From: a virus | DNA length: 32,701 nucleotides | IMG/VR virus record: IMGVR_UViG_3300013126_000130 | Coordinates: 1-32,701 of that record | Reading direction: 5' to 3' (one strand) | In this document: positions 1-32,701 of the stretch, in pieces | Layout of the letters: each line of letters begins with the position of its first letter | Position numbering within the stretch: the first letter of the stretch is position 1 | The notes under the pieces: generated by a model | Database searches by the model: none | Told to the model about the DNA's origin: nothing | Seen by the model: only the letters and a program-made list of their open reading frames with translations | Translations under genes and position numbers: made by a program

Positions 1-120
1 ATGGGTTCTGGAACTACTAACCTTGCTTGTTTAAAATTAAATCGCAAATCTATTGGAATTGAAAAGGAAAAACAATATTACGATGTTGCAGTTCGGAGGC
101 TTTCTTCGTATTGTGGCTAA
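1..120 (+). CDS. DNA methyltransferase, C-terminal fragment (5' end outside window)
   Basis: The first 39 codons are open from the window edge to a TAA at 118-120. The fragment starts with GSGTT and continues with a segment ending IGIEKEKQYYDVAVRRL. This is the AdoMet-binding motif I (FxGSGTT) and following helix of N4-cytosine/N6-adenine DNA methyltransferases in which motif I lies near the C-terminus (beta-class order). The catalytic DPPY/SPPY motif must lie upstream, outside the window, so base specificity cannot be judged. In phages such enzymes commonly protect DNA from host restriction. The 3' end abuts the release-factor-like gene. The family call is strong; the role is inferred. Confidence 0.85.
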   Translation: MGSGTTNLACLKLNRKSIGIEKEKQYYDVAVRRLSSYCG

Positions 121-133
121 CGGCTACGGCTAT

Positions 134-340
134 GTGTTAGAAGAAAAGCTGAAGTCGATTGCGACTAACGAACACGAAGAAAAGGTACGGAATCGTCGAA
201 ACGATCAGATCGGAGAAGGAGGAAGGGGTTTAAGGAAGAGAACGTACCGGGTCGTTGACGGAACCGTGATAGATCATACAACGAATAAACAATGCAGATG
301 GAAGGACGTACAAAAGGGTAAGATTGATCTGCTAAAATAA
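134..340 (+). CDS. Release factor 1 C-terminal-like mini protein
   Basis: A 68-residue basic protein. Its second half (RNRRNDQIG, then RKRTYRV, IDH and KGKIDLL) follows the pattern of the segment after the GGQ domain in class I release factors: R-x-x-Q-I-G-x-G-x-R, RTYNF, VTDHR and a closing G-x-L-D-x-L. No GGQ motif is present, so it cannot hydrolyse peptidyl-tRNA by itself. I chose the GTG at 134, 13 nt after the methyltransferase stop; ATG at 83 or TTG at 53 would extend it into the methyltransferase. It could compete with or modulate host RF1, which is notable beside a UAG-reading tRNA, but this role is inference. It could also be a decayed gene remnant. Confidence 0.55.
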   Translation: MLEEKLKSIATNEHEEKVRNRRNDQIGEGGRGLRKRTYRVVDGTVIDHTTNKQCRWKDVQKGKIDLLK

Positions 341-348
341 CGACTGAA

Positions 349-690
349 ATGAAAATACTATTCCTCGATGACGATCACAATCGGATCGATGTCATCAAAA
401 AAAGATGGGACGCAAATCATGAACTGAGCATTGCAGAAAATGCGGCTGAAGCTATTGATCTGTTAAAAAAGATCAAATTTGACTTGGCGAGCTTGGATCA
501 CGATCTTGGAGGAAAGGTTTTTCAACAGAGCGGTAAGAATACGGGTTACGAAGTAGCTCAGTTCATAGCAAAGATGAAAGACCCTCCGCCGATAGTAATA
601 GTTCACTCTTGGAATTACGATGGAGCTCAGAACATGCTAGCTGAACTTCGTGGAGTAACTGAAACTGATTATCAGCCATTTGTTGTATAA
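349..690 (+). CDS. Receiver-like protein, cyclic-phosphate-processing (cREC) type
   Basis: A 113-residue single-domain protein with a receiver-like fold pattern: an N-terminal strand ending in three aspartates (residues 7-9, ILFLDDDHNR), a second acidic site SLDHDLGG (about 48-55), the helix GYEVAQFIA and then VIVHSWN (about 83-89). The LDHDLGG and HSWN signatures are those of the cREC family, proposed to act on cyclic phosphates in RNA repair systems rather than in two-component signalling. There is no DNA-binding output domain. It starts 8 nt after the release-factor-like gene. The phosphatase, RNA ligase and tRNAs nearby fit an RNA end-processing role, but that is inferred. Confidence 0.7.
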   Translation: MKILFLDDDHNRIDVIKKRWDANHELSIAENAAEAIDLLKKIKFDLASLDHDLGGKVFQQSGKNTGYEVAQFIAKMKDPPPIVIVHSWNYDGAQNMLAELRGVTETDYQPFVV

Positions 691-703
691 ATTTAGAAAG
701 AAC

Positions 704-1117
704 ATGATAAAAGCAACTAGAAATCAAATCTACAACGTTCACAACCATTACCAGGGAAAGACCAAGAAGGTCCTGTGTGCGTGCTCCGCTGGTCTGTTAA
801 GGTCAGCCACTCTCCAGAATTTTCTGATCAGAGAGTACGGTTACAACGTCAGAAACTGCGGAACCGACGAATCTTACGCACTAATCCCTATATCCGAAGC
901 TTTGGTTGAATGGGCAGACGAGATAGTTTTCGTCAATTCTCAGAATTACAACATGGTGAAGGAAGAGATCGAAAGTCTTGGAGCAACCGAAAAGTGCTAC
1001 GTTCTCAATATTCCGGACATTTACGCGTTTAACGATCCTGCTCTAGTAGACATCTGTAAGGAACAGTACGAGAGAATCGTTCTAACGAAAGTGGCTGGTA
1101 CTGCTGACGATAAATAA
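704..1117 (+). CDS. Low-molecular-weight protein-tyrosine-phosphatase-like protein
   Basis: A 137-residue protein. Residues 23-36 (VLCACSAGLLRSAT) contain the C-x5-R phosphate-binding loop (C27 to R33) of the LMW phosphatase/arsenate reductase fold, followed by the family pattern of a Y-N-V strand and NCGTDE. The general-acid DP motif normally near the C-terminus is not obvious (NDPALVD near 112-118 is a candidate). I chose ATG 704; TTG at 680 is the alternative. The product could act on phosphoproteins or on RNA phosphate ends as part of the neighbouring cluster. Its last codons, GAT AAA TAA, form a late-promoter-like motif. Confidence 0.7.
   Translation: MIKATRNQIYNVHNHYQGKTKKVLCACSAGLLRSATLQNFLIREYGYNVRNCGTDESYALIPISEALVEWADEIVFVNSQNYNMVKEEIESLGATEKCYVLNIPDIYAFNDPALVDICKEQYERIVLTKVAGTADDK
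1109..1117 (+). promoter_or_regulatory. Late-promoter-like motif GATAAATAA, overlapping a stop codon
   Basis: GATAAATAA is one base from the T4 late consensus TATAAATA(A) and reads Asp-Lys-stop of the upstream gene. The next ATG is only 4 nt away, so a transcript started here would be nearly leaderless. This spacing differs from the other late promoters in the window, so it may be fortuitous. Confidence 0.3.
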
Positions 1118-1121
1118 AGGT

Positions 1122-1298
1122 ATGAAACAATTCGTACCTAATTTTTCGGAATTTTCCAGAGTTTACGAGCAAGTTGCTAAAGAGGACGAGATTCTCAAAG
1201 GTGGAAAAGCGGACGACCAAGAGTTTCGTTTCGTTCGATCGGCTGATGTATTGGAAAAACAACAAGTGAAACCTTTTTCGGTAACCTTGTATAAATAA
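1122..1298 (+). CDS. Small protein with N-terminal capsid-targeting-like motif
   Basis: A 58-residue protein starting MKQFVPNFSEFSRVYEQ. The NFSEF segment resembles the short F-x-E/Q-F motif at the ends of several other proteins here (12142, 15655, 16372, 23478, 23993, 24783) and the N-terminal capsid-targeting sequence of T4 internal proteins (MKTYQEFI). The rest is charged and hydrophilic with no recognisable domain. The ATG lies 4 nt after the previous stop. Its last codons TAT AAA TAA double as a perfect late promoter. It may be a head-core or internal protein; this is inference. It is too short for confident family assignment. Confidence 0.6.
   Translation: MKQFVPNFSEFSRVYEQVAKEDEILKGGKADDQEFRFVRSADVLEKQQVKPFSVTLYK
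1290..1298 (+). promoter_or_regulatory. T4-type late promoter TATAAATAA
   Basis: A perfect TATAAATAA that also encodes Tyr-Lys-stop of the upstream small gene. A transcript starting a few bases downstream would cover the non-coding stretch and reach the terminator at about 1440, or read on into the tRNA and RNA ligase gene. Confidence 0.65.
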
Positions 1299-1386
1299 CC
1301 CAGAACGACGCTTAACAACGATATGAAATAGGTAACGAGACAAACACGCAAAACTGAAAGACCTCAGCGTTTCGCAGAGGCGACCC
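1299..1386 (+). other. Non-coding stretch, possible small RNA between late promoter and terminator
   Basis: No gene is visible between the stop at 1298 and the terminator stem beginning at 1387. The stretch has a compact hairpin at about 1366-1380 (CCTCAGCG, TTT, CGCAGAGG). Because a perfect late promoter sits at its left edge and an intrinsic terminator at its right, a discrete RNA of about 130-140 nt is possible. I do not recognise it. Confidence 0.3.
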
Positions 1387-1440
1387 AAACGGGCGCTAGC
1401 GTGACGTTCTCGATCAAGTTTATTAAAGGCGCCCGTTTTT
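1387..1440 (+). terminator. Intrinsic terminator with long loop
   Basis: A 10-bp perfect stem, AAACGGGCGC (1387-1396) pairing with GCGCCCGTTT (1429-1438), runs into a T tract. The loop is 32 nt, longer than usual. It sits directly before the initiator-type tRNA, so it may also shape tRNA processing. Confidence 0.65.
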
Positions 1441-1445
1441 TACAT

Positions 1446-1518
1446 CGCGGGGTGGCAGCAGAGGTAGCTCGCAAGGCTCATAACCTTGAGGTCGAAGGTT
1501 CGAATCCTTCTCCCGCAA
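1446..1518 (+). tRNA. tRNA-fMet-like (anticodon CAT), initiator type
   Basis: A full cloverleaf: acceptor CGCGGGG (1446-1452) with TCCCGCA (1511-1517), D arm, anticodon stem CAAGG/CCTTG, loop CTCATAA with anticodon CAT at 1479-1481, and T arm GAAGG-TTCGAAT-CCTTC. The first acceptor pair is the C1/A72 mismatch that marks bacterial initiator tRNA, and most of the rest matches initiator tRNA-fMet. It differs in having only two of the three G-C pairs in the lower anticodon stem (A-T at 29:41) and an extra C in the D stem. CCA is not encoded. The tRNA call is strong; its use as initiator is likely but unproven. Confidence 0.88.
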
Positions 1519-1570
1519 CACTTGTAGGTATCGCATCGGGCAAGTACTGGAATCTACCTACTATTTTTTT

Positions 1571-1599
1571 ACCTCATCCTGAAAAGGGTGAGGTTTTTT
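1571..1599 (+). terminator. Intrinsic terminator downstream of tRNA-fMet
   Basis: ACCTCATCCT (1571-1580), loop GAAA, AGGGTGAGGT (1585-1594; one G-T pair), then TTTTT. A weaker long-loop pairing (GTAGGTA near 1524 with TACCTAC near 1555) lies between it and the tRNA. It separates the tRNA from the RNA ligase gene starting at 1617. Confidence 0.8.
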
Positions 1600-1616
1600 A
1601 TTGGTACAATACTCTC

Positions 1617-2672
1617 ATGGAAACACCAGCACTATACTCACGGGACGATTTTAGGTCGCTAGTTTTTGCTCGCGATAATTACTCGTGTGTGATGTGCGGC
1701 AACCCGGCTAAGGACGCACATCACATCATAGAGCGTAGGCTGTTTTCAGACGGAGGTTATTACCTAGAAAACGGAGCTTCTCTGTGCGAGTACCACCACC
1801 TTGCAGCAGAAAGAACTACTCTATCGTGCAACGAGATTCGCAACAGTGCTGGTATAACTCAGATCGTCATACCTGATCACATGTACGATGATCTCCAATA
1901 CGATAAGTGGGGAAACATAATTCTGCCCAACGGCTTTAGATTGAGAGGTGAACTCTTTTACGACGAATCCGTTCAGAAAGTCCTATCAGAAGGGAACATG
2001 CTACACTTGTTTCAAAAGTACGTTAAGTACCCGAGAACGATGCACCTTCCTTGGAGCAATTTACTAAAGGATGACAGAATCTTGGCGAACGACGATCATT
2101 TTGTCGGAAAAAGAGTCATCGTTACCTTGAAGATGGACGGTGAGAACACGACCATGTACAACGATAAGATCCACGCACGTTCGTTAGACTCAGGAAGTCA
2201 CGAGACCAGGAATTGGGTGAAAGGCCTGTGGTCCAGAATCGGTTGGATGATCGACGATAACATGCGAATATGCGGAGAGAACCTCTACACTGTTCACTCA
2301 ATGAAGTATGACAACTTACCTTCATACTTCATGGTGTTTTCAGTTTGGATCGATAACACTTGCTTGGCCTGGGAAGAAACGACTGAGTACGCTCAGATCC
2401 TTGGACTGGAAACAGTTCCTGTGATCTATGACGGCATTTACGACAGAGAAGCTATCGAAAAAGCGTTTGCTCAGTACTCAGAAACTAATGAGGGTTACGT
2501 TGTCCGAATAGCTGACAGCTTCAACTACGGCGATTTCAGAAAGAGCATAGCCAAGTACGTTCGGCCGCAATTTAGGCAGGCGATCAACAATTCGCACGGA
2601 CACTGGATCTCAAAAAAAGTAGAAACTAATAAGCTGAAAAGTGACAGTTCAACGGAAAAAGTGGTACGTTAA
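1617..2672 (+). CDS. HNH domain fused to RNA ligase
   Basis: A 351-residue protein with two parts. Residues 10-65 look like an HNH/zinc-finger nuclease domain: VFARDNYSCVMCG (C24, C27), DAHHI (H35, H36), GASLCEYHHLAAE (C57, H60, H61). Residues about 160-320 carry nucleotidyltransferase ligase motifs: KMDGEN (motif I, predicted adenylylated Lys172), ENLY (221-224), EGYVVR (292-297), KYVR (313-316). The pattern fits Rnl2-like RNA ligases. ATG 1617 was chosen because it follows the tRNA and terminator; the open frame upstream runs through the tRNA. It may repair RNAs cut by host anticodon nucleases, or cut and reseal RNA. The ligase part is confident and the HNH part likely; the combination is unusual. 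Confidence 0.85.
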   Translation: METPALYSRDDFRSLVFARDNYSCVMCGNPAKDAHHIIERRLFSDGGYYLENGASLCEYHHLAAERTTLSCNEIRNSAGITQIVIPDHMYDDLQYDKWGNIILPNGFRLRGELFYDESVQKVLSEGNMLHLFQKYVKYPRTMHLPWSNLLKDDRILANDDHFVGKRVIVTLKMDGENTTMYNDKIHARSLDSGSHETRNWVKGLWSRIGWMIDDNMRICGENLYTVHSMKYDNLPSYFMVFSVWIDNTCLAWEETTEYAQILGLETVPVIYDGIYDREAIEKAFAQYSETNEGYVVRIADSFNYGDFRKSIAKYVRPQFRQAINNSHGHWISKKVETNKLKSDSSTEKVVR

Positions 2673-2806
2673 ACTTCACTAAGCAATTTTGCACCACAAT
2701 AACAAAAAAATCAAACAAGATGAAGTAGAGCATTAGAAGTCCTGTCGGAGTTTTTGAATCTCAAGCTGTTAATTCACAAAATTCACAACAAAAAAATTCA
2801 AAAACA

Positions 2807-3106
2807 ATGACAACAAAAGACTTAAAATCGGAAATCAAAGCCCTCGCAGAAAAGCAGAGGCAGACCAAGGAACAGAGAAAAACTGTAAACTTCAAGGGAA
2901 CACGTTCTTTGAATCCTAAAGACGCGCAGCTTTTAGCGCTCGAACAGAAAAGCCAACTCAAGCACATGTACATCGCGTACGCTCTGCTCAGAGGCAAATC
3001 TATAGAGACGGCTATCAACCCGGAAACTGAGTATTCACAAAGAAAGGTTGACGAAATCATGGCGAAGTATGCAGAAGCTGTTTGTGTTAGTGAGAACGGA
3101 TCTTAA
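2807..3106 (+). CDS. Hypothetical small basic protein
   Basis: A 99-residue, lysine- and glutamine-rich, mainly helical protein. Residues 5-30 look coiled (LKSEIKALAEKQRQTKEQRK). No domain is recognised. It follows a 134-nt A-rich gap with no promoter motif I can identify; the leader before the ATG (AAAAAAATTCAAAAACA) has no Shine-Dalgarno sequence. Its 3' end overlaps the start of the Pth2-like gene by 38 nt, which suggests translational coupling. Confidence 0.7.
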   Translation: MTTKDLKSEIKALAEKQRQTKEQRKTVNFKGTRSLNPKDAQLLALEQKSQLKHMYIAYALLRGKSIETAINPETEYSQRKVDEIMAKYAEAVCVSENGS

Positions 3107-3362
3107 GGGATCCAGCCCAGCCGTACAGGCTGGCCACGCCGTCGCGCAGTGGATGATTGATCATCCGAACACCTGGGAAAACGAAACCCTGGTCTACCTA
3201 AACGTCGGTTCAAAGTTCGACCTGCACAAGTGGATCTCAAAAATTTACTACAAAGACTTGGATTTCTCAATTTTCAAAGAACCTGACCTTGATCACGAAG
3301 CAACAGCGATCGCTTGTTTAACCGATAAACGCAACATCTTCAGCAACCTTCCGCTCCTGTGA
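3069..3362 (+). CDS. Pth2-like peptidyl-tRNA hydrolase family protein
   Basis: A 97-residue protein starting MQKLFVLVRTDLKGSSPAVQ followed by AGHA. The L-V-R-T-D-L-K ... AxQxxHA pattern is the N-terminal signature of the Pth2 (archaeal/eukaryotic-type) peptidyl-tRNA hydrolase fold. Near the C-terminus FKEPDLDHEATAIA matches the family's E-P-D-L ... T-A-I-A strand. If active it would release peptides from stalled peptidyl-tRNA, fitting the tRNA and RNA-repair theme of the region. The start is inside the preceding gene (38 nt overlap). The stop codon lies in the stem-loop of a terminator. Family likely; activity inferred. Confidence 0.72.
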   Translation: MQKLFVLVRTDLKGSSPAVQAGHAVAQWMIDHPNTWENETLVYLNVGSKFDLHKWISKIYYKDLDFSIFKEPDLDHEATAIACLTDKRNIFSNLPLL

Positions 3363-3380
3363 GCGGAAGGTTTCCTTTTA
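3345..3380 (+). terminator. Intrinsic terminator overlapping the Pth2-like stop codon
   Basis: A 12-bp perfect stem, AACCTTCCGCTC (3345-3356), loop CTGT, GAGCGGAAGGTT (3361-3372), then TCCTTTT. The TGA stop of the upstream gene is inside it. Its presence supports the start of the next gene at 3392 rather than at an upstream codon within the stem. Confidence 0.8.
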
Positions 3381-3391
3381 ACAAGAAAAAC

Positions 3392-3814
3392 ATGGACACT
3401 TACTTAGATCATAAAAACGTAGTCAAGAGACTAGTTGACGAGTACCGATTTCACGAAGGTTTGGTCGTAGCGTACGATTTTGACAACACTGTGTACGATT
3501 ATCGCAAAAAGGGAGACACTTACGACATGGTAGTTGACCTACTAAGAACGTTGGAAAAAGTTCCTGGAATAAGCTTTGTTGTTTGGACCGGAACTGCTAA
3601 CGAACGCCACGATTTTGTTAGAGCCTATCTTCAAGCGAACGACATTCCGTACCATACGATAAACGAGAACCCATCTTTCTTCAAATCTTCGAGTAGAAAG
3701 ATCTTTTACAGCATCCTTCTCGATGATAGAGCTGGTTTAGTCTCAGCGTACAATGCCCTGGTTGACTTTTTGAACGAAATTGGGGTACAGTATTTTTACA
3801 AAGAAAGATCATGA
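3392..3814 (+). CDS. HAD-superfamily phosphatase
   Basis: A 140-residue protein. VVAYDFDNTVYDY (about 25-37) is HAD motif I with the nucleophile Asp29 and Asp31; FVVWTGT is motif II; RKIFYSILLDDRAGL carries the motif IV acidic pair DD. There is no sizeable cap domain, consistent with small phage HAD phosphatases acting on nucleotides, nucleic-acid ends or proteins. I chose ATG 3392 because a terminator lies just before it. The substrate cannot be read from the sequence; the neighbouring RNA ligase and tRNAs make a polynucleotide-end phosphatase plausible. Confidence 0.78.
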   Translation: MDTYLDHKNVVKRLVDEYRFHEGLVVAYDFDNTVYDYRKKGDTYDMVVDLLRTLEKVPGISFVVWTGTANERHDFVRAYLQANDIPYHTINENPSFFKSSSRKIFYSILLDDRAGLVSAYNALVDFLNEIGVQYFYKERS

Positions 3815-3858
3815 AAAAGTCCGTAAAAGTTTTAGTAGTTGGCGAAACTTTCGATTAA
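3811..3858 (+). CDS. Tiny ORF or gene remnant (15 aa)
   Basis: An ATG overlapping the HAD gene stop (ATGA) opens a 15-codon frame, MKKSVKVLVVGETFD, ending TAA just before the suppressor tRNA. The K-V-L-V-V-G-E start is typical of the first strand of a Rossmann-type enzyme, so it may be the leftover 5' end of a gene replaced by the tRNA and terminator. It could equally be a meaningless short frame. Confidence 0.25.
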   Translation: MKKSVKVLVVGETFD

Positions 3859-3861
3859 ATT

Positions 3862-3933
3862 GGGTTTGTAGTTCAGCGGTAGAACGGCGGTCTCTAAAAC
3901 CGTTAGTCGGGGGTTCGACTCCCCCATTCCCTC
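3862..3933 (+). tRNA. Amber-suppressor tRNA (anticodon CTA), Trp-like body
   Basis: D arm GTTC-AGCGGTA-GAAC, anticodon stem GCGGT/ACCGT, loop CTCTAAA with anticodon CTA at 3894-3896, variable TAGTC, and T arm GGGGG-TTCGACT-CCCCC are all well formed. CTA reads UAG. The body, especially TGTAGTTCA and the CGGTCTCxAAAACCG anticodon arm, resembles tRNA-Trp with CCA changed to CTA, as in the classic E. coli Su7 suppressor. The acceptor stem is poor: GGG/CCC pairs but TTT faces TT or TC. CCA is not encoded. A terminator follows immediately. The anticodon reading is clear; charging and function are uncertain because of the acceptor stem. Confidence 0.72.
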
Positions 3934-3935
3934 AG

Positions 3936-3960
3936 AAGCCTGAACCACTCAGGCTTTTTT
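3936..3960 (+). terminator. Intrinsic terminator after suppressor tRNA
   Basis: AAGCCTGA (3936-3943), loop ACCAC, TCAGGCTT (3949-3956), then TTTT. It ends the accessory block before the glycosyltransferase. Confidence 0.85.
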
Positions 3961-3986
3961 AGTATAAGAGCGAAAAGTTACATTAG

Positions 3987-5855
3987 ATGTCTAAGAACAG
4001 GATAGCTCTAATCCAAGTATGGTTCGGTAAGCTTCCCAGCTATTTCGAGTACCACCACTCAACCTGCCTAAACCAGAGAATCGATTTTTACTTTTTCACC
4101 GACCAAGAAGTCGACAAAAAGTTCGAAGCTGAAAACGTAAAATTCTTCAAGATCACGCCGAGAGACGTTCAGCAGAGATTGTTCGACAGAACAAAAAGAC
4201 CTCTAGTAATCCCGTCAGCTTACAAGCTCAACGATATTAAGCCTACTTATCCGGACCTTTTTCGAGAGTATGTGAAGGATTACGAGTTCGTTGGTTGGTA
4301 CGATATTGACACTTTGCTTGGAGATGTTGCTTCCTGGATGGAACCTTATCTTGACGAGTTTGACGTGATCTCCTTCGGAGAGAACGGTCCAATTTACAAT
4401 CGCATCTCTGGACCTTTGGCGATAACTCGAAACACCGAAAAAGTTAGAACAGTTTACCTAAATGATCCAACCTTTTACGAGTGCATGTCAAAACCAGACT
4501 ACGACGAGTACGACGAGAGGAAGATAACCGAAACTTACGAAAAGCTAGGGATTCATGTGAAGGTCATGTTTGACTGTTCTAACATGGACCCGATCAGCTA
4601 CAAGATCAAGTTTGACGCACTTTGGACTGGCGGGAAAGTGTACGTTGGCGGAGTAGAAAAGATGATCTACCACTTCTTCAGAAAGAAGCACACTGAGTTC
4701 AAGAGAAGGGGCCAAGCGATCGTAGCTAGGAGAAAAGTGGAGTACTTGGACGATTTCTACTACATCACATACTTCACGCAGAGTTACGAGCCGACCGCTA
4801 GAACTCTGATCAGCACGATAGAAAAGTTCTCGAGAAGAAGGTGCATTTTGTACACGGTGAACTATTCGTCCACGTTAGTTCACGAGCTATCCGATCAATT
4901 CGTAGTTAGGCGGATAGACATCACAGGCAGGGATTTTCTTGACAAGCGCGGGCGCAGCTTCAACACGATCACTTCCAAGCCGGTCATTCAACTCGACTCA
5001 CTTACTGCTTTTCCAGGAAAGAAGTTCGTGTTCCTTGACACCGACATTTACATCACGGTAGGCATGGATTCGATAGCTAAGTACTTCAACCAGCTGGAAA
5101 ATTACCCCTTGACGAATTCCCACGTGCACGACGTCATCTACAGCATAGAAGATAACGGCGACCGCGTTAGTTCGTTGCACGCTCTTGGCGACGAGATAGG
5201 TGTTCCTGTTAGAATATTTCCTAGACGAAAGACCAACGTGATGCTATACGACGAAAGGTCAGCGTGGTTCTTCAAAGAGCAGATGGACATCTACAACGAG
5301 CACAAGGATTCGACCAGGAGGTCCATCTTTAAGTTTCACGATGAGGACACATTCAACATCATACTGTCAAAGTACGACCTCCCTAAAGCCCTCCCAGTAG
5401 TGGACATTGAGGAATCGTTCGACATAAACCTAAACATTTACGATAATTACACTTACAACTGCTGTCCAATATCTGACAAAGCAATCGTTCCGAAAACTGA
5501 TCGTGACGTTTACGTGTTTCATGGTTACAAGAGTCCGGAAGTTTTTCAGCAAGTCGAAGACACCTACGGCTCTACTGTTCTTGATAAAACCGACATGATC
5601 GTCGAGTACGACGGGAAGGACGTTGTTCTGATAAAAACATCGTTTCTCAAGGAGAAAAGGATCGAACCGAAAGTAAACGTCATTCTGAAGGACGATGATG
5701 CCGAAATATTTAGGTGTGGTTGGGAAATATTCAACTCTCAGCTGTTCTTCATCTGGGGAATTCACTTACAGAATCGCAAGACCTACTTGGTAGAACTGAC
5801 CGAACAGGGAACTGACCGTTTAATTTTCAGGACCGAGCTGATCACAAACTACTGA
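3987..5855 (+). CDS. Two-domain glycosyltransferase
   Basis: A 622-residue protein. Residues about 1-210 start IALIQVWFGKLPSYFEYHH, with FYFFTD and, at about 105-115, FVGWYDIDTLLGD. This is the D-x-D-bearing pattern of a GT-A-like family found in polysaccharide clusters (DUF6625-like as I recall it). Residues about 250-500 form a second sugar-transferase-like domain with FVFLDTDIYIT (D-x-D near 350) and a GT8-like layout. The C-terminus is a beta-rich tail. In phages such enzymes modify virion proteins, DNA or host surface sugars; the target is unknown. The next gene encodes a lectin-like virion protein, a possible substrate. It may be expressed from an upstream unit; AGTATAAG near 3961 is a weak promoter candidate. 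Confidence 0.8.
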   Translation: MSKNRIALIQVWFGKLPSYFEYHHSTCLNQRIDFYFFTDQEVDKKFEAENVKFFKITPRDVQQRLFDRTKRPLVIPSAYKLNDIKPTYPDLFREYVKDYEFVGWYDIDTLLGDVASWMEPYLDEFDVISFGENGPIYNRISGPLAITRNTEKVRTVYLNDPTFYECMSKPDYDEYDERKITETYEKLGIHVKVMFDCSNMDPISYKIKFDALWTGGKVYVGGVEKMIYHFFRKKHTEFKRRGQAIVARRKVEYLDDFYYITYFTQSYEPTARTLISTIEKFSRRRCILYTVNYSSTLVHELSDQFVVRRIDITGRDFLDKRGRSFNTITSKPVIQLDSLTAFPGKKFVFLDTDIYITVGMDSIAKYFNQLENYPLTNSHVHDVIYSIEDNGDRVSSLHALGDEIGVPVRIFPRRKTNVMLYDERSAWFFKEQMDIYNEHKDSTRRSIFKFHDEDTFNIILSKYDLPKALPVVDIEESFDINLNIYDNYTYNCCPISDKAIVPKTDRDVYVFHGYKSPEVFQQVEDTYGSTVLDKTDMIVEYDGKDVVLIKTSFLKEKRIEPKVNVILKDDDAEIFRCGWEIFNSQLFFIWGIHLQNRKTYLVELTEQGTDRLIFRTELITNY

Positions 5856-5862
5856 TAAATAA
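5854..5862 (+). promoter_or_regulatory. Late promoter GATAAATAA
   Basis: GATAAATAA starts within the stop codon of the glycosyltransferase and ends 17 nt before ATG 5880, the spacing seen at most late promoters in this window. Confidence 0.6.
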
Positions 5863-5879
5863 GAATAAAGTAGCGGATC

Positions 5880-6851
5880 ATGTCAACTTACCAAGCCAGA
5901 CCTTTTGCAATCGGAGACATCGGTGCAGGCGGGATAGCCTATTACAACATGTCGATAGGCGAACCGAACCTTAATTACGATGAACTTCCTGGTGGGTTGA
6001 CGTGGTACATGGAACCAAACGAGATACCCGGGTTCATCATAGCTTTGTAGAACGGAGCTGAACCGACATTCTTTAGGTCCACTAATAAGACTGATGCTAG
6101 CTACCTTTCGCTACTACAATCTCTATACAAGAGCAGCACAGGATTGGAACCTGGCACAACGATACCCTGGTTCGACACGTTCCTTTCTACCAACAGCCTG
6201 TACACTTCTTACGAGGTCAGCGGGTCGATGAGCTTCACTGGAACTGGAACGTGTTACGGAGAAGTAGCCAGCGCTACCGACCTTCTCCCAGGAACGAATG
6301 ATTTTACAGTTGAATGGTTCCAGAAACAGAGCTTAGGTTCGGATTTTCCTAGAGTATTTCAGTTCGGTGCATGGCCTTCAGGATTCGGCACAAGCTCGAA
6401 AAGCGGAGCAATCTATTTTTGGTACAACGGGCAGTACATATTCAGAGGCTTGCCTACCTGGCAGGATGAGTGGATCCACATAGCGATATGCCGTTACAAG
6501 AATTACGTGAGGATATTTCACAACGACACTCAGCTTGGAGCAGCGGCTTACATACCGGACAACATCACTGATACTGAAACTGTTATGCATTTGGGAATCG
6601 ACCCTGGATACGCTTCTACCACTTACTTCACCGAGTTGATAAGCAACTTTCACGTAAATCCAACTGTTGCAAAATACTGGGAAAACTTTTCTGCGCCGAC
6701 ATCAGGATTGAACATATCTTACGATTCTCACCTTCTTTTGAGAGCATCAACCAACGGTTCTCTTCTAACCGATTCCAGTCCAATCGGAATGACTGTAACT
6801 ACTGCTGGATCAACACCTATAGCTTGGAGCTCAGATAAACCTTTCGTCTAA
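5880..6851 (+). CDS. Lectin-like (LamG/ConA fold) virion protein with in-frame UAG at codon 57
   Basis: Reading from ATG 5880 gives 324 codons in one frame, interrupted only by TAG at 6048-6050 (codon 57), in the context PGFIIAL-UAG-NGAEPTFFRST. The downstream part continues in the same frame to TAA 6851 and contains a jelly-roll lectin pattern: FTVEWFQK, FGAWPS, IYFWYNGQYIF, WIHIAICRYKNYVRIFHNDTQ. Such LamG/ConA-like domains are common in phage tail fibres and head decorations. A late promoter precedes ATG 5880 at the standard distance. Read as Trp by the nearby CTA tRNA the segment would be IALWNG; the only difference from TGG is one base. Without suppression, translation would yield a 56-residue peptide, or restart at an internal codon such as ATG 6229. 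A sequencing error or strain mutation remains possible. Confidence 0.75.
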
Positions 6852-6857
6852 TTGGAG

Positions 6858-6866
6858 TATAAATAA
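6858..6866 (+). promoter_or_regulatory. T4-type late promoter TATAAATAA
   Basis: Perfect TATAAATAA between the lectin-like gene and the gene at 6916; the leader would be about 43 nt, longer than at other late promoters. It would drive the putative lysis region. Confidence 0.7.
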
Positions 6867-6915
6867 CTAGACCGATCACCGCATTTTTTAGTAGGTTAGC
6901 CCAAACTATCGACTA

Positions 6916-7269
6916 ATGTGCGAAGACGAAACTATTAACAGAACCATAATGAAGTTGTTTCGCCAATTCAAACTGGGGAACACTCTTCACACTTGCAAGT
7001 ACAGAATAGATAAGGAACTTGTAAAGCGGGCTAACCTTGGAGAACGCGCTCTCGACGAGCTCGTTCGCACAGAGATCTCTCGCGTTTTAGCTGAGCAGAT
7101 CGTAAATCAGCACAGATCGGAAATTAGTTCCGTCGAAGACGAAGAATTCGTCGAGTACGGAGGCCGGCTCATGGTCATAGGTCTAAAAGACTTCAAGACC
7201 GTGGTCGAAGCGGCCATCCAAATGCTGCCGGAAGAACAAATAACAAAAATAAGAAATGGACAATCCTAA
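6916..7269 (+). CDS. Hypothetical helical protein
   Basis: A 117-residue, charged, mostly helical protein with no signal or membrane segment and no domain I recognise. It contains ERALDELVRTEISRVLAEQI, followed by an acidic stretch (SSVEDEEFVEYGG) and a C-terminal helix. It is the first gene after a perfect late promoter and overlaps the next gene (membrane protein, 7256) by 14 nt, so the two are likely translated together. A virion-assembly role would fit the late timing, but nothing in the sequence shows it. Confidence 0.75.
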   Translation: MCEDETINRTIMKLFRQFKLGNTLHTCKYRIDKELVKRANLGERALDELVRTEISRVLAEQIVNQHRSEISSVEDEEFVEYGGRLMVIGLKDFKTVVEAAIQMLPEEQITKIRNGQS

Positions 7270-7588
7270 AGTAATTTTTCAAAATGCTGAAGAGTGGGTA
7301 AAGAAACTATTCAAAGGTCTAGGAAATGCCCTAGTAATAGCAATCGTTCTAGTAGTTGGTTTTTTCATCGGTTACTACTATTATGTTTTCACCAACAAAC
7401 CTGTTCAAGAATCACCTCTCGGAAACGTTAAGACTCTGAGAGAAACCTCAGTTGCGGTGAACGAACAAAGCGAACTCATGATCATAGATCGCTCTACTGG
7501 AAACTACACTGTGTACTGCGATTCGGTTGGTACAGCAATCTTCAACGTTTACGCTAACCAAAAATACCAGGAAGCAGTAAAACCATGA
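7256..7588 (+). CDS. Single-pass membrane protein, possible holin or spanin-type
   Basis: A 110-residue protein with an amphipathic N-terminus and one strong membrane segment at about 27-47 (ALVIAIVLVVGFFIGYYYYVF). The rest is a soluble domain of about 60 residues. By charge (lysines before the segment) the C-terminus probably faces the periplasm. It overlaps the next gene, a membrane-anchored lytic transglycosylase, by 4 nt (ATGA). That pairing suggests a lysis role such as holin, pinholin or inner-membrane spanin, but no family signature confirms it. Confidence 0.7.
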   Translation: MDNPKVIFQNAEEWVKKLFKGLGNALVIAIVLVVGFFIGYYYYVFTNKPVQESPLGNVKTLRETSVAVNEQSELMIIDRSTGNYTVYCDSVGTAIFNVYANQKYQEAVKP

Positions 7589-8091
7589 TACGCGCGAAAT
7601 TAATCATATTTCTAGCGTCGCTAATGCTATTAGGCGCAGTCTGGTCTTATGAAACGACCAAAGTAACCCAAAAAAAGATACAGACGGTTGGAACGCCTAT
7701 TAGCAAGGGACCTCTAAGCATCAGAATGTACGATTACTTGGTTGAATACTCGGAAAAGTACGAGGTACCTCTTCAAATAGCACTCGGAATAGCTGAAGCA
7801 GAAACCGGGTACGAGGGACCGTTTCACTGGGACTACAATCCAGCTAGAGTTTCCAGCGCTGGGGCGTGCGGAGCAATGCAGATACTTCCATCAACCGCAA
7901 CCTACATTTACGGTGAACGAGTAACGAAAGATCAACTCCTTACTGACCTTGAGCTTAACGTTGAAATCTCAATGAAGTACATGGCGTACCTTTACAAGAT
8001 GTCAAAGCGTTGGGACATCGCTCTTGGGTACTATAACACAGGCACACCAGTAGTCAACAGCTACGCGATGCGCATCATGAAAAACACCTAG
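7585..8091 (+). CDS. Membrane-anchored lytic transglycosylase (SLT domain), probable endolysin
   Basis: A 168-residue protein. Residues 5-20 form an N-terminal signal or signal-anchor segment (KLIIFLASLMLLGAVW). Residues 48-165 are an SLT goose-lysozyme-like domain: ALGIAEAETGY with the predicted catalytic Glu near 73, SSAGACGAMQILPSTA (about 90-105), then ALGYYNTGTPVVNSY. It cleaves peptidoglycan between N-acetylmuramic acid and N-acetylglucosamine. An N-terminal export segment would let it reach the periplasm without a holin (SAR-like), or it may be a virion-associated or host-modifying enzyme. Its stop is TAG, one of few TAG stops here; UAG readthrough would add 24 codons ending at TAA. 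Confidence 0.85.
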   Translation: MIRAKLIIFLASLMLLGAVWSYETTKVTQKKIQTVGTPISKGPLSIRMYDYLVEYSEKYEVPLQIALGIAEAETGYEGPFHWDYNPARVSSAGACGAMQILPSTATYIYGERVTKDQLLTDLELNVEISMKYMAYLYKMSKRWDIALGYYNTGTPVVNSYAMRIMKNT

Positions 8092-8096
8092 AACAA

Positions 8097-8429
8097 ATGG
8101 CTGATTTTTGCACGCAGTGTTCAGCTGCAACGTTTGGAGATAAAACACAGCCTGACATAAACATCAGGGAAACCGCTGCTTCTTTGAAAAACGGAACTTA
8201 CGTTCCTGTCCTGTGCGAAGGCTGCGGAATGAACGCAATCGGAAAGGATGAAAACGGGCAAGTACTCGTTAACATTCCCGAAAATATCAGAGACGACAGT
8301 TGTGAAACATACGTGTGGGTTCCTCTAGAAGATTTCGAAAAGGACCACCTAACTAAGTACTGGTACCATGCGTCTGAACACCAACAATTGTTAACAGAAA
8401 GTGAAACAATTTCACCCCAAGTAGTATAA
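8097..8429 (+). CDS. Hypothetical protein with paired CxxC motifs
   Basis: A 110-residue protein. FCTQCS (C5, C8) and LCEGCG (about C39, C42) form two CxxC pairs that probably bind one zinc. The sequence DFCTQCSAATFG resembles a small family often seen in phages and without assigned function. It starts 5 nt after the transglycosylase stop and shares its transcript. Its stop codon TAA is part of the promoter-like motif GTAGTATAAT. Confidence 0.72.
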   Translation: MADFCTQCSAATFGDKTQPDINIRETAASLKNGTYVPVLCEGCGMNAIGKDENGQVLVNIPENIRDDSCETYVWVPLEDFEKDHLTKYWYHASEHQQLLTESETISPQVV

Positions 8430-8430
8430 T
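8421..8430 (+). promoter_or_regulatory. Promoter element GTAGTATAAT
   Basis: One of three exact copies of GTAGTATAAT in the window (also 12727 and 16524), each 29-40 nt before an ATG. It contains a -10-like TATAAT with an upstream GTAG extension; no shared -35 box is evident. It precedes the 516-residue orphan gene by 29 nt. Confidence 0.6.
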
Positions 8431-8459
8431 ACTGCGACGGTTTCGACGAGTTCGAACCG

Positions 8460-10010
8460 ATGTTCGACAAGAAGATCTCAACCGGTCTCACCGGTGGCAA
8501 GAAAGTTGTCGTCGACGTTGAGTCGGACCTTTACGATTTCGCTTTCTCAGTCACTCCGTCCGGTGGTGTTGTCCTGTACAACATTGACAACGGAAAGATC
8601 ATGGTGAGCGAAGACGTTGACCAGGTTTACTACTTCTCATCCAAACCTCTCGGTACCTCCGTCCTTCCGGACAATTCTGCCCTCTATGCAGCGGTTTACG
8701 TCCTGTCAGACAAACTTCTCAACGATGATGCCGAACGGATGTTCAACATGCTGAGCGACCCGTACCACTACCGCATGCTCGCAAACGCTTTCGGAAAGCA
8801 GAAGCTCAATGCCTTCAAAGCTGCTGTGGCTGAATGCGTCGTTGACGTTACGAAGAGGTTCCCTGAAGGAGTCTTCCCAATCACCAGAGTTGACGACCAT
8901 GCGTACTGCGTCATGGATCTGATCAACGACCTTGGCGAGATGGACAACAAATTCTTCCCTGGCCACTCGGAATTCAATTACAACCGCATTGGCCGCAAGC
9001 GCGTTACCGCGGTTAACGAAGCCGGCGAACCTGAACAGATCGAAGCAAAGTTCGTTCAGACCGACCCGAACCCTGGTTACGCTCTCACCAGCCTTGTCTG
9101 GAATGAGAGTCGCGCAAACCTTTCGGTTCTGTGTCGCATTGAAGGAACTGTTGAACTGCCAGCTAATGAGCACAACATCACTTCGGTCCCATCGTTCAAG
9201 TACAGAGCTTACACTCTCATCAAGGACGGTATTCTCAACATCACCAAACTTCCGGTGAATTACACGAAGGAACTGTACGACCTGCTGCTCAGCCGCGGAA
9301 TCACAGCTGAGATTCAGGAAGATTACATCATCCTTGACCTTGGCAGCCTTCCTCTCGTGAACAGAGCGATGGTCCAGAACTGTTCAGCTAACGATCTGGC
9401 TCGCCAGGAATGGGAACTGATCAAGCTTCAGGGTCGCAAAAAAGTTTACGATTACTACAGGAAGAATCTCTTCCCGAAGGAAAGCAAATCGTACGCTGAC
9501 ACCTACGGTCAGGAAGCAGCAGAATGGTTAAAGCAGAACGGCATCACCGACTACAACGGTTTTGCTCCGAAAATGACAGCCGCTGAATCCACCGACTTCT
9601 ACATGTCAGTCAACCTGTTCACTAAGGTGAAAGGTCTGTCGTCCTTACCGAAAGTTGAGGACGTGATTGCCAACATAGCAAAAGGACCTATCTCCAAACC
9701 ATCTGAATGGGTAATGGCTGTCGCTATCGAAGAGTACAACCAGCAGATCAACTCTCCGCTCTTCATGAGCATGAAACCGGAAGATCAGCAGAAAGCTCTT
9801 CAGAATTACATCATCACGAAGTCTGACGAACTTAACAAAGCTCGTCGGGCAGCTCTACGCGAAATCGCGAAGACCAAGTTCTCCCTCATCCTTTCGAAGA
9901 AATGGTTCAAGGAGTTCAAGACCTTCGACGAGAACAAACTCACTCTCTTCCTGGACGGTCACCAGTTGGACTTCACTTTCGAAATGACCGAAAAGGCTGA
10001 GCAGATTTAA
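8460..10010 (+). CDS. Orphan 516-residue protein, probably highly expressed
   Basis: I do not recognise this protein. It has no signal peptide or membrane segment. The N-terminal part is beta-rich (KVVVDVESDLYDFAFSVTPS). The middle has helical and strand segments (TSLVWNESRANLSVL), and the C-terminal third is helical and charged (around SDELNKARRAALREIAKTKF). It is monocistronic, with a GTAGTATAAT promoter upstream and a strong terminator 20 nt after the stop. Its codon choice is visibly different from its neighbours: more CTC, CTG, ATC, CGC and GTC and few AGA and ATA codons, as expected of an abundant protein. The promoter is not of the late type, so an early or middle abundant protein is more likely than a capsid protein. 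Function unknown. Confidence 0.85.
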   Translation: MFDKKISTGLTGGKKVVVDVESDLYDFAFSVTPSGGVVLYNIDNGKIMVSEDVDQVYYFSSKPLGTSVLPDNSALYAAVYVLSDKLLNDDAERMFNMLSDPYHYRMLANAFGKQKLNAFKAAVAECVVDVTKRFPEGVFPITRVDDHAYCVMDLINDLGEMDNKFFPGHSEFNYNRIGRKRVTAVNEAGEPEQIEAKFVQTDPNPGYALTSLVWNESRANLSVLCRIEGTVELPANEHNITSVPSFKYRAYTLIKDGILNITKLPVNYTKELYDLLLSRGITAEIQEDYIILDLGSLPLVNRAMVQNCSANDLARQEWELIKLQGRKKVYDYYRKNLFPKESKSYADTYGQEAAEWLKQNGITDYNGFAPKMTAAESTDFYMSVNLFTKVKGLSSLPKVEDVIANIAKGPISKPSEWVMAVAIEEYNQQINSPLFMSMKPEDQQKALQNYIITKSDELNKARRAALREIAKTKFSLILSKKWFKEFKTFDENKLTLFLDGHQLDFTFEMTEKAEQI

Positions 10011-10030
10011 TCATACATCTCCTTTCTTTG

Positions 10031-10065
10031 GACCGGGACGGCCCTAAACGTCCCGGTCTTTTTTT
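10031..10065 (+). terminator. Strong intrinsic terminator
   Basis: A 10-bp perfect stem, GACCGGGACG (10031-10040), loop GCCCTAAA, CGTCCCGGTC (10049-10058), followed by seven T. It ends the transcript of the orphan 516-residue gene. Confidence 0.92.
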
Positions 10066-10099
10066 GAACCAAGGAACGGTTGTGGCCGTACCATAAAAG

Positions 10100-10336
10100 A
10101 TGAATAAAACTATGAGTCAACGATCACATGCATACCAGCTCACACGAGATGTGACCCAGGAAGAATGCCCATGGTTGGGTAGAGACTTCAAAAAAGGCGA
10201 GACCGTTTTTGAGTACTTGCAGTACACTTACGGCTGTATAAGCCCTAGCGGAAAAGCTTTTACCGAGATTTTCGACAAAACTCCATTCTTCGAACTTCCA
10301 ATAGATTCTGTCGACCAGGAAGATCAATGCGGCTAA
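10100..10336 (+). CDS. Hypothetical small protein
   Basis: A 78-residue soluble protein with YQLTRDVTQEECPWLGRDFK, then YTYGCISPSGKAF and TPFFELP. This looks like a small uncharacterised phage protein family; I know no function for it. Two in-frame ATG codons (10100 and 10112) could start it. It stands between the terminator at 10031 and the helicase gene, with 52 nt before the latter. Confidence 0.65.
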   Translation: MNKTMSQRSHAYQLTRDVTQEECPWLGRDFKKGETVFEYLQYTYGCISPSGKAFTEIFDKTPFFELPIDSVDQEDQCG

Positions 10337-10388
10337 TCCTTTCGAAACTCAATCGAATTGGTTAGTAAAAATTAGCAAAGAATTCCAA

Positions 10389-12116
10389 ATGACGGATCTG
10401 AAAAAAGAGTTCGAACAGTTCGTTCAAACAAAGCACCCAACACTACAGTTCAGGCCTCAGCAAAAAGAGGTCATAATCGACATACTCGAAGCCTACTTTG
10501 AGGATCCGGACGGCATTTACCTGTTGGACGCTCCGACTGGGTCAGGAAAGTCAATCATCGCTATGGTAGCCGCTGACTTTCTCATTCACAAGGGAAAACG
10601 TGGCTACATACTCGCTTCGGATCTCGTCCTTCACCAGCAGTACGTCAACGATTTCAGAAGAATGCAACTTTGGAACTGGGGAAACGTGAAGGGCGTTGAT
10701 AATTACGCGTGTGCAGTAAACGGAGAAAGATTTTCGATCGGAGATTGCAAGAGCAAGGGAATGTCGTACCAAGCGGCAGAATCCCTACCGTGTTTCAAGC
10801 ACTGCGGCTATCTGATGGCAAGAAGAAAATCGATACGCTCGCCGTTAGCTCTTCTCACCTACCCTTACGCGCTCATCCAAAGAAATTACGTCGAAGAAAA
10901 GCAGACTACTCCACCGTTTCCGAAGAGAGATTTTGTAGTCTGTGATGAAGCTCACAAGATACTGGACATCGTTCAAGGTCACTTCAGCCCGTTAGTCTCG
11001 CATGACATCTACAAGAAAGTCGAAAGATTATCAGACGGCTTGTTCGACATAGGTTTGAAGAGACCGAAGATCGACATAAATCGTCTAGAGCGGTTGGTCA
11101 AGGACATCTATGCCGAAGAAGATCACGACGTTCTTCTGACTTTGATGAAAGAAGTAGAAAAGATACTCGAAAGTTTGGTTTCTTCAGTCGGTGATATTCG
11201 AGAGATTGCAGGTAAAGAGTTCGGCGAAGAAGATGTGCCACGAGAGTGGATAAAAGTGTTCAACCTTTACGACTGGTGCAAGGACTGTCACTGCAAGATA
11301 GAAGATTATTGCGACATAATAGACCAAGTTGGAGTCAGCAAGATGGTAAAAAATCCAGGCGAGAAAAGCATAGCTTTCAACTGCATCGACGAATACTACT
11401 TGCTAGGAAAGCACTTCTTCAACCAGTTTGGGTTCAAACTGCTAATGACAGCAACAGTAGGCAACCCAACCGATTTCATGAAGAATCACGGAATAAAGAA
11501 CGCAAGGTACTTCAAGATGGATTCTCACTTCAAGTGGGATAACTCACCTATCATTTACTACCCAGGAAAGAAGATGTCAGCTCGGCACTTAGAAGATAAC
11601 TTCGAATGGGGTGTTAAGACTCTATCCCAAATCCTAGCTACACACCCAGACGATTCAGGCATCATACACACTGGTTCTTATGAACTTGGGCAAAAATTGT
11701 GGCAGGCCCTTCCTAAAGAGGTCAGGAAGAGGGTCCTTCTTTACAAAGGTTCTGAGGAAAAGGACGTCATGTTGAAGAAGATGAAGAAGAAGAGGGGAAC
11801 TGTTCTCATGGGGCCTTCACTGCTTGAAGGTTTGAACCTAATCGACGACCTTTCTCGGTTTCAGGTGTTCATGAAGGTACCTTACCCTCACCTTGGTGAT
11901 AAGTACGTTGCAGCAAAGCTCAAATTCTCGCAAAAATGGTACAACTGGAAGACTTCCATATCAGTCTTACAAGGAACTGGCCGATCTATACGAACTCCGG
12001 ACGATTGGGCAGTCACTTATTTGGTAGATGGGTGTTTTTCTGATCTTTTTCAAGTAGCCGGTGATCAATTTCCGGTAGAATTCAGATCTCGAGTAAAGGT
12101 GGAATTCAAAAGGTAA
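10389..12116 (+). CDS. DinG/Rad3-like superfamily 2 helicase with putative Fe-S cluster
   Basis: A 575-residue protein. RPQQKEVI (Q-like motif), LLDAPTGSGKS (Walker A, 46-56), VVCDEAHK (DEAH, 183-190), LMTATVG (motif III), and near the C-terminus GTVLMGPSLLEGLNL and LQGTGRSIRTPDDW (motif VI). Between Walker A and DEAH are four cysteines (about 108, 120, 135, 139) in the place of the Fe-S cluster of XPD/DinG helicases. These unwind DNA 5' to 3'. In T4 the repair helicases (UvsW, Dda) belong to other groups, so this is an unusual enzyme for a T4-like phage. It may act in repair or recombination. The gene ends in a late-promoter-like sequence. Confidence 0.88.
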   Translation: MTDLKKEFEQFVQTKHPTLQFRPQQKEVIIDILEAYFEDPDGIYLLDAPTGSGKSIIAMVAADFLIHKGKRGYILASDLVLHQQYVNDFRRMQLWNWGNVKGVDNYACAVNGERFSIGDCKSKGMSYQAAESLPCFKHCGYLMARRKSIRSPLALLTYPYALIQRNYVEEKQTTPPFPKRDFVVCDEAHKILDIVQGHFSPLVSHDIYKKVERLSDGLFDIGLKRPKIDINRLERLVKDIYAEEDHDVLLTLMKEVEKILESLVSSVGDIREIAGKEFGEEDVPREWIKVFNLYDWCKDCHCKIEDYCDIIDQVGVSKMVKNPGEKSIAFNCIDEYYLLGKHFFNQFGFKLLMTATVGNPTDFMKNHGIKNARYFKMDSHFKWDNSPIIYYPGKKMSARHLEDNFEWGVKTLSQILATHPDDSGIIHTGSYELGQKLWQALPKEVRKRVLLYKGSEEKDVMLKKMKKKRGTVLMGPSLLEGLNLIDDLSRFQVFMKVPYPHLGDKYVAAKLKFSQKWYNWKTSISVLQGTGRSIRTPDDWAVTYLVDGCFSDLFQVAGDQFPVEFRSRVKVEFKR

Positions 12117-12123
12117 TAAATAA
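12114..12123 (+). promoter_or_regulatory. Late promoter variant AATAAATAA
   Basis: TAATAAATAA overlaps the helicase stop codon and ends 18 nt before ATG 12142, the usual spacing. The first base departs from the T4 consensus. Confidence 0.5.
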
Positions 12124-12141
12124 CAAAAAGTTACCTTAGTT

Positions 12142-12705
12142 ATGCCAAGAAAACACGTAAAGGTCTTCGAAGAATTCAGCGCAGACCGCTTTCTAGAAAA
12201 CCCAGAAGCTGAACTAGCCAGCAGTTCCGATCCTAACGAAATAGGTGAAAGGGATTACGTAGATTCTTACAGAGGTAAAGGTCAAGTGCTTGAAATCGTT
12301 GGCGACTTTGCAAGAGTTCAGCTAGAAGGAGCTGAACAGAAGATCGTGAAGATTCCTGTGTTCTCGCTGAAGAAAAGCAGTGCGCCGACTTCCAAAGTCG
12401 ACTACAAGATGATACGTAACGAGATAGCTGACCTTGCAGATAACATCACAAGCTACGTTTCTTACCTAGAGCAAGATCCAACTGCAATAGATCTGCACAG
12501 CGCAGAAGATCTGCTGAGCAACACGCTGGTCGACATCATCTCTCTGCAGAAACAGGATCCTAGCATCATAAGTTCCAACGAATTTGACTCGATCTATCAC
12601 AATTCGGTCAATTTGGGAGACATGATAACAAACATTTCTCCCGGTAGAAAAGAAGCTATCGACACGATCCTTGCCAAGTACGAAGAGCTTGGAAACATGC
12701 AGTAA
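12142..12705 (+). CDS. Putative head-packaged or structural protein with N-terminal targeting-like motif
   Basis: A 187-residue acidic protein starting MPRKHVKVFEEFSADRF. The KVFEEF segment is close to the T4 capsid-targeting sequence (KTYQEFI) and to other proteins in this window. Residues about 45-70 (KGQVLEIVGDFARVQLEGAE) look like a small beta-barrel; the rest is helical (from DYKMIRNEIADLADNI on). No enzyme motif is seen. A late promoter 18 nt upstream and the motif support a virion or head-core role, which is inference. Confidence 0.75.
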   Translation: MPRKHVKVFEEFSADRFLENPEAELASSSDPNEIGERDYVDSYRGKGQVLEIVGDFARVQLEGAEQKIVKIPVFSLKKSSAPTSKVDYKMIRNEIADLADNITSYVSYLEQDPTAIDLHSAEDLLSNTLVDIISLQKQDPSIISSNEFDSIYHNSVNLGDMITNISPGRKEAIDTILAKYEELGNMQ

Positions 12706-12726
12706 CCATTCCATTTTTTCCTTTTT

Positions 12727-12736
12727 GTAGTATAAT
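12727..12736 (+). promoter_or_regulatory. Promoter element GTAGTATAAT
   Basis: Second exact copy of this 10-mer, 40 nt before ATG 12777. It starts a run of small, tightly packed non-late genes. Confidence 0.6.
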
Positions 12737-12776
12737 TTAGGTGAGCTTAAGGTTCATCTAAAAAAATTGTGTCAAC

Positions 12777-12938
12777 ATGGTAGTAGAAGTGATCAAAGAA
12801 CACGATGGAATTCCGGAAGGTTCGCGAATGAAGGTCGATAAGGAACTCAAACACTCTTACAAAGGCGTGTGGTCAAGCATGATGGGGTCCTACACAGTGA
12901 AATTCAAAAAGAAATACTGCAAAATCGTAGAAAAATGA
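12777..12938 (+). CDS. Hypothetical 53-residue basic protein
   Basis: MVVEVIKEHDGIPEGSRMKV begins a short protein with a probable small beta-barrel character: VIKEHDGIPEGSRMKVDKEL resembles SH3- or KOW-like start patterns. It ends in a lysine-rich tail (KFKKKYCKIVEK). Its stop TGA overlaps the ATG of the next gene (ATGA at 12935-12938), typical of translational coupling. Confidence 0.6.
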   Translation: MVVEVIKEHDGIPEGSRMKVDKELKHSYKGVWSSMMGSYTVKFKKKYCKIVEK

Positions 12939-13162
12939 GCGCTCTAGGTTATCTGATGGGAACCACTTACATGTTTGTGGACATGATGCACGACATGGAA
13001 GAAAAAAACAAGCAGAGGTGTGACGATCTTATTGATCAGTACAAAAACCTTCAGAATTTTCCTCGTAAAAAGAAGAAGAAAGAGAAGAAACGCATCCTTC
13101 TTGAGTACGCAATCTTTAGCTACAATCCGTTGACCGGAAAGACTTACGATTGGGCAAAATGA
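12935..13162 (+). CDS. Hypothetical 75-residue basic protein
   Basis: MSALGYLMGTTYMFVDMMHD starts the protein, followed by a helical stretch and a lysine run (RKKKKKEKKR, about 44-53). No family is recognised. ATG 12935, inside the ATGA overlap, is preferred over the in-frame codon at 12869, which lies inside the previous gene. It may bind nucleic acid through its lysine run; this is a guess. Confidence 0.65.
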   Translation: MSALGYLMGTTYMFVDMMHDMEEKNKQRCDDLIDQYKNLQNFPRKKKKKEKKRILLEYAIFSYNPLTGKTYDWAK

Positions 13163-13171
13163 TCAAATCCT

Positions 13172-13651
13172 ATGGCGGTAGTCCTTCAAGCACCGAACTA
13201 TTCTGAAAAATCCCTAGCTTCCAGAAGCATCTTTCTTGCTGGCGGAATCACTAACTGCCCAAACTGGCAGAACGAAGTGATAGAAAAATTGTTTGACATT
13301 CCGGACCTAGTCATCTTCAACCCACGAAGAGACAATTTTGATACTGGCGACGAGAAAGAGTCAGACGTTCAAATAGAGTGGGAATTTAAGCACCTCGAAA
13401 AAGCTGACATGATTCTCTTTTGGTTCTCGGAAGGTTCGTTAAATCCGATCACTCTGTTCGAGTACGGCTTGTGGGGTAGGCTAAGACTTCCTACCCAAGG
13501 GAACGTACGCAGAATATTCGTGGGGACGCATCCTAATTATCCCAGATCGTTTGATGTCAGAAAGCAAACCTCACTTGCTTGCGGGCCGACCGTGTACAGT
13601 TCCATCGACGAATTGGTACAATCTGTAAGAAATCACATAACGAATCACTAA
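13172..13651 (+). CDS. Nucleoside 2-deoxyribosyltransferase-like protein
   Basis: A 159-residue protein with SIFLAGGITNCPNWQ (about 20-34), VIFNPRRDNFD, IEWEFKHLEKADMILFWFSEGS and ITLFEYGLWGR. This is the order of conserved motifs of the nucleoside 2-deoxyribosyltransferase fold, close to the group with the Q-I-x-W-E-x-x-x-L-x-x-A-D signature. Enzymes of this fold move deoxyribose between bases or hydrolyse nucleotides. In a phage this suits nucleotide salvage or defence against nucleotide signals. The fold call is good; the substrate is unknown. Confidence 0.8.
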   Translation: MAVVLQAPNYSEKSLASRSIFLAGGITNCPNWQNEVIEKLFDIPDLVIFNPRRDNFDTGDEKESDVQIEWEFKHLEKADMILFWFSEGSLNPITLFEYGLWGRLRLPTQGNVRRIFVGTHPNYPRSFDVRKQTSLACGPTVYSSIDELVQSVRNHITNH

Positions 13652-13652
13652 A

Positions 13653-14267
13653 ATGTTCAAATCGTTAAAAATTTGGTGGGTCAAGCGCACAAACCGCTTG
13701 GCTAAAGCAGGTAACAAGCAGAATGCTGAACAAAGAGCTATAGTTCAGAAAGAGTTGGAAGAGCTCAGAGGAATGGCCAAAGTAAAGGAAGCCGAAGAAG
13801 ACGAATCTAATCGGTCTTACGTAAACCTGCACAACAGCACCTGTCCAAAGTGCGGAGCTGACGGAAATCTTGACGTGGTCGACAAGATTCAGAGAGTTCA
13901 AGGTGATGGTCACGTTGGCGGCGATTTTTTCTTGGGGTGCGGAAGTATCTACGGTGAGATGGAAATTGACACAAACGAGGTCAATCACTGCAACAAGTGC
14001 GGAAATCAGTGGAAGAAGGAAAAAAGAAGGTTCACAACTCATAACAAAGTCATGGCTGACTGGCTTAACGAGATAGAGACCCACCTGGAAGGAAAGTACA
14101 TGTACGCTAAGCGAACAGTCGACAAACTCCAAAAATTTCATGCTGAGTCAATATTTGCAATGTTCGGCGAAGCAGACGATGACAAACTTTATTACAGCGC
14201 AAAGAGCACAGTGACCTTATCTGCATTACGAACCCTGTTCAAATCTGTGTTCGATGAAAATAGCTAG
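13653..14267 (+). CDS. Zinc-ribbon hypothetical protein
   Basis: A 204-residue protein. A basic coiled N-terminus (AEQRAIVQKELEELRGMAKV) is followed by a four-cysteine zinc ribbon, CPKCGADG (about 69-72) and CNKCGNQW (about 111-114), with a glycine-rich insert between them (GGDFFLGCGSIYGE). The C-terminal third is helical. No function is known. The stop is TAG, and the next gene starts 14 nt upstream of it. UAG readthrough would add 13 residues before TGA. Confidence 0.75.
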   Translation: MFKSLKIWWVKRTNRLAKAGNKQNAEQRAIVQKELEELRGMAKVKEAEEDESNRSYVNLHNSTCPKCGADGNLDVVDKIQRVQGDGHVGGDFFLGCGSIYGEMEIDTNEVNHCNKCGNQWKKEKRRFTTHNKVMADWLNEIETHLEGKYMYAKRTVDKLQKFHAESIFAMFGEADDDKLYYSAKSTVTLSALRTLFKSVFDENS

Positions 14268-14583
14268 CCGAAAGTATCTTTGGGAAATTCTTGTCCCGTA
14301 CCATGACAATGCTGGTAATAAGTTCGACCTTGCTTATCACCACCAGTGGGACGATAAAGTTCGGTCGATTGCTGGAGGACTGACCATATTCAAAACTTCA
14401 AAGGGGCAGTGGGTCAGCGAAGATAACGAACAGTTCAACGACCGTATGATCCCTGTGAGAATTTACTGCAGCGAATCGCAGATCGACGAGATCATAGAAT
14501 TCACACTGGAACACTACGATCAGAAAGCTGTACTGTGTTACACTATTAGCGATTTCGTTAAGCTAGTTTCTCGGCAAAACTAA
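14254..14583 (+). CDS. Hypothetical protein
   Basis: A 109-residue soluble alpha/beta protein. The stretch LWEILVPYHDN starts it, then a His-rich HHQWDDKVRSIAGGLTI and KGQWVSED. A ferredoxin-like small domain seems likely. I have no function for it. It overlaps the zinc-ribbon gene by 14 nt. Confidence 0.7.
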   Translation: MKIASRKYLWEILVPYHDNAGNKFDLAYHHQWDDKVRSIAGGLTIFKTSKGQWVSEDNEQFNDRMIPVRIYCSESQIDEIIEFTLEHYDQKAVLCYTISDFVKLVSRQN

Positions 14584-14597
14584 TTTTCCAACCATCG

Positions 14598-14606
14598 TAT
14601 AAATAC
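14598..14606 (+). promoter_or_regulatory. T4-type late promoter TATAAATA
   Basis: TATAAATAC, perfect over the 8-base T4 late core, 73 nt before ATG 14679. The long leader contains GC-rich inverted repeats, including GAGCCTCGCTC and TCGATCGATCGAACGGTCGCGA, unlike the short leaders of other late genes. Confidence 0.7.
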
Positions 14607-14618
14607 TATTGGAACATA

Positions 14619-14678
14619 GAGCCTCGCTCTGTGAGTCTCGGGTCCAAGGGCCCTTGAGCGATCGATCGAACGGTCGCG
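14619..14678 (+). promoter_or_regulatory. Structured 5' leader of the late gene at 14679
   Basis: The leader starts with GAGCCTCGCTC (14619-14629), followed by several overlapping inverted repeats: GGGTCCAAGGGCCC and GATCGATCGAACGGTCGCGA. The first 11-mer is the exact reverse complement of GAGCGAGGCTC at 15597-15607, just after the same gene. A regulatory RNA structure (leader-to-tail pairing, or protein-binding hairpin) is suggested. Confidence 0.45.
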
Positions 14679-15584
14679 ATGAGATTTGCAAAAATAACAC
14701 AGCTAACTATGTACCTAAATCAATCAAGCTCGTACTATTCGAGCGGAGTATACTATTACTCAACATCAAATCCAACTCCAACCGCTCACGTCACCGTGAG
14801 TAGAAATCGTCTAAAGCTTTACGGAGAAAACGTTTACATGAAGGACGGAACCTCCTTTGAGATTGAGCTTTGGAATCCAAGGTCAAACAGAGTTCTCGCA
14901 AAAATTTCCATCAACGGAGTTTCCGTGTCAGGTGGAGGTATCGTCGTGAATCCTGGCCAAAGAGGTTACCTCGAACGGTTCTTGGAAGAGGATCGTAAGT
15001 TCAAATTCACGACCTACGAAGCAGAAAATTCAGCTGAAGGAAGAGCTGCAATCGCAAAGAACGGACTGGTAACAGTCGAGTTCTACGATGAGATCGTCCA
15101 ACCGAAAAATTGGTTCTGCGGAAACGGTTCCATCACTATTAATGGACCGACAATTTGCGGCGGAACTACCGGAAATCCGACCGTCAATCCGACCTTCACG
15201 TCTGACCACTGTTATTTCAACAGCACGCCAAGCGCAGGTCTCGGAGACAACATCGGAATGTCAGCTAATTACTCAGCTAACATGAACCTGGCTTGTGAGG
15301 ACAGTTTTTCTGATAAAATACCGATTGGCCTAAAGTTGACAAAATCCTCTCTAAACATAGAGACAGGTAGAATCGAAAAGGGTGAACGCTCAAACCAGAA
15401 GCTGGTCGATACTTACGGAGATTTCAGCTTCTACGCTTGCGCTTACTACACAGTGAAGATCCTTCCAGAAAGCCAAAAACCCGCAGAGATTGGCGAGATT
15501 CGCTCGTACTGCACAGGTTGCGGCCGTAGGTGGAGATCCGGTGAAGCCTTCTGCCCAACGTGCGGAACCGCTAGAAACAATTAA
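14679..15584 (+). CDS. Late structural protein with C-terminal zinc ribbon
   Basis: A 301-residue protein. N-terminal Ser/Tyr-rich stretch (QSSSYYSSGVYYYS), then a beta-sandwich-like part (YMKDGTSFEIELWNPRSNRV, INGVSVSGGGIVVNPGQRGYLERFLEEDRKF), and at the end a zinc ribbon YCTGCGRRW-FCPTCG (two CxxC pairs, about residues 277-296). The middle pattern is shared, as far as I recall, by uncharacterised virion proteins of large phages. ATG 14679 is chosen; 14709 (MYLNQ) is the alternative. Driven by a late promoter with a structured leader and closed by a hairpin. Virion decoration or fibre protein is plausible but inferred. Confidence 0.75.
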   Translation: MRFAKITQLTMYLNQSSSYYSSGVYYYSTSNPTPTAHVTVSRNRLKLYGENVYMKDGTSFEIELWNPRSNRVLAKISINGVSVSGGGIVVNPGQRGYLERFLEEDRKFKFTTYEAENSAEGRAAIAKNGLVTVEFYDEIVQPKNWFCGNGSITINGPTICGGTTGNPTVNPTFTSDHCYFNSTPSAGLGDNIGMSANYSANMNLACEDSFSDKIPIGLKLTKSSLNIETGRIEKGERSNQKLVDTYGDFSFYACAYYTVKILPESQKPAEIGEIRSYCTGCGRRWRSGEAFCPTCGTARNN

Positions 15585-15620
15585 CAATTTGTGCAAGAGC
15601 GAGGCTCAAATTGTTCCTCT
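15583..15620 (+). terminator. Hairpin at gene end, terminator-like
   Basis: AACAATTT (15583-15590) pairs with AAATTGTT (15608-15615), starting inside the TAA stop, and is followed by CCTCTTTCC rather than a pure T tract. The 17-nt loop holds GAGCGAGGCTC, complementary to the gene's own leader. It could be a weak terminator or an RNA-stability element. Confidence 0.5.
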
Positions 15621-15625
15621 TTCCG

Positions 15626-15634
15626 TATAAATAA
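15626..15634 (+). promoter_or_regulatory. T4-type late promoter TATAAATAA
   Basis: Perfect TATAAATAA ending 20 nt before ATG 15655. Confidence 0.8.
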
Positions 15635-15654
15635 CTCAAAATTGCATAACCAAC

Positions 15655-15933
15655 ATGGCAGAAATGAGTTTAACTAGCAGCGGAGCTAAGAAGGTCTTAA
15701 GTTTTGAAGAATTCACAGCCGCTCAGGACGGTGGAATGTCAGTTCCTACGATTGGGGAACAGCCAGAACTTCCAACCAAACCTATCGTTGCTGAACCGGA
15801 AACACCGGAAATGACTGACGAAATTCCAGCTACTGAACCTGGACAAGACGAAGTTACCTTGCTAGACGGTCCGGAAGACGGATCCGAAGAGCCTGCTCCA
15901 TCGGGAGAAGAAACCGAAGAGCCAACCGCTTAA
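15655..15933 (+). CDS. Acidic proline-rich protein with capsid-targeting-like motif
   Basis: A 92-residue, highly acidic, disordered protein rich in Pro, Glu and Thr (PEDGSEEPAPSGEETEE). Residues about 14-24, KVLSFEEFTAAQ, repeat the F-x-E-F motif shared with other proteins here. Preceded at 20 nt by a perfect late promoter. T4 internal and head-core proteins are also short, charged and carry such a motif at the N-terminus; a head-core or packaged protein is the likeliest reading, by inference. Confidence 0.72.
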   Translation: MAEMSLTSSGAKKVLSFEEFTAAQDGGMSVPTIGEQPELPTKPIVAEPETPEMTDEIPATEPGQDEVTLLDGPEDGSEEPAPSGEETEEPTA

Positions 15934-15970
15934 TCAACTACTTTTTACTAAAAATAACTTCGTACACGAA

Positions 15971-16366
15971 ATGACAGGTTCTCGTGGCACTAACGATTCA
16001 GTGGATAACATGATGAATGACATTCTAACAGCATTAGAAGTCATTAAGAAGCAACTACCGAACGGCGAATTAAAAGCAATTCAAGAGAGAATAGAGCGGA
16101 TCGATCAGTCTCAAGAAGGAATGAAGGAAGATCTTCGTGCGATAAAGAGACAGTTACTGGATCCGGAAGACGGAATTATCGTTAGGGTCAACAAGAACAC
16201 AGAATTCAGAAAGAAGCAAGAATCCGAGGAAAAGGACTTCGACAAGTTTATAGAAGAACACAAAGACATGATGTCGTTTAAGGACACTGTTACTAAGATC
16301 ATTTGGATAGTCTTCACTGCAATCGCTGGAATAATACTGGCGATGATATTCGGAGTGACAAAGTAA
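15971..16366 (+). CDS. Coiled-coil protein with C-terminal membrane anchor
   Basis: A 131-residue protein. The first 100 residues form a long charged helix, probably coiled coil (LKAIQERIERIDQSQEGMKE), and the C-terminus is one membrane segment (IIWIVFTAIAGIILAMIFGV, about 109-128). This tail-anchored layout resembles XhlA-like hemolysin or holin-accessory proteins and phage tape or membrane proteins of similar shape. The gene follows 15655 after 37 nt and precedes 16372 by 5 nt, so the three form a late transcript. Role uncertain. Confidence 0.75.
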   Translation: MTGSRGTNDSVDNMMNDILTALEVIKKQLPNGELKAIQERIERIDQSQEGMKEDLRAIKRQLLDPEDGIIVRVNKNTEFRKKQESEEKDFDKFIEEHKDMMSFKDTVTKIIWIVFTAIAGIILAMIFGVTK

Positions 16367-16371
16367 ACAAC

Positions 16372-16527
16372 ATGAAGAGGCTCGTCGAAAATTTTGACCA
16401 ATTCTTGCAGCAAGCAAGTTTATCCCAGACCGGCGATCCTAACATTTTTGGGTTGAACCCAAAGAAAAAGGGCTTGAAAGTTAAGAAAAGTAAGCCCAAA
16501 CTAAAATCCAAACAACAGCCTGAGTAG
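16372..16527 (+). CDS. Small lysine-rich protein with capsid-targeting-like N-terminus
   Basis: A 51-residue protein: MKRLVENFDQFLQQASLSQ, then a lysine-rich tail (LKVKKSKPKLKSKQQ). The NFDQF segment matches the motif seen at 1122 and elsewhere; the basic tail could bind DNA inside the head. The stop is TAG inside the promoter element GTAGTATAAT. In the same frame, one more TAG (16552) separates it from the gene at 16564; fusion by readthrough would need two suppressions and is unlikely. Confidence 0.6.
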   Translation: MKRLVENFDQFLQQASLSQTGDPNIFGLNPKKKGLKVKKSKPKLKSKQQPE

Positions 16528-16533
16528 TATAAT
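16524..16533 (+). promoter_or_regulatory. Promoter element GTAGTATAAT
   Basis: Third exact copy, overlapping the TAG stop of the previous gene and 30 nt before ATG 16564. It starts a cluster of eight small overlapping genes. The leader GTTAGTAAAAAAGACTAGCG resembles the one before the helicase gene (GTTAGTAAAAATTAGCAAAG). Confidence 0.6.
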
Positions 16534-16563
16534 ATCGTTAGTAAAAAAGACTAGCGAAATTAT

Positions 16564-16752
16564 ATGCAAACAACCTTCGCCGAACCAGGCATAATCATCA
16601 CCATCCAAGAAGAAAAGGGATCCAACTACTACGATGAAGAGCTAGCAGAAGCTCTTGTCGAAATGTGGAGAGCCCGTCACAGTTGGACTCCTGAGCAGAG
16701 GGAGAGAATTATCGCCATCACAAAAGAATCGTACATTGACCATGGCAAATAA
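16564..16752 (+). CDS. Hypothetical 62-residue protein
   Basis: A short, acidic alpha/beta protein: QTTFAEPGIIITIQEEKGSN and a helical end (ALVEMWRARHSWTPEQRERI). Not recognised. First gene after the promoter element at 16524; it overlaps the next gene start by 11 nt. Confidence 0.6.
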   Translation: MQTTFAEPGIIITIQEEKGSNYYDEELAEALVEMWRARHSWTPEQRERIIAITKESYIDHGK

Positions 16753-16957
16753 CGAGATGTTTTACCGGGAAGAAGACGTGTACAAGGAGTGCTTAACTAA
16801 GCATGCTTTTCAGTGGATGAAAGAGTACAGTCACCTCAACAGTGTTTGGTACTTGGAAAACAATGCCGGGCCGGTTCTCAGCTACTTTATCAACAAGTAC
16901 GGAATTAGCAGGGTTCTGGAAGAGCTTGACAGAAAAATACAAGAACTCATAAAGTGA
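16742..16957 (+). CDS. Hypothetical 71-residue protein
   Basis: MANNEMFYREEDVYKECLTK begins a soluble, mainly helical protein (HAFQWMKEYSHLNSVWYLEN). ATG 16742 is chosen since it overlaps the preceding stop by 11 nt; the in-frame codon at 16655 would extend far into the upstream gene. No family is recognised. The next gene begins within its TGA. Confidence 0.65.
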   Translation: MANNEMFYREEDVYKECLTKHAFQWMKEYSHLNSVWYLENNAGPVLSYFINKYGISRVLEELDRKIQELIK

Positions 16958-17361
16958 TGATAGCTCTGTTTCAATCAAAGAAGATACAAGTAAGGGAGAG
17001 CCCAGTCCACGGTTGGGGAGTGTTTGCGACGGAAGACATAGCGAACAACGAACTAATCGAAGAGTGCGCTTTTGTCGAACTTCCTATAGCTTACGGAGAA
17101 TCGTCTTCTCTTCTTATAGATTACCGGTTCAACTATCCGGCCGGACCAATGACGGCTGAAACCAAACAGGTCGCAGTTTTAGGTTACGGAATGCTATACA
17201 ATCACCGATCTCCGAGCAATGCGTACTGGGTGACTGATACTACATCTCGCAGTTTTAAGTTTTACTCGTGTGCCCCTATTAAAGCTGGGGAGGAAATTTT
17301 TCTGTACTACGGCGGCGACGATTACTGGAAGGACGGCAGAACAAACACAAAAATAAAGTAA
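16957..17361 (+). CDS. SET-domain protein (putative lysine methyltransferase)
   Basis: A 134-residue protein that is almost all SET domain: SPVHGWGVFATEDI (AdoMet-binding G-x-G), NELIEEC, GMLYNHRSPSNAYW (the N-H-x-x-x-x-N motif), IKAGEEIFLYYG (the G-E-E-I-x-x-x-Y catalytic end). SET proteins transfer methyl groups to protein lysines. A lone SET domain in a phage could modify host or phage proteins such as ribosomal or nucleoid proteins; the target is unknown. A GTG at 16954 is an alternative start. The ATG overlaps the preceding TGA (TGATG). Confidence 0.85.
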   Translation: MIALFQSKKIQVRESPVHGWGVFATEDIANNELIEECAFVELPIAYGESSSLLIDYRFNYPAGPMTAETKQVAVLGYGMLYNHRSPSNAYWVTDTTSRSFKFYSCAPIKAGEEIFLYYGGDDYWKDGRTNTKIK

Positions 17362-17362
17362 G

Positions 17363-17575
17363 ATGGCAGCAACTAGCAATCATTACGGTGACGTAGCTAA
17401 GTGGATCGAAAAAGTTATCGATTCGTGCACGACTACGAACCAATTGACTGGGGCGTTTGCTCTGATCAATAATTTTGGAACAATGTTTCCTGCTCACTAT
17501 TCGTCCTTATTTGTAAACCTTTGGAGAAGAGCGGACGATAGGTGGGCAGAAATAATAGAAGAGCGAAACAAATGA
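17363..17575 (+). CDS. Hypothetical 70-residue protein
   Basis: A small helical protein, beginning MAATSNHYGDVAKWIEKVID, with a cluster of Trp and Asp/Arg at the end (FVNLWRRADDRWAEIIEE). Not recognised. One base after the SET gene, and its TGA overlaps the next ATG. Confidence 0.65.
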   Translation: MAATSNHYGDVAKWIEKVIDSCTTTNQLTGAFALINNFGTMFPAHYSSLFVNLWRRADDRWAEIIEERNK

Positions 17576-18096
17576 AAGTGATATTCGTGGACATCGACGG
17601 GCCGCTATCTTATGGAACCTGGGACGATGGGTCGGTGAAAATCTCCGAAGACCTCACGATACCGTACGGTTGGGAAAAGGACCAGTGCGAAGTTTTAGCA
17701 GAGATAATCACAGAAACCGATGCTAAGGTCATTGTCAGCTCTGACTGGAAGAAACACTTCACAGTGGATCAACTAAATTCGGTATTCGAGCACTACGGCA
17801 TTCCTCCGGTCGTGATAGGGGTAACAGATACTCAAAAAGCCAAGATTAGTTCCTGGCTTGACATGGACAGAGCTTACCAGATAGCACGGTGGCTACAGCA
17901 GAACCACGAATCTGTCGAAGAATGGATCGCGATAGATGATCTTAACTTGGGACGGTGGTTCGAAGAGATGACTGAAGAGTACCCGTACATAACGAAAAAT
18001 CACCACGTGTGGGTATTCGGCGATTGGGCAGAGGTAAACACCAGGTTGTCTGACTGCGCCGACAAAATAATCAATCACCTAAATGGAAGACACTAA
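17572..18096 (+). CDS. HAD-superfamily protein
   Basis: A 174-residue protein with KVIFVDIDGPL (motif I, Asp7 and Asp9), AKVIVSSDWKKH (motif II region) and EEWIAIDDLNL (motif IV acidic pair). This pattern matches the HAD group found in phages and RNA-repair operons (VDIDGVL-SSDWR-IDD). The activity is likely phosphatase; the substrate is unknown. It is coupled to its neighbours by overlaps at both ends. Confidence 0.8.
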   Translation: MKVIFVDIDGPLSYGTWDDGSVKISEDLTIPYGWEKDQCEVLAEIITETDAKVIVSSDWKKHFTVDQLNSVFEHYGIPPVVIGVTDTQKAKISSWLDMDRAYQIARWLQQNHESVEEWIAIDDLNLGRWFEEMTEEYPYITKNHHVWVFGDWAEVNTRLSDCADKIINHLNGRH

Positions 18097-18289
18097 GAAA
18101 GAATTGAACATACCGCAGCTTAGCCAGGAATACGCTAGCGCGATAGTGCAGTCCCTAGCGATAGCACATAAGAACAAAGCGATATCCGGCCCTGGCGACC
18201 TGGAACTTCTCATTGCCGCTGGTTTGGAAACTGCTCTTGAGGATTTTAAGGAAAAATTATTGGCTAAACCTAAAATTGATTTGGGATGA
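18083..18289 (+). CDS. Hypothetical 68-residue protein
   Basis: A short helical protein (MEDTKKELNIPQLSQEYASA, LLIAAGLETALEDFKEKLLA). Not recognised. It overlaps the HAD gene by 14 nt and the next gene by 4 nt, so it belongs to the same operon. Confidence 0.65.
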   Translation: MEDTKKELNIPQLSQEYASAIVQSLAIAHKNKAISGPGDLELLIAAGLETALEDFKEKLLAKPKIDLG

Positions 18290-18663
18290 AACTTGAAGTA
18301 TTCAAAGCGATAATACGAGCTATAGAAGTTCAGGGAGAACGCGGAGTAGAGGCAGCAAAGTTGGGCATAGACCTGATAGAGTACGAGGAAGGATGGATGA
18401 TTGCTCTGAACTTAGCTCTAAACGCGTACTACGGAAAGACTGGCGGAGATTGGATAGGCTGGTACCTCTACGAGAGAACTGCTAGCGAGACTCCGCTGCA
18501 AGCGTTTGACGAGAAGAACAACCCTATATGTTACGACGTTCCTAGCCTTTGGAAGCACGTTGAAGAACTCCGAGTAAGCGAGAACTTCGAAGAGTTTGAC
18601 CTTCCTCAAAAGCTAACAATAACGGATGCAGACATATTTCGGTTACTGTCCGGAAAACGATAA
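18286..18663 (+). CDS. Hypothetical 125-residue protein
   Basis: A soluble, mostly helical protein rich in aromatic residues (GGDWIGWYLYERTASETPLQ). Residues EGWMIALNLALNAYYG may be a buried helix rather than a membrane segment. Not recognised. It ends the run of overlapped genes starting at 16564. Confidence 0.7.
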   Translation: MKLEVFKAIIRAIEVQGERGVEAAKLGIDLIEYEEGWMIALNLALNAYYGKTGGDWIGWYLYERTASETPLQAFDEKNNPICYDVPSLWKHVEELRVSENFEEFDLPQKLTITDADIFRLLSGKR

Positions 18664-18668
18664 GTTTG

Positions 18669-18677
18669 GTATAGTAT
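18669..18677 (+). promoter_or_regulatory. Promoter-like GTATAGTAT
   Basis: A -10-like TATAGTAT, 16 nt before ATG 18694, related to but not identical with the GTAGTATAAT elements. Weak on its own. Confidence 0.35.
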
Positions 18678-18693
18678 CTTAGAACTAAAAGCA

Positions 18694-19146
18694 ATGAAAA
18701 ATCCGGTAACACGATATTTCAGCTATCAGATAAAGCGAATGAACGTAAGGACTCGTCAGAAACGTAAAGAATCTGAAAGAAACCATGCGCTTAAGCTTCT
18801 TAATTCTGAACAAAAGGACGTTTTCGATCTTGTTGTCATGACAGTAAAGAAACACCCAGAGAAGATTCTTTACGATAAGATAACTGGCGAAGTTTTGATA
18901 GTCGAAGAACGCATGCTGTTCACCTTGTACCACGATACTAAGGATCACATGGTGTCGATCCACAATCACAGTGGGTTTCACTCTCAGTGGTTCATGGAAT
19001 CTTCTTACAATTACCTGATGGAGATCGTTAACACCGAAGCTCACAGGTACCGTAGAAGGTTAAAGTACGAAGTTCGAACGAACATCCGAAACTTTCTCAA
19101 GGGCATAATCGAAGAAAAGCAAATCGAAGATGCTGAAGGTAAATAA
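18694..19146 (+). CDS. Hypothetical basic protein
   Basis: A 150-residue basic protein with a highly charged N-terminus (RQKRKESERNHALKLLNSEQ) and a His-rich middle (SIHNHSGFHSQWFMESSYNY). No motif that identifies a family. It may contact nucleic acid; this is a guess from composition. Likely cotranscribed with 19164. Confidence 0.7.
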   Translation: MKNPVTRYFSYQIKRMNVRTRQKRKESERNHALKLLNSEQKDVFDLVVMTVKKHPEKILYDKITGEVLIVEERMLFTLYHDTKDHMVSIHNHSGFHSQWFMESSYNYLMEIVNTEAHRYRRRLKYEVRTNIRNFLKGIIEEKQIEDAEGK

Positions 19147-19163
19147 AATAAAGGAAACATCAC

Positions 19164-19799
19164 ATGGACGTTGTACTAACCGGCACTTTCGCAAAGAGCC
19201 TAAAGCGCTTACGCAATCGTCAGAGGTGGTTTTGGAAGGCTTGGGATTGCCTGAGGTACGACGTGCCTCGCTTTCTTAAGAACCTGAGAACTTACAGAAA
19301 GGACCTTTGGCACACTTATCCGTGGGACACTCACGGAGCTCTCAGACTCCTTCGCACGAACATCACAACAACTGCAGACTATATCGAAAAGTACGGTCAC
19401 GAAGTTGACGAATCTCGCCTAAAGAAGATCGAAAAGATGCGTCGTGCTGTAGAGATCCTAAACTATCACATTGAGGATGATTTTGTCAGCGTAGCTGAAG
19501 AACAGCTCGGTAAAAAAGTGTCCGATTGGATTTCTTTCGAAAGCGATGAAAAGAATCCAAACTGGACGAAAGTTGTGTCAAAAGCTACCGAACAGGAAGA
19601 GAAAGATAATGCTGAGATCTATGCACTGTCCAGAAAGTTGGAAAAAGACACCTGGAAAGAGCTCTTCGAGATACTTCACGGGCAGAACTACGAAGACTAC
19701 AAAAAAGTCGAAGAAAATTTGACTGAGGAAGAGAAAAAAGATGAGAACCGTTGGTATAAATGGTTCGACGGCTCTGGTATGAAGGGCTGGTGGGATTAA
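19164..19799 (+). CDS. Hypothetical Trp-rich protein
   Basis: A 211-residue protein unusually rich in tryptophan in the first third (NRQRWFWKAWDCLRYDVPRF, DLWHTYPWDTHGALRLLRTN) and charged and helical after that (EENLTEEEKKDENRWYKWF). I do not recognise it. It lies 5 nt before the ClpC-like gene, so the two are probably translated from one message. Confidence 0.72.
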   Translation: MDVVLTGTFAKSLKRLRNRQRWFWKAWDCLRYDVPRFLKNLRTYRKDLWHTYPWDTHGALRLLRTNITTTADYIEKYGHEVDESRLKKIEKMRRAVEILNYHIEDDFVSVAEEQLGKKVSDWISFESDEKNPNWTKVVSKATEQEEKDNAEIYALSRKLEKDTWKELFEILHGQNYEDYKKVEENLTEEEKKDENRWYKWFDGSGMKGWWD

Positions 19800-19804
19800 A
19801 CAAA

Positions 19805-21805
19805 ATGAAACAGATGTCGCAAACAAAACAACCATCTCCAGCAACTAAAACTCCACTGGTTGACTCGTTCGGTAAGGACCTAACCCAGCTAGCAGCTGAA
19901 GGAAAATTGGACCCGGTAGTCGGAAGAGCAGAAGAGATAAAGCGGTGCAGCCAAATCCTTTCCCGAAGAAAAAAGAACAACCCTTTGCTGATCGGAGAAC
20001 CAGGAGTTGGAAAAACTGCGATAGTTGAAGGTTTGGCTATGAGAATAGTCAACCGAACCTGTTCCAGAGCACTGTTCGGAAAACGAATAGTTGCTCTTGA
20101 GCTTGCAAATTTGGTCGCCGGTACGAAGTACCGCGGTCAGTTTGAGGAACGCATGGAGCAGATCATCCAGGAAGTTCAGTCATCAGGAAACATCATACTG
20201 TTCATCGACGAAGTTCACGCTATCGTCGGAGCAGGCGCAGCTAGCGGATCGCTTGATGCAGCTAACATATTAAAACCCGCTTTGGCCAGAGGAGAGATCC
20301 AGTGCATCGGTTCAACAACGACTGAAGAGTACAGACTTTCTATCGAAAAGGACGGGGCCCTGAACCGTAGGTTTCAGCAGATAATGGTCAACCCAACGAC
20401 AGCCGAAGAGACTCGAATAATCCTCGAAAACATAAAGAGCAAGTACGAGGATCACCACGCAGTTAAGTACGATGCTGAAGCTTTGGACGCGTGCGTTACT
20501 CTGAGCGAAAGGTACATAGCTGACCGGTTCTTACCGGATAAATCAATTGACCTAATGGACGAAGCTGGCGCAACGGTTCACGTGAACGGCGTTGTCGTTC
20601 CGGACAAGATGAAAAAGCTTGAGGACAAGCTGACTGCCATTCTGAAGAAGAAAAAGAATGCTGTTGACTCCCAGGATTACGAAGCGGCTGCCAAGCTACG
20701 GGACGAAGCTCTCGAAGCAGCAGATCAGATAACAAAAGCAAAGAGCGATTGGGAAAAATCGCTTGCTAAGACCGAAAATCGCTTATCTGTGACTGATGGT
20801 GACATCGCTGACCTTGTCTCAACGATCACAGGCATACCTGTCAACCGGATGACTGGAACCGAGATAGAGAAACTTTCCTCAATGGAACCTTCTCTCAGAA
20901 AAGTAATAGTCGGACAGGACGATGCCATTCACAAATTAACTAGAGCTATAAAAAGATCGAGGGCCGGCTTAAAGTCAAAGAAAAAACCCATCGGAACTTT
21001 CCTGTTCATCGGACCGAGCGGAGTCGGGAAAAGCGAACTAGCAAAGCAGCTTGCTAAATACCTATTCTCATCGGAAGATGCTCTGATTCGCATAGACATG
21101 TCCGAGTACAGTGAAAAGTTCACGACCAGTCGGTTGAACGGAGCTCCTCCAGGATACGTAGGTTACGAAAGTGGCGGTCAGTTAACAGAAAAGGTTCGCC
21201 GGCGTCCTTACTCTGTCATTCTGCTAGATGAGATCGAGAAAGCTGATCCAGCTATCTTCAACACTCTTCTGCAAGTTCTGGACGACGGCCGAATGACTGA
21301 CGGCCAGGGAAAAACGGTTGACTTTAAGAACACAGTCATCATCATGACGTCGAACATAGGGGTTAGAGTCCTTCAGGACTTTGGAACGGGCATAGGTTTT
21401 GCTACCAAGTCGGTAGAACAACAGAGAGAAGCAGCTAACGATGTTCTCAGGAAAGAAGTCAGCAGAAAATTCCCCCCGGAATTCATCAACCGTATTGACG
21501 ACATCATAACTTTCAACTTGTTGGCTAAGGAACACATACGGTCAATCGTGGAAATCGAACTGGTCGACCTACAGAACAGAGTTTCCGAAAATGGGTACTC
21601 GTTCGAGCTAACCGAAGAAGCAAAGGAATTCTTGATCGACAAGGGTTACGATTCAAAATTCGGAGCGCGTCCTCTAAAGAGAGCTATTCAGACACACCTA
21701 GAGGATGTCATTGCCGAAGCCTATATTGACAGTAATGTTCGGCCTGGTGATCACCTAGTCATCACGAAAAGTGAGTTTGGTGACACCCTAATCATACAGA
21801 AATGA
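19805..21805 (+). CDS. clpC: ClpC-type Hsp100 AAA+ ATPase lacking the N-domain
   Basis: A 666-residue protein with two AAA+ modules. First: GEPGVGKT (64-71), ILFIDEVHA (131-139). Second: GPSGVGKS (403-410), VILLDEIEKA (471-480), arginine-finger segment INRIDD. Between them a UVR-like coiled middle domain (QDYEAAAKLRDEAL, about 290-303), typical of ClpC, not ClpB. The N-terminal Clp_N repeats (about 150 residues) are absent, so adaptor binding must differ. The closest pattern I can recall is ClpC of Bacteroidota (DxFGxDLTxLAxEGKLDPVVGR). It unfolds proteins, possibly feeding host ClpP or acting in head or tail assembly. Start ATG 19805 follows the previous stop by 5 nt. It was probably acquired from a host. 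Confidence 0.92.
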   Translation: MKQMSQTKQPSPATKTPLVDSFGKDLTQLAAEGKLDPVVGRAEEIKRCSQILSRRKKNNPLLIGEPGVGKTAIVEGLAMRIVNRTCSRALFGKRIVALELANLVAGTKYRGQFEERMEQIIQEVQSSGNIILFIDEVHAIVGAGAASGSLDAANILKPALARGEIQCIGSTTTEEYRLSIEKDGALNRRFQQIMVNPTTAEETRIILENIKSKYEDHHAVKYDAEALDACVTLSERYIADRFLPDKSIDLMDEAGATVHVNGVVVPDKMKKLEDKLTAILKKKKNAVDSQDYEAAAKLRDEALEAADQITKAKSDWEKSLAKTENRLSVTDGDIADLVSTITGIPVNRMTGTEIEKLSSMEPSLRKVIVGQDDAIHKLTRAIKRSRAGLKSKKKPIGTFLFIGPSGVGKSELAKQLAKYLFSSEDALIRIDMSEYSEKFTTSRLNGAPPGYVGYESGGQLTEKVRRRPYSVILLDEIEKADPAIFNTLLQVLDDGRMTDGQGKTVDFKNTVIIMTSNIGVRVLQDFGTGIGFATKSVEQQREAANDVLRKEVSRKFPPEFINRIDDIITFNLLAKEHIRSIVEIELVDLQNRVSENGYSFELTEEAKEFLIDKGYDSKFGARPLKRAIQTHLEDVIAEAYIDSNVRPGDHLVITKSEFGDTLIIQK

Positions 21806-22014
21806 AACATGCTAACTTAAATAGGTTGCCTTGGGAAAGAAAACCATCCTTGTGGAAAAGATTTGTTCGCAAATTTTACTCGGTGTCAGGAAATAATGGC
21901 ATCATTGGTCCAGGGTACAGAGTGTACTACCGGTTCGATTATGGGAAAGTTGCAATTTTTTTGAGTATAGTATTCTTCCTGATTATAGTTGGACTAATAC
22001 TATTTTTGTTATGA
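21802..22014 (+). CDS. Small membrane protein
   Basis: A 70-residue protein with a basic N-terminus and a C-terminal membrane segment of about 21 residues (VAIFLSIVFFLIIVGLILFL). It overlaps the ClpC-like stop by 4 nt (ATGA) and the next gene by 4 nt. It is a small envelope protein of unknown role; lysis or superinfection exclusion are possibilities. Confidence 0.7.
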   Translation: MKHANLNRLPWERKPSLWKRFVRKFYSVSGNNGIIGPGYRVYYRFDYGKVAIFLSIVFFLIIVGLILFLL

Positions 22015-22643
22015 AACTTCGAATTTTTGCACTTATAGCTTTTTTATTCTTTGCGTCAATTTCCTTTGGTCAAACCGAACAAGGATCTCATACTCTATTT
22101 CGCAGCGATCCTTCTGGGCAAAGAGTCAATGCATACGTTTCCTTCGACGGATCGCTCTATTACGTGAACGAACACCTCGCTGGAGGTCTCGGCGGAACAA
22201 TAGGCATGACGGTGAATCGATCATTTTCAGCTGGTCTGACTGGAGCTTTTCTGTTAAAATCCGACGGAGAAGAAATTTCCCAGTTCACTCCACCTCCTGG
22301 AATAAACAATTACCAGATGAGAAGGTATTGTTGGTATGCTGGGGTGCTAATCGAGCCAACTTTACTGCCAACGTTTCCGCTTCACTTGACCTTTCCGATC
22401 ACAATTGGCGGTGGGTTACTAACCTACAAGTGGCAGGAGGACAACGGCTGGTGGAGTTACTACAGCACTTCTCTTCCTGGGTACCCAGAGTATTTTTTTA
22501 TAGCGATAGTCGGTGCTAGAGCCGAGATAAACGTAGTCGATGGGTTCAGAATTTCGGTTGGGCCGTCGTATCGGTACACAACTAACGTTAATTTTCTAAA
22601 CGGTTTCGCGTTAGACTTATCTTTGAAACTCGGAAGGTACTAA
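22011..22643 (+). CDS. Exported outer-membrane beta-barrel-like protein
   Basis: A 210-residue protein. A Sec signal peptide (IFALIAFLFFASISFG, then Q) with cleavage probably before Gln, as common in Bacteroidota. The rest alternates short polar and hydrophobic strands (GTIGMTVNRSFSAGLTGAFL, LHLTFPITIGGGLLTYKW) and ends DLSLKLGRY with a terminal aromatic residue, as in beta-barrel outer membrane proteins. A phage-made outer membrane protein could alter receptors or block superinfection. The export and barrel reading is good; the role is inferred. Alternatively it is a periplasmic beta-sandwich. Confidence 0.75.
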   Translation: MKLRIFALIAFLFFASISFGQTEQGSHTLFRSDPSGQRVNAYVSFDGSLYYVNEHLAGGLGGTIGMTVNRSFSAGLTGAFLLKSDGEEISQFTPPPGINNYQMRRYCWYAGVLIEPTLLPTFPLHLTFPITIGGGLLTYKWQEDNGWWSYYSTSLPGYPEYFFIAIVGARAEINVVDGFRISVGPSYRYTTNVNFLNGFALDLSLKLGRY

Positions 22644-22670
22644 TTTTCACCTTGGCACACTTTTTGCTGT

Positions 22671-22679
22671 TAAATAACT
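22671..22679 (+). promoter_or_regulatory. Late promoter variant TTAAATAAC
   Basis: TTAAATAAC differs from the late consensus in the second base but ends 19 nt before ATG 22699, the usual spacing. Confidence 0.45.
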
Positions 22680-22698
22680 AAGCAAAAAGAACGCCAAC

Positions 22699-23436
22699 AT
22701 GAGAACACTCGCCTTTTTAGTAATATTGTCAATTATTCTATCATTCGGCTGCTCGCCGAAGGTAGTCCAGGTATCAAAAACTCCTACTGAAACGTACGTC
22801 GTTCAAGAAGAACCTCAGCCGGTTGAGTATGTAACTCCGACGTACCAGTTTTACTTCTACCAGGAGCCAATTCGCTACACTTACTATGGTTATTACTGGT
22901 ATCAGCCGTACTACTACAACTTTTACAACCCTTATTACGATCCATTTTACTACGATTTTTACAGGTACAGTTACGGCTGGTACCCTTACTATCGCTGGAG
23001 TGCATGGGATCACCACCAGCACCACGATTGGTACAACGGTGATTGGAACAACAACGGTTGGTACTATGGACCTAGAAAATCAACAGGCTCACCAACTGGA
23101 CGAACGATTAAACCTCAGCCACGCGTTCAGGAGCAGCCTAAGCAACCGCAGAGAGTTCAGGAAAAACCAAAACCTCAACCTACTTACACAAAACCTACTA
23201 GAACTGAGCCAACTAGGTATTATCCACCAACATACCAGCAACCCAGAAACAAGAACGAATACACGAGTCCAGCGTACCGGACTCCGCCAACCTATTCCAA
23301 ACCAGCGGAAAGAAGTCCTATTCGTACGAACCCGGTTTACGAAGCGCCAAAATCACAACCTCGAAATGCTCAGCCTTCTCGCACACCGACTCAAAATTAT
23401 TCTCAGCCAACTAAAACTTCCAGAGGACCCAGGTAA
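22699..23436 (+). CDS. Tyr/Trp/Pro-rich lipoprotein
   Basis: A 245-residue protein. Residues 1-18 form a lipoprotein signal peptide with lipobox LSFGC; Cys18 would be lipidated. The middle (about 50-130) is dominated by Tyr and Trp (YYGYYWYQPYYYNFYNPYY) and ends in a His/Asp patch. The last 115 residues are Pro/Arg/Gln-rich repeats (QPRVQEQPKQPQRVQEKPKP) and basic. No domain is recognised. A surface or periplasmic lipoprotein made by a phage could be a spanin-like lysis factor, adhesin or receptor mask. Context: directly after an exported barrel-like protein. Confidence 0.75.
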   Translation: MRTLAFLVILSIILSFGCSPKVVQVSKTPTETYVVQEEPQPVEYVTPTYQFYFYQEPIRYTYYGYYWYQPYYYNFYNPYYDPFYYDFYRYSYGWYPYYRWSAWDHHQHHDWYNGDWNNNGWYYGPRKSTGSPTGRTIKPQPRVQEQPKQPQRVQEKPKPQPTYTKPTRTEPTRYYPPTYQQPRNKNEYTSPAYRTPPTYSKPAERSPIRTNPVYEAPKSQPRNAQPSRTPTQNYSQPTKTSRGPR

Positions 23437-23449
23437 ACCGGCCGGTCCG

Positions 23450-23458
23450 TATAAATAA
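23450..23458 (+). promoter_or_regulatory. T4-type late promoter TATAAATAA, tandem
   Basis: Perfect TATAAATAA ending 19 nt before ATG 23478; a second, weaker CATAAATAG follows at 23460-23468. Confidence 0.8.
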
Positions 23459-23477
23459 TCATAAATAGCTGAGTTTA

Positions 23478-23990
23478 ATGGGAAAGTTCGGAAAGTACTC
23501 ACTTCCTAAATTTCTTATGCGTAGATTAGGACCAGTTGAAGAAATCACCGGTCCTAACCAGGTTTTAGAAGAACCTAGCTCAAAGAAATCTGAAGTTAAC
23601 TTAACTGATCCAGATGATCAGGGCAAAATAATTGAACGAGAAATGCCAACCAAACGCAATCCTAATAGCGATAAAGAAAAAGGTTACGTCTTTGAAAGTT
23701 TTTCAGATTTCGAGCAGCAGGCCGAAACGGAAGAAGTAAACGAAGATGATATGCTAAAAGAACCTGAAGAAATGGTTCAACCTTGCGAGGGATGCAGCGA
23801 TTACCCCGATGCTCTGTCAGAAAAAGCAAAGATTGCGATCAAGAGAATGTGCGACGAAGTTCTGATTCAGGAAGCGACAGTTTTTGAAACGTCAGAGGAT
23901 CCCAACCAAACATACGAATCGTTCCTTCGCGAGTGCACCCATTACATGGCAGAGTGCTTGATAAGAGCAGCTCAGAACTTAAAGGTGTAA
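23478..23990 (+). CDS. Acidic late protein with internal targeting-like motif
   Basis: A 170-residue acidic protein. Basic start (MGKFGKYSLPKFLMRRLG), then a disordered Pro/Glu/Lys-rich stretch, then KGYVFESFSDFEQQAE (about 72-87) bearing the F-x-x-F motif, and a helical end with two Cys (CEGCSD and others). Driven by a perfect late promoter. The motif is internal rather than terminal. No enzyme signature. Structural or head-core role inferred. Confidence 0.7.
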   Translation: MGKFGKYSLPKFLMRRLGPVEEITGPNQVLEEPSSKKSEVNLTDPDDQGKIIEREMPTKRNPNSDKEKGYVFESFSDFEQQAETEEVNEDDMLKEPEEMVQPCEGCSDYPDALSEKAKIAIKRMCDEVLIQEATVFETSEDPNQTYESFLRECTHYMAECLIRAAQNLKV

Positions 23991-23992
23991 CT

Positions 23993-24763
23993 ATGGAACA
24001 GAAACAGCCCAAACAGATAGGAATACTTGCAGGAAAGTTCAAACCGCCGCACCTAGGTCACTTTGGCGTGATTCAGGGAATAGCTGACATGAACTACGAA
24101 ACTCACGTGTTCGTATCGCCGGTTGAGATGGACGGAGTTACCGGAGATATGGCTGTAAACATTCTGTACGAGTACTTCAAACCAGGTAAAAGGGATCGTC
24201 AAGACGTGTTCGTTCACTTAGCTGACGGTTCGCCGGTCAAAGAAGCGTTCAAGTTCGTTTCTGAACTTGGAGCTAGAGAAGATGCTTCGGATTTTGAGGT
24301 AAACGTTTATGCTCTACCTGAGGATATGAATCGGTTCAAAACTATAGACAAGTTCGCAGGTAACTTAGCTGGGGCAAACAGGTACCAGACAGAAAGAACT
24401 CAAGAGATTTCTGGAACGAAAATGCGAGAAGCTATAAAGAACAGAGACAAGGAAACTTTTAAGAGAGGAATTCCTGAAGGAATAGATCCGGAAAAGATAT
24501 GGAAGATAGTTACAGAAGAGGCAGGAGGAACGTACGCTATCCCGGCGGACTCTTTCGAAACACCGAATCAGTACGATTTTAACGTTCAGCCATCTCAGAT
24601 AAGCTTGAACTTTGGAGGAATACCTAACCAATGGACAAACTCTCAACCGATTTCACGGTGGGATTTTATGACCAATCCAATAGTTCAAGTTCGCGAAGAA
24701 CAATCGCCTACCAAGCACGTGAAAACCTTCACTGAGTACATAGAAGAACAAAGGGATAAATAA
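23993..24763 (+). CDS. Nucleotidyltransferase (NMN/nicotinate-nucleotide adenylyltransferase-like), C-terminal targeting-like motif
   Basis: A 256-residue protein. GILAGKFKPPHLGHFGVI (about 10-27) holds the HxGH motif of class I nucleotidyltransferases; ISGTKMREAI is the I-S-x-T-x-x-R motif. This places it with NMN or cytidylyl transferases. The C-terminal 60 residues are an extension with no motif until the end, where HVKTFTEYIEEQRDK repeats the T4 capsid-targeting pattern (KTYQEFI) at the C-terminus. The enzyme may therefore be packaged in the head and injected. It starts 3 nt after the previous stop and ends in GATAAATAA, a late promoter for the next gene. The NAD link is by family analogy only. 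Confidence 0.82.
   Translation: MEQKQPKQIGILAGKFKPPHLGHFGVIQGIADMNYETHVFVSPVEMDGVTGDMAVNILYEYFKPGKRDRQDVFVHLADGSPVKEAFKFVSELGAREDASDFEVNVYALPEDMNRFKTIDKFAGNLAGANRYQTERTQEISGTKMREAIKNRDKETFKRGIPEGIDPEKIWKIVTEEAGGTYAIPADSFETPNQYDFNVQPSQISLNFGGIPNQWTNSQPISRWDFMTNPIVQVREEQSPTKHVKTFTEYIEEQRDK
24755..24763 (+). promoter_or_regulatory. Late promoter GATAAATAA within a stop codon
   Basis: GAT AAA TAA encodes the last Asp-Lys-stop of the nucleotidyltransferase and ends 19 nt before ATG 24783. Confidence 0.55.
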
Positions 24764-24782
24764 GAAAAAGTACCGATACGAG

Positions 24783-25244
24783 ATGACAGATAAAATCATG
24801 TCCTTCGACCAATTTAGCAAAGCTGACGTTCTGGAGGATCCAAAAACTGCCCTAAAGGGCAATAACGTTGATCCCGGAAAGAAAGAAAAATTCGTTGACC
24901 AGGTAAAGAAAGCTGACCTAACACAGTTAGAAACTAACGAACCTGATTACTCGAAAGTTAACGAAGCTGATTCCAATGAGATAGCAAACTTGCAGAGCGT
25001 TGTGACCGCAGCGGAACGTGAACTTAACGATTTTAAGGAAAAGTTCTACACAGACTTAGCTGCTAAGGAAAAAGACTTGCAGACCAAGCGAGAAGCTCTT
25101 AACCAGGTGATTGCAGCGGCTGCCGCTACTACTCAGACGACAACGGTTGCTCCTACTGTTCAGGCAGCAACAGCACCAACCGCTCAGCAATCGATAGGAG
25201 GAGTTACTCCAGGTCAAGCACCAGCTGCACCAGCGACAGCGTAA
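24783..25244 (+). CDS. Putative head-core/structural protein with N-terminal targeting-like motif
   Basis: A 153-residue protein starting MTDKIMSFDQFSKADVLED; the MSFDQF motif matches the targeting-like motif of others here. The middle is a coiled helix (LQSVVTAAERELNDFKEKFY); the end is an Ala/Thr/Gln/Pro-rich tail (about 110-153), low in charge. No enzyme motif. It is a late gene, 14 nt before the structural gene at 25259. Head-core, scaffold or internal protein is a reasonable inference. Confidence 0.72.
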   Translation: MTDKIMSFDQFSKADVLEDPKTALKGNNVDPGKKEKFVDQVKKADLTQLETNEPDYSKVNEADSNEIANLQSVVTAAERELNDFKEKFYTDLAAKEKDLQTKREALNQVIAAAAATTQTTTVAPTVQAATAPTAQQSIGGVTPGQAPAAPATA

Positions 25245-25258
25245 AAACACTAACGTAA

Positions 25259-25990
25259 ATGACTAGAGTCGAACTAGCACTTGACATAAAGCAGGAACTA
25301 ACATTAGCACAAGCTCTTCCTTACTCGATACCGGATAAGGAAATAGAACGTGTCATCATAAACGCGGAACGGTTCTTTTACGATAACTGGAGACACGCGG
25401 TTGAGCCTCGGTACATTCTCATTCCTAACGAACTTTTGTCAAGCGATCAGTACAAGAGAACTAGAACCATACGAATGCCGGATTGCGTCCAATTCGTTCA
25501 CCAAGTTAAAGAACCTAAGGGTTCTTCGATGTTTGGAACGATAGACCAGGACTTTTCCGATCAGAAATTTATCGGGTCCGAATTATTTCTTACACCATTT
25601 ATCGGAGAATCTCTCGTGTACAGAACAGTTATCTTTTCGTTCCTAGACATCACCAAAAACTTTGTTCTTGACACAGTAGCTTACGATTACAACAAGAACA
25701 CAAAGAGCATAACCGTAAAGGGCAGAACTCCAAGCAAGATGGTAGTTGAGGTAAGCAAGAAGATAGAGGAACAGTACCTTTACGAGGACGAAATGTTCCA
25801 AAGGTACGTAAGGGCAAAAGCAAAGGTTAGGTTGGGAGAACTCTTGACCAGTTTTGACTTCAATTTACCTGGTGGAGTTAGACCGAATTACAATACCTTC
25901 GTTACGAAAGCTGACGCAGAATTTCAAGCTGTGTTAGACATGATGAAGGGCGAAAATACACCGGACTGGGTTTACCTAGTTCACTTCTAA
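25259..25990 (+). CDS. Putative virion protein (connector/neck-like)
   Basis: A 243-residue soluble alpha/beta protein: helical start (LDIKQELTLAQALPYSIPDK), an aromatic-rich AERFFYDNWRHAVEPRY, beta strands, and a helical C-terminal (RAKAKVRLGELLTSF). It sits in the late block immediately before gp25 (1 nt between stop and start) and near the portal, which makes a neck, tail-completion or baseplate role likely. I cannot match it to a named T4 protein; gp13/gp14-like neck protein is one option. Confidence 0.7.
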   Translation: MTRVELALDIKQELTLAQALPYSIPDKEIERVIINAERFFYDNWRHAVEPRYILIPNELLSSDQYKRTRTIRMPDCVQFVHQVKEPKGSSMFGTIDQDFSDQKFIGSELFLTPFIGESLVYRTVIFSFLDITKNFVLDTVAYDYNKNTKSITVKGRTPSKMVVEVSKKIEEQYLYEDEMFQRYVRAKAKVRLGELLTSFDFNLPGGVRPNYNTFVTKADAEFQAVLDMMKGENTPDWVYLVHF

Positions 25991-25991
25991 G

Positions 25992-26366
25992 ATGAGAGAT
26001 TTTTATTTCAGAGGTACTGACGATCCTAATTACAAATCGGACATTTTTGAGTCGACAAACGACATCGAAAATACGGTCTCTCAGGTAAGAATGACAATTC
26101 TGACGAGAAAGGGAGAAGTCTTGGGAGAGCCAAACTTTGGGTTAGACGTCACCAAGTACCTGTTCGAATTCGAAGGTTACCCTATTGACATCTTAGAAAA
26201 AGAAGCAGCTGAACAGATACAGAATTACGTGATGCTTGCAAAGATCAACGAAGTGGTGCCAACCGCTTTCGCGCTTGACGACGCTGGCGATATGTTCAAG
26301 GTAGGATTAGGACTGGACGTTTCTATCAACGGTAAGAGAACGTTCGCGGTTCTTTACGAAGACTAA
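25992..26366 (+). CDS. 25: Baseplate wedge protein gp25 (GpW/gp25 family)
   Basis: A 124-residue protein, close to the 132 of T4 gp25. Pattern: NTVSQVRMTILTRKGEVLGEPNFGLDVTKYLFE (start of the gp25/GpW lysozyme-like domain: I-x-T-x-x-G-E-x-x-x-x-P-x-F-G), then LEKEAAEQIQNYVMLAKINEV, and a closing strand GLGLDVSINGKRTF. gp25 is part of the wedge of contractile tail baseplates and sheath initiation. It is the last gene of the rightward late block. Confidence 0.88.
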   Translation: MRDFYFRGTDDPNYKSDIFESTNDIENTVSQVRMTILTRKGEVLGEPNFGLDVTKYLFEFEGYPIDILEKEAAEQIQNYVMLAKINEVVPTAFALDDAGDMFKVGLGLDVSINGKRTFAVLYED

Positions 26367-26432
26367 CGGTTCGTTCTTGATAACGTGGTTAGGTTGCTTA
26401 AGTTTCCACAACTTATTTAAGTAGTACTCATA

Positions 26433-26468
26433 AAAATGGCAGAACGTGTATTTCGTCCTGCCTTTTTT
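26433..26468. terminator. Bidirectional terminator between convergent gp25 and portal
   Basis: TAAAAATGGCAGAACG (26431-26446), loop TGTATTT, CGTCCTGCC (26454-26462), then TTTTTT; A run on the left, T run on the right, one mismatch in the stem. It serves both the rightward gp25 block and the leftward portal transcript. Confidence 0.85.
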
Positions 26469-26490
26469 GCCTTGTTTCTTTGCTCCCACT

Positions 26491-28182
26491 TTACAATCCT
26501 CCGCCAGGAGGTGCAAGTTCGCTAGCTGTTTCTTTTTCTGGACCGGCCTGTGCTGCTGGTTCTTCAGGCTGAGCTCCTGGGCCTGCTGGTGCAGGCAAAG
26601 TAACCTCAGCGTCCTGACCTTCTGAAGTTTTTCCGCCGGATTTTGCAAGGTAATCCTTGTTCTTTTGGATGACTTGGTCGCTGAGCTTGAGGTATTCCTT
26701 GACGAGAAAGTCTGAGGAGAAGTACGGCCTGTTCTGATCGTCCGTGATAGCTTTGAGGGCGTTGATGGCTGCGATTCTCTTGTTGAGAAGATCCTGATTC
26801 TTGATTTCCTCGAACACGTTATCATCGTACCAAATAACTCCGACCGAGTTTTTGAATTTCTGGTCGTTTCTTAGTTCCTTAACGTCCATGCAGACTTGCA
26901 GGTACAGAGGTTTGGTTATGAGTTCCTGGTAAGCAGACCTTAACCGCTTGATGAACTTGTTGTAACGGATTTCTTCTCTGGAAATACCTTCGGACGTAAG
27001 CGTGAATATTCCGCCACCTTCGCTAAACCTAGACGCCGGGATCTTTGAATCCTGCTTTAGTTTTTCGGTAAAGTACTTCAATAATTCCGAACCTGACAGG
27101 TTAGGACCTTGGTACTCTAGCGGTTCGATCTTTACTTGCTGTTGCTGATCGTTGGCCGGAACGACGTAGTTCTTGTAGAACAAGATGTTAGGTTTTCCGT
27201 CAACTCTCAATTCTCCGGATTCACCGTCAAAGTAAATGTCTTCTTTTAGAGTGTTAACGAACTCTCGTACGTCTTCCTTGGCTTTCTGCATTGACTTGGT
27301 TCCGATCGGAACGGTTGTTACCAAACGAATAGGTGCATGCATTGTGTGCCAGATGACCTTGGAGTGCTCGATTATCCTCAGCATGTTGAACGATCTTACT
27401 AGACGTTCGGCGAAGCTTACGCGCTTCGTTCTCATGTGATTTGAGTAAGACAAGTAGATGATCTGCGAATCGTTCAGCTGACGATCTTTTTTCGTGATAG
27501 GGTCTCTTTGAGTCCACTGAAGAACGATTTTTCCCTCGTTATCTTTTTTAAGTATAGGATATAGAGAAGCTGGATCGAGTTCTTTGAACCCGATGATCTC
27601 AGTAGGTTTATCGATGTTATCATAGATGATTTCGAAAGCCAGGTGACCTTCGATGAGCCACTGGTAAAAGTATTGCCAAGCTGAAATTCCCTGGTCAAAT
27701 CCCCAACGACTGTAAATCTTTGAAAATGCAGCTTGGTAAGAGTTTATGATGCGCTCTTGGTAATCCAAACGATTTTTCTTGTTGTCTCCCAAGTACTGCA
27801 TCTCACCGACCAAATCGTTTGCGTAACAGAATCGATTGTCCTCGTCAAAAACGATAGCATCGTCAGTTATGGTTTCCAGGATGAATTCTATCTCACCGTT
27901 GGAAGCAATGTCGCGAAGACGCTCTCTTTTTGAAATGTAATCGAGTTGGAAAAAAGCGATCGCTTTCGTTTTTATCGAAGAAGTAGTGTCCGACAGAGCT
28001 AACGTAGCTCTCATGAGATCGTCCGACGCAAAGCCGGCAGCTCCGCTGAGCTGACTTTCGATAAAACCTATCGCTTGAGAGTTCTTTATCAGGAGATCGT
28101 CGTACTTTAGACCGAACCTGCTAAGCTCAGTCAACCTAGACTTGAGCGATCGCATAGGGTTACCTTCTAAAAATCCTGCCAT
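26491..28182 (-). CDS. 20: Portal protein gp20
   Basis: A 563-residue protein (T4 gp20: 524). Recognisable T4-type portal segments: WQYFYQWLIEGHLAFEIIYD, ELDPASLYPI, DSQIIYLSYSNH, FNMLRIIEHSKVIWH, RLVTTVPIGTKSMQKAKEDV, ALEYQGPN-like LEYQGPNLSGSELLKYFTEK and IPASRFSEGGGIFT. The C-terminal 60 residues (Gly/Pro/Ala/Glu-rich) are disordered. It forms the dodecameric gate of the head and docks the terminase and the neck. It reads leftward, with gp4 and one gene upstream. Confidence 0.95.
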   Translation of the reverse strand: MAGFLEGNPMRSLKSRLTELSRFGLKYDDLLIKNSQAIGFIESQLSGAAGFASDDLMRATLALSDTTSSIKTKAIAFFQLDYISKRERLRDIASNGEIEFILETITDDAIVFDEDNRFCYANDLVGEMQYLGDNKKNRLDYQERIINSYQAAFSKIYSRWGFDQGISAWQYFYQWLIEGHLAFEIIYDNIDKPTEIIGFKELDPASLYPILKKDNEGKIVLQWTQRDPITKKDRQLNDSQIIYLSYSNHMRTKRVSFAERLVRSFNMLRIIEHSKVIWHTMHAPIRLVTTVPIGTKSMQKAKEDVREFVNTLKEDIYFDGESGELRVDGKPNILFYKNYVVPANDQQQQVKIEPLEYQGPNLSGSELLKYFTEKLKQDSKIPASRFSEGGGIFTLTSEGISREEIRYNKFIKRLRSAYQELITKPLYLQVCMDVKELRNDQKFKNSVGVIWYDDNVFEEIKNQDLLNKRIAAINALKAITDDQNRPYFSSDFLVKEYLKLSDQVIQKNKDYLAKSGGKTSEGQDAEVTLPAPAGPGAQPEEPAAQAGPEKETASELAPPGGGL

Positions 28183-28185
28183 GTA

Positions 28186-28839
28186 TTATGAAGTAAATTT
28201 TGTCAAGAAGTACGAGATCGGAGTTTTTGTTAATACTGAACCATCTGTTACGTAACTCAATTTCGGAAGCTTTACTGCTTGCTCCCAATCGATGATTGCT
28301 AGTTTGTTACTCATCTCACCTCTGGTATATTTATCAACCAGGAACTTAAAATTGATGTTATTCTGCTCACCTATCTGAGTGATGAAGTTTCGGTTGATGT
28401 TTTTTAGCATCGAATTTTCCGGAAGTTTCATTCTATCTCTAAAATTGATGAATTTTCCGTCCTCATCCTCTGACTTTTCTATCAGAGTGCTGAGAATCTT
28501 GTAGTACTTGGACAGGAACCAGTGACGAACGCTAAGCGGCAGCAGTTTCAAGTTAAGGCCGACTTCCATTGGACCCTCTTGGCCCAACGATAAGATGATC
28601 GGTCGTCTGTCAAAGTACGGTTTTACTGATTTGGTAGAGCTTGTTTGGTACTCGTCAAGCGAAGGTAATTCATCTTCTTCCATGGTCTTGGACGATACGA
28701 ACGTGTAAATGTACCCTGGAACTAAACGGTAGTAAGCATAGGGAATGCAGTCATCGTCAAAGTAGTAAGGTTTGCCCTCTTCGGTAAACGATGGTACTGA
28801 GCCTATCCTTATGAAATCATTGACTATCTTATTCTTCAT
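28186..28839 (-). CDS. Virion protein between gp4 and portal, unassigned
   Basis: A 217-residue protein. Segments YIYTFVSSK, KPYFDRRPIILSLGQEG and VGLNLKLLPLSVRHWFLSKY look like a widespread phage family with the P-Y-F/Y-D-x-x-P-x-I ... G-L-N-x-x-x-L-P pattern; I cannot name it with confidence. In T4 the genes around gp4 are gp2 (DNA end protector) and gp53 (baseplate wedge), so one of these roles is possible by synteny, but the gp53 sequence pattern is not seen. It starts 8 nt after the gp4 stop and is 3 nt before the portal. Confidence 0.75.
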   Translation of the reverse strand: MKNKIVNDFIRIGSVPSFTEEGKPYYFDDDCIPYAYYRLVPGYIYTFVSSKTMEEDELPSLDEYQTSSTKSVKPYFDRRPIILSLGQEGPMEVGLNLKLLPLSVRHWFLSKYYKILSTLIEKSEDEDGKFINFRDRMKLPENSMLKNINRNFITQIGEQNNINFKFLVDKYTRGEMSNKLAIIDWEQAVKLPKLSYVTDGSVLTKTPISYFLTKFTS

Positions 28840-28847
28840 GAAGTATT

Positions 28848-29360
28848 TTATATCGATTTGAACAGAAAGTTTTCGGTAATGATGCCGAACTTGATTCCTT
28901 TCTGAGAAGCAAAGTTCTTAGCTGCTTCGAACTTAGCCTGGTTAACAATGTACTGCTTTGCTGCGTACACGTAGTTAGCGGTAGCTTTGTCAGTCATTCG
29001 ATCAGGTTTCTTCGGTGGGTTTATGTATTTGTTTGGCTTTACTTCCACCAAGTACTTGTACTCGTTGCCGTTAGGGTCCTTCACTATTATGTAAAAGTCA
29101 ACGTAATACCGGTGGGGTCTTTTGTCCAACGGATTGTGGTAAATGATTCCGATGGGTTCACTGGAATACTTAACAATAGTTGGACTAAGATCGCACCACT
29201 TCAAAAATTTGAATTCCCAAGAGCTACGAAAGATTATCTTATTGATGTCGCCCATGTACTTTTCTGGGTTAGCTGGACGAAAGTAGCCTTGCCGTGGCCG
29301 GTTTTCTCCGTTTCGAGGTTTTAGGAAGGATTTTATGCCCTTATCTTCGCGTGGTTTCAC
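28848..29360 (-). CDS. 4: Head completion protein gp4
   Basis: A 170-residue protein (T4 gp4: 150). The core RQGYFRPANPEKYMGDINKI followed by IFRSSWEFKFLKWCD matches T4 (RYNQGWYKPKHPEKYIGD and YRSSWELKFMKYCD), then HRYYVDFYI and YLVEVKPNKYINPP, the nuclease-like D ... E-x-K motif. gp4 completes packaged heads so that tails can join. The start is GTG at 29360; no ATG fits upstream. A minus-strand TATAAATA lies immediately before it, which would give almost no leader, so the true N-terminus is uncertain. Confidence 0.92.
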   Translation of the reverse strand: MKPREDKGIKSFLKPRNGENRPRQGYFRPANPEKYMGDINKIIFRSSWEFKFLKWCDLSPTIVKYSSEPIGIIYHNPLDKRPHRYYVDFYIIVKDPNGNEYKYLVEVKPNKYINPPKKPDRMTDKATANYVYAAKQYIVNQAKFEAAKNFASQKGIKFGIITENFLFKSI

Positions 29361-29365
29361 GAAGA

Positions 29366-29373
29366 TATTTATA
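29366..29373 (-). promoter_or_regulatory. T4-type late promoter TATAAATA (minus strand)
   Basis: Perfect 8-base late core on the minus strand (TATTTATA on plus), overlapping the primase stop codon and 5 nt before the GTG of gp4. It would drive the leftward gp4-portal unit. The spacing to the annotated start is too short for a normal leader, as in the pair 1109/1122. Confidence 0.5.
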
Positions 29374-30490
29374 GGAAAGCTATGTCGTACACGCTATCAC
29401 TAAAGTAACCGTCCAAAAAATCGTTGAATTCATTGACTGTCAACGCTGGTTGCCTGACCTTTAGGAAATTAAACAGGTCGTTTATGTCCTTTATCTTCGT
29501 GAGTTTTATGAGATCAGAGCGGTCTGACACTTTCTTCTTTAGATCATCGATGATTTTGTTCCACAGAAGAACTGAATAACCCTGTTTTATGAGATTCATC
29601 ATCTCGTCCTGACCACCTTTGTCCTTGTCGAAAAGGATTCGAATCTTACCTTTTGCTCCCAACGATGGAAGTATGCTTCGCGCTTTAGTAACTCCGGTGG
29701 TTGCTATGCAGTTTCGGATGAACAGTGCATCGAACTGACCCTCGGTCAGGCACAACGGCTTGGAAAAATCGACGTTCAAGATGTTGAAATAGTTGTTCAA
29801 GTAATTCGCATCGTCAACGAGTTCCTTGTCGATCTCGCGCTGCAAGAATATGAGAGCAATGTCGGTGTAGGACTTTATGATGTACTTTCTTTCAGCGTTT
29901 GGGTCTAAACTCCTTATGGATAGCCCTAGGAGCTTCCCAGAACGACGATCAAAATTGAAGATAAGTACTTTATTGTCTGAAGAATCAGCATACAGGAAGT
30001 CCCCGAAATCCTCGATAAGGTCAAGGTTTCTGCTTTTGATGTATTCTATCGCTCTTGGATTGTTCTCGGCTTGGTCTAACCTCACTAAGTTGAACCGGTT
30101 GATGATCTCGGAGATCGTTACGAGCTCAGTCGTGTCAGACGTTAGAAAGCGCAAGAGCTGGTTCTCGGTTCGTTTTACTCTAACCGGCTTGTACTCAAAG
30201 TCCGCTGCGAAGCTCGGAAGCATTATTCCGTGCTCTCGGCTCATCTTCGAAACGAACTCTCCCAACGACATGTAAGCCATGCAGCCGTCGTTAAAACACT
30301 TGTACGCTTCGGTATCGAAATAGAGGTTACCTCTTTTCTTCGAAGATTTTTTGTGAGAGTCCCCGCATATCGGACAGGCAAAGTTCAGCTTTCGATCGTT
30401 GCTGTCGTCTATCTGCTGCTTTTCGAAATTGTCGTGAAACCTCTTTCTGAGTATTATCTTGACAAAATCTACTACTTCGTCGCGGTTCAT
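29369..30490 (-). CDS. 61: DNA primase gp61 (DnaG type)
   Basis: A 373-residue protein (T4 gp61: 342). A zinc-binding N-terminus, FACPICGDSHKKSS (C39, C42) and YKCFNDGC (C65, C70), a middle RNA polymerase domain, and TOPRIM motifs LCLTEGQFDALFI (about 249-261) and IRILFDKDKGG (about 284-294). It makes RNA primers for lagging-strand synthesis with the gp41 helicase. The gene runs leftward, 10 nt after the polymerase gene. Confidence 0.93.
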   Translation of the reverse strand: MNRDEVVDFVKIILRKRFHDNFEKQQIDDSNDRKLNFACPICGDSHKKSSKKRGNLYFDTEAYKCFNDGCMAYMSLGEFVSKMSREHGIMLPSFAADFEYKPVRVKRTENQLLRFLTSDTTELVTISEIINRFNLVRLDQAENNPRAIEYIKSRNLDLIEDFGDFLYADSSDNKVLIFNFDRRSGKLLGLSIRSLDPNAERKYIIKSYTDIALIFLQREIDKELVDDANYLNNYFNILNVDFSKPLCLTEGQFDALFIRNCIATTGVTKARSILPSLGAKGKIRILFDKDKGGQDEMMNLIKQGYSVLLWNKIIDDLKKKVSDRSDLIKLTKIKDINDLFNFLKVRQPALTVNEFNDFLDGYFSDSVYDIAFL

Positions 30491-30500
30491 TTAGAAATAA

Positions 30501-32123
30501 TTAATTGATTTCGCCAGCTTCTTTCATTTCCTCAAGTTCAGCTTCGCTAAAAACGGTTACTTTCTTAGCTAAGATTTTCATTACTCGTGAATACGCTGAC
30601 TTGGTTGAGATGCCGGTGTTAGCTTCCTTGTTCTTGGCTTTAGATTTTACCCAATTATCATCGCTCCAAGAAGTTTCCCAGCCATTTTCTCTGAGAACTT
30701 TAGCCATCTCGTCGTAATGGATAGCAAACGGATCTTCTACTTCTATGCCTTTCTTCTTTGCTATTCGCTCGCGGTACTTCTGAAGTTCTGGCTTTGGCAC
30801 GATAACCGTGGAAAGTCCGTAGAGACTTATGACCGATATGAAAGTCGGAAATAGATCGTCAGGTATCTGAGCTTCCGGGTTTCCGACGAAATCCTGAACG
30901 GTTTCCGGAATCTCTTCGAATTCAAGAGTTTCCGAATTCACGACGTAAAGTGGGTAGAGGTCTTCTCGTTTTGGGTTCTTTGCTCTGCTGCGAGACCTTA
31001 CCATCTCAACGTGACGCGTCAGTTTTGAGTTGATTTCAGAAAAACCCATGGCTAAGAGAAGCTTGTTGATCGGTTCTACGATCAGCCTGAAAAATTGCTG
31101 TTCACGATCGGTCGGTACGGCAAAATCCGGAAACACTCCCGGAACGTACGCAAACACGTCAAAATCGTAATCGTTATTGTTGGGATCGCAGTAGTAAAAT
31201 TTAATCTTTGATCCGCCGCGAATCATCGCGTACTTTTGGTTCTCAGTCTTGGTGATTACGTGATTGTGGTAGGCTGCTGCTCTGCCGTAAATCGGCATGC
31301 CAGTTCCAATGATGAGAGGGTTCAAACTCTTCACGTGTTCTTCATAAACTCGAACGTTGAAGTTGAAAGCTATGCTGTCGATAGGCATGGTGTCCATCTC
31401 ATTTTTCATTTCCTGCATGACAGGAATGAGATCCTTTTCGAGATCAAGGTCGTAACCCTTATCTAGAAGGATCCAGTAGATCTTTTTAAGATTTTCTCTT
31501 GCCCATATAGGGTAAGACGATTGGATAGCTTCCAAGCCCTTGATCATTAGGACCGGTTTGTCTAGAATTTTCGAGCCCTTGGTAGCTACCTCAAAAACGT
31601 ACTTTTTCTTTGCAACTAGGATGCCTGCCCTGGAAACGTTTTCTAATTCGAAGACCAAACGGTTTTTCGTGTGAAAGTGATTGGCGTACTTTTCGAAAGC
31701 TGCTTTGAAGTAATCGTCTAGCCTGTACTTGTTGATAGCCAAGCAGATTTCCAAAGCTTTCGTGTCGTCCATCTCGATACCTTGCACTGATTTGATGGCA
31801 TACTCGATGCACGAGTAAACCGAGTCGGTGTCAGTGTAAATAGCTGAATCACTTTCTATCGGTTGCACTACGTGACCTACAAGTCCGAGTTTCTCGTGAA
31901 GCTCCGTGTCGAGGTGCCATCGATTTCGAAAGTAGTGATTTATCGCTTTGATTGTGAATTTGATAAGATCCTGACCCTGAAGGGTGATGGACCGTGCGAT
32001 GTCGTTGTTGTGGAAGTAAAAATACCTGTTTCCGAAGGCTCCGTAAAAGGAGTTGATGAGGATCTTGATAGCGTTCTGCTTCAAGTCCAACGACTTGATC
32101 TGTTGTTCTAAAGTTAAGCTCAT
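30501..32123 (-). CDS. 43: DNA polymerase gp43, C-terminal half (split family B polymerase)
   Basis: A 540-residue protein that begins at polymerase motif B (QNAIKILINSFYGAFGN, about 16-32) and contains motif C (IYTDTDSVYS, about 94-103) and KKKYVFEV (palm/thumb KKRY-type motif), then the thumb. Family B polymerases of this type are about 900 residues: the 3'-5' exonuclease and motif A (DxxSLYPS) are missing. Upstream of ATG 32123 on this strand there are stops and a gene on the opposite strand, so the N-terminal half must be encoded elsewhere. Split gp43 genes are known in some T4-like phages. The two parts would assemble in trans. Confidence 0.92.
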   Translation of the reverse strand: MSLTLEQQIKSLDLKQNAIKILINSFYGAFGNRYFYFHNNDIARSITLQGQDLIKFTIKAINHYFRNRWHLDTELHEKLGLVGHVVQPIESDSAIYTDTDSVYSCIEYAIKSVQGIEMDDTKALEICLAINKYRLDDYFKAAFEKYANHFHTKNRLVFELENVSRAGILVAKKKYVFEVATKGSKILDKPVLMIKGLEAIQSSYPIWARENLKKIYWILLDKGYDLDLEKDLIPVMQEMKNEMDTMPIDSIAFNFNVRVYEEHVKSLNPLIIGTGMPIYGRAAAYHNHVITKTENQKYAMIRGGSKIKFYYCDPNNNDYDFDVFAYVPGVFPDFAVPTDREQQFFRLIVEPINKLLLAMGFSEINSKLTRHVEMVRSRSRAKNPKREDLYPLYVVNSETLEFEEIPETVQDFVGNPEAQIPDDLFPTFISVISLYGLSTVIVPKPELQKYRERIAKKKGIEVEDPFAIHYDEMAKVLRENGWETSWSDDNWVKSKAKNKEANTGISTKSAYSRVMKILAKKVTVFSEAELEEMKEAGEIN

Positions 32124-32165
32124 GTTCCTATTCTACGTACGAACCCATTTTAGGTTTTATAGTAC

Positions 32166-32174
32166 TAAATAAAT
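32166..32174 (+). promoter_or_regulatory. Late-promoter-like TAAATAAAT
   Basis: TACTAAATAAATAG resembles the late core with an offset, 29 nt before ATG 32204. A neighbouring TATAGTAC at 32159 could be an alternative -10 box. Confidence 0.35.
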
Positions 32175-32203
32175 AGAAGAAAAGTTCACCTGTGGTAAGT
32201 TCA

Positions 32204-32701
32204 ATGAGCCAAAAAACCTATGTGGTCAAGAAGAAATACCCTTTCTTGGAAAACTTTCCATTTGAGGAGTTCACTCTCGAACCTGGAGAAGCTCACAGAA
32301 TCGTAGCTGACGATGACGGAGGGGTTGCCATAGAAGACATTGAACCTACGTTAATGAAATTCGTTTACGAAAAGGACAACAGTTCCATGACGGTCTTCAT
32401 ATTCGACCGTGAACTTCGTTGGATGAACGAAATATCAGAAAAGGTACAGGACTTAAACTCAGCAGTCAAAGCGATAGACAAAGCTATAGATTCGCCAGAT
32501 TTGCTAACTAAGCGAAACGGCGCAAATTACGCTGAAGCTTGGTGCGCCCAGCTCCAAGACAATAGGTCAAAACTCAGCTATTCAACGTCCGGCGATATTC
32601 TAACGAGCTTGGTGGACGGTCCAGACCAATTGGTCACCGTGATCAACAAGATCATAAAGTTAAACGCTGGAATAGGAATGGTAGGCCTGTCAACCAAAGA
32701 G
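32204..32701 (+). CDS. Hypothetical protein, 5' part (runs off the window)
   Basis: 166 codons without a stop to the window edge. Starts MSQKTYVVKKKYPFLENFPF; continues with a beta-like stretch (KFVYEKDNSSMTVFIFDRE) and a helical one (EISEKVQDLNSAVKAIDKAI), then GMVGLSTKE. The early FPFEEFTLEPGE contains an F-x-E-F like the targeting motif but in a different setting. No family is recognised. It separates the DNA polymerase C-half from whatever lies further right, in the opposite direction. Confidence 0.7.
   Translation, partial: MSQKTYVVKKKYPFLENFPFEEFTLEPGEAHRIVADDDGGVAIEDIEPTLMKFVYEKDNSSMTVFIFDRELRWMNEISEKVQDLNSAVKAIDKAIDSPDLLTKRNGANYAEAWCAQLQDNRSKLSYSTSGDILTSLVDGPDQLVTVINKIIKLNAGIGMVGLSTKE

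Follow-up and report, generated by a model that had tools for sequence, protein, structure and literature searches.

The gene at positions 1617 to 2672 encodes a protein in which a zinc HNH domain is joined through a conserved linker to a compact Rnl2-like ligase core that carries all nucleotidyltransferase motifs. With a probability of about 50%, we read this protein as a phage-encoded RNA repair or RNA processing enzyme with two activities, in which both domains appear active as judged from their residues. The IMG/VR virus record IMGVR_UViG_3300013126_000130 is 131 kb long, and the window, i.e., the whole stretch of DNA that was analysed (32,701 nucleotides), forms its initial 32.7 kb. Genes for a T4-like portal protein and for a DNA polymerase of family B mark the source virus as a tailed phage. 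When phage records were searched with the window by megablast, nothing was returned beyond one 103-bp methyltransferase match (positions 1-103, 86% DNA identity to Flavobacterium phage DNA methyltransferase genes), which may hint at the host.

Domain architecture of the fusion protein

The coordinates of the gene, its domains, and its neighbours are given in Table 1. An in-frame GTG is present at position 1401; since it precedes the gene of tRNA-Met, ATG 1617 is the sensible start. The Pfam profile RNA_ligase (PF09414) matches residues 166-315 (E 1e-29), while the Pfam HNH profile matches 11 of 77 aligned relatives but not the window protein itself. HNH profiles of the PHROG collection match residues 9-67 (phrog_144, 6e-9; phrog_589, 4e-8), and phrog_24030, annotated as RNA ligase, spans the whole protein (1.6e-124, profile positions 4-341 of 342). 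Sequence searches of the PDB gave weak IscB matches for the HNH part and no matches for the ligase part.

A full-length AlphaFold model built from 77 family members reached a mean pLDDT of 94.5 and a pTM of 0.90. As the ligase domain dominates Foldseek searches with the whole model, which returned ligases only, the HNH part was modelled (residues 1-131, pLDDT 97.5) and searched separately. Its best PDB matches comprise the HNH domain of IscB (Z 6.6, 2.7 Å over 73 residues), Cap5, McrA-type nucleases, and the HNH protein of GVE2, which superimposes at 1.8 Å over 61 residues. The Foldseek E-values are weak for such a small HNH domain (best 5e-3), with matches that are consistently HNH and in line with the sequence motifs; likewise, Z values up to 6.6 are middling, as is usual for any small domain. 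IscB, McrA, Cap5, and GVE2 share the zinc beta-beta-alpha-metal fold and the pattern C-x2-C ... HH ... N ... C-x2-[HC]-H with the window protein, but none of them is joined to an RNA ligase.

In the full-length model, residues 133-326 match T4 RNA ligase 2 (Rnl2, 2hvq) and Naegleria Rnl (6vt1) with a Z of 14.9, and the nucleotidyltransferase core and motifs are shared with both. Residues 133-322 align to residues 0-234 of T4 Rnl2 only, after which about 30 residues remain, so that the Rnl2-type C-terminal domain is absent and an N-terminal HNH domain with linker is found instead. For this reason the ligase part is named an Rnl2-like core rather than a canonical Rnl2. The preliminary description had proposed that an HNH nuclease domain and an Rnl2-like ligase are fused in one protein, and this is correct on the evidence of PF09414, the HNH PHROGs, the models, and the family alignment: the expected HNH fold was found in residues 1-70, with HNH nucleases as best PDB matches; the pattern CxxC...HH...C..HH is present, with the zinc ligands C24, C27, C57, and H60 and the H-N-H catalytic set H35/H36, N52, and H61; and so are the ligase motifs I (K172-x-D-G), IV (E292-G..R297), and V (K313) together with E221, a further motif residue. 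K172 of motif I is presumably the adenylylated lysine.

Table 1. Features of the window and of related loci (L, locus of the family scans)
Feature	Locus	Position	Strand	Evidence or remark
cREC (cyclic-phosphate processing receiver) protein	window	349..690	+	PF20274, 3e-17
C-x5-R loop protein	window	680-1117		sub-threshold DSPc match
tRNA-Met (CAU)	window	1446..1519	+	neighbour
Terminator-like hairpin followed by T-run, between tRNA-Met and fusion gene	window	1571..1594	+	consensus match only
HNH-RNA ligase fusion gene	window	1617..2672	+	351 aa and stop; Pfam, PHROG, AlphaFold model
HNH (beta-beta-alpha-metal) zinc nuclease domain, residues 1-70	window	1617..1826	+	C24, C27, H35, H36, N52, C57, H60, H61; alignment and model matches
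Conserved linker, residues 71-135	window	1827..2021	+	Y95-D-K-W-G-N; alignment
Rnl2-like nucleotidyltransferase (RNA ligase) core, residues 136-341	window	2022..2639	+	Pfam, alignment, structure match
Ligase motif I, K172-M-D-G-E-N177	window	2130..2147	+	alignment
Ligase motif IV, E292-G-Y-V-V-R297	window	2490..2507	+	alignment
Ligase motif V, K313-Y-V-R316	window	2553..2564	+	alignment
Small protein	window	3048-3362		phrog_3668; PTH2, 0.079
HAD-like protein	window	3359-3814
tRNA with CUA anticodon	window	3861..3933	+	neighbour
tRNA with CUA anticodon	L019	4173-4244
tRNA with CUA anticodon	L036	4796-4868
tRNA with CUA anticodon	L054	3051-3124
HNH-RNA ligase fusion, HNH site decayed	L110	5001-6029		Pseudomonas serbica megaplasmid
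HNH/pseudo-ligase gene through ligase and HD-Pnk	L113	4977-7801		Bacteroidota
Intact stand-alone ligase	L113	6085-6744
HD-Pnk (HD and P-loop kinase protein)	L113	6665-7801
HNH/pseudo-ligase	L131	1011-1850		Bacteroidota
HNH/pseudo-ligase	L213	7717-8625		Bacteroidota
HNH/pseudo-ligase	L214	1815-2705		Bacteroidota
HNH/pseudo-ligase	L215	7506-8393		Bacteroidota
XacN1 ORF260	L013	1983-2633		E-K-M-D-G-E-N motif
Second ligase-like protein	L111	3800-4915		T-K-L-H-G-S-N motif
HNH and linker, no ligase	L201	about 4001-4800		H36 replaced by Q
ATP-grasp-like protein	L081	7034-7801		assigned by eye
Similar-looking protein	L010	3612-4508

Conservation and independent loss of the two active sites

The HNH-RNA ligase architecture is already known (phrog_24030; PMC7824862), HNH-Rnl2 fusions in jumbo phages having been mentioned by Iyer et al. 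2021 (PMC7824862), and the window protein adds one to their number. Homologues covering at least 80% of the length were found in 16 phage records, including those of Caulobacter phage CcrSC, Salicola phage SCTP-2, Acinetobacter phage ME3, and the archaeal halovirus HGTV-1. The proteins of these four named viruses have the same full-length domain order at about 34-54% identity and show no essential difference from the window protein, near whose gene cREC and tRNA genes are found. When viral and genome contigs were scanned, 389 viral stretches and 513 genome stretches proved to be related to the family (fused or unfused). The fusion itself was found at more than 100 loci, some of them on bacterial contigs and one on a Pseudomonas megaplasmid. 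As the domain order is kept at these more than 100 loci on different contigs, the fusion is neither a chance product nor an assembly joint. Two further ligases were noted in the scans: ORF260 of Xanthomonas phage XacN1 is annotated as a 2'-5' RNA ligase but, judging from its motif, is likely a misannotated ATP-dependent ligase of the same family, and in Achromobacter a second ligase-like protein is encoded immediately upstream of the fusion gene.

Mobile HNH genes are numerous in phages, and the fusion could be explained by a selfish homing-type HNH gene that was fused in frame to a ligase gene with little bearing on ligase function. The ligase tree fits such events insofar as fused and unfused forms interleave, with supported branches forcing at least two changes. 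A stand-alone ligase beside HD-Pnk (L142) even nests inside a set of fusions; fusion or loss probably occurred more than once, and a single origin is unsupported by the tree, whose deep branches are poorly supported. Against a selfish insertion, however, stands that the junction, linker, and residues are constant across viruses of bacteria, viruses of archaea, and bacterial chromosomes at 34-74% identity, and that the linker, which is part of the HNH module, is conserved as well. We consider this explanation very improbable.

Conservation was counted in 91 nonredundant fusions (<90% identity), for which the HH motif was part of one search pattern, while N52, C57, and H61 were part of none and loci could also be recruited through ligase or linker patterns. 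In the HNH part, C24, C27, H36, N52, and C57 are 100% conserved, H35 and H61 99% (both altered solely in L110), and position 60 is either H or C, as a zinc ligand would be. K172, D174, G175, E221, E292, and K313 of the ligase part are likewise 100% conserved, so that the catalytic and zinc residues of the HNH domain are kept roughly as strictly as the ligase lysine. Positions conserved to at least 98% make up 18 of 65 in the HNH part versus 17 of 205 in the ligase part.

The two active sites were also found to decay separately. The fusion of the Pseudomonas serbica megaplasmid (L110) has a decayed HNH site (H35T, H61R) with the zinc cysteines kept and the ligase intact. The reverse was found in five Bacteroidota proteins (L113, L131, L213, L214, and L215), in which all HNH residues and the linker are kept and the ligase motifs are lost. 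On average, their HNH parts share 63% pairwise identity but their ligase parts only 25%, compared with 64% and 54% in intact fusions. Judging from these residues, each active site of the fusion can be lost independently, and the HNH site is selected in its own right, because five proteins keep it while the ligase erodes and L110 does the reverse. A phage protein consisting of HNH and linker without ligase, in which H36 is replaced by Q, was observed in L201.

These counts and losses bear on the suggestion in the preliminary description that the nuclease is retained as a nucleic-acid clamp, in which case the HNH fold would be non-catalytic and replace the missing Rnl2 C-terminal domain or an OB domain. 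The short ligase core would leave room for such a role, and L110 looks like a natural clamp. The suggestion is nevertheless disfavoured, and we regard it as improbable, since at least 90 of the 91 sequences keep each of H36, N52, H61, and the zinc ligands, equally long stand-alone ligases manage without any clamp, and the HNH site outlasted the ligase in five proteins.

Stand-alone sister ligases and the proposed activity

The nearest kin of the ligase part are stand-alone short RNA ligases of Paenibacillaceae, Myxococcota, Verrucomicrobiota, and Gammaproteobacteria, which align to residues 136-340 of the fusion at about 50% identity. They lack the HNH domain and linker and are accompanied by a healing enzyme, HD-Pnk (Pnk-HD in Paenibacillaceae), that is nearly always missing beside the fused forms. 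Within 1 kb, it was found at 45 of 59 chromosomal stand-alone ligases versus 0 of 17 chromosomal fusions (Fisher 7e-9 with kinship ignored; three of the 17 fusions have short flanks). No HD-Pnk or Pnk-HD gene lies beside the ligase gene in the window, and L010, where HD-Pnk begins 3 bp past the fusion stop, is the sole phage fusion with this neighbour. The only other case among fused-family forms is L113, in which an intact stand-alone ligase gene lies downstream of the HNH/pseudo-ligase gene, between it and HD-Pnk. Phages do possess other healing enzymes, which limits this contrast: matches to the polynucleotide-kinase family phrog_415 were strong in 4 of 33 virus records and at least weak in 16 of 33. 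The HD-Pnk of Runella has reportedly been the subject of published papers.

By family chemistry, the ligase would adenylylate itself on K172 and seal broken RNA whose ends are a 5'-phosphate and a 3'-OH. Ends of this kind are left by HNH nucleases, which perform a metal-assisted hydrolysis, and serve Rnl2-type ligases as substrates. One protein could thus both make or trim a break with its HNH domain and seal it, with no need for an end-healing kinase or phosphatase; healing would be dispensable because HNH hydrolysis would itself supply clean ends. The role may be the repair or remodelling of RNA (tRNA) in tRNA-rich phages, as is suggested by the stand-alone sisters with HD-Pnk, by L010 with HD-Pnk behind the fusion, by L052 with the fusion behind cREC, and by the cREC gene nearby in the window. 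We tentatively entertain a more specific form, at well below even odds, in which the protein is a true cut-and-seal RNA enzyme whose HNH domain cuts or trims RNA and whose ligase joins the ends directly, rendering the HD-Pnk step unnecessary. If true, this would explain both the missing HD-Pnk beside fused ligases and the Bacteroidota split into an HNH/pseudo-ligase protein and a separate ligase. The cut-and-seal processing or repair of tRNA envisaged in the preliminary description is therefore possible and is favoured in its general form of RNA repair or processing, while tRNA as the HNH target stays a prediction.

HNH nucleases are mostly DNA enzymes, and the cutting target could therefore be DNA. 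The closest folds (IscB, McrA-type, and Cap5) indeed cut DNA, and the two activities need not share one substrate because they are separated in nature, namely in L110 and the pseudo-ligase branch. The HNH domain would then attack host DNA or that of superinfecting phages, and RNA repair would be left to the ligase, both merely travelling together; such a DNA-attack role was proposed as a possibility for HNH-Rnl2 fusions (Iyer et al. 2021, PMC7824862). We consider it rather unlikely given that in L113 the genes for an intact RNA ligase and for HD-Pnk lie next to the HNH/pseudo-ligase gene, which is an RNA repair setting, that the L213 gene sits among ordinary-looking metabolic genes on an 8.4-Mb contig, and that no DNA-targeting partner is conserved among the neighbours.

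HNH-RNA ligase fusions are widespread, yet the literature search yielded PMC7824862 only and no experimental study of them. Nor did the searchable literature contain earlier reports of the HD-Pnk contrast, of an invariance test, or of the reciprocal losses. With these losses, the conserved HNH site, and the missing HD-Pnk, what had been a review's passing remark can be put as testable questions, namely what the HNH domain cuts and whether the ligase seals that break. If the ligase seals a break made by the HNH domain, the RNA repair or processing enzyme proposed here would be a compact RNA remodelling or repair enzyme that works without end healing, relevant to phage answers to tRNA-cutting defences and a candidate RNA tool.

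Genomic neighbourhood

The two nearby tRNAs of the preliminary description are real genes but weaker evidence than it implied. tRNA-Met and the fusion gene are probably not co-transcribed given the terminator-like hairpin between them, a call that rests on hairpin shape and T-run because such sites are about as frequent in shuffled sequence. Although tRNAs are encoded in 31 of 32 large fusion-bearing records, half of the fusion relatives have no tRNA within 5 kb, and the 91 tRNAs counted in the loci of 30 records (37 expected under uniform placement) come mostly from a few tRNA arrays. tRNA proximity is thus only suggestive of the fusion's role. In 4 of 60 viral loci, a CUA (amber) tRNA gene lies no more than about 2 kb away from the fusion gene; these tRNAs diverge strongly from each other and are possible suppressor tRNAs. 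Among 36 forward window genes whose stop codon was checked, just 2 end in TAG.

The linkage with cREC noted in the preliminary description proved real, as cREC is encoded in 16 of 32 large fusion-bearing virus records, though directly adjacent to the fusion in just 2 of 32; in L052, it lies 2 bp upstream of the fusion gene. The role of cREC has been predicted and cREC has been linked with RNA ligases (Iyer et al. 2021, PMC7824862), and the neighbouring cREC is a possible end-processing partner of the fusion. cREC has been reported in 'up to 18%' of jumbo phages (PMC9503650); its enrichment (50% of records versus that figure) was discarded as evidence because the comparison is uncontrolled. The neighbouring phosphatases named earlier are recognizable by a C-x5-R loop and a HAD-like protein, respectively, but are less firm than stated, the DSPc match being sub-threshold.

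Across the family, no conserved operon partner of the fused form was found, and the commonest neighbour cluster comprises 8 loci (L081 and seven others). Its protein appears ATP-grasp-like by eye, and a protein of L010 looks similar. The small window protein between the fusion gene and the CUA tRNA belongs to phrog_3668, a phage hydrolase family, and weakly matches peptidyl-tRNA hydrolase 2; relatives of it are encoded near the fusion in L019 and L036.

Follow-up and report, generated by a model that had tools for sequence, protein, structure and literature searches.

A candidate target gene for an amber tRNA in a phage with the standard genetic code

The window analysed here, i.e., the whole 32,701-nucleotide stretch of the IMG/VR virus record IMGVR_UViG_3300013126_000130, carries a tRNA gene with the amber anticodon CTA and, 2.1 kb downstream of it, an adhesin-like gene with an in-frame TAG. 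The features needed for the argument are the following, with the evidence for each given after it:

1446..1518 (to 1519 by ARAGORN), plus strand: tRNA with anticodon CAT, initiator-like (ARAGORN, Rfam)
3861..3933, plus strand: tRNA with the amber anticodon CTA (ARAGORN, RF00005, fold, acceptor comparison)
3934..3960, plus strand: terminator-like hairpin (10 bp, 3934-3958) followed by a U run (fold z-score)
3987..5855, plus strand: DUF6625-containing gene (Pfam PF20330; 60% identical in the related phage G010)
5880..6851, plus strand: adhesin-like virion gene, the candidate target (homologues on both sides of the TAG, neighbourhood, Laminin_G_3, PHROG, fold match)
6048..6050, plus strand: in-frame TAG, codon 57 of the adhesin-like gene (sequence; 42 homologues)

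The window is identical over positions 1-11,852 to IMG/VR record 3300013125_000003 (131,445 bp), from which its last 2.7 kb differ by one base, at 31993, and it forms the start of the 131-kb contig that was used for the genetic code and gene counts. Half of the phage genome is absent from the data, and contig-wide counts cover these 131 kb. The genes for a portal, a head-closure protein, a primase, and a DNA polymerase mark a large T4-like myovirus. Lak megaphages of Prevotella are among the named relatives of the portal protein, at about 35% identity, and it is from this kinship only that we infer a Bacteroidota host. A relative of the portal is encoded in 189 stretches of the viral collection, some of them on contigs of 250-271 kb. 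The 131-kb contig has only two tRNAs (CAT and CTA), and three relatives on contigs of 252-270 kb have 19, 24, and 26, none of them with the anticodon CTA.

Both tRNAs lie within an accessory island together with an HNH/RNA-ligase gene, a probable PTH2-like gene, and a HAD gene, a cluster of translation-related genes that is suggestive, no more. The DUF6625 gene between the CTA tRNA and the adhesin-like gene is the conserved neighbour that places the island. We read the CAT tRNA as initiator-like, given its C1 x A72 mismatch, and a similar CAT tRNA is found in the same island of G010 (54771-54845), which is among the closest relatives (84% portal identity) and has neither the CTA tRNA nor the adhesin-like gene at this place. 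The left edge of the island (134-340) is a 5'-truncated RF1-like fragment containing prfA domain 3 without the GGQ part; the G010 copy of this fragment is longer (101 aa, prfA 64 bits). Positions 135-689 share 90% DNA identity with G010, well beyond the 64-77% seen in the other long matches, so the left edge was probably exchanged recently. Bases 1-117 resemble the end of a DNA methyltransferase. The HNH/RNA-ligase gene (1635-2672) joins an HNH-like part at the N terminus to an RNA ligase domain (phrog_24030, PF09414) within one gene, and the ORF at 3048-3362, beside both tRNAs, is a candidate PTH2-like peptidyl-tRNA hydrolase (PHROG hydrolase 5e-11; Pfam PTH2 only 0.08).

The first-pass annotation described a phage tRNA with the anticodon CTA and well-folded D, anticodon, and T arms, and this description holds. 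ARAGORN calls a CTA tRNA at 3861-3933, and Rfam RF00005 agrees at 3862-3932 with a covariance score of 53.3 bits (E 6.4e-9), above rather than below the gathering cut-off of 29. The anticodon sits in the 7-base loop CTCTAAA, and the isolated strand folds, at minimum free energy, into a cloverleaf in which the D, anticodon, and T stems are complete and the acceptor stem is reduced to 3 bp, the outer pairs. The total fold energy is about that of shuffled sequence and not better (z -0.3). Directly 3' of the tRNA lies the terminator-like hairpin, for which none of 200 shuffles was equally stable (z -3.8); a scan for terminators of the consensus type did not have this 3934-3960 hairpin among its calls.

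The acceptor stem, which had already been described as poorly paired, is truly abnormal. Its 5' strand GGGUUUG faces either AUUCCCU or CAUUCCC, depending on register, and this one-base ambiguity sits at the junction of the acceptor and T stems. Four of seven pairs form according to ARAGORN and five of seven according to the Rfam alignment, the latter with a 6-base T loop, i.e., neither gives a seven-pair stem. By ARAGORN counts, all 269 comparison tRNAs (101 from related phages, 100 viral amber tRNAs, and 68 bacterial tRNAs) have at least five. In addition, no CCA is encoded in the DNA. The poor acceptor suggests that the tRNA is weakly charged or lost its activity recently, and it is the strongest argument against present activity of the tRNA. 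The earlier suggestion that the tRNA is decayed or edited survives in its first half, decay being plausible; for editing, we found no Thg1-like enzyme of 5' acceptor repair in the 131-kb contig, nor was a CCA-adding enzyme found there. A protein resembling a CCA-adding enzyme is encoded in the related phage G023 (C1:177878-178294; PF01743, E 6e-16).

The first-pass annotation also saw a body resembling tRNA-Trp, made amber by the same single change as in the E. coli suppressor Su7. The resemblance is real, in that the best whole-length match among a panel of 710 tRNAs is a tRNA-Trp(CCA) of Tissierellia-type Firmicutes (81%) with an identical D arm (17/17). It is also partial, as the acceptor matches at 62% only and the isotype ranking is biased towards Trp, because the genome-scan pattern with which the nearest tRNA-Trp genes were fetched contained the anticodon loop. 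Outside the anticodon arm, many other isotypes are at least as close as the tRNA-Trp found in relatives of the phage. Furthermore, at least 119 viral stretches contain the anticodon arm CGGTCTCTAAAACCG, on tRNAs whose acceptor stems are very different and unrelated, so that this arm alone is no mark of Trp descent. The comparison with Su7 fails where a single change is concerned: the CTA tRNA differs from the nearest tRNA-Trp at about 19% of positions, its discriminator is U or C by register and not G73, and a CCA end is missing from the DNA. The tRNA is therefore no one-base copy of the Su7 kind. It remains like Su7, a tRNA-Trp with CUA, in having a Trp-like body and an amber anticodon, and it is unlike Su7 in these differences and in its damaged acceptor. 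ARAGORN printed the name tRNA-Pyl for it, and tRNA-Pyl does share the CUA anticodon; this identity was rejected, as the D and T loops are normal (GG and TTC, respectively) and no PylS match was found in the contig.

The adhesin-like gene, for which the first-pass annotation had no entry as a candidate target, runs from the ATG at 5880 to the TAA at 6851 and comprises 323 codons if UAG is read, with no second stop or frameshift among them. Homology continues across the stop, which is one criterion for a functional readthrough gene: proteins of the related phages G012, G013, and G023 align on either side of TAG 6048, and none of 42 further viral loci from a search with the N-terminal domain has a stop in that domain. 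G012, G013, and G023 share the gene order of the window here: a small membrane gene and a transglycosylase gene follow closely downstream of the adhesin-like gene, perhaps after one or two intervening genes. The viral collection yielded no close homologue of the gene, and the 42 homologues without the stop are distant ones. AlphaFold predicts an N-terminal domain with confidence over residues 1-110 (10-residue means of 69-92 pLDDT), which spans codon 57; confidence is low afterwards. Matches of the C-terminal part are Laminin_G_3, at the Pfam cut-off, and PHROG virion structural families. In viral fold comparisons the protein resembles a GLEYA adhesin-domain protein and, less strongly, a ConA-like lectin; a fold search against the PDB gave no match. 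The homologues combine the same N domain with different C domains, which we read as PA14-like and LamG-like, and such a combination is expected of exchangeable adhesins.

The proteins of relatives aligned to the 131-kb contig cover 82% of it, and within this aligned part we judged TAG 6048 to be the only convincing in-frame stop within a conserved gene. The in-frame TAGs of G001 at 49461, 127542, and 129513 were set aside as unconvincing, being short or opposite long genes; from filtered HSPs, its stop at 8427 was judged to be an alignment crossing a gene boundary and that at 18081 an antisense ORF. Separately, the viral locus L338 has a UCA-anticodon tRNA with weak acceptor ends (ARAGORN, 2011-2083) about 420 bp upstream of its orthologous adhesin gene.

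Because the gene is broken by exactly the codon that the tRNA, 2 kb away, is predicted to read, the two may work together as a stop-codon switch for one gene. The first-pass annotation had proposed to look for the tRNA in related phages; seven relatives that were scanned have no CTA tRNA, and the exact arm is absent from 24, so both oddities are peculiar to this phage among those examined. We tentatively favour gene-specific UAG decoding of the adhesin-like gene, active now or until recently, at somewhat less than even chances. As we infer its action, the tRNA would be transcribed, trimmed, given CCA, and charged with an amino acid by a host synthetase, and would then compete with host RF1 at UAG. 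Decoding of codon 57 would yield the 323-residue adhesin-like protein, with most of the protein length gained, and the timing would be such that full protein appears only after the tRNA has accumulated, at a reduced level. A narrower form of this proposal, which we consider rather doubtful, is that the weak acceptor keeps suppression low and thereby spares normal UAG stops, the adhesin being full-length only once the tRNA accumulates.

Gene-specific decoding is favoured by a tRNA that passes both ARAGORN and Rfam with three intact stems and a terminator-like hairpin next to it, by one stop in a conserved gene whose 42 homologues are stop-free there and whose confidently modelled part spans the codon, and by the two oddities lying 2.1 kb apart while ordinary terminating TAGs would give short extensions only. 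Against it stand an acceptor worse than that of any of the 269 comparison tRNAs, the roughly one-in-three chance that a random nonsense mutation gives TAG, a single target in a single genome with no close homologue for a selection test, no RNA readthrough structure found at TAG 6048, and the missing half of the genome.

Given the damaged acceptor, tRNA and gene could instead both be decaying, the one a pseudo-tRNA and the other an adhesin pseudogene with a chance TAG, in a fast-changing accessory region. We regard this as a serious rival, nearly as likely as gene-specific decoding; the two were placed by weighing the co-occurrence of tRNA and stop against the chance of a TAG, the lack of a close homologue, and the acceptor. 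Joint decay would account for an outlying acceptor with four or five of seven pairs, the register slip at the acceptor/T junction, and the missing CCA, and the setting suits it, with an accessory island whose left edge was recently exchanged and holds a truncated RF1-like gene. Nevertheless, the D, anticodon, and T arms are undamaged, although neutral decay should soon have reached them as well, the 323 codons contain neither a further stop nor a frameshift, no other convincing broken gene was seen in the aligned part of the contig, and the stop is TAG rather than TAA or TGA.

A functional tRNA to which the adhesin TAG is unrelated, serving to read ambers of the host or a competing phage or to tolerate amber mutations anywhere in the phage, seems improbable. 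In its favour, amber tRNAs are widespread in viral loci that appear to use the standard code: of 102 loci of 4 kb or more that carry the amber anticodon arm of the CTA tRNA, 42 fall into this group, while 32 appear recoded and 28 are unclear, a rough classing by coverage from short loci that replaced a version by mean ORF length (13/102 recoded), which was too strict. XacN1 has two amber tRNAs for which readthrough in silico revealed no target (PMC5852040). Such a purpose would leave the single in-gene TAG close by unexplained, and the state of the acceptor stem argues against full activity. Other amber-tRNA loci were also scanned for isolated stops within genes (8 TAG, 5 TGA, 2 TAA), but this result was dropped as support for gene-specific decoding, since at least five of the seven loci with TAG hits look recoded (L003, L035, L105, L114, L120) and the status of L088 and L091 is unclear.

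The start or end of a genome-wide TAG reassignment, as in Lak phages, is very improbable, despite the portal kinship with Lak (about 35% identity) and TAG being the rarest stop. The phage uses the standard code. The contig has 124 ORFs of at least 70 aa covering 96.6% of it, of which 99 end in TAA, 17 in TGA, and 8 in TAG. If TAG is taken as sense, coding density rises to only 97.7% (0.966 to 0.977), while calling a phage TAG-reassigned (code 15) takes a rise of at least 5-10% (PMC10879173). Relatives without the CTA tRNA have equal TAG shares (about 4-11%), and the TAG-ending genes that align well to relatives stop where those stop, mostly with TAA or TGA there; readthrough of the eight TAG-ending ORFs would add 0 to 68 residues. 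On TAG counts, relatives' shares, gene ends, and density we reject genome-wide recoding for the available half of the genome, where reassignment is close to refuted.

An assembly or sequencing error behind the TAG or the odd acceptor is very improbable even for a metagenome contig, as the window equals the second IMG/VR record over 1-11,852, though the assembly may be shared, with one base differing at 31993.

Many phages carry amber tRNAs, whether or not they are recoded (PMC5852040, PMC8504454, PMC10879173, PMC11210395), so the class to which the CTA tRNA belongs is already known; the new element is a candidate target gene for such a tRNA in a standard-code phage. We found no published case in which a phage of standard code combines an amber tRNA with one conserved gene broken by a single amber, in literature mostly outside subscription journals, which is weak evidence of novelty. 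The locus bears on the question of why standard-code phages carry amber tRNAs and offers a concrete pair of tRNA and target, testable in the laboratory; if the link is true, it shows how stop-codon reassignment could begin, gene by gene.

Like the standard-code jumbo phages XacN1 and RsoM2USA, this large myovirus encodes a CTA tRNA, and CBB and GAP32 are the nearest named DNA matches. Unlike XacN1, it has one conserved gene broken by a single amber, and its acceptor is far poorer than those of amber tRNAs in standard-code jumbo phages. With code-15 phages (Lak megaphages, crAss-like phages) it shares an amber tRNA and, for Lak, distant portal kinship, but not genome-wide TAG reassignment. The other viral match to the pattern of D arm and anticodon arm is an amber tRNA on a contig of 607 kb (L047:4091-4178); it has a long variable arm, a perfectly paired acceptor (GGGGATG/CATTCCC), and a CCA. 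A 'tRNA-SeC' in locus L308 looks like a misread ordinary tRNA.

Follow-up and report, generated by a model that had tools for sequence, protein, structure and literature searches.

The stretch of viral DNA analysed here, referred to as the window (32,701 nt; positions 1 to 32,701 of IMG/VR record IMGVR_UViG_3300013126_000130), carries on its plus strand a reading frame of 323 codons, from the ATG at 5880 to a TAA ending at 6851, that specifies an N-terminal domain followed by a Laminin-G/ConA-like domain. Translation confirmed, as the initial annotation had stated, that this frame contains exactly one in-frame stop, a TAG at codon 57 (6048-6050, plus strand; context TTG TAG AAC); the 266 codons 3' of it stay open and are coding-like (score 30.8). 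A late promoter had been claimed at the normal distance before the gene, and GATAAATA, a T4-type late promoter-like motif, was indeed found at 5854-5861 (plus strand), 26 nt 5' of the ATG. The start context of ATG 5880 scored above 99% of random ATGs, whereas the first in-frame ATG past the stop, at 6228-6230 (plus strand), where the lectin domain begins, has a poor context (54th percentile of random ATGs). The only other candidate restart is the first in-frame TTG past the stop, at 6144-6146 (plus strand), which lies in an A-rich context. No marks of a pseudogene (frameshifts, further stops, or a lost promoter or start) were found at 5880-6851, a result that still allows for a single recent lesion, and the RNA near the TAG showed no unusual fold that might stimulate read-through (z -0.9 to -1.3).

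The window lies wholly inside a 131,445-bp IMG/VR contig, IMGVR_UViG_3300013125_000003, from which it differs at two of its 32,701 positions (18169 and 31993). The TAG at 6048-6050 is identical in both assemblies, and because the second of these differs by two bases and yet has the same TAG, a random sequencing error at this codon is unlikely. Across the 131 kb contig, late-promoter motifs of the form [T/G/A]ATAAATA are strongly enriched before genes, with a usual spacing of 25-37 nt: GATAAATA was found upstream of genes 8 times (0.5 expected), AATAAATA 10 times, and TATAAATA 6 times (0.3 expected). This enrichment, together with a gp20-type portal gene at 26491-28182 (minus strand) of the window, argues that the phage is T4-like. 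Shine-Dalgarno motifs occurred at 4.5% of gene starts, against 11% at random ATGs, and upstream regions are A-rich, a gene-start pattern that suggests a probable Bacteroidota host. Among the approximately 125 genes of the contig, the lectin gene was the sole one with a long, coding-like extension past its stop that was not simply a neighbouring gene; the pattern of interruption at 5880-6851 is more than chance.

Domain Architecture of the Product

The lectin-like character of this late gene, first proposed from the letters of the sequence, was borne out by database matches as well as by the promoter motif. Residues 127-259 (6258-6656, plus strand) matched Laminin_G_3 in Pfam, with an E value of 4e-6 that lay 0.2 bits below the cut-off, and also matched virion structural and baseplate wedge families in PHROGs; counterparts of this Laminin_G_3/ConA-like lectin domain in L003 and LR756501 were 29-33% identical. 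The N-terminal domain (residues 1-112; 5880-6215, plus strand), which spans the TAG, had no match in Pfam, PHROGs or the PDB, a fold search of the PDB gave no match either, and tblastn against GenBank phages found nothing. Its relatives were first located in IMG/VR at the DNA level, through a degenerate pattern that encodes F[FYW]x[ST]xxKTDAx[FY], and profile scans of IMG/VR then brought the total to 87 distinct copies, the window copy included. It is a widespread part of phage adhesins that has no Pfam or PHROGs family (the 86 further IMG/VR copies fall within L033-L149), and is joined to varied C-terminal domains, among them a LamG-like one in L030. Structures matched by this domain in BFVD were those of GLEYA, ConA-lectin and SPRY phage proteins. 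With a common N-terminal domain, an adhesin-type C-terminal domain after it, and a late promoter in front, 5880-6851 is the gene of one late phage adhesin with a lectin domain.

In an AlphaFold model of the N-terminal domain, built from 33 sequences (pLDDT 77), residue 57 sits in a beta-hairpin of a single domain; a prediction for the whole protein from its sequence alone reached a pLDDT of only 35. Because residue 57 falls within the modelled hairpin, the TAG divides one folded domain, so that a 56-residue product would represent half a domain, and a full-length product would therefore need UAG decoding.

Codon 57 in Related Adhesins

When relatives were compared at codon 57, sense codons were found. 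An internal stop was present in just one of the 87 distinct N-terminal copies in IMG/VR, that of the window phage, and none of the other 86 showed the conserved stop expected of programmed read-through; a conserved stop in this adhesin family is thereby ruled out. The hairpin loop is about 11 residues longer in most relatives, and the position of codon 57 is ambiguous in these. Four relatives (L062, L064, L071 and L080) have exactly the loop length of the window phage and give a gap-free alignment, GYLIVKQNGSDPSFWRS against GFIIAL*NGAEPTFFRS, and all four have Gln at the TAG position, encoded by CAA, CAA, CAG and CAG, respectively. A change from CAG to TAG is a single transition. These four relatives are mutually close and provide moderate evidence that Gln was the ancestral residue at codon 57. 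Since the 86 other copies are uninterrupted and the four of the same length carry Gln, the TAG is recent and private to the window phage.

The CTA tRNA and Neighbouring Genes

A tRNA with the anticodon CTA (3894-3896, plus strand, in the loop CTCTAAA) was called by both ARAGORN and Rfam (53 bits) at 3861-3933 on the plus strand. It lies upstream of the adhesin gene, and the distance from its end to the TAG is 2115 nt, in agreement with the UAG-reading tRNA that the initial annotation had placed about 2.1 kb away. The D, anticodon and T arms are sound, but the acceptor stem (GGGUUUG versus AUUCCCU) forms only 3-5 of 7 pairs in any register and contains two or three U-U mismatches; the gene also lacks an encoded CCA, so charging of the tRNA may be weak. 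The CTA tRNA of Cronobacter phage GAP32 has exactly the same D arm, GTAGTTCAGCGGTAGAACG, and the anticodon stem of the window tRNA, read by eye, differs from that of GAP32 at 28-42 and 29-41 with pairing maintained. The core of the molecule is similar to a tRNA-Trp(CCA) in which a single base of the anticodon is altered (87% over 66 nt in Frankia), while phage CTA tRNAs are 84% identical to it, and both are candidates for its origin. The tRNA, a putative suppressor, is likely enough to be functional for the possibility to be taken seriously.

A gene for a peptidyl-tRNA hydrolase-like (PTH2-like) protein (3069-3362, plus strand) lies 0.5 kb upstream of the CTA tRNA. It matched the hydrolase family phrog_3668 (6e-11) and the PTH2 domain of an HD-PTH2 fusion in phage XacN1 (E 4e-9), and Pfam PTH2 with an E value of just 0.06. 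Only two tRNAs were detected on the 131 kb contig, the amber suppressor and, at 1446-1519 of the window, an initiator-like tRNA-Met (C1-A72 mismatch, CGCGGGG start). Adjoining the tRNAs is an RNA ligase gene with an N-terminal HNH-like part (1617-2672; phrog_24030), and near this a cREC_REC gene (349-690); the ligase, tRNAs and cREC_REC gene may possibly form an RNA repair cluster.

Use of TAG in the Window Phage

TAG terminates about nine of the 125 or so genes on the 131 kb contig, including 7 of the 103 high-scoring ones, and since only the lectin gene was extended beyond one, the window phage uses TAG as an ordinary stop. The TAG-ended genes and the lack of any other interrupted gene rule out a general reassignment. 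Two additional frames beginning ATG AAR TAG, at 1323 and 2720, were considered as further interrupted genes and set aside; that at 1323 meets the tRNA-Met gene before it could reach the probable start of the ligase at 1617. Neither an RF-1-family protein nor a Trp/Tyr-type synthetase was found on the 131 kb contig, which may be incomplete.

Phages that use code 15 (crAss-like, Lak, jumbo) have in-frame TAG in many, mostly late genes and avoid TAG as a terminator, and this code has metaproteomic support (PMC9523058). The window phage is like them in that it encodes a CTA suppressor tRNA, albeit with a weak acceptor stem, in that the TAG lies in a late virion gene, and in that Gln would be the expected residue. 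It differs in having one gene among about 125 interrupted, by one TAG, while other genes end in TAG, and there is no reassignment across the late genes. The window phage combines a suppressor tRNA with a derived in-frame stop, at a codon that is sense in its relatives, under a code that is otherwise standard, as expected of incipient recoding.

Lone CTA tRNAs and an Interrupted Gene in Other Jumbo Phages

Phages GAP32 and CBB, both of which encode a CTA tRNA and terminate genes with TAG in the normal way, were put through the stop-extension scan used on the window contig. In either genome a single TAG-ended gene was followed by a long coding stretch that has no ATG close by, and the two phages share this gene: JN882285.1 290461-291027 in GAP32 (annotated as GAP32_398 and GAP32_399) and KU574722.1 286338-286904 in CBB (CBB_407 and CBB_408). 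It is likewise interrupted in Kaldavass, BF and XbC2 (4501-5067 in L201, L202 and L203), and in all five phages the TAG is at codon 47. The 188-residue product has HD-type motifs, assigned by reading the sequence, and showed no significant match to Pfam; in PHROGs, the full HD-type family is phrog_14850 and the 46-residue fragment forms a separate one, phrog_26054. Existing annotations split the interrupted gene into two or more hypothetical proteins. For the segment that runs from the TAG to the first ATG after it in GAP32, dN/dS values were 0.05-0.26, comparable to those of the flanking parts, which argues that the protein sequence directly past the codon-47 TAG is under purifying selection. 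In all five phages the CTA tRNA lies 2.7-3.5 kb downstream of the HD-type gene, and although those of Kaldavass (L201 7372-7445) and XbC2 (L203 7921-7994) are very different in sequence, they occupy the place matching those of GAP32, CBB and BF, and keep the anticodon CTA.

Homologues of the HD-type gene are uninterrupted in ME3, Arash, pT24, RAS14, XacN1 and LR745206. No clear or comparable gene with an interrupting in-frame TAG was detected when ME3, pT24 and Arash, which have a CTA tRNA nearby, were scanned, so the pairing of a lone tRNA with an interrupted gene recurs, yet is not universal, and an interrupted gene cannot be presumed from a lone CTA tRNA. As some candidates with TAA or TGA are also flagged in these genomes, which are larger, the scan is by itself no proof, and the codon-47 argument rests on conservation across the five phages. 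The HD-type gene is possibly a stronger case than the adhesin of the window. A scan of phiM12 gave no clear in-frame TAG gene; the tRNA of this phage (KF381361.1) has the anticodon TTA, and there are coding-like extensions past TAA at 129138-129320, 66885-68447 and 177155-177646, for which GTG or TTG starts are possible. In XacN1 (AP018399.1 243756-244595) and RAS14, the HD part is fused to a PTH2-like domain, and PTH2-like genes or domains recur near CTA suppressor tRNAs in the window, XacN1, ME3 (L205), Arash (L204) and pT24 (L206), where they may act with the adjoining tRNA on translation.

Interpretation of the Interrupted Adhesin Gene

The arrangement is probably best explained by recoding of a single codon, whereby a Gln codon in the N-terminal attachment domain of a late adhesin gene mutated to TAG and full-length adhesin is still made through the phage CUA tRNA. 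This tRNA would read UAG during infection, provided that it is charged, suppresses, and yields enough full-length protein. The amino acid entered would be Gln if the alignment is a guide, although the similarity to tRNA-Trp makes Trp possible. The TAG might act as a switch that makes adhesin output late or low while the tRNA accumulates, or the stop might just be tolerated. Support for the recoding of this codon comes from the single frame, the one domain that extends over the TAG, the 86 copies with sense codons, the CTA tRNA, the lack of a second lesion, the strong start at 5880 as opposed to the poor ATG at 6228, and the Gln of the same-length relatives, while the codon-47 TAG and CTA tRNA of GAP32, CBB, Kaldavass, BF and XbC2 offer a precedent. 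Counting against it are the lack of conservation of the TAG, with no sign of long-standing selection for a stop there, the weak acceptor stem, the RF-1-family protein and Trp/Tyr-type synthetase missing from a contig that may be incomplete, the roughly nine genes that end in TAG as ordinary stops, and the examples of ME3, pT24 and Arash, by which a lone CTA tRNA is no proof of a target. The initial annotation had suggested that production of this virion protein could depend on phage-driven UAG decoding, for instance as a timing or host-range control. This is supported in so far as a full-length product would require decoding of a TAG within one domain and the phage encodes a CTA tRNA, a candidate decoder with U-U mismatches in its acceptor stem; a conserved switch is not supported, the TAG being private. 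A timing or host-range switch under selection may exist, but with the TAG private to the window phage, only the arrangement of tRNA and gene speaks for it.

The main rival is a plain nonsense mutation, by which the adhesin would be lost or nearly lost in the phage population, the tRNA being unrelated or a degenerating relic. The private TAG and the weak acceptor stem are consistent with this, adhesin genes of phages turn over fast, and the identity of the stop is weak evidence for recoding because TAG accounts for 39% of one-step routes to a stop in the gene set. Such a mutation is nevertheless rather unlikely, though far from negligible: the 323 codons contain no second lesion, the two assemblies agree on the TAG, no other gene on the 131 kb is interrupted, the late promoter and strong start have been kept, and it would be a rare coincidence for the same phage to encode a tRNA that reads UAG. 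A different outcome would be two products, a 56-residue peptide ending at the TAG and the lectin domain made separately from TTG 6144 or ATG 6228. The position of this ATG, right where the lectin domain starts, the A-rich context of the TTG, and the N-terminal extension of the related lectin in LR756501, which is only short, would suit separate synthesis, but it is improbable, given that the TAG halves the N-terminal domain, that the context of ATG 6228 is unremarkable and no promoter motif was seen there, and that relatives join the N-terminal domain and C-terminal part in one frame.

An error of sequencing or assembly at 6048-6050, conceivable in metagenome-derived sequence, is very improbable in view of the second assembly, which has the same codon and its two differences elsewhere. 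Equally improbable is that the TAG is tolerated by way of a host amber suppressor or basal read-through and not the phage tRNA. A UAG with A as the next base is permissive for read-through, but the codon has no read-through structure near it, and the phage itself encodes a CTA tRNA.

Comparison with Known Systems

The read-through protein A1 of the Qbeta coat is an example of programmed stop read-through of a virion protein, and in the window, too, a full-length virion protein would need read-through of an early stop. The window differs in that the stop is not conserved and no read-through signal was seen, nor is the phage known to use two products. The best fit is with suppressor pre-emergence, as described for a crAss-like phage in which a suppressor was acquired and the first in-frame TAG codons followed (Yutin et al. 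2021, PMC7886860). Both cases combine a suppressor tRNA under the standard code with first TAG codons in genes, but the window phage is T4-like, with a single codon affected in a tail-adhesin gene, and its tRNA has its relatives among those of T4-superfamily phages and in tRNA-Trp, and is not one that arose afresh by point mutation of a tRNA next to it. The window would then represent pre-emergence in another phage group and on the smallest scale.

The jumbo phages with lone suppressors (GAP32, CBB, BF, XacN1) resemble the window phage in the D arm, identical in GAP32, and in the nearby PTH2-like gene, while the target in GAP32, CBB and BF differs, being an HD-type gene with a conserved TAG rather than an adhesin. 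In XacN1, two CUA suppressor tRNAs were reported to have no identifiable targets (PMC5852040), and the purpose of the suppressor tRNA of Summit was called unknown (PMC9022506). The window offers a candidate target of a lone suppressor tRNA in a tail adhesin, and the GAP32-group comparison adds a second, conserved candidate, in cultured phages. It may tentatively be proposed that, in T4-superfamily phages with the standard code, a lone suppressor tRNA sometimes serves one dedicated nearby in-frame amber gene, and, with the same reserve, that such a pair of one tRNA and one gene could be a read-through control circuit, acting on the HD-type gene in GAP32, CBB and BF and on the tail adhesin in the window. 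If true, stop-codon recoding in phages is not all-or-none, and can start with, or stay at, one codon in one gene.

Two minor features of the assemblies were also observed. Both begin at the same base, and positions 1-103 of the window share 86% identity with the DNA methyltransferase gene of Flavobacterium siphophages, possibly reflecting an assembly break at a shared gene. Beside the tail genes of the 131 kb contig, on the minus strand at 125767-130971, is a gene of 1734 residues that is apparently repetitive and has an extreme coding score of 803.
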